Source: Brachycybe producta
Lineage: Eukaryota; Arthropoda; Diplopoda; Playtdesmida; Andrognathidae
Direction: 5' to 3'
DNA length: 64,000 nucleotides
Assembly (NCBI GenBank): GCA_036925085.1
Contig: JAUPFP010000001.1
Span: 10,667,754-10,731,753 of the forward strand
In this document: piece by piece, positions 1 to 64,000 of the stretch
Numbering within the stretch: position 1 is the first letter of the stretch
How the letters are laid out: each line of letters begins with the position of its first letter
Translations under genes and position numbers: made by a program
Notes under the pieces: model-generated
The model's database searches: none
The model's input: only the letters and a program-made list of their open reading frames with translations
What the model was told of the DNA's origin: nothing

Positions 1-1238
1 TGTGTATTAATCCGCCGCTTGGGCATGAGTCAAAAAGGTGAGTCAGAGGGAGGGAGGGACGGTTGAGAGTTTACCCCCGGGCTATGGTTTTGGCGGGATC
101 ACGATTTACAGGGTGTTACAGTCCTTTGAATTTCAAATAAAAATATGGACTAGATAGTGTAACGTGGGTATTACGTTGAATAAGGGACTATATATTCTAT
201 AAGTAAACTCAAAAGACTAGAAAGAAGAAAGTATTAGATCATTTGTATTGTTCACGTCAACATAACTCTACCTTCTAAACATACAAGTTGGATCAACGAT
301 TTAAGAAAAGTATGAAAAATTGTCCAACTAAAGACAGAGTTGAGATAAATACTGTTATTTTGAAAATACATTTTTATATTTAAAATGCATTGTTTTCTTT
401 GTGCGAAAACATTGGTTAACATGAACAACGTTTTTCAGTTCGAATAATATAGATCTACCTAAAATCCTTTTTCTAACACGAAATGAAATTAAGGTCTGCT
501 GTTCGAAATTCACTTTGAGACAGTAACTTTGTAAAAACTCACGTCACAAACCAAAAATGCTTAAAGTCAGAGTGGTCGGGTTTTTCGAATTAGCTTCCTT
601 TTTGAATCCTACAATAGGTATTGCTTGTGCAAACTTTTTTCTTTTAGCACGAAAAATGTTTATGTATCGGATAATCCGGACTTCTGGGTAATCAGGACCG
701 ACTTTACCATAATATAGACTTTTTTTAAAAAAATGTATCAATGTTATTGACTTCCGGATAGTGATGGAGAGAATTAAGTAAAATAAAATGGCGATTTTTC
801 GGATTATCCGGACTTTCGCTAATACGGACCAAGTCTGGTGCCATTTAGTCTGTATAATCGAGATTTAATTTCTACTGTAGTGTGTGTTTGATGTTGATAA
901 ACTTCAATTATTTTATCTTTGTGGCCACTGATGGACATCTTATAGTCAAACAATCATCAATAGCCAAACATTATTAAATTTGAATATAAATTTATTGTAT
1001 ATGCTTTTGCATATATTGTATTGCATATATTTGTATATATTGTATATGCTATTGTATATTTTTTGTAGAACTTTTGACACATTTTAATTTTTGTTTTTGT
1101 GTAAACGTCACATATGGTAATGTCTTTTGTTTCATAAATTGCTTCTCTCCATCTTTTTTTTTGGTGGGTTCTAATAAATTTTGGTTGCAGAAACTATTGA
1201 TTTTTTTCTTCTCCTGATTTCTTTCGTTCGTTTAGGTC
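1..1238. other. AT-rich host DNA, no gene seen
   Basis: No open frame of coding character is visible; short frames are low-complexity. Two diverged copies of a word around GGATAATCCGGACTT / GGATTATCCGGACTTTCG lie at about 668-690 and 800-822 and suggest a small decayed repeat. The segment ends at the ATGT target duplication of element A. Confidence 0.6.
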
Positions 1239-1242
1239 ATGT
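1239..1242. repeat. Target site duplication ATGT, left of element A
   Basis: The 4-bp sequence ATGT directly precedes the left LTR and is repeated at 10608-10611 directly after the right LTR. It fixes the element boundaries and shows integrase-mediated insertion. Confidence 0.9.
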
Positions 1243-2147
1243 TGAGACGTTTGGGGCCCGCCGCTATTCTCACGGTGTAGCGTTTTTCGTTTTTGGGGGT
1301 TCTTTGCGTCACCCTATACTTTGTGTAGCTCTGGGCCACTCGGTACTTTTGGTACCAAGTGACCCAGATATCATATGTGATGAGATAACAATCTGACCTT
1401 TTCGTTCCCCCCTCATTTTATTCGTTTTGAGTTTGATTTTGTTTTCGTTTCTCCTGTTGTCACCTATGTGTGATAACAGGGGATGAGTCATGATTTTGGA
1501 CAAATGGATCAATCTCTTGATTGGTCCATTTGGTCCAAAATATTGTTTTAACCAATCGTTCAGTATGGCCCTGAGAATCCGACTTTGGGATTCTCAGGGT
1601 AGATAAAGAGTCATTTTTATGTGCTCAAGAGCTTCTTTTTAATATACCGAACCTATGCCCGATTTTGGCTAGGTTCTTTTCTTTTTAATATTTTCCAAGA
1701 TACATTTTTATGTGTTGTGTATAACCAGTTTGATGATTGTACTGAAATAAATCTACACTTTTATATTCAACTCAACCAGTGGTGTTAATTATTCGAGATT
1801 TAAAATTCCGCGATTGTGAATTCATCATTTGCAGGTCTTCACCTACTTTGGATACATCAAAAAGGTCCCAACAGGTGCAAACCTGCAACGTACAAGTGAG
1901 TATATTTTTACACGATTCTTAGGGCAAATTTACGGACGAAAGTCCGAGAGATACAGAGATTAAAGATCCTCAAGACTGTGAAGTCTTTTGCCAGATACTA
2001 GTGAGGACATAAAATAGACGTTATATTGGTCTAGTCCTCCCTGGCCAGTAGAATTAGTGACCTAGCCAACCACTGTCAATACGAGTGCAAACTCGCTCGT
2101 ATTAACCAAAAAGAGCAGATTCTACTAACGGAAAAATTTCCGTCACA
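1243..2147 (+). repeat. Left (5') LTR of element A
   Basis: A 905-bp terminal repeat starting TGAGACG and ending CGTCACA, matching 9705-10607. It holds a palindrome at 1569-1599, a degraded TATA box at about 1600, a polyadenylation signal AATAAA at 1746-1751, a GTGAGT motif at 1896 that could act as a 5' splice site, a CGGAC-GAAA-GTCCG hairpin at 1933-1946 and an AATACGAG/CTCGTATT hairpin near 2078-2102. The upstream TATA differs from that of the right LTR and looks mutated. Confidence 0.95.
1569..1610 (+). promoter_or_regulatory. Element A 5' LTR core promoter: palindrome plus damaged TATA
   Basis: A perfect 12-bp stem (CCCTGAGAATCC and its complement, 7-nt loop) directly abuts the TATA position. 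Here the box reads TAGATAAAGAG; in the right LTR the same position reads TATATAAAG. The 5' copy is the one that drives genomic RNA, so the substitution and the 2-bp insertion probably lower transcription of this copy. Confidence 0.6.
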
Positions 2148-2152
2148 ATATA

Positions 2153-2170
2153 TGGTGGAGGTGCGGGGTA
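2153..2170 (+). promoter_or_regulatory. Primer binding site of element A
   Basis: TGGTGGAGGTGCGGGGTA lies 5 nt after the left LTR and begins with TGG, as expected for the complement of a tRNA 3' CCA end. The element B site differs at a few positions only, so both probably use a related primer tRNA. I cannot name the tRNA with certainty. Confidence 0.8.
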
Positions 2171-2319
2171 GTTTATAAAACTTGCTACCTCGTTTTGCCC
2201 TAAGAAGCGGGTTGAAAAACACGAGAATTATCGTAATTCAATTGTGCAAACAATTTTGAAACAAAACAAAATTTTTCGAAACATTTTTACGTTTTTATTG
2301 ACACAAATTACGATACATA

Positions 2320-3800
2320 ATGATGAATACCAACGGAATAACCGCAAGGTTCTCCCAGCAACTCCAATTCAGACGCCGACGTGAACAGCTCGTAAAGGAA
2401 CGAGCGAAAGCTCGGGAAACACGCCGTGTTGCCCGCGAAACATGGAAGCAAGAAAAAGAGGACAAGCTGAGGGCCCTTGCAGCAGAGAAGCGACTCCAGG
2501 AGGAGGAACAGCGTGCTGAAGATGAAGAACGACAAGCCGACGCCCGACTCAAGACTGAAGCATCTTCTGAGGCCTCTCGACGAAGCAACGAACAGAACAT
2601 GGTCGACCGGTTTGCCGAAATGATGAAAGACGCTACTCCTGAAAGTCGAGAAGAATTGGTCTCACCAATTCTTCTCGACTGTTGTGTGGAGAATCGACTC
2701 CACGCCGCTTTGAACACACACATGAGAGAAATCTCAGAAACAGAAGCAAATCAACGACAGAATCCGGGCGCAAGCTCAGGCCTGAAGCTCCTGAATGGAC
2801 TCCAAACCTGGGACCTACGCCGTAGTCTGAAAAGAATTCGCTACATCCACTCCAGGGTTTTCCAAAGTATACTGGATCTGAAAACATCCTTCTATATATC
2901 GAAGAGTTCGAAGATATTGCGATTGCGCACCCGTGGAACTCCCTGCAGCGATGCAGCCACTTTACTGGTCTCCTTCGAAAACGAGCGATCAAATGGCTTG
3001 CTCGTTTCCGCTTGAAATATGGCGAGATCAATTGGATCATGATGCGAAATGGAATAATTAATGAATTCCTACTGCCAGACCAGAAAGTAAGAATGAAGAA
3101 CGAGCTGTCCGCAAGGACTCAGAAGGACAATGAAACCTTCAAGGTCTACGCGGAAGAGTATGCGGAGATGTATCGAAGGATACATCCCAATGATGACGAC
3201 TCTTTGTTGATCTCAAGCCTGAGGAAGAGCCTGCTACCATCTCTCAAACAGTATCTATTTGGGGCACCTAAAGACAATTTATATGACTTTGTTAAATTTG
3301 CAGTCCAAACAGAAGGAGAACTGATCGAGGAGAAGATGCTAGTATACAAGACGTCTACTGGTAACCAACCGGCCCAGCAGCAGAAGCCTCAGCAGCAGAA
3401 GCAACAGCAGCAGCAACAACAGAAGAAGCAGACGTGGACTCCCAAGAATCCGGCCACGTCTGAAAAGACGCAGGATTCACGACCAAATCAAGATGGTGGA
3501 CCGAGACCCCAGCAGAGAAGGAAGTCTACTGGACCTCTCGTCTGCTACCAATGTCAGGAGCCTGGACATCGAGCGTTCCAGTGCCCCAACGAACCGAAAC
3601 CGAAGAAGGAGGAGAACAAGACGACTCCACCAACTCCAGTCAATAGAGTTGATGAACCGTCGGAAACGACGGCGCCGAAAGTTATCCGCGCCGACGAAAT
3701 CCATGTTCTACCCAATGGAATGAAGATGGTGCCCGTCTTAATCGATAATAAGACGCATTATTTCCATTTTGACAACCATCTGACAGCTTTAAACTACTAA
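2320..3800 (+). pseudogene. gag: Element A gag (capsid/nucleocapsid), frameshifted
   Basis: Gag would assemble the virus-like particle and bind genomic RNA. The ATG at 2320 opens an Arg/Glu-rich, coiled-coil-like N-terminal region. After about 2790 the homologous reading moves to another frame, which holds the retrotransposon-gag capsid region (about 2860-3350), a Gln-rich linker (3370-3430) and one zinc knuckle C-x2-C-x4-H-x4-C (CYQCQEPGHRAFQC, about 3542-3583). Between the parts there is a frame change and an in-frame TAG at 2823, so this copy is broken. The last frame ends at TAA 3798-3800, within a frameshift signal that leads into pol. Confidence 0.88.
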
Positions 3801-3832
3801 GGGCGCCACTCGCACCCAAAGTAGTGACGCCC
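3788..3832 (+). promoter_or_regulatory. Element A gag-pol -1 ribosomal frameshift signal
   Basis: In the gag frame the codons read xxT TTA AAC, so TTTAAAC (3788-3794) is a canonical X-XXY-YYZ slippery heptamer. Six nucleotides later, 3801-3810 can pair with 3823-3832 (9 of 10 pairs, 12-nt loop). The gag stop at 3798 lies inside the spacer. A -1 shift here enters the open frame that continues through protease with no stop. The geometry matches known viral and retrotransposon -1 signals; activity is inferred. Confidence 0.8.
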
Positions 3833-4954
3833 GAAAAAGAAGATGTCAAAGAGAGCCCGAAAGAAGAGGAGTCAACGAAACCTGCAAAGGTTGACGTCAC
3901 GGTCCGACAGGACCAGATAACGAGAGGATCTATTGGTTTGGCTGCGGTCAACCAAGCTGGGATGCCTCCAGGTCTGGGTAGCCTGTGCCAAAACGACAAC
4001 AGAGAAGAGGAATCAACGACTCCTAAGCAGAGCTGTGCTGCGGTGCAGCTAGAGGACTCTCCACGACATAAAGCAGACTTTGGAGATGGGATCCACATCC
4101 GTACCATTCACGAAGATGGGAGCTGGCGGAACCCACTGCAAAGTGGGGCCTCTACGTCGTTTGTAAAGACGAACGACGCCAAGATGTCCAACAAAGCAGA
4201 ACAGATAGTAGTCTCAAAAGGAGCTACTTCTGTTAACACTCAAGCAGAACAGTGTGTGGCGAAAAAGAAAGTAACCACACCTGTTAAGACTAAAGAAGAG
4301 CAAGTAGTTGTCTCAAAAGGAGCTACTCTTGCTAAAAACCAAGCAGAACAGGTAGTAGTCTCAAAAGGAGCTACTCCTGTTGGAACCAAAGCAGAACATG
4401 GAGTGGCGAAAAAGAAAGTAGCCACACCTGTTAAGAATTTGACTGCAGAGTCTAGTCATCTCTGTCGGTTGAAAAACCAGTGTTGTTCAAAAACAATACA
4501 AGATGTTTGGACCAAGTTGACTAAGACAGTCACGCCTCGTGAACTTCAAGTCCAACAACAAGATGAGCAGACGGCTCCCAAAGTTCGTGTGAACTTCGGA
4601 GGTCGTGAGTTAGTGATGACTACCGACAGTGGTGCCGAAGCTTCTGTCATAAGTGAGTCACTAGTCAAAGAGATGAAGTTAGTAATGGATCCGCTACCTT
4701 TTCCGCCGAATTTGACTGGCGCCGGAGGAAATCCATTAAACATCATGGGACAAGTCATCGTGCCGATTCGAGTCGCCGAAAAACTTGTCAGAGGAAAGCT
4801 GATTGTCATCAAAGGACGACGTGAGGCTTTATTGGGAAACGATCTCGGTAAAGATCTCAACCTTTGCCTTGACATGAACAAAAAAAAAGTTTACTTCGGA
4901 GAGGAACTGTTGCCGGACACTCCAAAAGAACCAAAAAGCAGAAGATTTTATTGA
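3795..4954 (+). CDS. pol: Element A pol, N-terminal part with aspartic protease
   Basis: This -1 frame is entered by frameshifting from gag. It starts with a linker of about 250 residues that contains a tandem repeat built on VVSKGAT and VAKKKV words (4190-4435). The retropepsin domain follows, with the active-site motif Asp-Ser-Gly-Ala at 4625-4636 and a downstream ALLGNDL flap/dimer motif near 4828. Most gypsy proteases have DTGA; DSGA is a known variant. The frame ends at 4954, but homologous sequence continues in the next frame, so a 1-nt indel in the A-rich stretch near 4925-4935 is likely. Confidence 0.88.
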
Positions 4955-5411
4955 AAATCTTAAGGATAAAGGAGAGGAAGATCTGCAAGAGAAACTCCTG
5001 AATAAGGGGCCAGCTAAGCTATGTCTGGTAAAGAATCTCGTGCTGGATCCGAAGAAAGCTGCAATCGTCGAGGTCAATGCTCCTGATGATCTACAAGAGG
5101 GTAGTCTTCAGTTCATCGACTCGTGCGAAAGCACGCTCCAGCAGAGAGGAGTCGAAGTTTCTCCTGGGATCGTTGAAGGAAGAGGAAAGTCTATCCTTCA
5201 AATTCAAATCTTCAATCCGTCTGGAGAGGTTATTCACCTCGGAGCCAGAAAAACGATCGCAGAGATCGAGGACGCCATTACAGCTCTTGATGTACCTGTG
5301 GGCCCCTCGATTTACAAAATTGAAGCACAAAGTGACGAAGTGACAGTACAAGACTATGTCAAATTTCAAGACAGGCTGAATGTCAATCCGAATCGTTCAA
5401 GAGAAGAATAA
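4936..5411 (+). pseudogene. pol: Element A pol, protease-RT linker, ended by in-frame TAA
   Basis: Continuous pol-type sequence runs from about 4936 to TAA at 5409-5411. It links protease to reverse transcriptase and contains a region typical of gypsy elements (LVKNLVLDPKK, then a segment with PSGEVIHLGARKTIAEI). The TAA is followed directly by ATG in the same frame and by RT, so it looks like a single nonsense mutation in one long ancestral frame rather than a gene boundary. Confidence 0.8.
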
Positions 5412-6742
5412 ATGGCGATTCGGAAGCTTCTCGGAGAATTTAGAGACATTTTTGCCTTCAAGACCTCCGACTTGAAAAAGACAAATTTGGCAAAACACGT
5501 GATTGACACGGGTGAAAACCCGCCGGTTCGAGAACCGCTCCGGCGTACTTCACCTGCTCAGAGAGAGATCATCAAGTCGACACTACGTGATATGTTGGAC
5601 GCCGGCATTGTTAGCCCATCCAAAAGTCCGTACGCAAGTCCGGTGGTGATTGTCAAGAAGAAGAATGGTCAGCATCGATTTTGCGTCGATTATCGCAAAT
5701 TAAATGCTCAAACCAAAGCTGACCAATATCCGTTACCACGGATAGATGACGCTTTCGACTCTCTGTCTGGAGCCACAATCTTTGCAACCTTGGATTTAAT
5801 ATCAGGTTATTGGCAATTTCCGGTGGAAGAAAGAGATCGAGAAAAAACGGCTTTCGTATGCACCAATGGCCTCTACGAATTTAACAGAATGCCGTTTGGT
5901 TTGATGAATGCACCTGCGACGATGCAGCGTGCTTTGGATTTGTTACTGGCAGGCCACAAATGGGAGACCTGCCTGGTCTATTTAGATGACATCGTCATCT
6001 TTGCGAAAAACTTTGAAGAATTCATGAAAAGATTGAGAGATATCTTGGTGCTCATCAGGAACGCCAATTTAAGCCTTCAACACAGCAAATGTTTCTTCGG
6101 AGAAGACGAGATCAACTACCTTGGACACAAGATTAGTGCCCTTGGTATTCGACCTGATGAAGAGAAAGTGCAGACGATTCAAGGATTTCCTGCACCGAAA
6201 AACGTGACTGACGTCAGAAGCTTCCTTGGAATGACCGGCTACTACAACCGTTTCATTGAGAACTACTCCAAGATCGCCAAACCAATGCAAGCCCTAGTCA
6301 AGAAGGACCTGGACTTCAAGTGGAATGACGACTGCGAGGTCGCTTTTGATGGTTTAAAGAAGGCTCTTTGCTCCGCTCCGATTCTAACTTTGTATGATCC
6401 GGAGGCAGAAATTGCCTTGCACACTGATGCTTGTGATTACCAGATTGGCGTCATAATTTATCAGTATGCGAAAAACGAAAGGAAACCTGGAGTTCTAGGT
6501 TACTACAGCTGAAAACTTCAAGGAGCAGAACGAAACTACGAAACGACTGAAAAGGAATGTCTTGCAATCGTTTATGGCATTGAAAAAGCCAGACCGTACG
6601 TTTTCAACCGAAAATTCAAGATATTTACCGATCATAAGGCCCTGTGTTATTTAAAGACAGCACAGAACTTAGATGGCCGATTGGGTAAATGGCAGATGAA
6701 ACTACAGCCATATGATTATGAAGTAGTTTACAAAAAAAGGTA
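5412..6742 (+). pseudogene. pol: Element A pol, reverse transcriptase and RNase H, with TGA at 6510
   Basis: Reverse transcriptase copies element RNA into DNA; RNase H removes the RNA strand. Visible RT landmarks are SPYASPVVIVKKKNG, FCVDYRKLNAQT, ATLDLISGYWQ, MPFGLMNAPATMQRALD, the catalytic YLDD at 5979-5990 and FLGMTGYYNRFI. RNase H begins near 6400 with HTDA and, after a TGA at 6510-6512, continues in the same frame with TEKECLAIVYGI and a second conserved TDH segment. The frame runs out at TAA 6740-6742, directly after a run of seven A that appears to be one base too long. Confidence 0.93.
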
Positions 6743-6744
6743 AA

Positions 6745-7582
6745 ACGCACGTGGACGCCGATTGTGTCTCACGTTACGAGAGCAACATTCCTGCTAATTG
6801 GAAGCAGAAGAATGGGGAGATGGAAGCTCTGGAAGAGCTTCCCATCTTTACTGTCTACAACGATTTCCAGTGGGAACGGGAGCAATCCCTTGATGAAGAA
6901 CTTCTCCTCATCAAAGAATCACTCCAGAAAGATCGACTGCATCCCTATCACAAGTTGTTTGCGATAGTGGATGGCATTTTATACCATCTTAAGTATGAAG
7001 ACACCGTGCCAGTACTGACGTGTACTGTGCCCCGACAATTGAGAATTGGGATTCTCGAGATGCTCCATGATGTGCCTGAGGCCGGACATTTCGGATTCAC
7101 CAAAACGATGAAGAGAATCCAGAAGAGATTCTACTGGAAGACAATGAAAGCAGATGTCGCCGACTATGTCAGGTCATGCCACATCTGTCAAAGAACCAAA
7201 CTGTCGCACCAAAAAGTACCTGGATTGTTACAACCAATCATTGTGGGAAAACCGACAGAGTGTTGGGGGATGGACTATGTTGGTCCTCTTCCGAAGTCAA
7301 TCGGAGGAGTTCAACATATTTTGATTGCAGTGGACTACGCGACGAAGTATTGCATCGCCAAAGCAGTGGCATGAGCAACCGCTCAGGCAGCAATTGCCTT
7401 CATCAAAGATAAAATTGTAAACGAGTTTGGAGTTCCTCAGAAGATCATCACTGATCGAGGACCCCAATTTGTGAGTAATGAAACTCAAGCGTTTTTCAAG
7501 ACCTACGCAATCCAGCATGCTGCCACGACCACCTATCATCCACAAGCTGATGGGTTGGCAGAAAGAACGAGGAAGTGGTGAA
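6745..7582 (+). pseudogene. pol: Element A pol, integrase zinc finger and catalytic core, broken
   Basis: Integrase inserts the cDNA into the host genome. The HHCC zinc-binding module is seen around 7068-7192 (HDVPEAGHFG ... CHICQ). The catalytic core follows, with the first Asp in GMDYVGP near 7270, the second in TDRGPQF near 7453 and the Glu near 7564. A TGA at 7372-7374 interrupts the core, and a 1-nt deletion near 7570-7578 shifts the frame between the catalytic Glu region and the C-terminal part. Confidence 0.9.
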
Positions 7583-9473
7583 ACGTCACTTGGATGTCCT
7601 TCAGCAACAGGTTGACTGGAAAACAAAATTAGGTGACGCGGTTATGGCCTACAATCTTGTAGAGCATAACTCAACGAAATTTTCGCCATATCGATTGATG
7701 TTTGGGCGCGAGCCCAGGACCACGTTGGATAACATGATGCCACGTGCTCCTATCGTGCCACCGCCCATAACAGACGAAGCAGAGCAGTCCGATCCAGCTT
7801 TGGATGCTGCTAAAAAGAAAATAGAAGCTGCCCAGGAGGTGCAGAAAAAAAACTACGACGAGAAGCATCGTACGATTCCGGACTATAAGCCGGGTCAGAA
7901 AGTACTGATAAGAGATCGTGTGCCAAAGCCAGGAATGGCTCAGAAACTCATCTGGCCATACAAGGAACCCTGCCTTGTCACGAAGAAGATAACCGACTTA
8001 GTCTACGAGATCGAGTACGTCACTCGATCTGGTCTGACTATGAGAGACACCGTCAATGTTCAGCAAATGAGACCCTATTTCGAGGCCAATGACCTGAGGG
8101 CTCCTCAAACAAACTTACCTGATGACATTGAAGAAACTACCAGCACAAAGGAAGAATCCGACGCTGAAGAAGAAATTATTGACGAAGCAGACGACAACTT
8201 ACCTGTTGAGAGTACTCCAGAAGTTCATCGTGAAGAAGAAGAAGTTATCCCCGATGCCAGCCAAGAAACTCATCCGGAAACTTCTGAAAAAGAAGAAAAA
8301 GAAGTTCCAGAAATTCCTCTGGAACCACCTAAAAGGAAACGCGGGAGACCAAAGAAAACTGCTCCAAAAGAACCAGTCCAATTGGATTCCCGTGTGCAAA
8401 CACGTGGTGGAGAGAAGAAAAATTACGCAAAAGCTAATTTACCGCCAAGATGGGCGAAATTTGGCGTTAAAACGGCCAAATTAGACCCAGAGAGTCAAGA
8501 AAAAGCATCAAGGGATGCAGAAATTCGAATTTGCCGCCTTGTGCAGCGCCGCCTGGTAGGAGGAATCGAGAGAAGAGAAAAAGAAGAGAAACCGGAAGTA
8601 GCTAATAGCTCCGCCTCTTCTGACCCGGAAATTAGACTTGGCAACCCCTTAGAACCACGTGGGGACGCCGCCGCCATTTTGGACGCCACTTTTGAATTTG
8701 TTTCAACAGGAGATGGACGCGAAGCCAAAGTTTCGCGATTTTCTGAAGTGTCACGCAGCAAAAAGTTTAATTTTAAGAAGAAAATGCAACGATCGTCTGG
8801 GGAGGAATCGAGCAGCCGCGAGGCTATGGACCTTTCAGTCTTCGGTAATGACGACACCATAATCCTCGGAGATGAAGAAGAAAAGGAAACCGGGGATGGA
8901 GATGCTGCCAGTGCAGAGAAGCCTTCCGGCAGCGATGCCCTGCCGTCTCCGAAGAATGAACCAGACTCAGGCAACTCTTCCAAGAAACGTAAGGGCCCCG
9001 AATCGGGAGAGGAGGATGCCCAAGAAGACGATGCTAAGGAGAAGGAAGATCTTCCCGGCAGCGATGCCGCATCGTCAGCGTCTCAACAGAGAGAGGACTC
9101 CAGTGAAAGAAAAATCCTGGATGCCGAAAACGAGTTCTACGATATCCTCTCACAAATGAACGCATCGGCATCGAGACCTAGCGATTACGAGATGGAAGAC
9201 CGGATCGCAAGACGGCAAAGCCAGGAGGCTTGGAGGGAAGCATCGCCTGAGGGTCCCGTAATTATGATCCCGACCACCTTCACTGAGGAAGACCTCCGCC
9301 GGGATCAAGAGACTTCGCCACCTCGACCAGCCATGGATGTCCCGAAGCCAAGGAGAAGAAGACGACGTCACCGACCCAGCACTAACCGAGCCCGGAACGA
9401 GTCCCGAGTCGCCAGGTGTTGGCAACCCGTAAGTCTGGAAACGTCCGAGGGAACAGAATCGGTGCCGGACTAG
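7575..9473 (+). CDS. pol: Element A pol, integrase C-terminus with long charged tail
   Basis: The first third is the integrase C-terminal domain, with the GPY/F-like module (KPGQKVLIRD ... YEIEYV, about 7888-8020). It is followed by an acidic low-complexity stretch with an AT-hook-like KRKRGRPKK near 8330. About 350 further residues rich in Glu, Asp, Ser, Lys and Arg follow and end with an Arg cluster near 9345-9375. This tail is longer than usual for gypsy integrases, matches no domain I recognise and has no membrane segment, so it is not an env. The frame stays open to TAG 9471-9473. Confidence 0.8.
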   Translation: MVKRHLDVLQQQVDWKTKLGDAVMAYNLVEHNSTKFSPYRLMFGREPRTTLDNMMPRAPIVPPPITDEAEQSDPALDAAKKKIEAAQEVQKKNYDEKHRTIPDYKPGQKVLIRDRVPKPGMAQKLIWPYKEPCLVTKKITDLVYEIEYVTRSGLTMRDTVNVQQMRPYFEANDLRAPQTNLPDDIEETTSTKEESDAEEEIIDEADDNLPVESTPEVHREEEEVIPDASQETHPETSEKEEKEVPEIPLEPPKRKRGRPKKTAPKEPVQLDSRVQTRGGEKKNYAKANLPPRWAKFGVKTAKLDPESQEKASRDAEIRICRLVQRRLVGGIERREKEEKPEVANSSASSDPEIRLGNPLEPRGDAAAILDATFEFVSTGDGREAKVSRFSEVSRSKKFNFKKKMQRSSGEESSSREAMDLSVFGNDDTIILGDEEEKETGDGDAASAEKPSGSDALPSPKNEPDSGNSSKKRKGPESGEEDAQEDDAKEKEDLPGSDAASSASQQREDSSERKILDAENEFYDILSQMNASASRPSDYEMEDRIARRQSQEAWREASPEGPVIMIPTTFTEEDLRRDQETSPPRPAMDVPKPRRRRRRHRPSTNRARNESRVARCWQPVSLETSEGTESVPD

Positions 9474-9704
9474 CAGCGTGATTTATGTCGTAAAATCCTA
9501 GTTGTGTAAATTCAATTATATTGTTTTTTTTTTGAAGAAATTGTATCTTTTTCAAAACGTAATCAAATATTTTATTTTTCGAAACGTTTTTGGTTTTTAC
9601 CTGTGATACCCCTGGGTCTTATTAATTTAGATCCAGTCGGGGGAGGGGGATTTTTAGGAAAATTGTCTAGGGAAGTAGAGTACTTCCCGCTTAGTCGGGG
9701 GGAG
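9474..9704 (+). other. Element A 3' untranslated region and polypurine tract
   Basis: Non-coding sequence between the pol stop and the right LTR. A short hairpin GGGAAGTA/TACTTCCC lies at about 9670-9687. GGGGGGAG at 9697-9704 directly adjoins the right LTR and serves as the polypurine tract priming plus-strand DNA. Confidence 0.75.
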
Positions 9705-10607
9705 TGAGACGTTTGGGGCCCGCCGCTATTCTCACGGTGTAGCGTTTTTCGTTTTTGGGGGTTCTTTGCGTCACCCTGTACTTTGTGTAGCTCTGGGCCA
9801 CTCGGTACTTTTGGTACCGAGTGACCCAGATATCATATGTGATGAGATAACAATCTGACCTTTTCGTTCCCCCCTCATTTTATTCGTTTTGAGTTTGATT
9901 TTGTTTTCGTTTCTCCTGTTGTCACCTATGTGTGATAACAGGGGATGAGTCATGATTTTGGACAAATGGATCAATCTCTTGATTGGTTTATTTGGTCCAA
10001 AATATTGTTTTAACCAATCGTTCAGTATGGCCCTGAGAATCCGACTTTGGGATTCTCAGGGTATATAAAGTCATTTTTATGTGCTCAAGAGCTTCTTTTT
10101 AATATACCGAACCTATGCCTGATTTTGGCTAGGTTCTTTTCTTTTTAATATTTTCCAAGATATATTTCTATGTGTTGTGTATAACCAGTTTGATGATTGT
10201 ACTGAAATAAATCTACACTTTTATATTCAACTCAACCAGTGGTGTTAATTATTCGAGATTTAAAATTCCGCGATTGTGAATTCATCATTTGCAGGTCTTC
10301 ACCTACTTTGGATACATCAAAAAGGTCCCAACAGGTGCAAACCTGCAACGTACAAGTGAGTATATTTTTACACGATTCTTAGGGCAGATTTACGGACGAA
10401 AGTCCGAGAAATACAGAGGTTAAAGATCCTCAAGACTGTGAAGTCTTTTGCCAGAAACTAGTGAGGACATAAAATAGACGTTATATTGGTCTAGTCCTCC
10501 CGGGCCAGTAGAATTAGTGACCTAGCCAACCACTATCAATACGAGTGCAAACTCGCTCGTATTAACCAAAAAGAGCAGATTCTACTAACGGAAAAAGGTC
10601 CGTCACA
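9705..10607 (+). repeat. Right (3') LTR of element A
   Basis: A 903-bp copy of the left LTR. It keeps the palindrome at 10031-10061 followed at once by TATATAAAG (10062-10070), the polyadenylation signal AATAAA at 10206-10211 and the CGGAC-GAAA-GTCCG hairpin near 10393. It ends CGTCACA directly before the ATGT duplication. Confidence 0.95.
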
Positions 10608-10611
10608 ATGT
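10608..10611. repeat. Target site duplication ATGT, right of element A
   Basis: The partner of 1239-1242; it directly follows the right LTR. Confidence 0.9.
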
Positions 10612-11456
10612 CATTCATTTAATGTCGGAATTGCTTAACTCTTGGATGTGATCTTTTATCTCTATCAATCCAATGCTAGGTTTTCTTTTTTTGTTTTTTT
10701 TTTCTTTTCTAAGCTTCAAGATTCCATTTCAATTTCATTCGAGATTAGAATTCTAAGTAGGCCAATACAATCCACAAACTTTTTCAGGCAAAATCCATAT
10801 GTATTATCTTGTTTATAGTCTGTACTTTTTTCTCATTATTTTATATATTTTTTTTAGCTAGTAATGAATTAAACACACTTTTACTAATCAATTCTATTGA
10901 TTGTTTTTATTTTATACTTGAGATTAAGAAATGTAGAAATATTTTTTAGGTCAATTAGGCTAATATAATTAGCTTAATAATTTGGTTACAAAGAACTGTG
11001 TTGTAGAACACATTGAAGACATACATAAAACATTGTACTGTATATGTTTTCTAATACGTTTTTCTAACTTGTTAACATACATTTTAATCACAATGTGTTT
11101 TTCTTCTCATTAAAAGCCGTTCTATTTGTTCAGATGGAATTCAATTTTAATTATGTTTGAAACTGGTTACGTATTATTATAAGGCCCAAATTCCACAAGG
11201 AAAATTTGACATTCGAACAAAAAAACCTGTTCAGGTTTGCAAGGTGGTGGTGCATGAGAATATATATTTTATTACCAAATTTTCGACTACAGTATGTGCA
11301 ATATCTTAATTCTAAGAGACTATGATCTTTTTCGTTTTAGACTATGCAGTAGGAAAAGTGGACATGTTTATTTATTTTCATAAATTAATAAAAATATTAA
11401 AAATTATATATTACTTCGATATCTTAAAGAGGTGTATTCGCACGACCTTGCACCAT

Positions 11457-11491
<35 letters not shown>

Positions 11492-12160
11492 TGAGAGAGA
11501 GAGTGAGAGGGAGAGAGAGAGTGAGAGAGTGTGGTGTCCAAAAATATGGTCAATGACCTTATGGCTAATCTCTTTTCTGGCGGTCCCTTATCGAACAAAA
11601 GACGTTCAGTTGTAGGACCACCAGCTACAATAAAAAATTAAATAGACCTTTTATTTTAATCCTTTCTTCCTTTACAGGTCTTTATTTTTACCGGCCTTTC
11701 TTTTACAGGCCTTTATTTTATTGTATGACATGAGTATTTCTAACTTTTGGTTTAGGTAAACTTTTTTCTTTTAATTGATAAATGTATTAATGTACAAATA
11801 TTCTTCATAGGGCCATCTTTTATTTGTTAAAATATTTATTTAATTTCCTGTCATTAATCTTTTGCTAGGGTCACTGCCCCAGCAAAGTTTTTAACTAATT
11901 ACCTATGACTGCCAGCCCATTTTCTGATCTGGCTATAAGAAGAGAAACTTTTTTGTATTTTAGGCTAGTATGATTTTTTATCTGAAAGTGAAAACTGTAA
12001 CTGAAAATAAGTAAAGAAATAAAAAGTACTTTTGCAGAAATCATCATTTCAACTCGTTCTTGTTTTTCCTTTACCATCAAAGAACAAGGAGAATAACTAC
12101 AAAAGTCGCGATTTTTTATAAAAGAAAGAAAAACGCTTCTAAAAGAAAGAAAAAAATCTC
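10612..12160. other. AT-rich host DNA with GT/GA microsatellite
   Basis: No gene is recognised. A compound (GT)n-(GA)n microsatellite lies at about 11456-11535. The rest is AT-rich with no convincing coding frame. Confidence 0.6.
11456..11535. repeat. Compound (GT)n(GA)n microsatellite
   Basis: A run of about 12 GT units passes directly into an imperfect GA tract. Reading frames across it give only dipeptide-type repeats. Confidence 0.9.
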
Positions 12161-12161
12161 C

Positions 12162-12296
12162 ACAAGAGAGAGAGAGTGAGTGTGTGAGTGAGAGAGAGTG
12201 AGAGGGAGAGAGTGAGTGTGTGAGAGAGAGTGAGAGGGAGAGAGTGAGTGTGTGAGAGAGTGAGAATGAGAGAGTGAGAGTGGAGAGAGGTGTGAG
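12162..12296. repeat. GA-rich microsatellite left of non-LTR block
   Basis: An imperfect (GA)n tract with GTGAGT interruptions. It directly precedes the 5' region of the C2 non-LTR copy and mirrors the long GA tract after element C. Confidence 0.9.
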
Positions 12297-13219
12297 AATA
12301 AACGGAGAATAGACGTGTTTTTTAGACGCTCCTACATTTTCCTTTCTATCTGTGATTTTCTTGATTTTTTGTGATTTTCTCGTGAGATTTTTTCGAAAAA
12401 TTTTCGATATTCGGTTGTTTTTTCTACTTGGCTACAACCTTGGACTCAACTAACCTTGGACTCCACTAACCGGGACCAGCAGGCCAAGCCACGTGCTTAG
12501 GCCCAGCTAAGTCTTCGTTTTGTTTCTGTTCCTTGTACCCACCTTTTGTACAACAGAGCTGGTTAACCCACCACCCACTTAACTTATTAATTATTAAATT
12601 AAAACACTTAATTCGATAATTAATTAACAGCTTACCTGGGTTAAGACAACCCTTGTCCCAGACTGTCTTTCTTTCTTTCTTTGGTCCGCCACGTGGTCCT
12701 TTGTTTAAGCCACTTGAGGATTTTGCTTCCCCTCTTCTTAACCAATAATAGCTACGAACCCCCACCCCCAACTGACAGTCACCCACCCACCCCAAACCAT
12801 CAGCAGACGTTATTTCCACACTGACACACCCTGAACTACTTCCTCCCTAACAAGAAAACGCCACATATTCCAAAAATAACTAACCCACCCCCAAACCAAC
12901 AGCAGACGTCACTATATCACACAATATACCAACAACCACACCACCATACAACCACCACACAACCATACCACACAATATACATGTACCAACAATAACAACG
13001 CACGGCCATACAATTAAATATTTAATATTAATTTTAGAAAATGTTAAATATTTAAATGTATTTTATTATTTTATTTAAATATTTTAAATAATATAATAGA
13101 TAGATAGATTTTTTTTTGCACGCACCTGTAGGTTTTCTGCACACCTTTAGAGGCATCCATACACACTTTTAAGCGCACCCACAAGCACGTTCAGGCATTT
13201 ACAGAGGTCCGGTGGAGCC
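12297..13219 (+). other. Probable 5' UTR of non-LTR copy C2
   Basis: Between the GA tract and the C2 ORF1 lies non-coding sequence rich in C and A. A partly repeated ACCCACCC...AAACCA-CAGCAGACGT word occurs twice (about 12780 and 12880). No gene is seen. Assignment as 5' UTR is by position only. Confidence 0.45.
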
Positions 13220-13990
13220 ATGGAACCGAACCTGAGCGGGGTCCCCGAACACATGTGGGACGACTTCCGGAAGCTGTGGACACTGCGACACGACAGCGTC
13301 ATCATCGCCGAGACGAAAAAGCTCGTCCAGGAGTCTGGCCTTAAAGGACCAGAGAAAAAACGGTTACGGCAGGATACCACAAAGGACCTGCAGGAGGAGC
13401 TTTGTGCTACTATCATAGCGGAACTTGGATCTGTGGAAGAAGGAAGGGTAGATGGCGCCAAAAGTATGCAGTCACCAAGCACACAGTGCCAGACCAGCAC
13501 GGCAGTTAAGCAGAAGGGCCACACTGTACTGGAGGGGGGACTATGGAGCTGCGAATGAAGAAGCGACCGGGGGCAAGGAAGCGATTAATTACTTCACTCT
13601 ACCCGCCGACGACATTCTCCAGCTGGTCTTCCTCCACATCGAGGCCATAAGGAAGGCTACCTCGGTGAAGACAGGCACTAAGCTGATGTTTCACCCAGAG
13701 CACCAGGACATTGTCACGAGGCGACTGGATAGCCTACTGAAGGCGTGTCGTGTTTAACGACCAGAACCGCAAGCTCTCACTAGAGCTGGCTCTTGGTTGC
13801 CACGACTCCCACCAGGTGGCAGGGGGCCCCAGTTCCCAGCAACTAAGGGTACTGCCCCGGCCCGGCACACCCCCACATGCCCACGGTCACCGGACAGGAA
13901 GTGAAGTGGAGAAAGACACGGATAGCGATAAAGAAGCCACAACTCCATCGTATGCTTCCGTGGCTCAAGGCCAACAACATCGGGATGATG
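13220..13990 (+). pseudogene. Non-LTR retrotransposon C2: ORF1 remnant, frameshifted
   Basis: Similar in order and wording to ORF1 of element C. The N-terminal part (MEPNLSGVPEHMWDDFRKLW; 13220-13558) corresponds to the start of the C protein. A shared block follows (DDILQLVFLHIEAIRKATSV; near 13605), then a LLKAC segment and an NDQNRKLSLEL segment split by a 1-nt insertion near 13748, then an SYASVAQG motif near 13948. At least two frame changes break it, and the copy runs into the assembly gap. ORF1 proteins of such elements bind RNA; this copy is non-functional and belongs to a diverged family from C. Confidence 0.85.
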
Positions 13991-14000
13991 CTGTGTGGAC

Positions 14001-14100
14001 NNNNNNNNNNNNNNNNNNNNNNNNNNNNNNNNNNNNNNNNNNNNNNNNNNNNNNNNNNNNNNNNNNNNNNNNNNNNNNNNNNNNNNNNNNNNNNNNNNNN
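14001..14100. other. Assembly gap (100 N)
   Basis: Exactly 100 N, the conventional size for a scaffold gap of unknown length. It interrupts the C2 copy, so the rest of C2 may be missing. Confidence 0.99.
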
Positions 14101-14804
14101 TATATATTTAATATATAAAAACTGAGTACATCAACCTCCACGTGGGATACATCCTGTTGCGGCGACGCCCCTAAGGGCCAACGAAGTTAAGTGTTATTTT
14201 CACGTTTAATTGACTCTGCCTTCTTACAAAATATATAAATATATACAAGTATATGTAATATATGTAAAATATACAAAATATATATAATATGCATATGCAT
14301 ATACCAATATATACATACTGATCACATCAACCTCCATCCACGTGGGAAGCAAGCCACGTGGGATACATCCTGTTTGGGGTTCACTACATACACGGACACA
14401 CACACACACTCATTGCCCACGTGGTGGCCGACGCCCTCTTGACCCACGCATACAGTCTCAATCCATTCATACCTGACCCCATCCCTGCCCCCACATCTCA
14501 AATAATCACATACACAGGTAGCCACAACACACTTCACACACATTCTTGAAAGATTTTAACTCTTGCACAAGAAATATACACAAGAACATCCATCTTTTCA
14601 TCCACCCATTTTTCCACCCCCATCTCAACAGTAGAAAGTACTCTCACACACACATAATCTACACATAGACAATCTACACAATATACATATTAAGTGGCGG
14701 CCACACCCTAAATTACCACGCATCCCCCCTCACCAACTTTCTTGCGTTTTTCCGCCCTTCCTCCTGGCCACATATTCTACACACAGAGGGCACCACTAAA
14801 CCAC

Positions 14805-14844
<40 letters not shown>

Positions 14845-14905
14845 TAGGTAAATTAGTGGTGTAATAGAGTAGTAAAATTTTTAGGTTTTTCAGTTCAGCA
14901 CAGCT
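14101..14905 (+). other. AT/CA-rich leader before element C ORF1
   Basis: Contains AT-rich palindromic sequence, a partly duplicated block around CCACGTGGGATACATCCTGTT (14140 and 14360), CA-rich stretches and a T homopolymer at about 14810-14842. It probably holds the end of an older insertion plus the 5' UTR of element C. The exact 5' end of element C cannot be fixed. Confidence 0.5.
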
Positions 14906-16526
14906 ATGTTGAGGATGGACTTAACTGGCATCCCAACAAAGTGGCATGAGGCCTTCTACAATCAGTGGACGGTGCGGCAGGGTGGTCTAGCACAGGAAGT
15001 GATCCGGCTAGTCAATGAGTCGGGCCTTAATGGAGACCCCGCTTGTAAACTACGGGGGGACACCACAGCGAAATTGGAGGAGGACCTGCGCGAGGCCATC
15101 GTAAGGGAGCTCGAAGCAGAGGAAAAGGAGGAAGATTTAGAGGGGGGCAAAACTACAAAGAGGTGCACCCGGAATGCGGCCAAAGAAACGGAGGCTACAG
15201 CACAAGCGGAAGCACGGGAGCAGATAACGGACTACTTCGACCTGCAGCCCAACGACCTGCTTCAGGCAGTTTTCCGTCATGTGGAAGCCATCCGCAGCGC
15301 AACCTCGGTCACAACCGGGACGAAGCTCACATTCCTCAAGGAGCACCAGGGAATCGTTTCCAGGTCAACCGATGCCCTGCTGAAAGCCTGCGTGGTCTTG
15401 AATGACCACAATCGGAAGCTGGCCCTGGAACTTTCAATGCGGAAAGAGGACCACGTGGAACATGGGTGTCGCCATAGAGAGGAAAGCCAGCCCTCGAGCT
15501 CGCAGAACCCAAACCCCCTTGCTAGTGGAAAGCAAGCAGGCAGGACAGGAGCAGCAACTGGAACTCTAACAACTGCAACGGGAACCCCAACAACCATGAT
15601 GGGAACTCCGACAACTGCTGCGAGAACCACGGCAAGCTACGCATCAGTGGCACAGGGCAAGCCCACAGGAAATGGAGAATGGACGAGTCGGTAAACGGAC
15701 AAGAGACCTGCAACCAACAGAGAAAACCTACGAGGCTGCCGAGAGGGTGAAAGTGAAATCGAGTGCATCTTTTGCAGTCGTGGTGAAATCTACGACTAAA
15801 GGAGTCCGCTCGCAAGCGGTTGAAGCATCCCTGCGGAAGAAGGTAGCACTAAAGGAGGTCGGCGGCAGCTTCAAGTCCGTGCGGGAAAGCAGAGATGGCG
15901 GTCTCCTCATAGAAAGCCACACCGAGGCCCAACGGGAGCAGCTCCTTACCCGGCTGCAGCAGGAGGAAGATTTCACTGTCAGGGCAATCACAAAGAGAGA
16001 CCCTAAGATAGTGGTGATCGGCGTGGAGGCGCAGCTCAACGACGAAGAAATCCGGTGCATGATCTTGGAGAACAACGAGGAACTTATCACCTTCGCAGGG
16101 GGGGAAAAGGATCTGGCAGCATCCATCCGCGTAGTTGCCAGAAAACCGTGGAGAGACCAGAGGAAGGTGAACATCGTCCTCGCCATGTCCCCACCACTCT
16201 ACCAGGTGTGTAAGAAGAACGGAGGGATCAATGTCGGATGGTCGAGACTGAGAGTGGAAGACTACGCTGACGTCCTGCGATGCTTCCGGTGTAGTGGGTA
16301 TGGTCACCTGGCCAAGGACTGCACGAAAAAGGAGGACTCGAAGGTCTGTTTCAAATGCGGAGGTAACCACATGGCAAAGGAATGCAAGAAGCATGGGCTG
16401 GAGTGCATCAACTGCCGCAGGGAGAAGCTACCACTGAGGGGACATTCTGCGACAGATCCCAAGTGCCCGGTCTACTTGGCCGAAGTGGAAAAAGTTAAGT
16501 CCCGAACCAATTATGGAGGCCAGTAG
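14906..16526 (+). pseudogene. Element C ORF1 (RNA-binding protein), one frameshift
   Basis: ORF1 would coat the element RNA. The first part (14906-15694) holds the family-specific N-terminal block and the helical block DLLQAVFRHVEAIRSATSV (about 15255-15315). The second part, in another frame from about 15672, holds an RRM-like esterase-free gag core. It is followed by three zinc-knuckle-like segments (CFRCSGYGHLAKDC, CFKCGGNHMAKEC and a third Cys/His cluster, about 16281-16470). The two parts overlap by 23 nt, so one indel near 15675-15690 suffices to join them. The stop (16524-16526) overlaps the ORF2 ATG. Confidence 0.88.
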
Positions 16527-19500
16527 GGCCACAAGACTCCCGACACTCAGAAGGACCGACACAGGAGAGGAGATGGAACCGACAAGCACCCGCATCCTTC
16601 AACTCAATCTTGGCAGAGGCACAGCAGCAGGGGCGATGGTGAGAGTCACTGCACAGGAAGGAGCCTGTGACATCCTGTGTCTGCAGGAACCAGGACGGAA
16701 CCTGGCAGGTATCTTTCACGACTGGATGGTGGTGGCAGGTGCTCAGTCACGGAGGGTCCTCACGGCAGTCAGGCCAGGATTTCGGGCAGCGGTGCTGGCA
16801 ACAGAGGATTGTACCGACACCGTCGAGTGCATCGCAGTGGGGACCGGGACGGTGAGGTGGACCCTGGTAAATGTCTACTGTGCACCCCAAGCCAACCTGG
16901 AGGGCACCCTGGCAGCCCTGGAAGCCATCGATCGGAAGTACCAGGGCCCCAAGGTGGTGGTGGGAGACTTCAATGCGAAGGACCCGCTCTGGGGATCTCC
17001 CATCTCGGATCGACGAGGCAGGTACTGTGTCGACTTCATCATGCGCAACGGGTACGATGTGGCCAATGAGGAGGCATGCGGCCCAACATTCTCTTCGACC
17101 AACGGCACCAGTTTCATTGACCTGACCCTTCTGAAGGGGGTTGCGGACTGGACTTGGACCATCTCCGAGGACGATAGCCTCAGCGACCATCGCACCATCC
17201 ACTGCGAGATGTGGCTCACAACGGAGGAGGAGGTGCGACGGCCAAGCTTCAACTGGAAGAAGGCGGACTGGACAAGGTTCAGAGGCGCCATTGCGGAGGG
17301 GATGCCAACAGTGGTCAATGGGCTCCCAGATGCTGATGAGGCCGCATCCCGCCTGCAGGAGCTCTGTGTGATGGCCTGTGAGAGGTCAATGCCACGTACT
17401 AGGGCCAGGACCACCAGGAGGTGCTACTGGTGGGACGAGGACCTCCGTAGGGCCAGGGCAAACCTCCGGCGGGCAAGGAAGACCTTCCAGCAGGAGCGAG
17501 CCCAGAATCAACGAGAGGTCCTCAGGGCCCAGTATCGCAAACTGAAGCAGGACTTCAAGGGGATGGTCCTCGACAAGAAGCAGGAGTCGTGGCGCAAATT
17601 CTGCGAACAGAGCTCCCAAGCGGACCCGTTTGGAATCCCGTACAAGGTGATAGCCAGCAGAAAGCGGCGGGATGGCATGAAGAAGGCGGTGGAGAGGCAG
17701 GACGGTACCTGGACGGAGGACGACGCGGAGGCAACGAGCGTACTTCTCGACAGGTATTTCCCACTCGACGACCCGACCGATGACACAGAGGACCAGAGGA
17801 TAATAAGAACCAGGGCCGCCCTCCCCGGGGGAATAAGAGACGACCCACCGTTTACCCTGACGGAGTTAGAGGAGGCTGTGATGGGATTCGGGGTAACCAA
17901 GGCCCCGGGAGAGGATGGCTTTCCGGTGATCGGCCTCCGCTTCCTTCTGGAGGATCAAGGACCCGACTGGCTGCAGATACTCAATGCATGCCTGGCTCAG
18001 GGGGTGTTCCCGAAAGTGTGGAAAAGGGGCATCATAGCATGGGTTCCGAAGCCCGGTGAAGGAGATTTCAGGCCGATCTGCCTGCTGCCGACGTTAGGCA
18101 AGGTTCTCGACAAGTTGTGCACCAGTAGGATACGATGGTTCCTAGAGAAGAACGGCCACCTTTCCGAGCACCAGTACGGATTCCGCGAGGGTAGGCAGGC
18201 GGTGCAGGCGCTCGCCGACTACGTGGCATGGGTTCAGAGTGCTAAACAGCGGCGGGAACACAGCTTGGCAGTGACTCTTGACATAGCGAATGCCTTCAAC
18301 AATGCGTGGCACCCAGGAATCCTGGAGCAACTGAGGATGACAGAATGCCCAGACAATTTGAGGCGGCTCGTGGGAGCATTCCTGGAAGGGCGTCAGGTGG
18401 CCAGTGGGACTCTGACCAGGAATGTGAACAAGGGCTGCCCACAGGGTTCCTGCTTGGGGCCAGTGCTATGGCTGGTATTGATGGAAACATTCTTCATGGC
18501 CATTGCAGAGTGGACAACAACGGAGGACAGGGTCCAGGCCTTTGCTGACGACGTGTTGGGGATCATCTGCGGTCCATCGGTGAGAGTTCTGGAAGAGAAG
18601 TGGACCCGGTTCTGGGCAACGTGCACTACGTGGGCCTCGGGGATGAAGCTGGCCTTTGCGGCCCCAAAGACATCAGCACTCTTCCACCCTGCAGCAACAG
18701 TCATCCGGGCACCATCCATTAGGGCAGACGGTGCCAGGATCTGCACCCATGGAGCTCTACGGTACCTGGGTGTCATGGTCGACGCAAAGTTCTCGTGGAT
18801 CGCACATGCCAAGTACATACGGGGCAAAGCCGGAGCTATCGGGGCCCGTCTGTTTATAATTGCGGGGAAGGAGTGGGGAGTGGCCCCCACCACTCTGAAG
18901 GCAATATACGAGCGGGCGGTGATTCCCCTGATCCTGTATGGAGCGGAGGTATGGGGAGAAAAGGGACTCGACAGCCGGATTGTCGGACACCTGGATGCAG
19001 CGCAGAGGCCTTTCCTGCTGGCCGTTTGCAGGGCATACAGGACTACGGCGAACCGGGCACTCCAGGTGGCATCGGGCTGCCCTCCACTGTCAGTGCTCGC
19101 GACAGAGAGACGGAGTCTATGGATTAGGAGGAAGATGCTCTCCAGAAGCCTGGACTCCCCTCTAGCGGTGCGAGACACCGACCACCCGAGCCGGAGGCAC
19201 GGATTCGAGGTAGAGACGTGGAGCCCACCTGTGGTAGCCGCGATCGACCTGTGCATATACACGGACGGGTCAAAGATGGAGGGAAAAGTAGGGGCAGCCT
19301 TCGTAGCGGTGAGAAGGGAAGTGGTGTGTTACACATGGGAGACGCGCTTACCGGATGACTGCTCGGTATTCCAGGCGGAGCTCCTGGCCATTAGGGAGGC
19401 AGTCGGCTATGCGGAGCGGGACCAGTTGCCATGGAATTCTATGGCTATCTGCTCTGACTCCATGTCGGCCCTCCAGGTGGTTGCAGAGGGGGACCGGGCA

Positions 19501-20118
19501 CACACTGAAGCTTACCACGCAAATGGGAAACTGAACGTGTGGCACAGAGAAGGACGGGACCTCCACCTCATTTGGATCAAGGCCCACATGGGATACCAGT
19601 TCAACGAACTGGCAGACACAGCAGCCAAGAGAGGGACCCGGAAAGAGGACATCACCCAACACCTGCTGCCTAGGGCCGGGCTACGGCAGACCCAAAAGGC
19701 TACCATAGAACTGCGTTGGCAACTTATGTGGGACAGAGCAGTACAGGGACGGCAGCTGTACGGATTCATCCCTGGGGTTGTCCATGGTGCTGGGCTGGTG
19801 ACCGGGAAGCTACTACAGCTTCTGACGGGTCACGGCCCCTTCCAGTCTTATCTCTTCCGGTTCAAGCTGCGTGACCATCCCGACTGTCGGTGTGCCAGAG
19901 GCCCAGACATATTGCAACACATTCTGTACGACTGTACACTGCCGAGGAGGGTGCAGGCCAGAGGACGACTCGCACATATGGCGACGAGAAGTGGACACAA
20001 GTGGCCCCTGGAGACGGACAGATTGCTGGACGACGGGAGGCTCCAGGCTGAACTCCGCCGGTTCGCGATGCTAGTAGTCTACGAGTATGAGGACGAAAGC
20101 GCGGAGGACTCGGGCTAG
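16513..20118 (+). CDS. Element C ORF2: endonuclease, reverse transcriptase and RNase H, intact
   Basis: A 1201-codon frame starting at an ATG that overlaps ORF1 by 14 nt in the +1 frame. Residues about 27-235 are an AP-type endonuclease that nicks target DNA (RILQLNLGR, LQEPGRN, VVVGDFNAKDPLWG, SDHRTI). Reverse transcriptase spans about 480-780 (PKPGEGDFRPICLL, YGFREG, TLDIANAFN, GCPQGSCLGP and catalytic AFADD near residue 677). RNase H follows near 912-1045 (IYTDGS, FQAELLAI, SDSMSAL, HMGYQFNELAD). A CRCARGPDILQHILYDC zinc-knuckle-like motif lies at about 1125-1141. All catalytic motifs are present and no stop interrupts them, so this protein may still be active. Confidence 0.95.
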   Translation: MEASRATRLPTLRRTDTGEEMEPTSTRILQLNLGRGTAAGAMVRVTAQEGACDILCLQEPGRNLAGIFHDWMVVAGAQSRRVLTAVRPGFRAAVLATEDCTDTVECIAVGTGTVRWTLVNVYCAPQANLEGTLAALEAIDRKYQGPKVVVGDFNAKDPLWGSPISDRRGRYCVDFIMRNGYDVANEEACGPTFSSTNGTSFIDLTLLKGVADWTWTISEDDSLSDHRTIHCEMWLTTEEEVRRPSFNWKKADWTRFRGAIAEGMPTVVNGLPDADEAASRLQELCVMACERSMPRTRARTTRRCYWWDEDLRRARANLRRARKTFQQERAQNQREVLRAQYRKLKQDFKGMVLDKKQESWRKFCEQSSQADPFGIPYKVIASRKRRDGMKKAVERQDGTWTEDDAEATSVLLDRYFPLDDPTDDTEDQRIIRTRAALPGGIRDDPPFTLTELEEAVMGFGVTKAPGEDGFPVIGLRFLLEDQGPDWLQILNACLAQGVFPKVWKRGIIAWVPKPGEGDFRPICLLPTLGKVLDKLCTSRIRWFLEKNGHLSEHQYGFREGRQAVQALADYVAWVQSAKQRREHSLAVTLDIANAFNNAWHPGILEQLRMTECPDNLRRLVGAFLEGRQVASGTLTRNVNKGCPQGSCLGPVLWLVLMETFFMAIAEWTTTEDRVQAFADDVLGIICGPSVRVLEEKWTRFWATCTTWASGMKLAFAAPKTSALFHPAATVIRAPSIRADGARICTHGALRYLGVMVDAKFSWIAHAKYIRGKAGAIGARLFIIAGKEWGVAPTTLKAIYERAVIPLILYGAEVWGEKGLDSRIVGHLDAAQRPFLLAVCRAYRTTANRALQVASGCPPLSVLATERRSLWIRRKMLSRSLDSPLAVRDTDHPSRRHGFEVETWSPPVVAAIDLCIYTDGSKMEGKVGAAFVAVRREVVCYTWETRLPDDCSVFQAELLAIREAVGYAERDQLPWNSMAICSDSMSALQVVAEGDRAHTEAYHANGKLNVWHREGRDLHLIWIKAHMGYQFNELADTAAKRGTRKEDITQHLLPRAGLRQTQKATIELRWQLMWDRAVQGRQLYGFIPGVVHGAGLVTGKLLQLLTGHGPFQSYLFRFKLRDHPDCRCARGPDILQHILYDCTLPRRVQARGRLAHMATRSGHKWPLETDRLLDDGRLQAELRRFAMLVVYEYEDESAEDSG

Positions 20119-20560
20119 ACGTTTTCTACTTTCAAGCAGACAACCTTCGCGATGGGGCATCCTTTTCTACTTTCAGGCGGACAATTTTCACACTAGGGGC
20201 ATCTTTATAGTTTCAGGCTGACAACCCTCGTTAGGGGCATCTTTTTCTACTTTCAGGCGGACAATCTTCACACTAGGGGCATCTTTTTCTACTTTCAGGC
20301 GGACAATCTTCACACTAGGGGCATCTTTCTACTTTCAGGCTGACAACCCCCGTTAGGGGCTTCTTTTTCTACTTGCAGACGGACAACCCTCGTTAGGGGC
20401 ATCTTTTTCTACTTGCAGACGGACAACCCTCGTTAGGGGCATCTCTTTCCACTTTCAGACGGACAACCCTCACGCTGGGGCATCTTTTTCTACTTTCAGA
20501 CGGACAACCATCGCACTAGGGGCATCTTTTCCACTCTCAGGCATTTTATACTTTCAGGAG
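20119..20560 (+). repeat. Tandem array in the 3' UTR of element C
   Basis: About ten imperfect units of roughly 40-45 bp, each with the words CTTTTTCTACTTTCAG, CGGACAA and TAGGGGCAT. Two subtypes alternate (TTCACACTAGGGG and CCTCGTTAGGGG). Every unit carries a pyrimidine tract followed by CAG, the form of a 3' splice site. The array begins right after the ORF2 stop. Confidence 0.9.
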
Positions 20561-20620
20561 GTTTCCACAAAGGTGGCACAGGCCTAAAGCCTTATGGCGG
20601 GTGGGCCTTTAACCCTATTA

Positions 20621-20777
20621 CAGAGAGAGGAGAGAGAGGAGAGAGAGAGAGAGGAGAGGGAGAGAGGGGAGAGAGAGAAGAGAGAGTAGAGAGAGAAGAA
20701 AGAGAAGAGAGAGAAGAAAGAGAAGAGAGAGAAGAAAGAAGAGAGAGAAGAAAGAAGAGAGAGAAAGAGAAGAGAGA

Positions 20778-20808
<31 letters not shown>

Positions 20809-20983
20809 GAGAGAGAAAGAGAGAGAAGAAAGAAGAGAGAAAAAGAGAGAGAAGAAAGAAGAGAGAGAAGAGAGAGAAAGAGAGAGAAGAAAGAAGAGAG
20901 AGAAGAGAGAGAAAGAGAGAGAAGAAAGAAGAGAGAAAAAGAGAGAGAAGAAAGAGAAGAGAGAGAGAGAAGAGAGAGAGAGA

Positions 20984-21017
<34 letters not shown>

Positions 21018-21047
21018 AAGAAGAGAGAGAAAGAAGAGAGAGAAAAA
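20621..21047. repeat. Long GA-rich microsatellite at the 3' end of element C
   Basis: Over 400 bp of almost pure G and A built from GAGA and GAAGA units. It starts directly at the end of the element C 3' UTR, so it is either the target microsatellite or a simple-repeat tail generated during insertion. Confidence 0.95.
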
Positions 21048-21806
21048 GTTCAACTTTAAGTTCATTTTGAATTTTATATTTCTCCTTAAAAAGTTTGTAT
21101 GAAAATTCTTGGTCTAAAAATACTTTTATGCACACATCATTTCGAAAGCATCTCTTTAAGCAGAAATTGATGGTTTATTAGAAACTAGAAGAATTGCATA
21201 TTTTTCAAAATAAAATTTTACTTGCATTTTGAGAATGTGAAGTTTTTTTTTTTTCTTATTTAAATTTAATCATGTGATTACATTTGATCATTTTCAAATT
21301 GTGACGAAAAGTTTATTGAATGTAAAATGAATGTAAAATACTATTAGGGCTTGCCTCTTTACTTTTCTAGTTTCTGGCACAATTTCAATTACTACTCACT
21401 AATCACTTTGAAACTGACTCAGGTAGCTCAAGTAGAAATTGGCTGTTAGAAAAAGCTTAATTTAAAAGATAACAACATGAAAATACCCTTAAGGTGGTTT
21501 TGAAGTGTAAATGCTTCTTGAACTCTTAATTATTCTGTCTTGGATGTGTTTTAGTAACTGGAAGAGTACCTCAAAATTAAAAATGATCCATAAATTAAAG
21601 TAATGTTTAACTCAAATTTTTATGTGCGGAATTTTTTATGTTTGCTTCAGTCATAGAACCACTTGATTCAAATGAAATTTAAGACAAACATACAAAAAGT
21701 ATGTGTTTTGAGTAATTTTGTGGTTGAAAAATTTGTTTTACATGTACAGTAGTACACACCTTAAACATGCTTTTTACAGTTAAGAAATAATGAAATGTTA
21801 TCATAC
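21048..21806. other. AT-rich DNA; part of a dispersed decayed repeat
   Basis: No gene is recognised. About 21430-21570 holds words of the dispersed repeat family described at 26680 (TACCCTTAAGGTGGTTTTGAAGTGTAAATGC). The segment may be intron of the Tudor-like gene on the minus strand. Confidence 0.5.
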
Positions 21807-22145
21807 CAAATTGTGTTTCCAGCGTTTGTTTTACATTGTCTTCATATAAGACAGTGATGGATTTTTCATTCTGCACAGATATCACTTGTGCAGGGTACCA
21901 CATTCCATCTTTCCATTTAGCCTTTACTTTTTGTCCCAAAACAAATGTAATGGCATTGCTTTTTTTTATATCCTACAAGTTATTTTATCATAAATTAAAC
22001 AAAATTAAGAAAAAAGATACAAGCCAGTAGTGGCACAAATATTTTGAAAATTTTAAATTTTAAAACTTACTTTTCTTTTTCCCATTTCAATGTTTTTGTG
22101 ATTCACAAAATTAGACAAATAAGTGACAAAATCACAAAAATCAAG
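21807..22145 (-). CDS. Probable Tudor-like domain gene, two exons
   Basis: Two minus-strand segments are joined by consensus splice sites in the same phase. The upstream exon (22145-22071, 25 codons, with an internal ATG at 22085) ends at GTAAGT. The downstream exon (21972-21807, 55 codons) starts after TTGTAG and ends at GTATGA. The second exon encodes a short beta-barrel-like stretch: VLGQKVKAKW, then DGMWYPAQVISV, then ITVLYEDNVKQTL. That pattern (Ala-Lys-Trp, Trp-Tyr-Pro-Ala, then Tyr-Glu-Asp) fits a Tudor domain of the kind in PHF20-type chromatin readers, which bind methylated Lys or Arg. Gene identity is not fixed. Further exons on either side were not found. Confidence 0.5.
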
Positions 22146-23010
22146 CTTATATAACAATGAGTGGGAGGGGGTTAAATCACAGATGTTTGTAATTAAAAAC
22201 ACATGTATGGAAACCAAACAATAGTTCTTTGCTTCAAAATATATATTCTTAACAACATAAATGTTTTAAGTCCAAGACAGGAATTTTTCACATGTGTTAG
22301 GAATTGCTTTTTTACAACTCTTTTTAATATGGCTCAAAAGTGATTTTATTCTTGAGATTGAATTTAAAAAACCAATAAAATGAGGATCTTCGAGGATCTT
22401 TAAAGACATTGAGACAGGCATGAGTTTGTAATTAAGAACACATGTATAAATGTAAACAATTTCATAAACTCTTTCATTTTTTTCCATTTTTATTTATCAC
22501 ATTTAGAATACATGTTATTCAAAGATGACACAAAATTGGTTTCACTAAATTGAACAACAAAACTACAATAATACAATGAGAATTTGAAATTAATCAGAAA
22601 CAAAAAAATAACTAATCTCAAAGTAAATTTTTAAGGGACAAATAAAAAAATACAATTGCAAGAATTCAACTCAAGACTGAAATACTAACAATTTTTTTAT
22701 ACAATACATTTTTTTTCTAAATAAACAACTGGTTCAAATAGGACAATTAAAGTTATTTATTGTAGACAAGGTTCAGAAAAACGTTTTTCTCTGTATTTGA
22801 TAACAAGTTATTTTCTTGCTTTTTACATAACAAATTGAAACACATCTAAAACATAAAAAATTAACATGTTTCTCAACACTTGAAAGATGTTTTATAAATA
22901 GCTTACATGTATTTTGAAAAATATCAAACTTTAATGTGGGTTTAAAGTGTAAACTTGCCTCTTGTACTGTGATTATGTAAAAACTGGAAAGTTTTTAAAG
23001 TTTTTAGTTG
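22146..23010. other. AT-rich host DNA, no gene seen
   Basis: Low-complexity AT-rich sequence, possibly intronic to the Tudor-like gene. No coding frame or RNA gene could be supported. Confidence 0.5.
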
Positions 23011-23043
23011 GTAAAGTTGCAGCAATATGTTTATTTTTCATAT

Positions 23044-23440
23044 TTAAAGTTGTCCAACATTAAGTTTTCAAAGTGCAATGTGCACCTTAAATATATGCTG
23101 ATCGAGTGAAAGACAAAAAAATATGGTAAGTGTGGTTCTATTTTTTTTTTTTAAACTATTTCAAAATCGCGAATTTCTAACTCTTATGTTAAACTCTATT
23201 GAGTACTTCCAAATAAGAAAAACATCCATTAAAATGCTCGTAAAAATACGTAAAATTAAATTTAAAACCCACAATTAAACCACAGTGAAGCCAACACATT
23301 GGAGCAAGTGTTGAGAGCTAGAAATTTGCGATTTTGAAATTGTTTTTAAAAATAGAAAAACACATTCTATCCCTAGATCAGCATATATTTTAAGTGTACT
23401 TTGAAAACTTAATATTGGACAACTTTAAATATTGCCGCCT
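23044..23440. mobile_element. Foldback/MITE-like element with ~130-bp inverted arms
   Basis: The left arm (about 23048-23185, starting GTTGTCCAACATTAAG) and right arm (about 23315-23438, ending TTAATATTGGACAACT) are inverted copies with indels. They pair across the words TTTTCAAAGTGCA, TATATGCTGATC and TTCAAAATCGCGAATTTCTA. No coding capacity. A diverged half copy lies at about 53465-53650. Confidence 0.75.
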
Positions 23441-25994
23441 CGACTGTATTTTAAAATTTAACATTTTTTCTTTAACATTGGGTCTGTGGGCTCAATAGAA
23501 ATCGATCCTAGTGCTCTTTGTGGAGATATTTCGAAGTAATTTTGCAATGTAGCCTCTTAAGGGTATTTTTATGTTATCATTCAAAGTAAGATTTTTATGT
23601 CAGTTTGCAAATGTCCAAGCTTTAAGCAGATGACATTTTTTAATTTTTATTTTGAAACATTTCAACAAAAATATGATCAAGTGTGTGAGCTACTCTTCTA
23701 ATTTCTAAAAAAACATTTTCAATTTTCTCATTATGTTGCTTCTGAAAAAACTAGATTTGTGACCAAAGTATGCTCAAAGATTTTTTTCAGTTACTTTGAA
23801 AATAACTTTCACGTATATTAACTGTATAATACGTGACCTATAAAACTGTTATTTTGTATAAAACCAAATGTATAAAACTAAAAAAATACAAAAAGTTTAA
23901 TAAAACAAAATTGCAAGATTTTTAAATGTTAAAAACCAGTGCAAATTTGCAATGAAAAAAATGGAAAATTGAAAAAGGGCTGAAAAGAAAAAAGATATTT
24001 TAAAATTTACATTAACTGTAATTTAATATATTTATGCACATTAATGCTTATCAGAATGTAGTTTATCTTACACTTAAAGAAGTAACAAATGTAAAGAAGT
24101 TTTTTATGTCGCTGGAAAGAGCCTATTATTCATTATTGTAGAATAAACATAAGAGCAGTCGAGAACAGGCTTTCCCTGCATAGCAGTGCGGATGCTGGAC
24201 TACTTAGTACTTTTTCTGCGGGCTCACTCGTTGTATCAAGTTTATCATTTAACTTGAATCAAATTAGATGAAAACAAACTTAATACAATGTGTTGGACTA
24301 GTGCTGTTTAATACTTTTTATAGGCATTAAACTTGTGATTTTATACTACTTTTTTATGTTTTATACAGGTTTTATACGTTTTATAAAGTATAATACGTCA
24401 ATGTATAAAACATTACTTTTGTGACATTTACCCATCCCTGTTACAACAGCTGATTTATGAACTCTTGATTAATGTGTCAGAAGCAAAATTAAGAGAAACT
24501 AGAAAGTGTTCCATAAACTAGAAGGGTAGCTCAATCACAAGTGTAATTTTTCTGTTATTTTTCAAAGTAAGTAAGCTTTTCATGTGTGGTTGAAAAAGGG
24601 CCAACTTTAAACAGACGATATTTAATTCTTGTTTATAAAAAGTTTATTTTGAAAAATATCAACATGAAAATACCCTTATGTTAATCACATTTCTCTCTCA
24701 CCCTCTCTTTCATTTGTTGGGTTATATTATTATCTTTTCTTTGTCCATTGACATTCTAATTGTATGTATTCTATATTATAATTTTATAAAGTATAAAAAC
24801 ACAGCCTCTAACATGGGGGAGTGTGTAAACCTGTAAAAGGAAAGCAACTGTGAGGTTTTTTTTGTCTTTTTTCTGTCTTTTTTCTGTCAGCCCCACAAGG
24901 CCAAGAAATGATTCCAGAAAATACTACAAAAGTATCAAATTACAAACAAAAGTTTTTCTGTTTTAAAACTAAGAAACGAAACTAATTCTAAAATGAAATG
25001 TTTAGAAAAACGTTTTTATTTTAGAATTGTAAAACCATTATTGTTTTTTGTAGCTAGACTGGTAAATGAACATAGCATAACTCTAGGATATGTTTTAAAC
25101 TGGGTCAAAAACATGGAAACACAAAAAACGTCAAATGAACATTTTTAGGAAAAAACATTATTAAAAATTGAAATTGTTTTCAAAATTAAAATGATAAACA
25201 AATGATTATACTGTATTAAGGTTTTTCATGGCAATATCTTCAAAAATAAATGTTTTATAGCAGTTTGAAAATGAACCATGGTTTGGATTTTTCATTGACA
25301 TGAAAAATTATTTTCGCCTTTTTCAAACTGTCATAAAAAGTTTATTTTCAATCTTTATACATTTATGTATATGTATATACGTTTATTTTCATGAAAATAT
25401 TTTATCATCATCACGAACTATTCTAATTTCTAAAACACTAAATTTTTTCATAATGTTCGCTTGAAAAATATAAACTTTCTCAAAATCGCGAGTGGAGAAG
25501 AGACCTCCTATAAAACATAATATCCACTCAGAAGCACCACCTGCAGTGACGAAAATAAAATAAATAATTATAAAGCCACCTTAAAACATGTTAAGTTTTC
25601 ATTTTTCAATGTAATCTTTCAAACTTCCGTTGAATATTTGGAACGTAGACATGAAGATACCCTTAAGTACCAATTGAGCTACTCTTCTAGTTTCTAAAAC
25701 ACTATTTTCTCGTATTTTTGCTTCTGAAAAACAGAATAATCAAGAGTTCAAAAATCAGCTGTTCATAAATTATTTTAACTGAGATATTTAATTTTAAATG
25801 AATTGACGGTGTCACCCTGATAATAGATGTGGTTGTTACCTTCGAGATATACTGTATATAACAAATAGAAAAATGTTGGTTTATTTTTTACTTAAATGTT
25901 TTAAAATAAAAGCCGAAAAATGAAAGAAAATTGTGAAACCTACAAATACAAATAAATAAACTAGAGGTGGGACGAATTCTAAATTTTCTCGAAT
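23441..25994. other. AT-rich DNA with dispersed repeat copies
   Basis: Copies of the dispersed repeat family lie at about 23560-23790 and 24440-24690, with a piece at 25630-25740, in both orientations. The remaining sequence is AT-rich and without a supported gene. Confidence 0.5.
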
Positions 25995-26190
25995 TACCCT
26001 AAAGCGATTTGCCCTAAAGGGACATTGCAATCAGTAGTGTAAATTCACGTCATTTGGCGTTTTTTGTACGCCGCAGGCACACAAAAACTTATTTAACATA
26101 CTAGACTGAAAGACACTAAACCGTTTGAAAAGAAAGAACAAAAAAGCGGTTTAGAGAAAATGTCCCTTTAGGGCAAATGGTTTTAGGGCA
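25995..26190. mobile_element. Short MITE with 32-bp terminal inverted repeats
   Basis: The left end 25995-26026 and right end 26159-26190 are inverted copies (about 28 of 32 match). The inner 20 bp (ATTTGCCCTAAAGGGACATT) is perfect. The element is 196 bp, non-coding, and has an inner AAACCG/CGGTTT pair. No clear target duplication is seen, so the superfamily is unknown. Confidence 0.7.
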
Positions 26191-26679
26191 AGTGTCAATA
26201 TCCTGATACAAATAAATGAAATAATATTAAATATTAAATTAATATTTAATAAATAATATTTATTATTTAATAAATAAATATTAAATAATAAATTATTAAA
26301 AAACGGTGTGGAACTCAGGTTCGCCACAAGGTGATATTGGTAATCCGGAGCTGCAACCAAAACTTCAACAATCGCCATTTTTTGTTAGTGAACGCTTCTA
26401 TTGGACGTCAATGGAGTTAAAACTAATTTTACCAAAAAATTTAACTGATTTTTAGGTTAGGATTCGAAAGATTCGAAATACAAAAAAGCGCAAAGATTCG
26501 AGTTTTCGAATCTCAAATCTTTTTCAAGATTCGCCGGATTCGAGGATTCGAATTGCCCATCCCTAAAATAAACCAATTCCTATTCAATTGTAAGTTGCCT
26601 ATTTTGAAATTGAAGCGATATGAAACAAAGGAGTCAGTAGTGGACCATAAGTGCACGTGGGCCACCAAAGAGGCCTATA
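26191..26679. other. AT-rich host DNA
   Basis: Contains A/T dinucleotide-like repeats at 26215-26300 and a GATTCGA-rich patch at 26460-26550. No gene is seen. Confidence 0.5.
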
Positions 26680-27310
26680 ACTTTTATTATCTGCTATGAA
26701 AGGGACTTCAAGAAAGTTTTAAAGTATAAACGCCTCTGGCCTCTGAACATTCCGTTTTTTAGGTAAAATATGAAAGAAACTTGAAAGTGTTTTAGAAATT
26801 AAAAGGTTAGCTCAATCAATTAAGGGTATTTTCATGTTGATATAACTCAAAATACACTATTCATGTCAGTTTGCAAATGTCGCAACTTTAAGCAGATGAT
26901 ATTTTTTAAATTGTCTATAAAAAGTTTTTGAAAGTTTTCATCACGAAAATATGATTAAGTGTTTGAGCTTACTCTTCTAATTTCTAAAACATTTTCAATT
27001 TTATCAATGTGTGGCGTTTAATACACCGTTTATACTTAAAACCAGCTTAAGTGATTCACTTGCTCTTGTAGTTTCTAAAACACCTTCTAGTTTTTAAATC
27101 TTCCAGTTTTTAAAGCACCTTCTAGTTTCTCTTCGTGCTTCTGTTAGAAAGAAAAGTAATAGTTCTGAGGTGCATTTATTTTAAAACCACCTTAAATAAA
27201 TCATTTACTCTTCTAGTTTCTAAAACACGTTAGTTTTTCATCATTTTGCACCTGAAAGACAAAATAACCACCTCAACTTTCTTAAATAATTAGAACAGCT
27301 TTTCATAAAT
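26680..27310. repeat. Dispersed AT-rich repeat family, best-preserved cluster
   Basis: Tandem and inverted fragments share the words CTTCTAGTTTCTAAAACAC, AAACTAGAAGGGTAGCTCAATCA, TTAAGGGTATTTTCATGTTG and AAGGTGGTTTTAAAGTGTAAAC. The same words recur across the window from 21.4 kb to 59.4 kb, in introns and between genes. No coding capacity, and ends or target duplications could not be fixed. Confidence 0.7.
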
Positions 27311-28217
27311 TACTTATTTAATCACTATAAGAGTTAACAAGAGATTAATTTTCAGTTTTTTACACAATTGTTTTATAAACAAACAGTACAAGGTAATTTT
27401 TTTTAATATAATTTTTATTCAATTAGATATGTGTAGGTTTTTATTACAAATACAATTTTTCAAAAGACAATATAATCTATATTAAAATATGATAATTAAA
27501 AAAAATTGAAACATATGGTAGACATAGTTAGAAAACACATCCAAATTTTACACTTTTTTCTACAGCAGTTGTTTGTGCTGTTTGTGCTTGTCTGTGCCAC
27601 AAATATTTTCGTTTGTGCTCCCCTTCCATTTAAAAGTTATTCAAATTAGAAACCAGGAGGGCACAAGTACATGCCATGTTTGTGCTGGTTTGTGGAGCAA
27701 CAATTTTCGTTTATGTTGCCACTTTGAAAATAAAAGCTAGTATAGTACAAATTAAAATGTATTTCGTATGAACATAGAAACAGATTGTTAAACGAATACT
27801 GGATTTCACTGTAAAATGAAGTAGTGGTAAAATTGTATATTTTAAAAAAATATAAAATGTTTGAAACTTAAGACAGAAAATTACAAAATATTTATAAAAA
27901 ACAAAGCTAATTTGTTCATTTCAAAAAGAGGTAGTTTTTTTTTACTGACAACACATCTCAAATTGCCTCAACTAAAGAAGCTTGTGACATCAGAGAATGT
28001 GAAAAACGGCCTTACTGACAAATTTTTAAAGATGGCGAGGAATTGGTAGTGGTCTTTTTTTTACCATTCTTTCTCCCCTACTTTTTTATTACTGGAGTAT
28101 AAACAAGAGTTGACCCTCACTTTGAAAAAAAAAGAGAAAAAATATTTTAAAGAAAAGTGCCCCTCACAGCTCTATCTAACCACAAACATATAAACAAACT
28201 GAAGAAACAAAAAAAGG
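27311..28217. other. AT-rich host DNA, no gene seen
   Basis: A partial near-duplication around TTTGTGCTGTTTGTGCTTGTCTGTGCC lies at about 27570-27680. Short frames do not resemble known proteins. Confidence 0.5.
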
Positions 28218-28271
28218 GAGAAATTCTCTTCAACTTCAAGAAGAGTTTCTTGAAATTGAAGAGAATTTCTC
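28218..28271. repeat. Inverted repeat, 25-bp arms, 4-nt loop
   Basis: Arms 28218-28242 and 28247-28271 are complementary with one mismatch. It could fold as a hairpin in DNA or RNA. No surrounding gene explains it. Confidence 0.8.
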
Positions 28272-28390
28272 TCTTTCTTGACTCATGACTCATTAGACTT
28301 TCATTTTTTTTTTGGATGCAAGTTTTGTATTTTTCTCAATCTTCATCGAGTCATCATGTTCACAAAAAAGGGTTAACAACTTAAGGTTTT

Positions 28391-28790
28391 CTTAATCTTA
28401 ATGATTATTAATTGTACAATAGTCAAAACGAATGCTAAACTCAACTTCTGGATGTATTCTTAATGTTTTGTAAGTCAAAGTTAATGCTAAACTTATAAAC
28501 TTTTACATGAAATTTTGTGTATCAAAAGTTGATTAGTTTAGCACTAACTTTGACTTAGCAATCGTTGAAAATATGATCCAAAGTTCTTATCAAAAGTTAA
28601 TGAATTTGGCACTACCATTGAATACCTCACAGTTCAGTTAACAATCAGTAGGGACGTTATATAATTAATGAATGCTTAGTCAAAAGGAGAGCTAAACTTA
28701 AGAACTTTTGATAGGAATATTCATGTAAATGTTGATGAGTTTAGCATTAGCAGCTTTGACTTACCAATCATTAATCATACCATTAAGAAT
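28391..28790. mobile_element. Foldback element with nested inverted repeats
   Basis: The outer ends (about 28391-28441 and 28745-28790) are imperfect inverted copies containing GATTATTAAT, GTCAAA and TGCTAAACT. Inside, AAGTCAAAGTTAATGCTAAACT near 28471 pairs with its complement near 28533. The repeated word GTCAAAG...GCTAAACT in both directions gives a string of nested hairpins. Non-coding. Confidence 0.6.
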
Positions 28791-31700
28791 CTAACCTTTA
28801 ATATTTGTTTCACTTGCCATAAGCTGTTTCTAATTTTATGTTAATGTGACGTCCCGTCACTATATTAAATAATATTCAACAACTAATTATAAGAATCATA
28901 TACACATATATAAAATATTGTAACAAGATACAGAAAAGAAAAGTTGTTTAAAAAAAAAATAGTCATTTCAGAATTAATTATAGCCGAACCACTTTCTTCA
29001 TTTATAGAGAACACATAGAGGAAAAACCACTAGCTATAAAAAGTAATTTCAAATACAGATCACATATTATTCCAATACATATGATATGAAACGACAGAAA
29101 GAGTTCGTTTTGGCCTAAATATAAACGTGTGTTAGAGATTAATTAATCTTTAGTAATTTTCAGATTTTCGAATCTATTTTTAATTGGTTTTCTTTTAATT
29201 TGTATTAACACTTTCCTTGTTAATACCTGGAAAGGTGACAAAAACAAAGTTATAAAATTGTAATTTTGTCCTTTTTTCTCACTGTAAAAAAAGTGTTTTT
29301 AAGCCGAATTTTTAGGAGCGCCATAGGAAACTATAGAATAATTTTGTGCTATAAAGTGTAAATTTAATCTGTGTTTTGAATATTGATAGCTATTTTGGAG
29401 GTTATTGGAAATGTATAAATATTGTAGGAAAATGTTCGAAGAGACACAGAAGAACCACACAAGAACTGTCAAGTGTTTTAGCTGAAAAGCTCTGTGGAAA
29501 AAATGTTCTCTGATTAAAAAGGTAACCTTTGAAATGGTTTGTGTTGGGAATGAGAAAAAATATAAAGGTGCAAGTGACATATTAGTGCAAGTGACAATTT
29601 TCGTACAATTCATGGACACTGCTCCTCAGCAAGGACCAATTCCAGGACCAACTCAACTATACCGAGGGATCGAATCTACAACTCCAGAAGATGAGTACAA
29701 GAAGAAAACTAAGACACACTTTTCTGTAGAATTTAAATATTGTATTATTACAAACACTAACAAACAAAAAAATGAATAAAAAATTGCAAAAGAATGAACA
29801 CAAAGGTCTTTTAGTATAAGCAAAGAAAATCAGTAACAAAAATGAAACCCGAACGTAGGAAATAATTATTTTCCTATTTTCGTTGTCCGTCCGTACAGGA
29901 GCGGAGAGGCGTGACATTAATTCAATAATAAAATGAAAATATTTTTGGTGTAAATAAATTCAATTAGCATAGAAGAAACTTTTTATTGCTAAATTTGGTA
30001 AATTTGCATTGAACACTCTTGTGAATGACATTCTTCAGGTAGGATACAGTGAGTGGCTCAAGGTTGCAAATTAAAGTGATCAATGATCATCTATCTGGTT
30101 GTCAATTGTGTACCACATGCTACAACAGAGAAAACCCAAGTTTAACAAATACTAACAATATCATACAATAATTGAAACAGGTACAAATTGACAGATTGCT
30201 TGATTATCAGATAATTATTCATTTCATTAGTCACTGTTCATAATAAGAGACATGTTTTGCCCTAATTTTAAGTTTACATATTTAAATTTGATTTGAGTTT
30301 TTCATTTTTTTTTTCTTTCAAGGAAATAAATGTCCATAAGATGTAAATAAGTTTTAGAAGAAAAAAAAATGTGGAAGCAAGTGGGGGTGGAATTGCATGT
30401 GAAGGCGAAAAGCATGAAAGGAAAATTCTAAAATTGTATGCTTGTTAAAAGTGACCTACCTTTAATTCATCATATTTTTGTGCACTTGTCAGCTAATGGC
30501 ATTGGACTTGGGCGTAATGAAAATTAGATTAACTTCTTGTACATTTAAATTGGAAGGTTTTTTGTGCAAGACGAGAAAGAAATTCGCGGAATTTCAGCTG
30601 AACTTCATGGTTGAAAATATGTATGTTGAAAAGTGCGTGTTAATAAATTACATGCTAACTGGCTAAATAACTGTATATTTCAATTTTTTTTATTTTTAAA
30701 GTTAAAATAATAAGATAAATTATAGATAAAAGTTAATTACTATGCAGAAATATTTTAGTTTTTATATGAAGTTTCTGTCTATAATTTCAGTTGTATTTTG
30801 GCTAGGGTTACCATCTCTGGACTGTAGTGCTGAACAAAGCCTTGTCCTGCTTGAATGTTTTGCTAGCTCCAGTGAACAAAGCATAACAATGTTAGATGTA
30901 ATTCTTACTATAAACTTCCATATATGTACAGGTGTCCATCCATTGCTTATTAAAGAAATAAAAGCTAGAACTGAGGCATATTTGTGATCATTTTTTCTAC
31001 CCACAAATGTATTTAGACTATGGGAAGTCTCTTTCAATACATACTGTAGTTCTGTTTTATTACGAATTCAATTTGACAAGGATGTCTAAACCATGTCTAA
31101 ATTACAACTACTTATCATTGGGAATTGTCCCCCTTGCCAAATGGCTTTCGAGCTGTTGCAGATGTACTGAGTTGAAATGACTACATATAGGTGGAATGGG
31201 GGGGGGGTGTATACTACTTTATGTGCGTAAAATGTAGTCGGTATTTAATAAATTAAAAAAAAATTCTGGAACACAATTTTTGTTGACATAAATAATAAAT
31301 TTTAATTTTGGGCGAAATTTTCATCAACAGAACCTGTTGTTGTTACCGACCGTTAACGACATAATACAACAAGCATGATTTTTTTTTTCATAAATAGTAG
31401 GCCTAAACATTAAATAATAAATTAAGTTACGTTAGATAAATTATGTAAATAATTTTATTTTATCATTTCAAAAAGATTACATTTGGATTTGATAAGTGAA
31501 AAGTAAAGAGTACGCTGTTTTAACACCTCAAAAAAGAGTACGTGTACTCAAGTTGGCATTACAATAATATTCTGAAATGCCAATAAAACTGCAAATAAAA
31601 GACGAATTTTCTGCCAGATCAGTTGTATTTCTTGAAATAAAAACTAGTTTAGCTTTTAAAAGTGCATTTTCACTGTAGACAGTCTGTTTTTGAAAAGTTT

Positions 31701-32060
31701 GTTTCAGAAGTCTATTAGATAGGTTTTATATCAATTTTTAATTTTTAAAATAGATTGCTTAACTTATTGTTTAATGTTTATTGATTGTTTATTTTTACAG
31801 GTTTTATGGTGTGCCACTTAATGAACTTTAATAAGTATCTGCAATAAAATGTGATTTGGTAATATTGATTTAAGCCGAGGCTACAATTATTATGAACTTT
31901 TTTGAAATTGTCAAATTATACATGTATTTCGTGCAGCGCAATGCAGTGGTGTATTAGTAGTACGTTTTATGGAGGTAATTTTCTGTTGACCGTGTTTATA
32001 AATTATTCACATAATTACAAGTAATAAAAAAAGATACATAATGAACTACTGATTTTCGAA
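28791..32060. other. AT-rich host DNA, no supported gene
   Basis: Short frames occur at 29612-29740 (a Pro/Gln-rich peptide starting MDTAPQQGPIPGP) and 30742-30987 (hydrophobic start). They have no recognisable domain, no clear splice sites and no neighbours, so I do not call them genes. The rest is low-complexity AT sequence with a G homopolymer near 31198. Confidence 0.5.
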
Positions 32061-32830
32061 CTCTGCTTATTCTACGTTTCAGAAGAGCGGCAACACTAAG
32101 GAGAAAATGAAAGTGTGCTAGAGACTGGAACGGTAGCAGAATCACTTAATAGTAACTTCATGTTGATATCTTTCAAAATAAACTTTGTAGAGATAACAGT
32201 TAAAAAATATCACCCGCTTAAAGTCGGGTCGTTTTTTGAAAACTCACATGAAAAGCTTATTTTACAAGATAAATGTAAAGTTACCCTTGAGTATTTGAGC
32301 TTCTCTCAGAGCAATAACAAGGGTACGCAAGGCCCTGGTCCAAACAATTTTGGCAATGGGCTTATATTTCTTCTTTTCTGCTTCATTTTTTGACTGTCTT
32401 TTTCGCTTTCCAAACAATTACAAATTTGAACTATTTGTAATGTTGTCATTTGAACTCATTTCAACTTGAAATTTCTAACTTTCAATAATAAGAAAATTAT
32501 GTGATACGAAATTTTTTTTTTAGAAAATTAATCTTAAATGTTATTGTATATGTTACAATTATTTTGTAAATTATATAATGTCTACGGTACTTGTATGTAT
32601 TAATTGTATGTTGTCGTTCGGGCACCCATTGAGGAAAGGTCCTGCTCTGGAGGACAAGTAAAACCAAGTATATATTATGGCCCTGGCTACCCTTCTAATT
32701 TCTAAAACACTTTCAAGTTTACAATAATTTTGTTCCTGCACTTGAAAGACAAAACAACCAGAATTCGAGGTGTGTTTACACTTTAAAAAGCACCTTAATT
32801 ACGAATTAATTTACCAAAGCTTTATCTTAA
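32061..32830. repeat. Dispersed repeat copies
   Basis: Fragments at about 32085-32300 and 32690-32820 carry the family words (CTAGAGACTGGAACGGTAGC, CATGTTGATATCTTTCAAAATAA, CCTTCTAATTTCTAAAACAC). They are interrupted by unique AT-rich DNA. Confidence 0.6.
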
Positions 32831-34470
32831 ATTAGATAGCAGAAACAGTTCTTAATAAAACAGTAAAGATTGTGTGTCACATATTTAGTATTTTTTTCTT
32901 CTTCTATTTCTAATTATTTATAAAGAAGTCATTATTTTTAACTCATGTTTTGAGTTAAATTGAACCACACCTTAGTTATTACTTGGTATAATTCCACTCG
33001 AAATATCTCTTTCTTTTTTGACCAAGTGAGTGAGAGGAAAAAAAAGAGCCGCTGTCATCGATATTGTCATTTTCTTACAACATAAGATGAAATGAATAAT
33101 TAAAAGAAATCCCCAGTAGTTGTTTTTTTAATGTGTTTGTGTATGAGTAACAAACAATTGTAATTACTAATGGATATTTCATATATAACTCACTTAAACC
33201 TATTTCCATTAAGAAAACAAATGTTCTTGACACGATTTAATTAATACTGAGTAAGTTCGTTGTATTTGTAACAAATACATTTGTTATAAGAGATTCAGTA
33301 TATAGTTTTATGAACCAGATGTCAGCCATTTGCTAAATAAGTGTTTTTCGAGTAAATTTTGACCTATGAAAACTTTTCCATACTATTTCGAAAAGATGCA
33401 TTTTAATAACTTTGTAGTTTAAAAAGTTATCCTGTTTTGTATAAACTCTCTAATTGAAACAATTAAGCAGTGTAGGATTTAACCATTTGCTGCCCAGGGC
33501 GAGACCTTAGCAATTGCTATGTGCTTATGATTAGTTAATATATTAGTTGGAGATGATTTACAGTTTGATACTTAAATAAAACTTCAATTTTTGAGCTTTG
33601 TGAGAAGCAAATTCACTATGAAAAATGGTACATATTAAAAGTAAACTATTTAGCCTGTCTTCGATCATTATTGATTTCAGATAGCTTTTGATTAACTCTT
33701 AATTTTATTTCTGATTTCACAACAGTTACTAAAATGTTGATAAATATTTTTTCTAAATAAATGAGTAAAAGTCAATGTTTTGAGAAATTAAAAAAAAAAA
33801 AAAAAACTTAATGTCCCTCAAAACTGATACCCAGGGCTGGTGTCCTGGTCGCCCTGGCCTAAAGCGGACACCGCAGTTTAGGGTATTTCATTTTGGGTTT
33901 TGACATTTACTTTCTCAGTATTTGCAATAGAAATATCCAACTTTTCTATTATAAACACTGCAATAAAAGTATAAACATTGCCACACACATAGAAAGAGAG
34001 AGAGAGAGATTCATATCCATTTCATTTTGATATTGATTGATTTTGATTACACAACATACAACAACTGATAATTAGTTGGTCAGTTGTATTAATTCTTTAT
34101 AAGTGACCTCAATCTATCTCCATCTAATGTGTAAACAATATCTTTTGACCCTATCATTATTCCATTTTTTATGTGGACTTAATGGTTTTTTAATATATTA
34201 TTTAAGCTTGTGATTTGATTATAATTCTTGCTAGTGCGAGTAATCACTATACTAGTCATGAGTTTAAAAAAGGACAACATTATACAAAAAAATACATCAT
34301 CCATCTATTTTTGTCTTTCCTTATTAAAAGGGGTAACAGAATATAAGTTAAGTGGAGGAGGAGAATCTTACTTGTTGGTTAGGGACAGTTCACTACCCGC
34401 CCCCAATGACACAAGTGACAAGAAACTAAAGAAAGACACAAGGTTAAAGTGGAAACATTTCAAACCATGA
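32831..34470. other. AT-rich host DNA, no supported gene
   Basis: An A-rich tract lies at 33790-33806 and a (GA)7-type tract at 33991-34009. A frame at 34228-34470 ends in a peptide of mixed composition (YLLVRDSSLPAPNDTSDKK), but no domain or partner exon could be found. Confidence 0.5.
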
Positions 34471-35232
34471 TTATTCTGTGCTTCTGGTGGAAAATAAAGA
34501 GAAACATCAAATGTGTTTTAGAAACTAGAAAGGCTAACGCAGAGGTTATTCGAGGGACCTCTGGTAACACTCATGTTATAAGAGCAACTCTGATAACGAA
34601 TGGTATTCAAGGACGTCTGGACCTCTGATAATGCACATGTTATTCCAATGTTATTATGTTGTTGTTTATGAGGAGCTTGAATTTTAATTTATTATTTAAA
34701 AAAAAAACAAGAAGGTACACAGAAATTATCTTTCAGGTTTTGTTCATGTGTGTTTTCTAGTTTCTAATAAAAAATTTTGGTTTTTAAAGAGCTGTTTAGT
34801 TTTTAGAAAATATTGTAATTTGGTACTGCCATGTTATGTGAATGGATAGGATGAGGAGTTTCTTATAAAATTTCATTCACTTGTAGTTTGCTGTTTAGTT
34901 TTAGACAACATTTTGTGTTGATCTTATAGGCCTACTGTTAAATGACTGAGTTGCCTTTCTAGTTTCAAACACTTAATTTCTCTTTAAATTAAAACGGGTA
35001 GCCGAGTCAATTAATGTTGTATTCATGTTGAAATCTTTCAAAATAAAATTTTCATATGCGAAAAAGTAAAAACGTCAGCTTAAATAAATTTGGGTTATTT
35101 TCAACCCAACGTAAAAGGCTTATTTTGAAAGTTACCCTATGAAACTTTAAGGTGGTTTTAAAGTGTAAACTCGCCTCAAGTGCAATATTAAGAGAAACTG
35201 GAAAGTTTTAGAAACTAGAAGGGTAGCTGACA
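34471..35232. repeat. Dispersed repeat copies
   Basis: Family words occur at about 34485-34545, 34930-35075 and 35148-35232 (TTAAGGTGGTTTTAAAGTGTAAACTCGCCTC, then GAAACTAGAAGGGTAGCTGA). The last copy runs directly into the perfect hairpin at 35233. Confidence 0.6.
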
Positions 35233-35320
35233 TAAAAACGTATTTTGAATATCAAAATGAAAATGAATATAAGTGATTACTTATATTCATTTTCATTTTG
35301 ATATTCAAAATACGTTTTTA
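35233..35320. repeat. Perfect inverted repeat, 42-bp arms, 4-nt loop
   Basis: Arms 35233-35274 and 35279-35320 are exact reverse complements separated by GATT. The perfect match inside an otherwise decayed repeat shows that the fold-back formed recently or is kept by correction. Confidence 0.95.
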
Positions 35321-35810
35321 AGTCAGTTTAGAAACAACCCCAAATTTAAGGGATGGTATTTTTTAATTTTAGTCTATAAAAAGTTTATTTGAAAGATTTC
35401 TACAAGAAAATCTCTTCTAGTTTCTAAATCACTTGATTTCTTATTATGTTGCTTGTGAAAGACGGAATACAAGAGTTCAAGAGGCGTTTATACTGTGCTT
35501 TAAACCAGCTTAAGTGATTCATTTACTCTTGTAGTTTCTAAAGCACTTTATAGGTTCTAAAGCACCATATAGTTTTTTAAAGCACCTTCTAGTTTCTAAA
35601 GCACCTTCTAATTTCTAAAAAAACCTTCTAGTTTCTTTTATTAAATTGGAAGGGTAGTTCAATCACTTAAGGGTATTCTCATCTTTCAAAATAAGCTTTT
35701 TATGTCAGTTTTTCCAAACTCAACCCCAAACGAACAAACCCAACTTTAAAAAGTTTATTTTGAAAGTTATCAACATGAAAATTCATTTAAGTAATTGAGC
35801 GAGTATAGTT
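35321..35810. repeat. Dispersed repeat copies
   Basis: Several partial copies of the same family follow the hairpin, including four short tandem fragments of CACCTTCTAGTTTCTAAAG at about 35545-35640. Confidence 0.6.
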
Positions 35811-35945
35811 TCCGTCTAGTCCCATAGAATAGCTTAGAAATTCACTCGTTTAACACGAAAAAATATATTCTAGTCATTTTCAATGACTTTTTAATGTTTG
35901 ATAAAAAAAATTTCAACATATGTGTACATTACTAACTTAATCACT

Positions 35946-36800
35946 GATCACACACACTGGATAATCAAGATCCAGTGATTACACTAGACAACCGAGGACC
36001 AGTGGTCACACACTGGACAACCGAGGACCAGTGGTCACACACTGGACAACCGAGGACCAGCGGTCACACACTGGACAACCGAGGACCAGCGGTCACACAC
36101 TGGACAACCGAGGACCAGCGGTCACACACTGGACAACCGAGGACCAGTGGTCACACACTGGACAACCGAGGACCAGCGGTCACACACTGGACAACCGAGG
36201 ACCAGCGGTCACACACTGGACAACCGAGGACCAGCGGTCACACACTGGACAACCGAGGACCAGCGGTCACACACTGGACAACCGAGGACCAGCGGTCACA
36301 CACTGGACAACCGAGGACCAGCGGTCACACACTGGACAACCGAGGACCAGCGGTCACACACTGGACAACCGAGGACCAGCGGTCACACACTGGACAACCG
36401 AGGACCAGCGGTCACACACTGGACAACCGAGGACCAGCGGTCACACACTGGACAACCGAGGACCAGCGGTCACACACTGGACAACCGAGGACCAGCGGTC
36501 ACACACTGGACAACCGAGGACCAGCGGTCACACACTGGACAACCGAGGACCAGCGGTCACACACTGGACAACCGAGGACCAGCGGTCACACACTGGACAA
36601 CCGAGGACCAGCGGTCACACACTGGACAACCGAGGACCAGCGGTCACACACTGGACAACCGAGGACCAGCGGTCACACACTGGACAACCGAGGACCAGCG
36701 GTCACACACTAAACAACCGAGGACCAGCGGTCACACACTGGACAACCGAGGACCAGCGGTCACACACTGGACAACCGAGGACAGTGGTCACACAAGTCCT
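35946..36800. repeat. 29-bp minisatellite, about 28 units
   Basis: Unit GGACCAGCGGTCACACACTG plus GACAACCGA. Units are almost identical; the few variants include CAGTGG for CAGCGG in early units and one CTAAACAACC unit near 36709, with degenerate units at both edges. The 29-bp length steps through all three forward frames and none contains a stop, which yields long repetitive but spurious protein frames. Each unit holds the small palindrome GACC-AGC-GGTC. Confidence 0.97.
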
Positions 36801-37140
36801 CCGAGGACCTTTGTGAGTCACATTATGTTCGAGGACTTCAGCTATTGTATGACCTGAAAATGTATTGGGCTGAACAACTGAGGACCTCTATTTTTTCGAG
36901 TGTATAAGTACCCTATTAAAATTTTACACACGGTGTATATGAGCCCAGTCTAACACATTCAAAAAGAGGACTGTCTGCAAATTTAACATAATTTTGTATT
37001 TTTGACCTACAAACGTCCTTTAGTGGATTTCTTACCAAAAAACAACCGAGGACGTCCTCGGTTGAAAGCATGTCCTCAGTTGAAGGTGCGTAATCATTAA
37101 AATGTCCTCGTTTGACGGTGTTAACAAGAGCACACACACA
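36801..37140. other. Flank of the minisatellite with inverted copies of its core word
   Basis: CCGAGGAC-type words continue here in both orientations, including the perfect 22-bp palindrome at 37043-37064 (CAACCGAGGAC and its complement) and TGTCCTCAGTTGAAGG / TGTCCTCGTTTGACGG. The array apparently expanded from a small inverted-repeat locus. Confidence 0.65.
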
Positions 37141-37613
37141 ATCAAGTGTACAAAATAATAAAATTTATTTATTTATAATAATTTCATTATTAAATATTAA
37201 TTTTAAAATGTGACTTGAGGGCCGCATTTTGTGGCTCTCGAGCCACATTTTCATTATCATTTCCCATTAAAAACATGTTGGGGCCCCAATCGCCGACATA
37301 CCAGCATAGGGCCACATTTTGTGGCTCGTGGGCCTCATACATAATTCGCCCCCACCAAAAACCAATTTAATTGTTTGCCGCCATTTTGTTTTTGTTTTTT
37401 TGCACCTAAAAATACACCAAAAACACAATTTGGTTTTTTGGGGTGGGTGGGAGAAATCTGGAAAATTTGCCGACCCCTTTTACCACTATGTTGGAAATTT
37501 GGAAGGGGGTGGGGCGGGAGAAACCTAGAAAATTTGCCGACACCCTTTTGACACCATGTTGTTAATTTGGGAGGGGGTGGGGTGAGGGTGACATATTTAA
37601 CTTCACCAATATT
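37141..37613. repeat. Low-copy repeat with a ~68-bp tandem duplication
   Basis: A word around GGGCCACATTTTGTGGCTC occurs at about 37225 and 37308. A 68-bp segment with GAAAATTTGCCGAC and GGGGGTGGGG occurs twice in tandem (about 37440-37505 and 37506-37580). No gene is seen. Confidence 0.65.
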
Positions 37614-37708
37614 GGTACACCCTTATAGCAACGAAAGTGACGTCATGAGAGGGGTTGACAGGCCACGCCCCCCTCATGACGTCACTTCCGTAGCTATACG
37701 GGTGTACC
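37614..37708. repeat. Inverted repeat with two CRE-type TGACGTCA sites
   Basis: Arms 37614-37654 and 37668-37708 (41 bp each, about 36 matching) face each other across 13 bp. Each arm has a full TGACGTCA palindrome (37638-37645 and 37677-37684), the consensus site for CREB/ATF factors. Whether it is a regulatory site or a transposon end is not clear. Confidence 0.7.
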
Positions 37709-38035
37709 ATACTACTGCCCTTCATTATATAACCCCTGTTTACTTTTATCCCCCTTCCTCTTCTCTTGAAAATACCCAGACAAGAGAACTGTCTGGAGAA
37801 TGAGGAAACAAACAAAATTCCCCCCCACAGCCCTAGGCCACCTAGCAACCCAAACAAACCAGTGGGAAACCAATGGGAAGCCTCCAGTGCAAGCCTATGG
37901 AGGCCATTTCCTATAAAATGACCACAAGTTGGCTCAGAAAATTATTAGGACATTGGCTTTTCAGCCATCTGCACTGGACACTTCTCAGCAGTGAATCTTC
38001 TACTAGTTAAGAGTATTTGAAGAGGACATATATCT
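37709..38035. other. Unclassified sequence with promoter-like TATA element
   Basis: Less AT-rich than the surroundings. CTATAAAATGACC near 37910 resembles a TATA box with a following CA-rich start region. It may be part of an old LTR, but no matching second copy lies in the window. Confidence 0.4.
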
Positions 38036-38345
38036 GAGCACTGGTTTCCAATTCACTGGAGTACTGTGGTTCAGACTGTGTTTAATCAGATTACTGCTTA
38101 ACTACCTTGAGAAAGGATAGCTAAACTGATTTCTTGCAGTCTTATCATTGGGTTACTGTGGTGCTACGAGTTTCCTTTCCTTTGGAGTACTGCTAGGCAT
38201 AAAAGTTTCCATTTGGAGTACTATAGAAACTATTGGTTTCCATTAATTTGGAGTACTGTAGTGACTATTGGTTTCCATACTTTAAAGAGTACTGTAGGAC
38301 TTATTGGTTTCCAAGTTAGGAGTACTGTAGCTCCAAAGGTTCCCA
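38036..38345. repeat. Degenerate tandem repeat, 35-40-bp units
   Basis: About seven units share GGAGTACTGTAG and TTGGTTTCCA, for example at 38213, 38249 and 38289. Element B is inserted 16 bp after the last unit. Confidence 0.75.
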
Positions 38346-38357
38346 GTGAGGAACTAT

Positions 38358-38361
38358 AAAG
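38358..38361. repeat. Target site duplication AAAG, left of element B
   Basis: Directly precedes the left LTR and is repeated at 51398-51401 directly after the right LTR. Confidence 0.88.
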
Positions 38362-38479
38362 TGTGACGACCCAGTCGTGCTCCTTTTTGGTGCAGAACTA
38401 AATCCCATGTCGTCTGCTAGGCACTTGCTAGATTGAGTGCCAGGCAGACGACAAAATGGCCAGCAAGGGTCCCTGTCCT

Positions 38480-38513
38480 CCCCCAGGTGGAGCAGCCTGG
38501 GGGTGTATATAAT
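38480..38513 (+). promoter_or_regulatory. Element B LTR core promoter: palindrome plus TATA
   Basis: A perfect 8-bp stem with 8-nt loop ends 2 nt before TATATAAT. The same arrangement occurs in the right LTR near 50729-50762. The order palindrome-TATA is also found in the otherwise different LTR of element A. Confidence 0.7.
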
Positions 38514-39089
38514 GGCGGCGGCCATTGTATACTGGACAGTGGAATGAGAACCCTTGATGATGGTAGTTGTGTGTGTGTGCTCTCATCAATTCAGCAGGTG
38601 GCCAAAATGGCCACCATTCATCTTTTGTTTGCTGTTGTGTAAAGAGGTCAATGGCCTCCTCTCCTGGCTGAATTAGCCAGGAGATTCATCTCTACTGTTC
38701 ATCTCTTCAGTGAGTGATTTTATTGCTTATTTATTCCATTGAATAAATCTCTTTATTATTTTCACTCACCCACTGTGTCCATGTCTGTTATTATACTTAT
38801 TTATAATACTGGGGAAGTTACCACGGGGAGGGTGGGGGTTGTCGGCTGGGGTTGCCGCCCACCACGTCCTGTTTCCGGCATGTTTGTCATCGTGTCGGCC
38901 GGTGCTTCGCGCGCGGTTTATCCACGGTAGGATTCATCGGGAATCTACCGTGGATTCCTCGTCTTGTTCGGCGGTCTTCGTCCGTCGACTTGCGGCGTGG
39001 AGGATCCTCCGATCGGCGCTACCCGTGGCACGGACGGGTGCAAGAGGAGGGCTGGCCAGCGCTTCGACCCCTCCCAAGGAGGGTCAGCG

Positions 39090-39098
39090 ACGGTAAGT
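39090..39098 (+). promoter_or_regulatory. Candidate 5' splice site in U5 of element B
   Basis: ACG|GTAAGT is a near-perfect donor and lies downstream of the TATA and polyadenylation region, so it would be included at the 5' end of the transcript. A matching strong acceptor is at 47591, before ORF3. Splicing is inferred. Confidence 0.55.
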
Positions 39099-39149
39099 TA
39101 AGTGATATTTACCGTGGGTATTGTAGCGACCAAGTCGGGTCATTACAAT

Positions 39150-39167
39150 TGGTGGAGGCGCCGGGTA
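39150..39167 (+). promoter_or_regulatory. Primer binding site of element B
   Basis: TGGTGGAGGCGCCGGGTA begins 2 nt after the left LTR and starts with TGG. It matches the element A site at most positions. Confidence 0.8.
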
Positions 39168-39222
39168 GCGCTACCACCAGCCTCTCTTGTGCGGTCGGTA
39201 AGACCGGAGTCGTGTGGTGCCG

Positions 39223-39981
39223 GTAGGGCGTGGACATTTGTCCACGGAACTACGGCCGATCGCGGCTTAGGGCGTAGTAGTCCGGTGAAGGACCGTGGGA
39301 CACGGACGGTTGTCCGTGATATCGTGGTGGTCACCGGGGAAAGCCCTAGGTTATCCGTAAATAGGACGGTGGGCACGGTGGTTGACCATGCAGGACCGTC
39401 CGAACGCGGGATAACGGTCTTTTTACCGTCAGTATACCGGTGGCACGGTGATTTACCGTGCGGAACCGGTAGAACCCGGTGAAAAGGAGAACTTAACCGT
39501 AGCTTGTCCGGTAGACAGGTAGTACGCCATAGGGCACGGACTTTTGTCCGTGGAACTATGGCGGAAACCCGTCTACGGCCAGGTTTACCGGTGATATACC
39601 GTGGGACACGGACTTTTGTCCGTGATACCGTGGTAAAACCGGGTTACGGTCAAGTTTTACCGTAAGTAGGCAGTGGATTACGGACTTTTGTCCGTGAATC
39701 ACCGTTCGAACACGGTAAGAAGTCAGCTTCACCGTTGGGGGACGGTAGATTACGGACCGTTGTCCGTGTATCTCCGTTCTAGGACGGTGAAGGAGCTTTT
39801 TATCGCGAATAGACGGTGAATAACGGACGGTTGTCCGTATATCACCGGTCGAAAACGGTAAGAAGGGACTCCACCGTAAAGCTAACCGTGGGACACGGAC
39901 TTTTGTCCGTGAAACTGCGGTAGTTTACGGTTCTACCGTTAATTGTCGGTGTTTTGCGGACTCTTGTCCGTAAATTCACCG
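39223..39981 (+). ncRNA. Array of about eleven structured hairpins in the element B leader
   Basis: Repeated two-tier stem-loops lie at 39223-39253, 39292-39328, 39364-39401, 39435-39471, 39526-39562, 39597-39635, 39671-39704, 39742-39777, 39814-39847, 39882-39923 and 39947-39981. Most share an inner stem CGGAC-N4-GTCCG, extended by covarying pairs, then a small internal loop, then an outer stem of 4-8 pairs. Loops vary (TTTT, GGTT, ATTT, CGTT, TCTT). The array lies between the primer binding site and gag, where packaging, dimerisation or translation signals of retroelement RNA normally sit. The role is inferred. Confidence 0.75.
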
Positions 39982-40069
39982 TATTTCACGGTAGAGTTTC
40001 TTCCAACAAGTGGTGGCCAGTTTTGCCCGTGTTCGCACGGACGAAATCGGCCAAGACCCCGTTTTCCCG

Positions 40070-41882
40070 ATGTCTGGTCGGGGAAGCGGATTGTTGGAAG
40101 AGTTGGAGTTGCGTTCCCGCACCTTCGGCCGTGGTAGGCGGCCGGAGGGGCGGCACCCTGTTGAGGGTGCTGTTGGCGGGAACGCACCCGGTGATTCCAC
40201 GGAGGAAGGTGTCGTAGAGGTTGAACCTACGGACCAACCTCCGGCTGGAGGCTTTGTGACGGTGCGGACGCACCGTCGGGACACTGCCTCCGGTGGAGCA
40301 CCGGGAGACGGTGGTGATGGAGGGTCACCGACCCCAACTGGGACAGGCGGACAGCCTATGGCCGGCCTGTTAACCTCCACCGCCTCCCGTCCTGTTGGAC
40401 GTGGAGGTAATCCCTTAGCGGGAGAGGTGGTAGGGACCCCGGGGCCACCCTCAGTGAACACGACGTCATGGTTGGCGTCGATGACTGAGGAGGAGCTCCG
40501 TGAGGTTGCCAGGGGGATTGATGAACTGCGATGGCAGGGTCATCTTTCCCCAGGGATCGGGCGGCTCCATCGGTCGCAACCTCGGTTCACACCGTCGCCC
40601 GTGCACCGGGAAGGTGCAGGTAGGGAGGTGCCGCCGGCTCCGGCCAGGCGGATGCCTCCCGGTGGAGGAACTAGGACCGCTCCTACGGGAGGTGGTCGGA
40701 GAGTTCCTCCGCCCGTTCAGCGACCACGGGTCCACTTGGTGAAGCCCGAGGATGCTGATCCTGATGCTGAGACTTCGGGGAACCGGAGCAGAGCACCACG
40801 GCGGGTAAGTACCCGCGCCGTGGACGCCTGCCCCGGCTGTCCCGTCGGAGATCCAGGCGTTTGGGTTTTTTAACCCGGTTCACTCGTTCATCCGTTATGA
40901 TGGACGAGAGGACATTACGCCTTTTCTCCGGCAGTTCGAAGCCAAAGCTCGGGCTCAGCGCTGGACGGATGAGGCCAGGTGCAGTTTCTTTACGTACCTG
41001 CTCGATGGTCCGGCTGAGGAACATTACGCCTGTTTGGTGGAGTTCAAGCCGAACCTGACCTGGCCGGAGTTGAGGCAGGCTATGCTTCACCGCTTTGGGA
41101 CGAAGAATCAGGCTCAGGCCTGTTTTGACCGTTTCGAGGCCATGAAGCAAGGGCCTGCGGAATCACTCCAGGCGTTCTACGAGTTTCTGGCGGAACGAGT
41201 TTCTCCTGGTGAGGATGAGTCTTGTCGACTCCTCCGGTATAAGAAGAAACTGCAGCCGGAGATTCTCAGACCTCTCTGGGGATCGAAAGCTGAGACGGTC
41301 AGGGACTTTACCACCGAGGCAATGTTGGTCGAGGCCGACATGCATACGGCGGGAGCGTTACCTGCCCGTACCTTGACGGTACCAGGGACCCAGGCTGCGG
41401 CCAAGGTCTCTGGTGCTGTGGCAAAGCCCAAGAGCTCTGCTACGTCTACTTCTACCTCTTCGGGTGCGAAGGCAGCGGCACCGTCCAAATCGGACGGAGC
41501 TACTGCCAAGACCGGAGGGCAGAAGGGAAGAAAGACGAAGCGGCGGAGCCAGGGTGAAAATAAGTCCACAGCAGCCCCGTCAGGTTCCAGCCAAACGGCT
41601 GGAGGTGGAGGTCCTACTCGTAGGCAACCAGGTCCATGCTTTCGGTGTAACCAGATGGATCACCTTAGGAAGGACTGTCCGAGGGCAGTTGCCCAAGAAC
41701 AGGTTGCTCGAGTACCACCGGGCGAAAGCCCGGTGGTGCAGTACCTGCCGGGTCTGGCACCCGTGGTACTGCAGGGCCGGGAGTATCTGTCCACCGTAAT
41801 TGATGGACAGATGTTCTATCTACCTATCGCCAGAAACGAGGGCCTGCCCTCGTTAAACCGGCGCCGGTCCCTGCAGAACTGA
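40070..41882 (+). pseudogene. gag: Element B gag, one frameshift
   Basis: The first ATG in frame is at 40070 (MSGRGSGLLEELE). The N-terminal 250 residues are Gly/Pro/Arg-rich and disordered. A frame change in 40806-40865 separates this from the capsid core (about 40866-41350), which contains a typical retrotransposon-gag segment (ITPFLRQFEAKARAQRW, then LTWPELRQAMLHRF). An Ala/Ser/Lys-rich linker and one zinc knuckle (CFRCNQMDHLRKDC, about 41639-41680) follow. The frame ends at TGA 41880-41882, inside a -1 frameshift signal. Confidence 0.88.
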
Positions 41883-41897
41883 GCTGCAGACGACCGG
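41852..41897 (+). promoter_or_regulatory. Element B gag-pol -1 ribosomal frameshift signal
   Basis: Gag codons read xxG TTA AAC, giving the heptamer GTTAAAC (41852-41858), a slippery type known from arteriviruses. After 5 nt a stem-loop begins: CCGGTC (41864-41869) pairs with GACCGG (41892-41897) and CTGCAG (41871-41876) with CTGCAG (41884-41889), loop AACTGAG. The gag stop lies in the loop. The -1 frame is open from here into protease. Confidence 0.82.
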
Positions 41898-43573
41898 TAA
41901 TGCTTGAAAACTCAGGTGTCCGGCAAAACCGGCGAAGTAAAGAAGGAGCGTACCTTCGGGCAGTCTCTAGATATGTGGGTATCCTGCATGACGCAGGGGT
42001 GCCTCTGGCTAGGTCTGCAGACCCAGAAATTACCCAGTGGGTATTTCAGGAGCCAAGCCCCACACTGGAAGCTGCGCTTGCCCGGCTGGAGAGCTGGGTG
42101 GCACCTTTCTTCCCTGATGAGGGGGAGGAAGGTCCGAATGGTACGGGCATTACGAGGGCTTCGAGCGTTGGTGCGCCCATGCTGTCGCCCAGGCCTGGTG
42201 GGTCTCCTGGTGTGGAGACTGGAAGCCAGGCCCCTGAGCATCCGGTACGACTGTCCCCTGGGGACGGAAGGACGGATGAGGCTCAGAGAAGTAATGTCGG
42301 GCAACGACGGTTGCCCATTCCGGAATTACAGAGCCGTGCTTACTTGCGTGGGGCACCGCGTGTTCTGGTGTCGATGGATGGTCGGCTGGTTGAGTCGATC
42401 GTCGACACCGGTGCCGAAGTATCGGTCATGAGCATGTCGGTGGCACGGGAGATGGAGTTGCCGGTGCAGGAGGTTAGCCTCCCCTCATTCCTGACGGGCA
42501 TGAGCGGGTACTCCATCCAGATAGAAGGAGTCATGTACGTGGACATGTCAATCCACGGACGGTCCATACATACCCATCTTCTCCTCATTGAGGGTGAAGG
42601 GGAAGCCGTAATAGGTGTTGACCTGGCTTCCCAGTTTGGGTTAATGTTGGACGTCGTGAGCCGGAAAGTTTATTTCCGGGAAGACATCTGGAATGCACAT
42701 CCAGATGCTCTTCATGCCGCACTGGCCGTTCAGGCTGCGCAGGGTACTTCGGTACAACTTCCGAACTCGGTGGTGGAGGCGTTGGCGAGGCTTCACGATT
42801 CTGTGGAGCCGGTGCTACTCCCTCCTTTCGGGTTCCCGGAAGGTATGCCTGCGGAGCCTGAAAAGGTGGATGGGTGGGTTGACATTGTGTCACCCACGCT
42901 TGCCGAGACCAGTTCTCCAATTAGGAGCGGGGAAGTTTGTTCCCTGCGACTGTTGCAGAACGTATGGTTATCAGCTCATGAGCGGAAGGTAGTTTCCGTG
43001 AGCTTGATAGAGCATGCTGGCCCTGGACAGCTGCTTCTCGTTGAGCCCCATCGTAAAGCCTTAGGTGGCCGGGGTCTGTTGGCAGTGGCAGGGATTGCCG
43101 AAGCCACAGAGGAAGGCTCTTACGACATTTGGCTTGAGAACGTCGCCGACGTACCCATTGCCCTGGAAACAGGGGAGGGTGTGGTGACAGCTCAAGCTGT
43201 GGAGGCAGCCCTAGTGGTGGGACTGGACGATCCATCTAAGTTGAGAGGGGGAGACCCCACTCATGGAGATGGTCGACCAGGGGGGCTTCCGCCTAAGTTG
43301 AGAGGGGCAACCAAGAAAGGTCGCCGGGTCCTCAATGCGGAAGTCAAACCCACTCTTGAAGAGTGCCTTAAAATCGGACCTAGTCTGAAGCCTGAGGAGG
43401 CGGCACAGCTTCGGGAGTTCCTGCTTGAACGCATCATTTTGCGTTCGATTATACAGAGCTGGGGGAAACCCCGCTCGTCGAACACACTATTGATACCGGT
43501 GGGTTCCCTATTGTGCGTGAAGGATTGCGAAGAACCGCTCCGGCGGCTCGTGCAATCGAGAGAGAAGAGGTAG
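41859..43573 (+). CDS. pol: Element B pol, N-terminal part with aspartic protease
   Basis: Entered by -1 frameshifting. After a linker of about 170 residues comes a retropepsin domain with the active-site DTGA at 42404-42415 and a downstream VIGVDLASQFG motif near 42608. A linker to RT follows. From about 43430 the homologous reading is in the next frame (one base missing near 43425-43435), and this frame then runs on without homology to its stop at 43573. Confidence 0.9.
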
Positions 43574-44724
43574 CAAAAATGTTGGATGCAGGGGTAATCC
43601 AACCTTCGCATAGTCCCTACGCGAGCCCTATCTTGCTTGTTCGCAAGAAGAATGGTGGCTTTCGTTTTTGCGTGGACTATCGGCGACTGAATGCCCAGAC
43701 TAAGGCGGATGAGTACCCGTTACCTCGCATCGATGATGCCCTCGATTCACTTGCTGGAGCGAAGTATTTCGCAACTCTAGACCTTGCTAGTGGTTACTGG
43801 CAGGTTAGGATGGCGGAGCAAGACATTGAGAAGACAGCATTCATTTGCTCTCAAGGTCTTTTTGAGTTCCGAAAAATGCCTTTCGGACTCTGCAATGCTC
43901 CTGCCACTATGCAAAGAGCGTTAGATCTCTTGTTGGCGGGACACAAGTGGGAGAGCTGCTTGGTGTACCTAGACGATATTATCGTCTTTGGGAGCACCTT
44001 TGAGCAGTTTCTCGAACGCTTGAGTACTGTCCTGAGACTGTTACGAGGGGCGGAGCTGAAACTCCAGCCGAAGAAATGTTTCTTCGGTTTTGACAAAGTC
44101 AAGTATCTCGGTCACATTGTGAGTGCCGAGGGAGTTGCTCCTGACCCGGGACTCGTAAGAGCAGTCGAAGAGTTCGATGTCCCTACAACGGTGACCGCCG
44201 TCCGAAGTTTTCTTGGACTGGCCGACTACTACCGTAGGTTCATCATGGACTTTGCCAAGATCGCCAGACCTCTGCATGATCTGACCAGGAAGGATGCGTC
44301 CTTTGACTGGTCGGAGCAGTGTGGACTAGCGTTCGAACGGTTAAAGGCATTTTTAACCGAAGCACCGGTGCTCACCATGTATGATCCACGTGGTGAGGTG
44401 TTAATTCACACCGATGCTAGTGGGTACGGTCTAGGTGTCGTAGTATACCAGAAGCTACCTGAGGACAAGGCTCCTCGGGTTCTGGCCTACGCTAGCCGTC
44501 TCATGAAGGGACCGGAAACACGGTATAGTGTCACCGAGCAGGAATGCTTGGCGATCATGTTTGCCGTGGGTAAATTCCGACCTTACATCTTTAACCGGGA
44601 CTTTGTGATCGTAACAGATCACCATGCGCTCTGTCATTTGCAGACTGCCAAAAACCTGCAAGGCAGGTTGGGGCGTTGGCAAATGCAGTTGCAGGAGTAC
44701 CGGTATAAGATTCAGTTCAAGTAG
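43431..44724 (+). CDS. pol: Element B pol, reverse transcriptase and RNase H
   Basis: Classic Ty3/gypsy RT landmarks are SPYASPILLVRKKNG, FCVDYRRLNAQT, FATLDLASGYWQ, MPFGLCNAPATMQRALD, the catalytic YLDD at 43966-43977 and FLGLADYYRRFI. RNase H starts near 44406 with HTDASGYGLG, and TEQECLAIMFAVGKFRPY and a TDHHAL segment follow. The frame stops at TAG 44722-44724, but integrase sequence continues in the same frame directly after it, so the TAG is a nonsense mutation. Confidence 0.94.
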
Positions 44725-45303
44725 GGGAAACTTCACGAGGATGCTGACTGTCTGAGTCGGTATCCGGTGAATGAAGTTGTTGATCCTTCTTTGCCTGAAC
44801 ACGTCGAAGCCGACGTGGGTGAGGTCATTTACCGGATCCGGTCTGAGGTGGATTGGGTAATGGAGCAGGCCAACGACAGTTGGTGCTCCAAGGTGAAGCG
44901 TGAGCTCTCCACCGACCCCGACTCGAACTTAAGGTTCAAGTTCGTGGTGGCAGACAAGTTGTTGTATGCCATCAAATCCATCCAGGATCGCACCAGAACT
45001 GTGTTGGTTGTGCCGAGGTCGTGTCAAGCCTTCTGCTTGCGGAAGTTGCACGATAGCTCCGAAGCTGGTCACTTCGGAGTGTACAAGACCTACCAACGTA
45101 TGCGTACTCGTTTCTACTGGTTAGGTATGAAACGTGACACGGTGGAGTATGTTAAGTCATGCTTAGTGTGTCAGAGAGTACGACAGTTCGCAAGAGCTCA
45201 AGGATTCTTGCAACCCATAGTTCCTGAGTACCCGGTTCATGCCTGGGGAATGGACTTCGTTGGGCCTTTTCCCGCGTCCGTGGGTGGAGTCACAATGTAT
45301 TGA
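44725..45303 (+). pseudogene. pol: Element B pol, integrase N-terminal zinc finger, broken at the end
   Basis: It follows the TAG in frame. The HHCC module is at about 45045-45180 (LHDSSEAGHFGVYKT ... CLVCQ) and the first catalytic Asp is in GMDFVGP near 45250. A single missing base near 45297 shifts the frame, so the stop at 45301-45303 is not ancestral. Confidence 0.9.
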
Positions 45304-46442
45304 TTATGGTGGATTACTTCACCCGGTACGGCGTGGCAAAGGCAGTACGAAGGGCTACGGCCGCTTGTGTTGTCAAGTTTCTGAAAGATGAGATATTGTC
45401 GGTGTATGGCACACCGACTACTCTCATCTCGGATCGTGGATCCCAGTTCTGTAGCAAGATTTTGCGAAAGTTCCGGGAGCGCTATAATATAGCGCAGCAC
45501 TTCACGACGGTGTACCATCCGCAGGCTAATGGGCTTACGGAGCGTACGAACAAGACCGTGATGGAAACCATCAAGCGTTACCTTGATCCCCTCAAGGAGC
45601 AACGTGATTGGTGGGAGAAATTGCGGCCCGCCGTGTGGGCCTACAACACTACGGTGCAGGAGAGCACGGAAGTGTCTCCGTACCAATTGTTTTTTGGTCG
45701 TGAGCCTAGGTTGGGGATTGACAATCTCCTTCCTAACGGTCCGGTCCGTGACTTGCCTGACCAGCAAGCCGTGGAGGAGCGTGCTCGGCAAAATTTGGCG
45801 GCCGCTCAAGCCAGACAAAAGAGTCGGTATGACGCCGGCCGGGTGGAGCCACCCCGATACCAGCCTGGTAATAAGGTCTGGATAAGGGACATGGCTGGGA
45901 AGCTCGGTCAAGCCAAGAAGTGGAATTTCGCTTACAAGGCTGAACTGGGTACGGTGGTCCGGCAGGTTTCCGACCTGGTCTACGAGATAGAATTCGTAGA
46001 TGGGTATGGTCGGAAGGTGCGGGACCGGTTCCACGTTGATAATTTGAAGCCGTACGTTCCCACATGTGGAGTTCGTGAGGAAGATGGCCTTGGTGGCTCT
46101 GAAACCTCATCGAGCTCTGAAGGGACCAGTGATGCTGAGTCTGGGTCAGCTGGAAGTGAGAGGAGGGATGATGTCTCTCCAGGACCTTCTGGCCAGCCTA
46201 GCTTGGTGGTGGAGTCAACTGACTCTGAGGCAGAGGAAGCACCTCGGCCCCGGTATTACCTCCGTCCGAGGAAACCCAGGGCTTTTGAGGTTCTGCAAGC
46301 TTCCTCTGGAGCTCCAATAGGCACCAGGGTGGTGCAGGGACTTTGGAAGTCCCTGTCCTGGTGGGAGAGAGCAGGTCATTCCCTGTTGTGGGATGATGAC
46401 TTGAATTGGGGAAATAAGGATTGGGAGCGCAGTGACCCCTAG
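45300..46442 (+). CDS. pol: Element B pol, integrase core and C-terminal domain
   Basis: Contains the second catalytic Asp in SDRGSQF near 45431 and the Glu in GLTERTNK near 45530-45550. A GPY/F-type C-terminal module (PGNKVWIRD ... YEIEFV, about 45868-46000) and an acidic Ser-rich tail follow. It stops at TAG 46440-46442. The same frame stays open for another 120 codons to about 46802. Confidence 0.9.
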   Translation: MIMVDYFTRYGVAKAVRRATAACVVKFLKDEILSVYGTPTTLISDRGSQFCSKILRKFRERYNIAQHFTTVYHPQANGLTERTNKTVMETIKRYLDPLKEQRDWWEKLRPAVWAYNTTVQESTEVSPYQLFFGREPRLGIDNLLPNGPVRDLPDQQAVEERARQNLAAAQARQKSRYDAGRVEPPRYQPGNKVWIRDMAGKLGQAKKWNFAYKAELGTVVRQVSDLVYEIEFVDGYGRKVRDRFHVDNLKPYVPTCGVREEDGLGGSETSSSSEGTSDAESGSAGSERRDDVSPGPSGQPSLVVESTDSEAEEAPRPRYYLRPRKPRAFEVLQASSGAPIGTRVVQGLWKSLSWWERAGHSLLWDDDLNWGNKDWERSDP

Positions 46443-46802
46443 ACTGGGCGCCGCCTGTCTGTCACGGACAGATGGCGGTTGTTCAGGGGGAGCTGGGTGG
46501 AGAAATCCACAATTCCCAGCTGCAAACTCGAAGAGGAGTCTGCAGCAGTGATTCCCAATAAAGATCTCTCTCCTGAGTCTTTCCATAGAGATTCAGGCCG
46601 TGTATCTGCTCCTATTGTGGCAGACGACGGTAGAGTCTCTATGGTAACAGCAATGGAGGCGGCTAATGATGTTTTAGCTGCCAAGCCGCCGCTGTTAGTT
46701 GTCTCTAATGTGAAATTAGCGGCTAAGCGCCATCTTGTTTTCAAATTGAAACATAGACGGTCGTTTGCCGCTATTTTTAAAAGAAAACGTCTATTTCACT
46801 GA
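46443..46802 (+). other. Open extension in frame after the element B pol stop
   Basis: About 119 sense codons follow the pol TAG in the same frame and end at 46800-46802. The composition is mixed and basic at the end (KLKHRRSFAAIFKRKR). It could be a tail read by stop-codon readthrough, or pol may once have been longer. No domain recognised. Confidence 0.4.
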
Positions 46803-46960
46803 CGAAACGGCAAAGATCCAGGATTATTGGATGCTGGAAAAAGCAAAGTAAGTCCCCAAAGGGGAATTTCCTTTTCCTGCCCTTTGGCAGTATTCTTTTA
46901 TTGCTTTTGGGTGTGTCAAGCAGTCATTGACCGCTTGAACACGTGGTTTTGGTGGAGGCG

Positions 46961-47545
46961 TCACCGTCATAATTTTGACGGTGATGCTACCGCTGATGGG
47001 GCCGTAAGAGACACGGTGTTTTGCCGCCCGAACGCCGTGGAACTTGGTGATGACCAAGTTCTACGGGGTTTGGACGGTGAAAAGGTGTTTTTACACGGTT
47101 CTGTCCGTGAAACCACCGTGGAGAACGGTTTCGACCGTGATCCACGGTGTTCTAACCGACGGAAAGTGGTTTTGCACGGTAGTGTTCAATGTAAACCACG
47201 CCCCAAGCAACCTGAATTATCGGTGCCAGGTTTGGACGGTCCAAGCACCTGTTTGGCCGATTCCGACCGTGCGAGTCCCGTGAAGGACGGTTTTTACCGT
47301 GGATCACGGGATATGCACGGTGGAAACGGGATATGCACGGTGGAAACGGGATTTCCTACGGTGATGTACCGTGGAAATCACCGCCCAAGATACCGAACGT
47401 GATATTACGGGATTTGGACCGACCAAAAGTTTTTGGCCGGTTCCGACCGTGCAATTACCGTTGGGGACGGCTTTGGCCGTGTACCACGGTGCCTGCCCGG
47501 CCGGAAAACATTTTTTCACGGTTTTGGTCCGTGGAAAATGTTTCC
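46961..47545 (+). ncRNA. Second hairpin-rich block, between pol and ORF3 of element B
   Basis: Several strong stem-loops built from CCGT/ACGG words are visible: 46961-46984 (9-bp perfect stem), 47040-47061 (9-bp perfect stem GAACTTGGT, enlarged by an outer CCGT/ACGG), ACGGT-TTCG-ACCGT near 47133, ACGGT-TTTT-ACCGT near 47286, ACGGC-TTTG-GCCGT near 47466, and 47503-47545, with nested GGAAA/TTTCC, CATTTT/AAAATG and CACGG/CCGTG pairs. The block resembles the leader array in vocabulary and ends just before the ORF3 splice acceptor. Confidence 0.65.
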
Positions 47546-47569
47546 TACCGTAGTAGGTCAAATACTTAC

Positions 47570-47595
47570 CATGTTTTTTGATCTTTTTCAGGTAG
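47570..47595 (+). promoter_or_regulatory. Candidate 3' splice site before ORF3
   Basis: A T-rich tract (TGTTTTTTGATCTTTTTCAG) ends in CAG at 47589-47591, giving a strong acceptor. ORF3 is open from 47582 and has no in-frame ATG before 47888, which fits expression from a spliced mRNA that may bring its start codon from an upstream exon. Confidence 0.55.
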
Positions 47596-50530
47596 CCACG
47601 GCGGAGAAGGAAGAAACTGGCGGGGTGGCAGCGGTTCCTCCTCCCTCAGCTCTTTGCATCCGGGGGATGCAGAGCTGTTGGAGTCGGATGCCGCTTGCTC
47701 CCCGAACTCTTTGGGTCGGGCCATAGCTGACTTGGCCGACGGCGGACCTTTGGGTCTGCTATTGGCTGATGATGCTGTGGTGACCCAGCCGTCCCCTCGG
47801 ACCCCTCTATACTATGGGTCTGTTTGGGGACGGTTGACACCGCCTCCCACCGTGGGTTCTCCGAGGGCGACCATTAAGTTGGGAGCCATGGAGATCCCGG
47901 CGGTTGGTGAGCCGGTGCGGGCCAGCACGCCCATCGAAGAGGTGGCCACCGGTTTGGCAGCTACCTCTTTGACGAAGTGTGATCCTCCGGCGGACCAAGG
48001 CCTGCTAGAATTGGCTAGCCTGGCTGAGGAAAGCAGGGATGCCTCTTTGGGAGGAACCCTGGTCATTGACACGGAGGCGGAGATGGACACCATGGAAGAT
48101 GATGTGGTGCCCGTCTCCAGGCGGTGGCAAGGCCAACGGATCCTCTCTTCAGAGGACTCTTCGGAGTCTGAAGGGAGAGGATCAGGCTCCCTGGGTAAAC
48201 GGTCTGTGACCGGAGCCCAGGAGGGTACTCCAGCCCGGAAGGGCAGTCCAATTCCGGTCGACCCTGTTGGGGAGGCAGAAGCGGCCTGTCTGGAAAGGCA
48301 AGATGAAGCCGTGCAGTACCAAACGGCGTCAGGTGGTTTCCTGGCATCGGATGGGAAACGCTACTTCGTTGGGGAGTACCCTACCCAGCAGTTCCGTAAG
48401 GACGGTTCTAAATCCAAAAAGAAGTCCGGAGCTGCTCGGTACACCGCCAGGATGAAAGCCCTGGCGAAGAGAGAGGCACAGTTGGAGAGGACGAAGGCTG
48501 CCTTGGCGAAGTTTACGCCGGCAGTGGGTCTTCTCCCTGTGTCGCCAGCTCATCCTGAGGAAGCTGCTGGTGCTGCCTGGCCTGTTGGTCAGCCTCCGGT
48601 TTCGGGACCAACCGAAGCGGAGGCTGGCTGTTCAAGCTGGCAGTCTGCAACTCCCAAGAGGGTCCGAAGAGCGGAAAAGAAGGCCAATCAGCCTTCTCCT
48701 CCCGCTCCGAGGAAGAGCGCTCACGCCAGTGGTGGTGGTGGTCAGGGACAGAAACGTCCCCGCCCCTTCACCCCACCTTTGGCCAGTAATCCGGTGGGAA
48801 AAAAGGCTAAGACCTCTCGTGGAGGTCCGGCCGGCTTTCCCAAAGGAAAGTGGAGCCAGGAGGACCGCTTGCGGTACCACCAGGCACAAGCGTCCAGATG
48901 TGCTGCCCTTGTCCTGCGGGACAAGAAGGCTGCACGCCGTCGGGAGTTTGAGCTCCAGGCCTCTCAGTTTCCGCCCCTGCGGGACGCTGATGCCAGGAAT
49001 CCGCTCAGTACAGAGGAACCTCCCGTCGGAGTTGGTGCCACTCCTATTGCGAGTGCCACCACGGCCGCTGGCCAACAGCGTATCGCCCAAAGGGGGGCGG
49101 TACAAGCTGCCAAGGCACCTCACCAAGGTGCGGCAGTTAAACCTGTTGGTGGCAAGGGTCAGCCGACCCTTGCCCCGGAGAAGAGAAATCTTCCCCGGGA
49201 CGGAAAGGGACGCTTCGTGGCGACACGAGCATCCTCGACTGTCGGTTCGGCTACGGGAGCTAGTTCAAAGACTAGTACAGCTTCGGCTAGAAAGTCTGCG
49301 ACTAGTAAGTCCGGTCAATCGAAGGGGGCTAACCACCCTCCTAAGACTGACCGGCCCGGTAAGTCTGCGAGCCTTGGTGCGTCCAGCTCACAGCACGGTG
49401 AACCTTCTTCTCATGAAAAGAAGAAAAAGAAAAAGAAGAAAAAGAAGGGCAAGAAGGCCCATCATGAGAAGAAGGGAGGTCCGAAAACTTCCACCCGTGG
49501 GTCCCAGGGGACTGGTGGTGGTGGAAGTATCGGGACCGAGGAGGAGGAGTCCCGACACGGTGCGGCCGTGTCGGCCGGGAGCCAACCGCACCATACCCGT
49601 CATAGCAAGACGGCGCGGATGGATGATCGGTCAATGCGAGACGTTGTTCTCGGTATACCGTCATCCTCCCCGAAGGTGGTGGCGGTACCGAACTTGTTAG
49701 TTCGGTCGGTGGGAACTCTCCACCGGGTCAGCTCACCGTTACCTAGCGGTGGGGGCAGCCCGGCGGGGAAAAGTGACGTTCCCACCAAACGTGGTCCCGT
49801 GCCTTCCGTAGGAAGGACACCCTTCTCTCCAGGTCCCGATGACGGGGTCTTTGCGGCCCTAGGACTGGAAGAAAGAGCCAAGTCTCCTGAGCCCGAGGGC
49901 GAGGGTCGACGCTTTGGTGCGGAGCCTCCGTATTCAGAAGGAGAGGTCTTTCTGAATAACCGGCTTGGTCTGTGGCAGGACCAGCCGGGAATGGAGGGGT
50001 ACCAATACCACGGATACTATCGTCTGGGGGAGCCACTCCCAGTTCCGTGGACGCCGTCGTTGCCGTCATTTGCCATGCGTTATGTGCTGGCATTTGGCAG
50101 TATAGACTATCCGGTGTTGCTGGTCGTCAACCCGGTAAGGAGATGCTTTGCTGTTCTAGACGTGTTGGGGACAGGAGCTGGACTAGTACATGTAGCCCAG
50201 CTCGCGGCCCCATACGTCCAGCGTCTCCTTGGCTGCGACTTGGAAGGAATGGTGGGGGAATATGTAACCCACCCTCTACGAGGTAGCGTGTCCGATCCCG
50301 CGGCCGCCCTCGTAGACCTTCTTACAAGTCGGACTCTTCGTCAGAGTCCGCAACTTGACACACTTGCCGTCGAAGCGTTTCGACAGCAAGAGGTGTTAAG
50401 GCTCAGGGGGACTGATTTTGATGTCGGTCTCGGGTGGAGAAACACCCGGATGTGTTCATGGTGGATATGTCGGGGGATGTCGGAGTGGATGGTGGCTCCG
50501 ATGAATCCACCACCGAAAAAATCAGTCTGA
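47582..50530 (+). CDS. Element B ORF3, 958-residue or longer protein of unknown function
   Basis: An intact frame open from 47582 to TGA 50528-50530; the first in-frame ATG is 47888. It lies where env sits in retrovirus-like gypsy elements, yet I see no signal peptide, no membrane anchor and no furin-type site. Residues 1-750 (counted from 47654) are low-complexity: acidic/Ser early, then Lys/Arg/Pro/Gly-rich, with a run of 11 Lys near 49420-49452. The last 190 residues (from about 49945) look folded, with a hydrophobic stretch YPVLLVVNPVRRCFAVLDVL. No family recognised. It could be a nucleic-acid-binding accessory protein. Lack of any stop over 2.9 kb, while gag and pol are broken, is notable. 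Confidence 0.75.
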   Translation, partial: SFSGSHGGEGRNWRGGSGSSSLSSLHPGDAELLESDAACSPNSLGRAIADLADGGPLGLLLADDAVVTQPSPRTPLYYGSVWGRLTPPPTVGSPRATIKLGAMEIPAVGEPVRASTPIEEVATGLAATSLTKCDPPADQGLLELASLAEESRDASLGGTLVIDTEAEMDTMEDDVVPVSRRWQGQRILSSEDSSESEGRGSGSLGKRSVTGAQEGTPARKGSPIPVDPVGEAEAACLERQDEAVQYQTASGGFLASDGKRYFVGEYPTQQFRKDGSKSKKKSGAARYTARMKALAKREAQLERTKAALAKFTPAVGLLPVSPAHPEEAAGAAWPVGQPPVSGPTEAEAGCSSWQSATPKRVRRAEKKANQPSPPAPRKSAHASGGGGQGQKRPRPFTPPLASNPVGKKAKTSRGGPAGFPKGKWSQEDRLRYHQAQASRCAALVLRDKKAARRREFELQASQFPPLRDADARNPLSTEEPPVGVGATPIASATTAAGQQRIAQRGAVQAAKAPHQGAAVKPVGGKGQPTLAPEKRNLPRDGKGRFVATRASSTVGSATGASSKTSTASARKSATSKSGQSKGANHPPKTDRPGKSASLGASSSQHGEPSSHEKKKKKKKKKKGKKAHHEKKGGPKTSTRGSQGTGGGGSIGTEEEESRHGAAVSAGSQPHHTRHSKTARMDDRSMRDVVLGIPSSSPKVVAVPNLLVRSVGTLHRVSSPLPSGGGSPAGKSDVPTKRGPVPSVGRTPFSPGPDDGVFAALGLEERAKSPEPEGEGRRFGAEPPYSEGEVFLNNRLGLWQDQPGMEGYQYHGYYRLGEPLPVPWTPSLPSFAMRYVLAFGSIDYPVLLVVNPVRRCFAVLDVLGTGAGLVHVAQLAAPYVQRLLGCDLEGMVGEYVTHPLRGSVSDPAAALVDLLTSRTLRQSPQLDTLAVEAFRQQEVLRLRGTDFDVGLGWRNTRMCSWWICRGMSEWMVAPMNPPPKKSV

Positions 50531-50610
50531 AACTGAGTGGGGGTCATGGGCGCAATCCTTGCTGGCTCAGCCGACCTGATCCCGGGGCGGATCAGGGAAG
50601 TTGAGAGGAT
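50531..50610 (+). other. Element B 3' UTR and polypurine tract
   Basis: A short non-coding stretch after ORF3. The purine-rich GGGAAGTTGAGAGGAT at 50595-50610 adjoins the right LTR and is the likely plus-strand primer. Confidence 0.65.
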
Positions 50611-51397
50611 TGTGACGACCCAGTTCTGCTCCTTTTTGGTGCAGAACTAAATCCCATGTCGTCTGCTAGGCACTTGCTAAATTGAGTGCCAGGCAGACGA
50701 CAAAATGGCCAGCAAGGGTCCCTGTCCTCCCCCAGGTGGAGCAGCCTGGGGGTGTATATAATGGCGGCGGCCATTGTATACTGGACAGTGGAATGAGAAC
50801 CCTTGATGATGGTAGTTGTGTGTGTGTGCTCTCATCAATTCAGCAGGTGGCCAAAATGGCCACCATTCATCTTTTGTTTGCTGTTGTGTAAAGAGGTCAA
50901 TGACCTCCTCTCCTGGCTGAATTAGCCAGGAGATTCATCTCTACTGTTCATCTCTTCAGTGAGTGTTTTTATTGCTTATTTATTCCATTGAATAAATCTC
51001 TTTATTATTTTCACTCACCCACTGTGTCCGTGTCTGTTATTATACTTATTTATAATACTGGGGAAGTTACCGCGGGGAGGGTGGGGGTTGTCGGCTGGGG
51101 TTGCCGCCCACCACCGTCCTGTTTCCGGCATGTTTTTCATCGTGTCGGCCGGTGCTTCGCGCGCGGTTTATCCACGGTAGGATTCATCGGGAATCTACCG
51201 TGGATTCCTCGTCTTGTTCGGCGGTCTTCGTCCGTCGACTTGCGGCGTGGAGGATCCTCCGATCGGCGCTACCCGTGGCACGGACGGGTGCAAGAGGAGG
51301 GCTGGCCAGCGCTTCGACCCGTCCCAAGGAGGGTCAGCGACGGTAAGTTAAGTCAAATTTACCGTGGGTATTGTAGCGACCAAGTCGGGTCGTTACA
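50611..51397 (+). repeat. Right (3') LTR of element B
   Basis: A 787-bp copy of the left LTR, with TATATAA at 50755, AATAAA at 50991-50996 and the GTAAGT site near 51342. It ends GTTACA before the AAAG duplication. Confidence 0.95.
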
Positions 51398-51401
51398 AAA
51401 G
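51398..51401. repeat. Target site duplication AAAG, right of element B
   Basis: The partner of 38358-38361; it directly follows the right LTR. Confidence 0.88.
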
Positions 51402-52274
51402 GAAAATCAGTTTGGCTAGTGTGGAAGGATTCTAACATCATGGATTGCCAGATGTGGGTTGCATTTTAAATGTAAGTGTACTATGTATTTTCTTTTGTTT
51501 GTTTTTTATTATTACTATTTTTTATTTTTTATATTATTTTATTTTTTTTAAATGATTGTACTTACACTAAAATCCTAATTTAACATTATGTGAACAATTT
51601 TTATAAGTATTTCCCATAAACATATAAAAACCAATTTGCCTATTTTTACGTTAACCCCTTCATAATATCTGTGTTAATCAACTAAATTAGGGAGAAAATC
51701 CTATGATAATCGTTTTATAACATTTTGGTAAAGGTCATGTTAATCACAATTTATATTTCTATAAATTAAAATAAAGTAAATTTTAACGTTTACGTTAACT
51801 ACAAATAAAAAATTCGAGTCAATTTGATTTGTTTAATTTTTATGGGCCTTCATTGACCCCGACCCTTAAAGTTAAAATTAAATTCAGTTGGTTATTTTCA
51901 ACAATAAAGCTATACAGCTGGAAAACAACCAACATAAAAAACATCAATTATCTTTTCAGTCCCTACCCAGAGGACAGCGAGAAATAACAAAAGTAAATTG
52001 ACAGGTTTATAAGCTACAGGTTAACATTATAGAGTAAGGTTCTATGCATAGCACCACACCAACTCCTCCGACCATGTCAAACTCAAAGGCTCTCTTTGGA
52101 AGTCTAAAGGACATACATACGCAGAAAGCAAAACCATTACAGGAAATATACTTTGTCCTCTGTCATTTTTTGTAAGAACAACTTGTGGTTACATTTTCTG
52201 ATTATCAATTGGAATCAAAATGCAACTGAATGAGCCACATGTGCAATAAGAACCTGTAGTGGCAGTAGGCTAAG
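51402..52274. other. AT-rich host DNA, no gene seen
   Basis: AT-rich to 52000, then more mixed sequence leading into the ORF1 fragment. Nothing coding could be supported. Confidence 0.5.
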
Positions 52275-52700
52275 ATGGCCCCCAAAGTTAGCACCAAGGA
52301 GCATGTAACAGGAGCCTCAAGCATGAGACGACTCACACAGGCCACACCAAAGCTGGTAGACAGCCAGCCTTTGACGGGAGATGGGGAACAAAACCATGGA
52401 ATATAGTGAACCCAACTATTTTGACGTGCCAACTGGCAATATTCTCCAGATGGTGTTCCAGCATGTCGAGGCCATGCAAAGCACAACCTTGACAAAGGCT
52501 GGTCCGAAATTCATCTTCCTTCGTGAACACCAGGAGATCGTGACTAAGGGGCTAGACAGGCTGCTGAAGGTTTGCGTCATGCTAAATGACATAAACCAGA
52601 AACGCACTGGAATTGGCCCTGGGGCACATGTGGCAAGCCTCGCCAGGCCAAGCAAGAACCCCAGTGATCAGGGAAGTGGGTGCCACAACAACCACCATTA
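52275..52700 (+). pseudogene. Third non-LTR ORF1 fragment
   Basis: A segment starting MAPKVSTKEH at 52275 aligns with a piece of C2 that starts MAPKV near 13452. After a stop and frame change near 52405 the frame 52381-52701 carries NYFDVPTGNILQMVFQHVEA, then REHQEIV and LLKVCVMLNDINQK, the same block as in ORF1 of C and C2. No ORF2 is attached. It is a lone, older fragment of the same superfamily. Confidence 0.75.
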
Positions 52701-52701
52701 G

Positions 52702-53464
52702 CCAATATCCAGGTGTCCAAAGCCTAGACCACTGGACAGAGAGAGGCAGTAGATCACAGGCCACAGCCTGGACATACATTGCTTTTTAAAAACAAACATC
52801 AACTATTTTGCATTTTTCACCTTTCATCGCAGACAAACTATTCCAACGGATGCAGTATTTTTGAGTGAGTGGAAAGAAAAAAACAGGACCAGGGTAACAT
52901 CATGCCTCGATCATTGTAGAAGAACATTGGTTCCAAAAGTAATCTATTTACCCTTGATAGACTTCGATTGTGTATTAACTACATACTTTTCTACTATGTT
53001 TTAGAATACAAACAACCAGGAGTTGAATGTGGAAGACAGGGTGAGACACAAAAACTGGCTAGGACTTGTGATTGGGGGATCACATGGCTTAGGAGTTTTT
53101 GCAACATTTTTTTCAAAAAGGTACTCTTATTTACATGCAATATGTTTTAATAACTAAATTTTTTATTTCCAGGAACACCAATAACAGCATACAATGAAGA
53201 CTTGAAAACCAAAAAACTGGACAGACTCAACACACCAAAAAAAGATGTCAAATTTATTTTTGTTTAAACATAATGATAAACCTGTATGTCAACCCTTTCA
53301 ATATTTGCAAGATTTAAGAGATTTCACCCAAAGTATTGTTAACACAAATAATCACACACAAAAAATTGCAATGTATGTAATTCATCATCTGTACAAAATA
53401 AACTGATTAACGCATTTTATAAATAATTATAAAATAAAAAACACCATTTTTTGTCATTCTATCA
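52702..53464. other. AT-rich host DNA, no gene seen
   Basis: No supported gene, RNA gene or clear repeat. Short frames have no known features. Confidence 0.5.
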
Positions 53465-53650
53465 CTAGATTAACATATTTAAGGTGCACATCGCACTTTG
53501 AACCATCAAAATTGGACAAATTTAAACATGAAAAATAAACATTTTACCTTGACTATTTTAAAAACTAACTTTTTCTATGGGCTCAATGTAAACATGATGA
53601 GAGCACTCTTTGTGGAGATTTTTTGAAGTAATTTTGTACCATGCACCTAC
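53465..53650. repeat. Diverged half copy of the 23.0-kb foldback element
   Basis: Words TTTAAGGTGCACATCGCACTTTG, TTGGACAA and GAGCACTCTTTGTGGAGATTTT correspond to inverted or direct segments at about 23015-23100 and 23490-23545. Only one arm and a flank are kept. Confidence 0.6.
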
Positions 53651-54033
53651 AGTTTTGGTAAATATGTAGACGAGTTTATAAACTGTTTATTTCAGAAGAA
53701 AAGGAACTGATTAGAATTATTCAATATTTTCAGGTTTTGGATTTGTATAACTTCCTCGGCTTTTCAATTTATTGATATCCATAATCTTTTCCGACAGATA
53801 CTTCTGAATGCTTTCGAAGTTGAATTTCAGAGTCTGGTGTGCTTCTTTTTTACGTGTTTAATGCAAACAATCATATAAACACACGTTAAATAGAGAATAT
53901 CAGCACCCAAAAAAAATCTATTCAAATCAGTTGACGTTTTCAGACAATTTTTCCATTGCGGGCGTTTTATTTTACACATTCTAACCAACATTAAGTGTCA
54001 TTTCAGTCTGAAACTGTAAAAATTAATAATTTA
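53651..54033. other. AT-rich host DNA, no gene seen
   Basis: No coding or structural feature supported between the foldback fragment and the MITE. Confidence 0.5.
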
Positions 54034-54247
54034 GGGCTAGTACGCACCACAATTCTTTGTTGTGGGGCTGCTCAGATACAATGTTGCAGGGCAGAATCAC
54101 AACTGATGCGAATCAGACCCGCAACAATGTTTCCCATTCCGATGGTAGTCAAGAAACATGAATCTGAGCAGACGCAATTCAGCGCCAAAACATTTCAACA
54201 TTGTTGCGGGTCTGAATCGCAATGAAAAATTCTATTGTGTACTATGC
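54034..54247. mobile_element. MITE, Harbinger-like, 214 bp
   Basis: Flanked by TTA at 54031-54033 and 54248-54250, the 3-bp target duplication typical of PIF/Harbinger. The ends GGGCTAGTACGCACCACAATT and AATTCTATTGTGTACTATGC are imperfect inverted repeats. Inside is a second inverted pair, 54108-54131 and 54197-54220 (24 bp, one mismatch). Non-coding. Confidence 0.6.
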
Positions 54248-54250
54248 TTA

Positions 54251-55394
54251 ATATGTCAAAATGGAAACTGTACAAAACCATTTTAGAAGTTTATATGGAT
54301 CCAGATTTAGAAAAAAACAGTACAGTACAGAAATCCTGAAAATGTTATGACCATGAACAACACTTACTTAGGTGCAAAGTGTATTGATTATACAATACTC
54401 ATGCGTTGTGAATTACTGCAATTCATGAAATTCAAGTTATTTATATCAATCACTCACACTCTGAAATGTTTATCATTGCATTGCCCAAATTTCTCATTTA
54501 TTGTCTACAAAGAAAACCCGATTATAAGAGTCAAAACAAGAAGAAAACGTTTCTCGAAATATCCGATCGGATATCCAGAAAAACTGCCTGATGTTTGAAA
54601 TTATAGATATGGCATCTATAATAAAATACCATGCAGAAACTAAGATTTTATGAATTTCGAATCGAAGCAGAAAACCACACCTTCCAAAATGAAAAAAAAA
54701 AATGTTGCAAAATGACATGTTCAATTTTAAATTAAACGTGTTTAATTTTAATTTAAGTCAAAATTCCAGTTTGTTTATAAGACAATGAAGAAGAAAAATT
54801 GCAAATCCTTTATTTTTTATTAAAAAAATATTAAATTTAAACGAAATGAATCCGTTCCATTTCGCTTTGTATGTACAACTTGAAAGTAAGCCTCAAAAAC
54901 ATAAGCTGAAAATTTGAAAAACACAAATGAGAATCTTTATCAGTTGCAAGAATAATTTTAAAGCATTTTCATACATTTTAAATAACAAACATAAGATTAA
55001 AATTGAGCTTGACAGTGGGGGGAAAAGGGGATTAGCTATAGTAAACCCGCAATGGAAAGAGCAAAATTGCAAAACAAAAGTAAACAGCAGCCGATGAACA
55101 CCCTTTGCGCAACCACTTTGTACTTGAATGGTACTGAATGGCAACCACCATAGTAGCCTATCAAACTACCATAGTGCCAGTTCATCATACGACCACCATT
55201 ACTTTTGTCCAGGCACAATTACAAAATCATCCACTGACACACTGAGGCACCTTTCCAATGGCTATATCTATGAGCTAAAAATCCTCACAGAGCAAATTCA
55301 CACTTGATAAAATTCTTACAAGGACAAACAAATCGACTTTAACATTTGCATAGAAGTCCCTTTCTAATGAATGCCATGTGTATGATAATGTAAG
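54251..55394. other. AT-rich DNA downstream of the hydrolase gene
   Basis: It probably contains the 3' UTR of the ABHD-like gene on the minus strand. Short frames look random. Confidence 0.5.
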
Positions 55395-58300
55395 TTACAT
55401 GTCCAAAAACAACCGGGAAAATGTGCGGTGTTTTAAGTCGTTGCACTCAAGTATAGACGTACAAAATTGGCAAATTAATCTATCAGCCCAACTAGGTTTA
55501 AAAACATTAAACCCGTCTTGAAAACCGAGATGTCCACCACGTTTCGTAATGACGACGGCCACGGGGGCTCCTTCGATGTCACCCAATTTAGGTAATGCTT
55601 TTTCACAAAGAGAAGATAAGTAAAAGAATCAGTTGACAAAAATTGGGTTATGTTATTTGTTTAAAAAAAAGTTGCTCACATGATCCGGGCTGAAAGGGAT
55701 CATCCTCGGCACTGATGGCCAAAAGTGGGATTTTGCATTCCTTCAGTTTGTCGTTGAGATAACTCGCTCGGTAATATTCTTCGAGGCTTCGTAATCCTGA
55801 CGCCGGCACGTTGTAACGGGTGACAAATTCACTCAGGGTGTTACTCTTTTTTTGGAGGCATTAAAAAGAATTCATTTGCATTAGCTTTCGCATTGAGTGT
55901 TCGCATTGAGTGTTCGCGTTTGCTTTCGCATTGAGTGTTCGCGTTTGCTTTCGCATTGAGTGTTCGCGTTTGCTTTCGCATTGGGTGTTGGCGTTTGCAT
56001 TCGCATTGAGTGTTCGCGTTTGCTTTCGCATTGAGTGTTCGCGTTTGCTTTCGCATTGGGTGTTGGCGTTTGCATTCGCATTCTTTGGTACTGGCAAATT
56101 CTCACCTTAGCGACGTAATCGATGTCGACGTTAGAACTATCAAACATGTTTTCATATCTATTGGCAAAAAAAAGACCAATAATGTTGCATTATAATGTAA
56201 AAGTAATATATCAAAATATATAGAAGGAATCTTACGATTTGATGTATCTGACTAGATCGCCACAAAGGTAACGACTAAAATGAATGTTGAGTGGTTTCTG
56301 CTCCACATTTTGCATTCCGTGTTCCAGATCGAAGACTCCGGAGATCAAAATGGCTGCCTTCAAACCAGTTTCATTCTTCAAGTTGCTCACATAGTGTCCG
56401 AGCATTATCCTAACCGTAATTGCATTTTATTACAATCCAATCGAACTTTTCGTAACTCACCCTCCGAGGGACGTTCCCACTGCCAAAATTGGTGAATTCG
56501 GCGTTTGACTTTTTATGTGTCGCACAACTTCGCTCAAATCACTGTAATCAGTTGGACAAAATGTCTTCTTTGTCTGTAAAAACCATACAATTTGAGTTAA
56601 TAAAAATCAACTGTAATTACTAACAATCACTTGGCGACTCTTTACATATGAGAACAACTTTAAGTATCGCATAAAAATATTTGAAATGAGAAAAACGCAT
56701 TTTTACTCTTCTACTAAATAAATTATTGAAAAACGCCTAAAACGCCTATTAAGGTTTTGGAGGTTCTACGTTTTAGAAGAACAACATTAAGCAGAAACTT
56801 AAGTGTTATAAACTAGAACGGGGCGCTTGATCAGTGTTGTTTTTCCTCCCCGCACGGAGTCACTGCAGCGGCTAATGCTATGCTCCATAAACAGTTTTGT
56901 AAAATGTGTATGCAAAAACGTAAGGCGAACGTTTTTTTTTTAGAAACAACATAATGAAAACATTCATAATGTTTTCAAAACTAAAATGGTAAAAGATTAC
57001 GCTGAAGTTTTTTATGGTAATATCTTAAATAATAAAACACTTTATAGCAGTTTAAAAAACTATTTTCGCCTTTTTAAAATTGTCATTAAATGTTTATTTT
57101 GAAAGATATCATCATAGAAAAAAAAAACTTTTAGCATTATCACCGACTATTCTACTTCTCAAAACACTTTTGAATTTTTTTTCCATAAAGGTTTTCCTGA
57201 AAAACTGTTCACTTGAAAAACAAATTTTCTAGCAACCGCGGATGGGGGGGGAAGAGATCTATAGAACATAATTAGCCATGCAATGGCGCCATCCAGAAGG
57301 ATGACAACAATAAATATCTTTTCAGGCACATTAATAATATTTTCATGTCAATAATATTTCAAAATAAACTTTTTACAGAGAAATTTTTTTAAAAAAAGTA
57401 CTGTCTGCTTAAATTTAGATCAATTTTTGTCAAAGTTTGCTTTTAAAAAAGCAAAAACTGCTGTCAATTTAATAACTCGCCAATGGGAGGATAAGGATTT
57501 TCTTTCATATTTGAGATTGGAAAGATAAAAACATTTTCACATTGCATCTATCAGGAAGTAATTAATATTCTGAAACGAAATAATAAATTTATTATCAAAT
57601 GCAATAAAAAATACAGTTACAAAATAAAGTAGAATCACTTCCACGCATAAAATCCTATCTCAAAATGCGGTTTCATTTTGACAATTAGGGAAGCATCTCA
57701 TAGATATGGTACAGTACCACTGATGATAGAAGATAATTTGAGATGATGAATGAAATAAAAAGCAAAATGAACAAATGAAAGTAACCAATAATAATGGATC
57801 TTCTTACTAACACAAAGTTTGACTCCACCTTTGCCTCGAAAATTGTAAACCACAGATCTGCAAATCAATATTAATTAATCAATCACCTTAATGTTTTAAT
57901 CAACTTTATTAATATTAAAATTAGACATTAATTCAGGGTGGATAAAAATCATGACTTTTTTCAAATAAATCAAACAATTTTATTTTATTTGAATCATTTT
58001 TTTTATTCAAATAAGATTTGTTTTAATTAATTACAATTTCATAAAATTGCTCTTTTAACTGAAATTCCATTTATGACAGTGTTTAATCTGTTTATTCCTC
58101 TGCCAAGCACATTATTAGAATATAAACATTTCATAAAAGAAAAAAAAATTAACTTTTCTAAAATAATAAAATTTCAAAATGTGATTTAAATCACTTGATT
58201 TTTATTTCGTTGCCAATTTTTTTCATTTAAATCATAATTTAAACCACGTAGATTTTCATGGGAAAAATCAATTGATTTAAATCAGTGATATAAACAATTT

Positions 58301-59003
58301 GATTTAAATCAGTGATTTCAAATCGCTATTTAAATCAATCCACCATGTATTAATGAGGTCTATAATTGTGTAAACAAATATTACCTGTATCCCATTCCTT
58401 GTGCGAGGATAACCAAAGACTTAACATAACAAATTTGGCTGTCACCTTGTCAAGAAATCATCAAAAACATTTTTAATTATTTCAAAATTGTTCAACTTGA
58501 ACTTCTTTTCTTTTTAAAGTACATTCTTCTTCTGAGAATCACACACACAACAAATTTAATAAAACGCAATTTCGAACATGAAACTTTTGCCCCATTTTTT
58601 AATAAACAAACAAGGCATCCACAAATGTTGCAAAATTCACCATTTAATCCTGGAAGAAACAAAATGGTGGCCATATTTGGATTATTATAAGATTGTTTTG
58701 TTTCGAGCCAATCTAAACTGACCAGTCCACCATCTACCATCTCGAGCACTTCCCTAGAAATGAACATAAGTAAAAAATAAAAAAGCGCTTAACATATAAT
58801 ATATTATTGTTAAATTTATAACTTTCTTTTTACCTTCTGGTGTATTTAATGTCTGGTATTAAATCTTTACAGTAATAAGTTAAAGTAGTGTGAAGTCGTC
58901 CATCGTAACACCAAGGGGTCACCCATAACCTCTCATTCAACAGGGGACAATGTTGGTCGAGAAAACTTTTAAAACGTCTACAACCACATCTTAAGACTGG
59001 TTT
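55395..59003 (-). CDS. abhd3-like: ABHD1/ABHD3-family alpha/beta hydrolase, nine exons, first exon not found
   Basis: Nine exons, all with matching phases and GT-AG borders: 59003-58834, 58753-58641, 58445-58385, 57857-57812, 56573-56461, 56409-56236, 56157-56106, 55845-55680 and 55597-55395 (stop). They give 365 residues covering all but the N-terminal membrane anchor of the family. Motifs in order are KPVL...FLDQHCPLL, DGGLVSLDW, ILFLPGLNG (oxyanion region), VVYNFRGKGG, the nucleophile elbow AVGTSLGG (Ser), SAEDDPFQPG (catalytic Asp) and KRGGHLGF (catalytic His). The triad is complete. ABHD3 cleaves medium-chain phosphatidylcholines at membranes, and ABHD1 is a close relative; which one this is cannot be said. 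Exon 1 should lie above 59003. Confidence 0.93.
55884..56082. repeat. 25-bp minisatellite in an intron of the hydrolase gene
   Basis: About eight units of TTGAGTGTTCGCGTTTGC plus TTTCGCA fill most of the 260-bp intron between exons at 56106 and 55845. A GGGTGTTGGCG variant recurs after two or three standard units, a higher-order pattern. On the gene strand no frame has a stop inside the array. Confidence 0.93.
56740..57420. repeat. Dispersed repeat copies inside a hydrolase intron
   Basis: The 1238-bp intron (57811-56574) contains family words such as AGAAACTTAAGTGTTATAAACTAGAA near 56792, TGAAAGATATCATCAT near 57100 and TTTTCATGTCAATAATATTTCAAAATAAAC near 57340, in mixed orientation. Confidence 0.55.
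57934..58347. mobile_element. hAT-like MITE in an intron of the hydrolase gene
   Basis: The ends CAGGGTGGATAAAAATCA (57934) and, inverted at the right end (58347), CATGGTGGATTGATTTAAAT match the CAGGGTGGAT-type termini of hAT MITEs. Flanking 8-mers CATTAATT and TATTAATG agree at 6 of 8 positions. The interior is rich in TGATTTAAATCA palindromes. Non-coding. Confidence 0.7.
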
Positions 59004-61443
59004 CTGAAGAATAAATTGTCGAAACAGGAAATAATTAATTGTTGAATGATTACAATTAAACACACAAACTACAATTATTGAATACTCTCTCTGCAACCAG
59101 TCCAAAGAGGAACTATTTAGTCCAGAAAGTGCGTAAGAAATGCATAGTCAAAATTGTCATATATTCTTTTCATAATATGTTTTTTTTTTTCTCCAAAATT
59201 TTCAAAAATTTGGTATTTTATCAACAGCTGATTTTTAAACTTTTGGTTATTCTGCCGTTTCATAAAAGGCAACAACACCAAGTGTAAATTGAAAAGTGCA
59301 TCAAAACTAGAATAGCACTGATGCATTACTTAATAATTTTCTAAAAAAAATACTAAAGCTGGACATCAAAAAGCAGAATATTTTAAAAGATTCTAAAACA
59401 CTTTCAAATTTCACTTAATTTTTTTTTTAAAACATAAATCTCGGATTGCGACGTGTTAGCAGTTCGTAGGGAGGGTTTCCGCCTTAACATTCTTTTTTTA
59501 AAAAAAATGTTAGTGGGTTATTATTGTCTCAGGCCAGCTGCTAGTACACTGTGTAAAGCTGAATACATGGGAGGAGTGACCACTCTTAAGAAATTAGGAG
59601 ACTTTTGCACGGACAGACTCACTTTTCTGGTCATTTGTACATACAGTCATTCGACAATGAAATTTGCTTCCAGAGAATGCTGTGCATGGGGAATGTAATG
59701 ATTTGGGAAATTCTTAGCCTGGATACTACTGAGCAAAACATATACTGTATAATGATGAAGCAATTGAACTTAATTACATTCGAATGGGACGGATTGGTAT
59801 CGCAGGAAATGAAAGTTGATTTTGAAAATGCATTTTTATGCTGCTTTTGGACTAAATGGTCCCTCTACCACAGGCCCTCTGGATAGCCTGCAGAGTAACT
59901 ATTCAAATTCAAAAACCTGAGAAATTTGAAAGTACAGTATAGTTTGAAGCAATAAATACAACCAGTAAACGCATCGTGCAACTTGCACGAAAAGAAAGCA
60001 ACTAACAAGGAGTTACATGCATTGATTACTATAGAGAATATTGAAGCAATTCAGTGTAAGTCTAAGTGGTGTCTAACACTATAATATGCACAGTGTTTAG
60101 ACGCCATAATAAATTCACTTATACCTATAAATTATAATGCAAAGAAAATCCTTAGCCAGTACTTTTTTATGTTTTAACGAAAAAGTATAGAAGTGGAGAT
60201 TTTTTCACCTTTTATTTTATGAATTTTGTGATTTTTCCGGGACTTTTTTCTAGTATTCAGATAGCTCAGATAGAAACTTTTAATTTTGTATTTATGTTAG
60301 GTCCAAGTTTGTTTTTAGATAGGCGCAATTGAAATAATCCTACGCCTATTAATATAGTGGATTTTTCTTGCATAATTTAATATAATCTAAATCTAATAAA
60401 CTTTTATAAAAAATTCTCGTGTGAGCAAAAACAAACTAACTTTGACAGGTTTTAACTTCATAGAATGTTTCAAGAAACTTTAAAAAAGTTATTTTGGTCA
60501 ATTTCATGATTGATGATGATGTTGATACAAAACAACTTCCTAATACAAAAAAATAATATCGGTTATTTAAATGAATTTGGAATAATAATTTCTTTTAAAA
60601 TAAACCGGAGAAATCATTTGTTTTTAAAAATGGCCCCTTGGGCCCCGTCCATCTCCACCCATTTAGCTTTCTCTCATTTTTTCTCTCTCTCTCTCTCTCT
60701 TTTTCTCTCTCTCTCCTATATTTGAAATTTTTCAAAACACAGACAAGACTTTCAACTAAAAAAGGTGAATAACCACCACAGTTGCAAAAAATGTCCACTT
60801 TAAATAACTAGTTTGCTAATAATATAATTTAAAACATTTTATAACAATTGCTTTCCATGTGTTAATATACTTAAAAGGTTAATATTTGTAACAACAAAAA
60901 GCAATTACTTTTCTTAATGAATGATGTGTGTTATTCGAATTATCTAAATGTCAGGAATATCCAAATTTTCAATGTTTGCACAATTAAAAACATTAATTTT
61001 ATAATTATATACTGCATATAGTATATAATATACAGCATCAAGTGAAATGTCTTTCTTTTTCAGAAGCAAAACTGAATTTTCAAGTTCTACATTTAGAACA
61101 AACTGAAATGAAGTCTTTGAACTCCATTTATTGCATGAATTTATAATCATTGCATGTTTTAGAAATTCTACAAAAAAAAACCACCATTTTTTTAGGGTTA
61201 AGAAAAAGAAACCGTTATTATTATTGTTTATAATTTAACATACTGTATAAAATAGATTGAGGTGAAAACTTAATTGCTCCTTATTTTTTTGTTACTCTCT
61301 TTCAAAGCAAAAATTTCTTTTTAGGTCTTAGGTCTATAAAAAGAGAGTCTTTAGGGGCCTTTTAGACACCTGATGGACACATTTTCACCTAATCCAAACA
61401 CTTGTTTTCGTATACCAATAAAAATGTATGCGCTTATTATATA
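59004..61443. other. AT-rich DNA upstream of the known hydrolase exons
   Basis: It may hold the missing first exon on the minus strand, but I could not identify it. About 59210-59410 has dispersed repeat words (AACAGCTGATTTTTAAAC, CAACACCAAGTGTAAATTG). A (TC)n tract lies at 60682-60714. Frames at 59453-59886 on the plus strand look chance. Confidence 0.5.
60682..60714. repeat. (TC)n microsatellite
   Basis: An almost pure CT tract with one TTTTT interruption. Confidence 0.85.
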
Positions 61444-62971
61444 CAGCGTGGCCCAAAAATGTATACGCACTTTGGTTGTTAGTAACTGTCATTTTTATTT
61501 TATTTTAATTTAATAATTGTATAATTACGTGTGAATGTTACTATAAAGATTAGATATCATATAAATCATATACTGTATAACAGCATTACATGTTTTATTT
61601 TTAAATGATGCAATTAGATGTACAGTATCTCAAGGGTTGATTGTATCAAGCTGGGAAGTTTTTGGTGAGGACTACTAACTTACTAACAGGACCGACGACA
61701 AAGGTTGGAGGAGGAGGCTAGCAGTGTCGTGACGGTACCAAAACAAATGAGCGGTTAAATAGCAAAAAGCACATGCAATTGTAGCAGATTACAGAAGCGG
61801 AACGAAGCACAAAAAGATTAGATAAAAACACAGCTCACTGCTAATTTATTTAAGTATTTTTGCAATTTAAAATAAACTACTGTACTGTATTTCAATTTAA
61901 ATTCATTTTTTGCCATTTGTAAATTCTTTTTTGTGCTCCATTCCACCAGGGCCGTCACTTCAGTTTTTTTCCGAGAGGGGAGAGGGCAAAACTTGACTAG
62001 CTTGCTAATTTTTGCATATATGCGGGCCAGTGTGCTGCAAGATGTGTGCATATTGCCACTTATACATAAATCCATCAAGACCTAATTTATGTAATTTGCA
62101 AGATATTTGAAAAAAATATCCACAAACTCTAGTTCTGACATTCCACTCCAAATGCATATGCTACGCTTATAAAACTGAATGTCTGTTTTCACTTTTTTTC
62201 AGTACCTTCACGTCACTGCTAGCCTCCACCTCCAAGTCATAGCGTCGTCTCAGTTAGAATTGTTACATGTTCACAAGAAAAATCATCCCAGCTGGCACAC
62301 CTCTCATTTGAAGTTTTAAAAATGTCTTCCATTCTCGTCGAGGCATTGCTGATATTGGTAAGAAACTGATCTGCTAACATCAGTTGATGTATCTGTTGCA
62401 AATTGTGTGAGAATTTCGATTTCTTGCTATAATTGGAAGAAATCTAAGAGAATTGCTGCCGCACAATTGCAAAAGACATTTCAACTGATGTTTGCAGATC
62501 AGTTTCTTACCGATGTTAGCAATACAAATAGGTAACCGATTTTGAAAAATTGAGGTAATACATCATTTCAGGATCTTTTTTTCTCAAAACGCAATAAGTC
62601 CATACTTTGACCAAACGTATTTTATTGCATGCAGTTTTGTAAACAGTTTTCAGAGCTGAATGTACTATCTGTACTATTTTTTTTCTTAAGTAGAAAAAAA
62701 AAAACAAAGTAAAGCTACTCTAAATTCACGTTTTCTAATTGTAAAAGGATTCGGTGTTTTTTTTTGTTGCATTTCCTGATCAATTCTGAACAGTTTTGAA
62801 TTTTTTAAAAAAGCTCCTCAAATAACCATAAAACAATGCAATGCTGTTGTATGTAAACTTTATTGTAACATTTACTTTTTAATTATAAAATTAAAAAATG
62901 AAATTTAAGAGAATAATCTTGGCAGTTATTAACAACCAAAGTGTGTGTACAGTTTTTTCTAGAACAGTGTG
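61444..62971. mobile_element. Decayed Tc1/mariner-like transposon, 1.53 kb
   Basis: Left end 61444-61491 (CAGCGTGGCCCAAAAATG ...) and right end 62924-62971 are inverted copies sharing the inner block CACTTTGGTTGTTAGTAACTG. Both are flanked by TA (61442-61443 and 62972-62973), the Tc1/mariner target. Length and TA target fit the superfamily. No transposase frame survives; a weak helix-turn-helix-like trace (RIAAAQLQKTF) is readable near 62450-62490. Inside, 62348-62407 and 62462-62520 form a second inverted pair, so the interior has been rearranged. Confidence 0.72.
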
Positions 62972-62973
62972 TA

Positions 62974-64000
62974 TATTAATATATAAATAAATGTTAGAAA
63001 ATAGCCAAAGGCAGGCTTTTTATTTGAACTTCCTAATAGTTGAGTTTGAAACAACTGGTGAGATCCTTCTTTGTAATACTGTATAATAATAACTAATAAT
63101 ATGTAGGTTGATGTGGTGTTGTATTTCTATGGCCCTCATATCATCGTAGGCAGGAAACTAAAAAGAAAGGTAAAAATGGAGGGAAGAGAAAAAAATGAAG
63201 AGTGTCCTACTTCTTTTAAGAAAATTGTGAAAAAAAAACATGGCCTAATCAGGCATATTGGACTTTCTTTCAAAAGAAAGTGAACGGAGGTATGAGGGAG
63301 ATTTACTATTTACTAGAAACGTTGTTTAAGGTTTAGTATTTAGGTTGAATTAAACACGTCCACCTTTTAGATCAAAGGTGACCAAAAATGCTAATCGTTT
63401 AAAATAAAATATTTTTTCCATAGTTTTTTTCTATAAAAACTCTCCACTTGTTGGCTATAAATGGGGTCGTCAAAACACATTTTCGAATTGACCCAATTTC
63501 TATCAACATCTTTTTACTACAATTTGGTCAACAAAAAAACGATGACCAAAAATTTGAAAAACTGATAAAACTCATCCTAAATAATAAAACACTAAGAAAT
63601 TGCTGACATAATCAAATATAGGTGCATCCATATAGTATTTGAAGAAAAAAAACAACAACAAACAGTTCAGATAGTTTGTCCTTGTGATATAAGCATAATA
63701 TCAGTTAAAACCAAATGGAACCTTCTTTTTTCGGCTAAATTTTTATGTAACAACCGACTGACAACTTGCAAACTTGTTGCCCACAGGTAAAAGTTTGTTC
63801 TACTTTATAAACAACATAAATAACATAACATAACAAACATCAAAGTAAAATTCCTCCCATCATACTTAAAAACAAAAACAAGAAGGGGGGGAGGGGAAAG
63901 GGGAAAATTTAAGATTTGAATCCATTTCAAATTCATGTGGGCCTATAATTCCATTTTGTACTGCACAATATAAGTGAAACCTGACAATTAACCTTTACCT
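62974..64000. other. AT-rich host DNA, no gene seen
   Basis: No supported gene or element. Low-complexity AT sequence with short A and G runs. Confidence 0.5.

Follow-up and report, generated by a model that had tools for sequence, protein, structure and literature searches.

Why should the leader of a retrotransposon carry a row of repeated hairpins, and are they kept as RNA or as DNA? These questions are raised by a 64,000-nt stretch of contig C1 from the diplopod Brachycybe producta (the window, in whose numbering all positions are given unless a contig is named), where an earlier note had described about eleven covarying hairpins in the leader of a gypsy element. Eleven units are indeed found there, and covariation between them is strong. 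The best explanation is that an array of about eleven three-tier hairpins is kept by selection as sense-strand RNA. As far as titles and the beginnings of abstracts show, this is an apparently undescribed form of a known class, the cis-acting leader RNAs of retroelements: among open-access papers surveyed at that level no such leader array was found, an absence that is not proof.

The hairpins belong to a Ty3/gypsy-type element of 13.0 kb (38366-51397), assigned as such by its TG...CA long terminal repeats (LTRs) and short target duplication, together with the order protease, reverse transcriptase (RT), RNase H and integrase. The 5′ LTR (38366..39147, + strand, TG...CA) and the 3′ LTR (50615-51397) are 98.3% identical, and the element is flanked on both sides by AAAG, the LTR ends and the duplication being read from the sequence. 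A putative 5′ splice site, GGTAAGT (39092..39098, +), lies 5′ of the primer-binding-site region ATTGGTGGAGGCGCCGGGTA (39148..39167, +). A likely N-terminal gag frame opens with the ATG at 40070 (40070..40873, +), and the Retrotrans_gag domain with its CCHC knuckle (40809-41882) is read in a different frame; the gag frames thus differ in the window copy, and interrupted coding frames were left unjoined. Domain searches place RT–RNase H at 43429-44724 and integrase at 44725-46442 (both +). Further downstream are a second hairpin cluster between integrase and the third open reading frame, ORF3 (46950..47570, +), a 3′ splice-site-like tract of pyrimidines with CAG at its end, immediately 3′ of that cluster (47574..47591, +), and ORF3 itself, which encodes 880 aa (47888..50530, +) and matches no Pfam family at E 0.001.

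The array consists of 11 back-to-back hairpins (u1 to u11, all on the + strand) between the primer-binding site and gag, with a period of ~72 nt; the steps between tile centres are 72, 72, 73, 89, 72, 72, 72, 71, 72 and 61 nt. In the predicted fold, three stems are stacked in each unit: the inner one closes a small loop and is parted from the middle one by an internal loop, and the third lies outermost. The units had previously been described as two-stem structures: the two inner tiers are real, but the outermost stem had gone unlisted, and because each unit has one, the array spans 39205-39996. The first unit, u1 (39205..39270), has the inner stem CGTGGAC/GTCCACG and the loop AUUU, and u2 (39277..39342) has the loop GGUU; for each of the two, none of 200 shuffles was as stable. 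They are followed by u3 (39349..39414), with a variant inner stem, a 5-nt loop and one C-A mismatch, by u4 (39422..39487), with the variant inner stem GCACGGU/ACCGUGC, and by u5 (39511..39576), with the loop UUUU and AGUA opposite GAA between its middle and outer stems. The remaining units are u6 (39583..39648), u7 (39655..39720), u8 (39727..39792), u9 (39798..39863) and u10 (39870..39935), each with a shuffle-tested fold, and u11 (39931..39996), which comes 61 nt after u10.

The inner stem of the repeated unit had been given as CGGAC-N4-GTCCG. This CGGAC/GTCCG core is common to most units, with arms that vary from unit to unit, but u3 and u4 are without GGAC...GTCC and have GGU/ACC stems instead. 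Two copies, at 39223-39253 (GTAG-gg-CGTGGAC-attt-GTCCACG-gaa-CTAC) and at 39525-39563 (CGCCATAG-gg-CACGGAC-tttt-GTCCGTG-gaa-CTATGGCG), bear out the compensatory changes that had been noted between them: they have a common 2x3 internal loop, and the inner stem differs by two double compensatory changes and the stem outside the loop by one. At 39292, 39597 and 39885, a stem had been said to be kept only through G-U pairs; G-U pairs are present in the middle stem there, but 'only' is too strong, because this stem also has Watson-Crick pairs. A search of Rfam with positions 38300-41000, at E up to 1, returned only two sub-threshold mir-3116 matches, both in the LTR.

RNA folding had been proposed earlier as a check on the hairpins. 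Each of the 11 tiles of 66 nt folds as one three-stem hairpin and is more stable than all 200 of its dinucleotide shuffles (z -3.0 to -8.6). For the 871-nt leader, the minimum free energy (MFE) is -442.6 kcal/mol, compared with -318.4 +/- 6.6 in 20 shuffles (z -18.8), and its antisense reaches -379.4 kcal/mol (z -14.0). Comparison folds gave z -7.2 for the RT region of the element and z -4.2 for a LINE ORF; the element's coding RNA folds beyond expectation, and the leader far more so. In 150-nt windows the gap narrows (mean z -4.4 in the leader vs -2.7 outside 39000-40000). Hairpin density was tried as a specific mark of the array and rejected, since the coding region scores equally high: a centred-hairpin scan found similar densities for the leader (11.9 matches per kb), gag-pol (11.3) and ORF3 (11.4), and 4-8 matches in each of ten mononucleotide shuffles of the 922-nt leader. 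What distinguishes the array is its regular spacing together with its covariation. As an observation apart from the array, many 150-nt windows in the coding part (40070-50530) have z below -3, which resembles genome-scale ordered RNA structure.

Covariation is most apparent when the units are compared with one another. In an ungapped alignment of nine window units, 8 pairs show two-sided changes, compared with 3.5 +/- 1.3 in shuffles (0/500 as high); with slid partners, the same alignment yields 1-4 such pairs. Swapping arms among the 11 window units leads to the same conclusion: the mean energy is -32.1 kcal/mol with a unit's own 3′ arm and -22.8 kcal/mol with a foreign one (~9 lost per unit), none of 100,000 permutations was as good, and the own arm was the best partner in 7 of 11 units. 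With 32 units whose flanks are less than 80% alike, no permutation out of 20,000 was as good; for 16 units less than 65% alike, 0 to 2 of 20,000 were as good in sense and 0 to 7 of 20,000 in antisense. Because the swaps of the window units perform equally on the antisense (z -6.3 vs -6.4), they are evidence for pairing and not for strand. Neutral decay of an old palindrome, in turn, should not favour own arms over foreign ones. A pooled ungapped column scan of 197 units was discarded, as it mixed registers.

How far does the array extend beyond this element? The inner-hairpin pattern has 2038 matches in the 295.3-Mb genome, compared with 5 for the reversed pattern, and the 100 matches listed fall into 36 clusters with 72 nt as the commonest spacing. 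Around listed matches, 20 regions were taken, all on contig C1 and chosen by the inner-hairpin pattern; at a BLAST E of 1e-5, all 20 resemble the window leader and 19 resemble its gag (L019 does not). By likeness to the window leader we distinguish family A (~90-97%) and family B (~75%), with one short leader (L028, 78% alike) left unplaced. In family C, the main gag pieces are ~66-73% identical to the window element and the LTR has no match. A model (R1) built from nine window units, applied to the gag strand with a cut-off of E 0.01, found 9 units in the window leader, 11 and 12 in the family B leaders L017 and L026, and 3-8 in nine family C loci. The less specific tile scan gave 11 units in family A, 12-15 in 5 family B leaders and 7-9 in 6 family C leaders; because the density scan is unspecific, these counts are upper readings. 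Members without an array had been named as grounds for doubt, and the diverged families B and C both have it, in a survey limited to leaders found by pattern or similarity, so that arrayless relatives would be missed. A scan of IMG/VR yielded 7 stretches with the inner hairpin, none of them an array. Another gypsy-type element in the window (1243-10362) has a primer-binding site that by eye resembles the one here (four mismatches), no array in its leader of ~170 nt, and a third ORF (7551-9473) without similarity to ORF3.

Between orthologous copies, the support from covariation is modest. The earlier note had proposed an R-scape test; tree-based R-scape-like scans gave no pair at E 0.05, either in 44 leaders of families A and B or in 52 sequences over units 9-11, a result of little power that neither supports nor refutes much because independent stem substitutions are few. 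The 52-sequence scan counted 3 compensatory events vs 0.8 simulated, with 9 of 200 simulations as high. Orthologous arm swaps excluded u6, which is probably not orthologous and had the largest difference. Between families A and B, chimaeras were less stable in 8/9 units with 27-nt flanks (p 0.0098) and in 6/9 with 19-nt flanks (p 0.10); across all family pairs the counts were 10/11 and 10/15, respectively. Substitution is slower in paired than in unpaired columns in 15 of 16 comparisons (for the window copy and L036, for example, 0.19 vs 0.32), the exception being L040 and L022 (0.042 paired vs 0.030 unpaired). The window copy and L036 differ by 21 double changes, where 11.3 are expected under independence, and 15 of these still pair; the pair is kept in only 27 of 75 one-sided changes. 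When the structure of L040 is carried over to the window copy, only 12 of 30 double changes keep the pair. More compensatory stem substitutions than in shuffled alignments are clear between units (0/500); between orthologues no pair is significant and the support stays modest. The evidence for covariation comes mostly from repeated units of one RNA, and not from orthologous species.

The earlier note had also argued for a fold of RNA rather than DNA, which is supported by the inner pairs, where G-U mispairs outnumber A-C. In a fixed register over the three pairs next to the core, the 256 distinct units (taken from every GGAC-N4-GTCC in the loci, a few of them outside arrays) have a G-U:A-C ratio of 169:13; the ratio is 24:4 in 43 units less than 80% alike, and 13:3 in 28 units less than 70% alike (p 0.02 vs 1:1). 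Among changes between copies, it is 36:29 for family A and, for family B, 191:126 (p 0.0003 vs 1:1); set against the family B ratio, 24/28 has P 0.0035 and 13/16 has P 0.07. When isolated mismatches were counted more loosely, over all arm pairs and without regard to strand, the difference was not significant (54 G-U vs 40 A-C, p 0.18); this count was replaced by the fixed-register one because cross-matches between repeated arms dilute it. In the folds of the window units, G-U accounts for 26 of 259 pairs in sense and 6 of 224 in antisense, a comparison in which MFE folding itself favours G-U, and the sense fold is the stronger (-32.1 vs -27.2 kcal/mol per unit). Of 241 distinct contexts, 183 have the loop NNUU, and some others are of the NNUG or UNCG types. 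Together, the G-U excess, the strand of the fold and the NNUU loop point to sense-strand RNA. One further detail is a lead only: AGUA opposite GAA, which we take to be the signature of a sarcin-ricin (bulged-G) motif, is rare in its exact geometry (2 of 78 unit types, or 27 of 377 distinct units, including u5 of the window and a family B unit), and AGUA and GAA co-occur (17/19 vs 25/59, p 0.00026).

Motifs around the array suggest which transcripts would carry it. In 51 of 53 related copies, GGTAAG[T/A] stands no more than 100 nt 5′ of the primer-binding site; as background, GGTAAG[T/A/C] is present in 126 of 2295 100-nt blocks of the sampled loci. A message spliced from this putative donor would lose the primer-binding site, since the motif lies 5′ of it. 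The second cluster (46950-47570) contains bipartite hairpins with inner ACGG..CCGU stems, followed by TTTTTTGATCTTTTTCAG; a family C locus (L061) has a similar cluster and a similar tract at the homologous place, and in two family B loci (L060 and L063) the region of the cluster is absent. With a putative donor 5′ of the primer-binding site and an acceptor-like tract after the second cluster, both clusters may stay on unspliced RNA only: if these outer sites are used, the clusters would be intronic in an ORF3 message and may thereby mark unspliced RNA. The window leader has three further GGTAAG motifs (39197, 39714 and 39857), two of them inside the array, the use of which would let part of the array persist in spliced RNA.

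What could such an array do? The best explanation, to which we give an even chance, is a multivalent cis-acting signal on the sense genome RNA. The leader RNA would form about eleven three-tier hairpins in a row, and the units would serve as repeated docking sites for one RNA-binding protein. Splicing from the putative donor to the putative acceptor would remove the arrays, so that only unspliced genomic RNA stays marked, and the element's own zinc-knuckle Gag could read the units, resulting in multivalent, selective genome packaging. The upstream place of the donor motif favours functions that depend on unspliced RNA, on the assumption of the putative splicing. Gag, in selective genome packaging, would be the likeliest reader, at a probability that we place somewhat below even; as in a packaging signal, a predicted structured leader RNA is found near the primer-binding site and gag, and Gag has a CCHC knuckle. 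The next likeliest reader, proposed tentatively, would be a nuclear-export factor or the ORF3 product, exporting the intron-containing genome; no present evidence tells packaging and export apart. A more specific and rather doubtful proposal is a periodic scaffold, in which the ~72-nt step would seat a defined copy number of one RNA-binding protein per unspliced genome, with either Gag or a Rev/CERV-like ORF3 product as its reader. If this were true, unit number would tune genome selection or export, and the genome could gain or lose whole clusters at other places, of which the cluster before ORF3 may be an example. The natural series of unit numbers in this genome provides a direct test ground for multivalency. 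Dimerisation, one of the functions suggested earlier, is disfavoured in the form of kissing loops, because the usual NNUU loops are not self-complementary.

To our knowledge, little is known of the signals by which Ty3/gypsy elements are packaged and exported. The array is like retroviral Psi in being structured RNA near a primer-binding site and gag, in an element whose Gag has a zinc knuckle; unlike Psi, it is a near-regular three-tier array with a donor motif 5′ of the primer-binding site. Psi of Rous sarcoma virus (RSV) lies 5′ of the donor and is present on spliced RNA too, according to the relevant passages of PMC5035971. The constitutive transport element (CTE) of type-D retroviruses and the direct repeats of RSV likewise act in cis on unspliced RNA, as a structured or a repeated sequence; the RSV repeats lie on either side of a coding region (same passages of PMC5035971), just as two clusters flank gag-pol here. 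In contrast to the array, the CTE is a single two-fold symmetric element, ~130 nt long, in the 3′ part of the genome, as described in the part of PMC4330390 that concerns it. Another relative in function may be Cer1 of C. elegans, an LTR retrotransposon that depends on a viral protein (CERV) to bring its unspliced genomic RNA out of the nucleus, but the searched passages of that source (PMC10309623) do not mention a hairpin array.

Among the other explanations, the one that survives best, unlikely as we consider it, is that the leader is a long structured 5′ UTR governing gag translation by internal entry, shunting or slow scanning. In its favour, AUG is scarce: 51 leaders (a count that took in 7 of 11 family C loci) contain 91 AUG in total, compared with 255 CAT and with 394 expected from dinucleotide shuffles, 15 of the 51 are free of AUG, and the likely gag AUG lies 3′ of the array in families A and C. 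Ribosomes may therefore travel the leader, which would make a translation role possible, and one antisense mRNA of an LTR retrotransposon is reported to contain an IRES (in the relevant part of PMC10974842). The depletion may, however, mean ribosome passage only, part of it is stem composition because CAT is also below the expected number, and the copies are related, so the 51 leaders are not independent cases. Moreover, unit number varies among families, which would be unusual for an IRES, and the second cluster is far from gag.

Improbable in our view is a DNA element, that is, palindromic repeats bound by a host DNA-binding protein in an enhancer, an insulator or a CpG island. The Su(Hw) insulator of Drosophila gypsy offers a likeness, in that a protein binds a gypsy element at twelve repeated sites (from the passages on it in PMC4717254), but these are DNA sites, and the G-U:A-C ratio of 24:4 in 43 units argues against a DNA role for the array, as do the stronger folds in sense, the asymmetric internal loops and the prevailing NNUU loop. 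Closest in look are the boxes of Sireviruses, clustered short CGG...CCG palindromes in non-coding DNA, also before env, whose CGG-CCG core (e.g. CACCGGACTGTCCGGTG) is close to CACGGAC-N4-GTCCGTG (box descriptions in PMC2829016). Sireviruses are plant Ty1/copia elements with boxes in LTRs and before env that are, by the same descriptions, mostly >85% identical within an element, whereas the array is set apart by its leader position, long covarying arms and RNA-type mispairs. Nor are its units highly alike short palindromes: their arms differ, and u3 and u4 of the 11 are coreless.

Just as improbable is a functionless by-product of mutation, with tandem duplication and template switching in reverse transcription re-creating palindromes. 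The near-regular tandem arrangement of the units, with some gained and others lost, fits this reading, and quasi-palindrome correction is a known process. Such correction is expected to erase internal loops and G-U pairs, however, and it is also opposed by the slower change of paired columns in 15 of 16 comparisons and by the presence of the array in families whose main gag pieces are only ~66-73% identical. Least probable of all is a substrate for small RNAs, with hairpins cut by Dicer-like enzymes to feed or decoy host silencing: small RNAs map in excess to palindromic-motif clusters in maize Sireviruses (a passage of PMC10760457, citing Bousios et al. 2016), but here the arms differ among units, unlike conserved miRNA (for which reason a miRNA cluster is also disfavoured), and the loops are merely 3-5 nt.

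The multivalent RNA signal thus remains our preferred reading, and a few observations from the surrounding sequence and the genome stand apart from it. At least 8 copies of a 29-nt tandem repeat occupy 36500-36840, where the antisense folds strongly (z about -5 to -8). Some 650 nt 5′ of the element, at 37576-37725, both strands fold strongly (z -11.5 and -9.1). Mitochondrial genes identify the host as an animal: COX1, on a contig of 15.4 kb, reads through ten TGA codons, and ND1 of that contig, translated with the invertebrate code, has its highest score (348 bits, the next being 279) against PDB chain 8b9z_H, from Drosophila complex I. Lastly, large contigs contain COX1-like copies (C1:12697416-12698753, and C17 near 4.03 Mb), which are likely nuclear mitochondrial DNA insertions or assembly joins.
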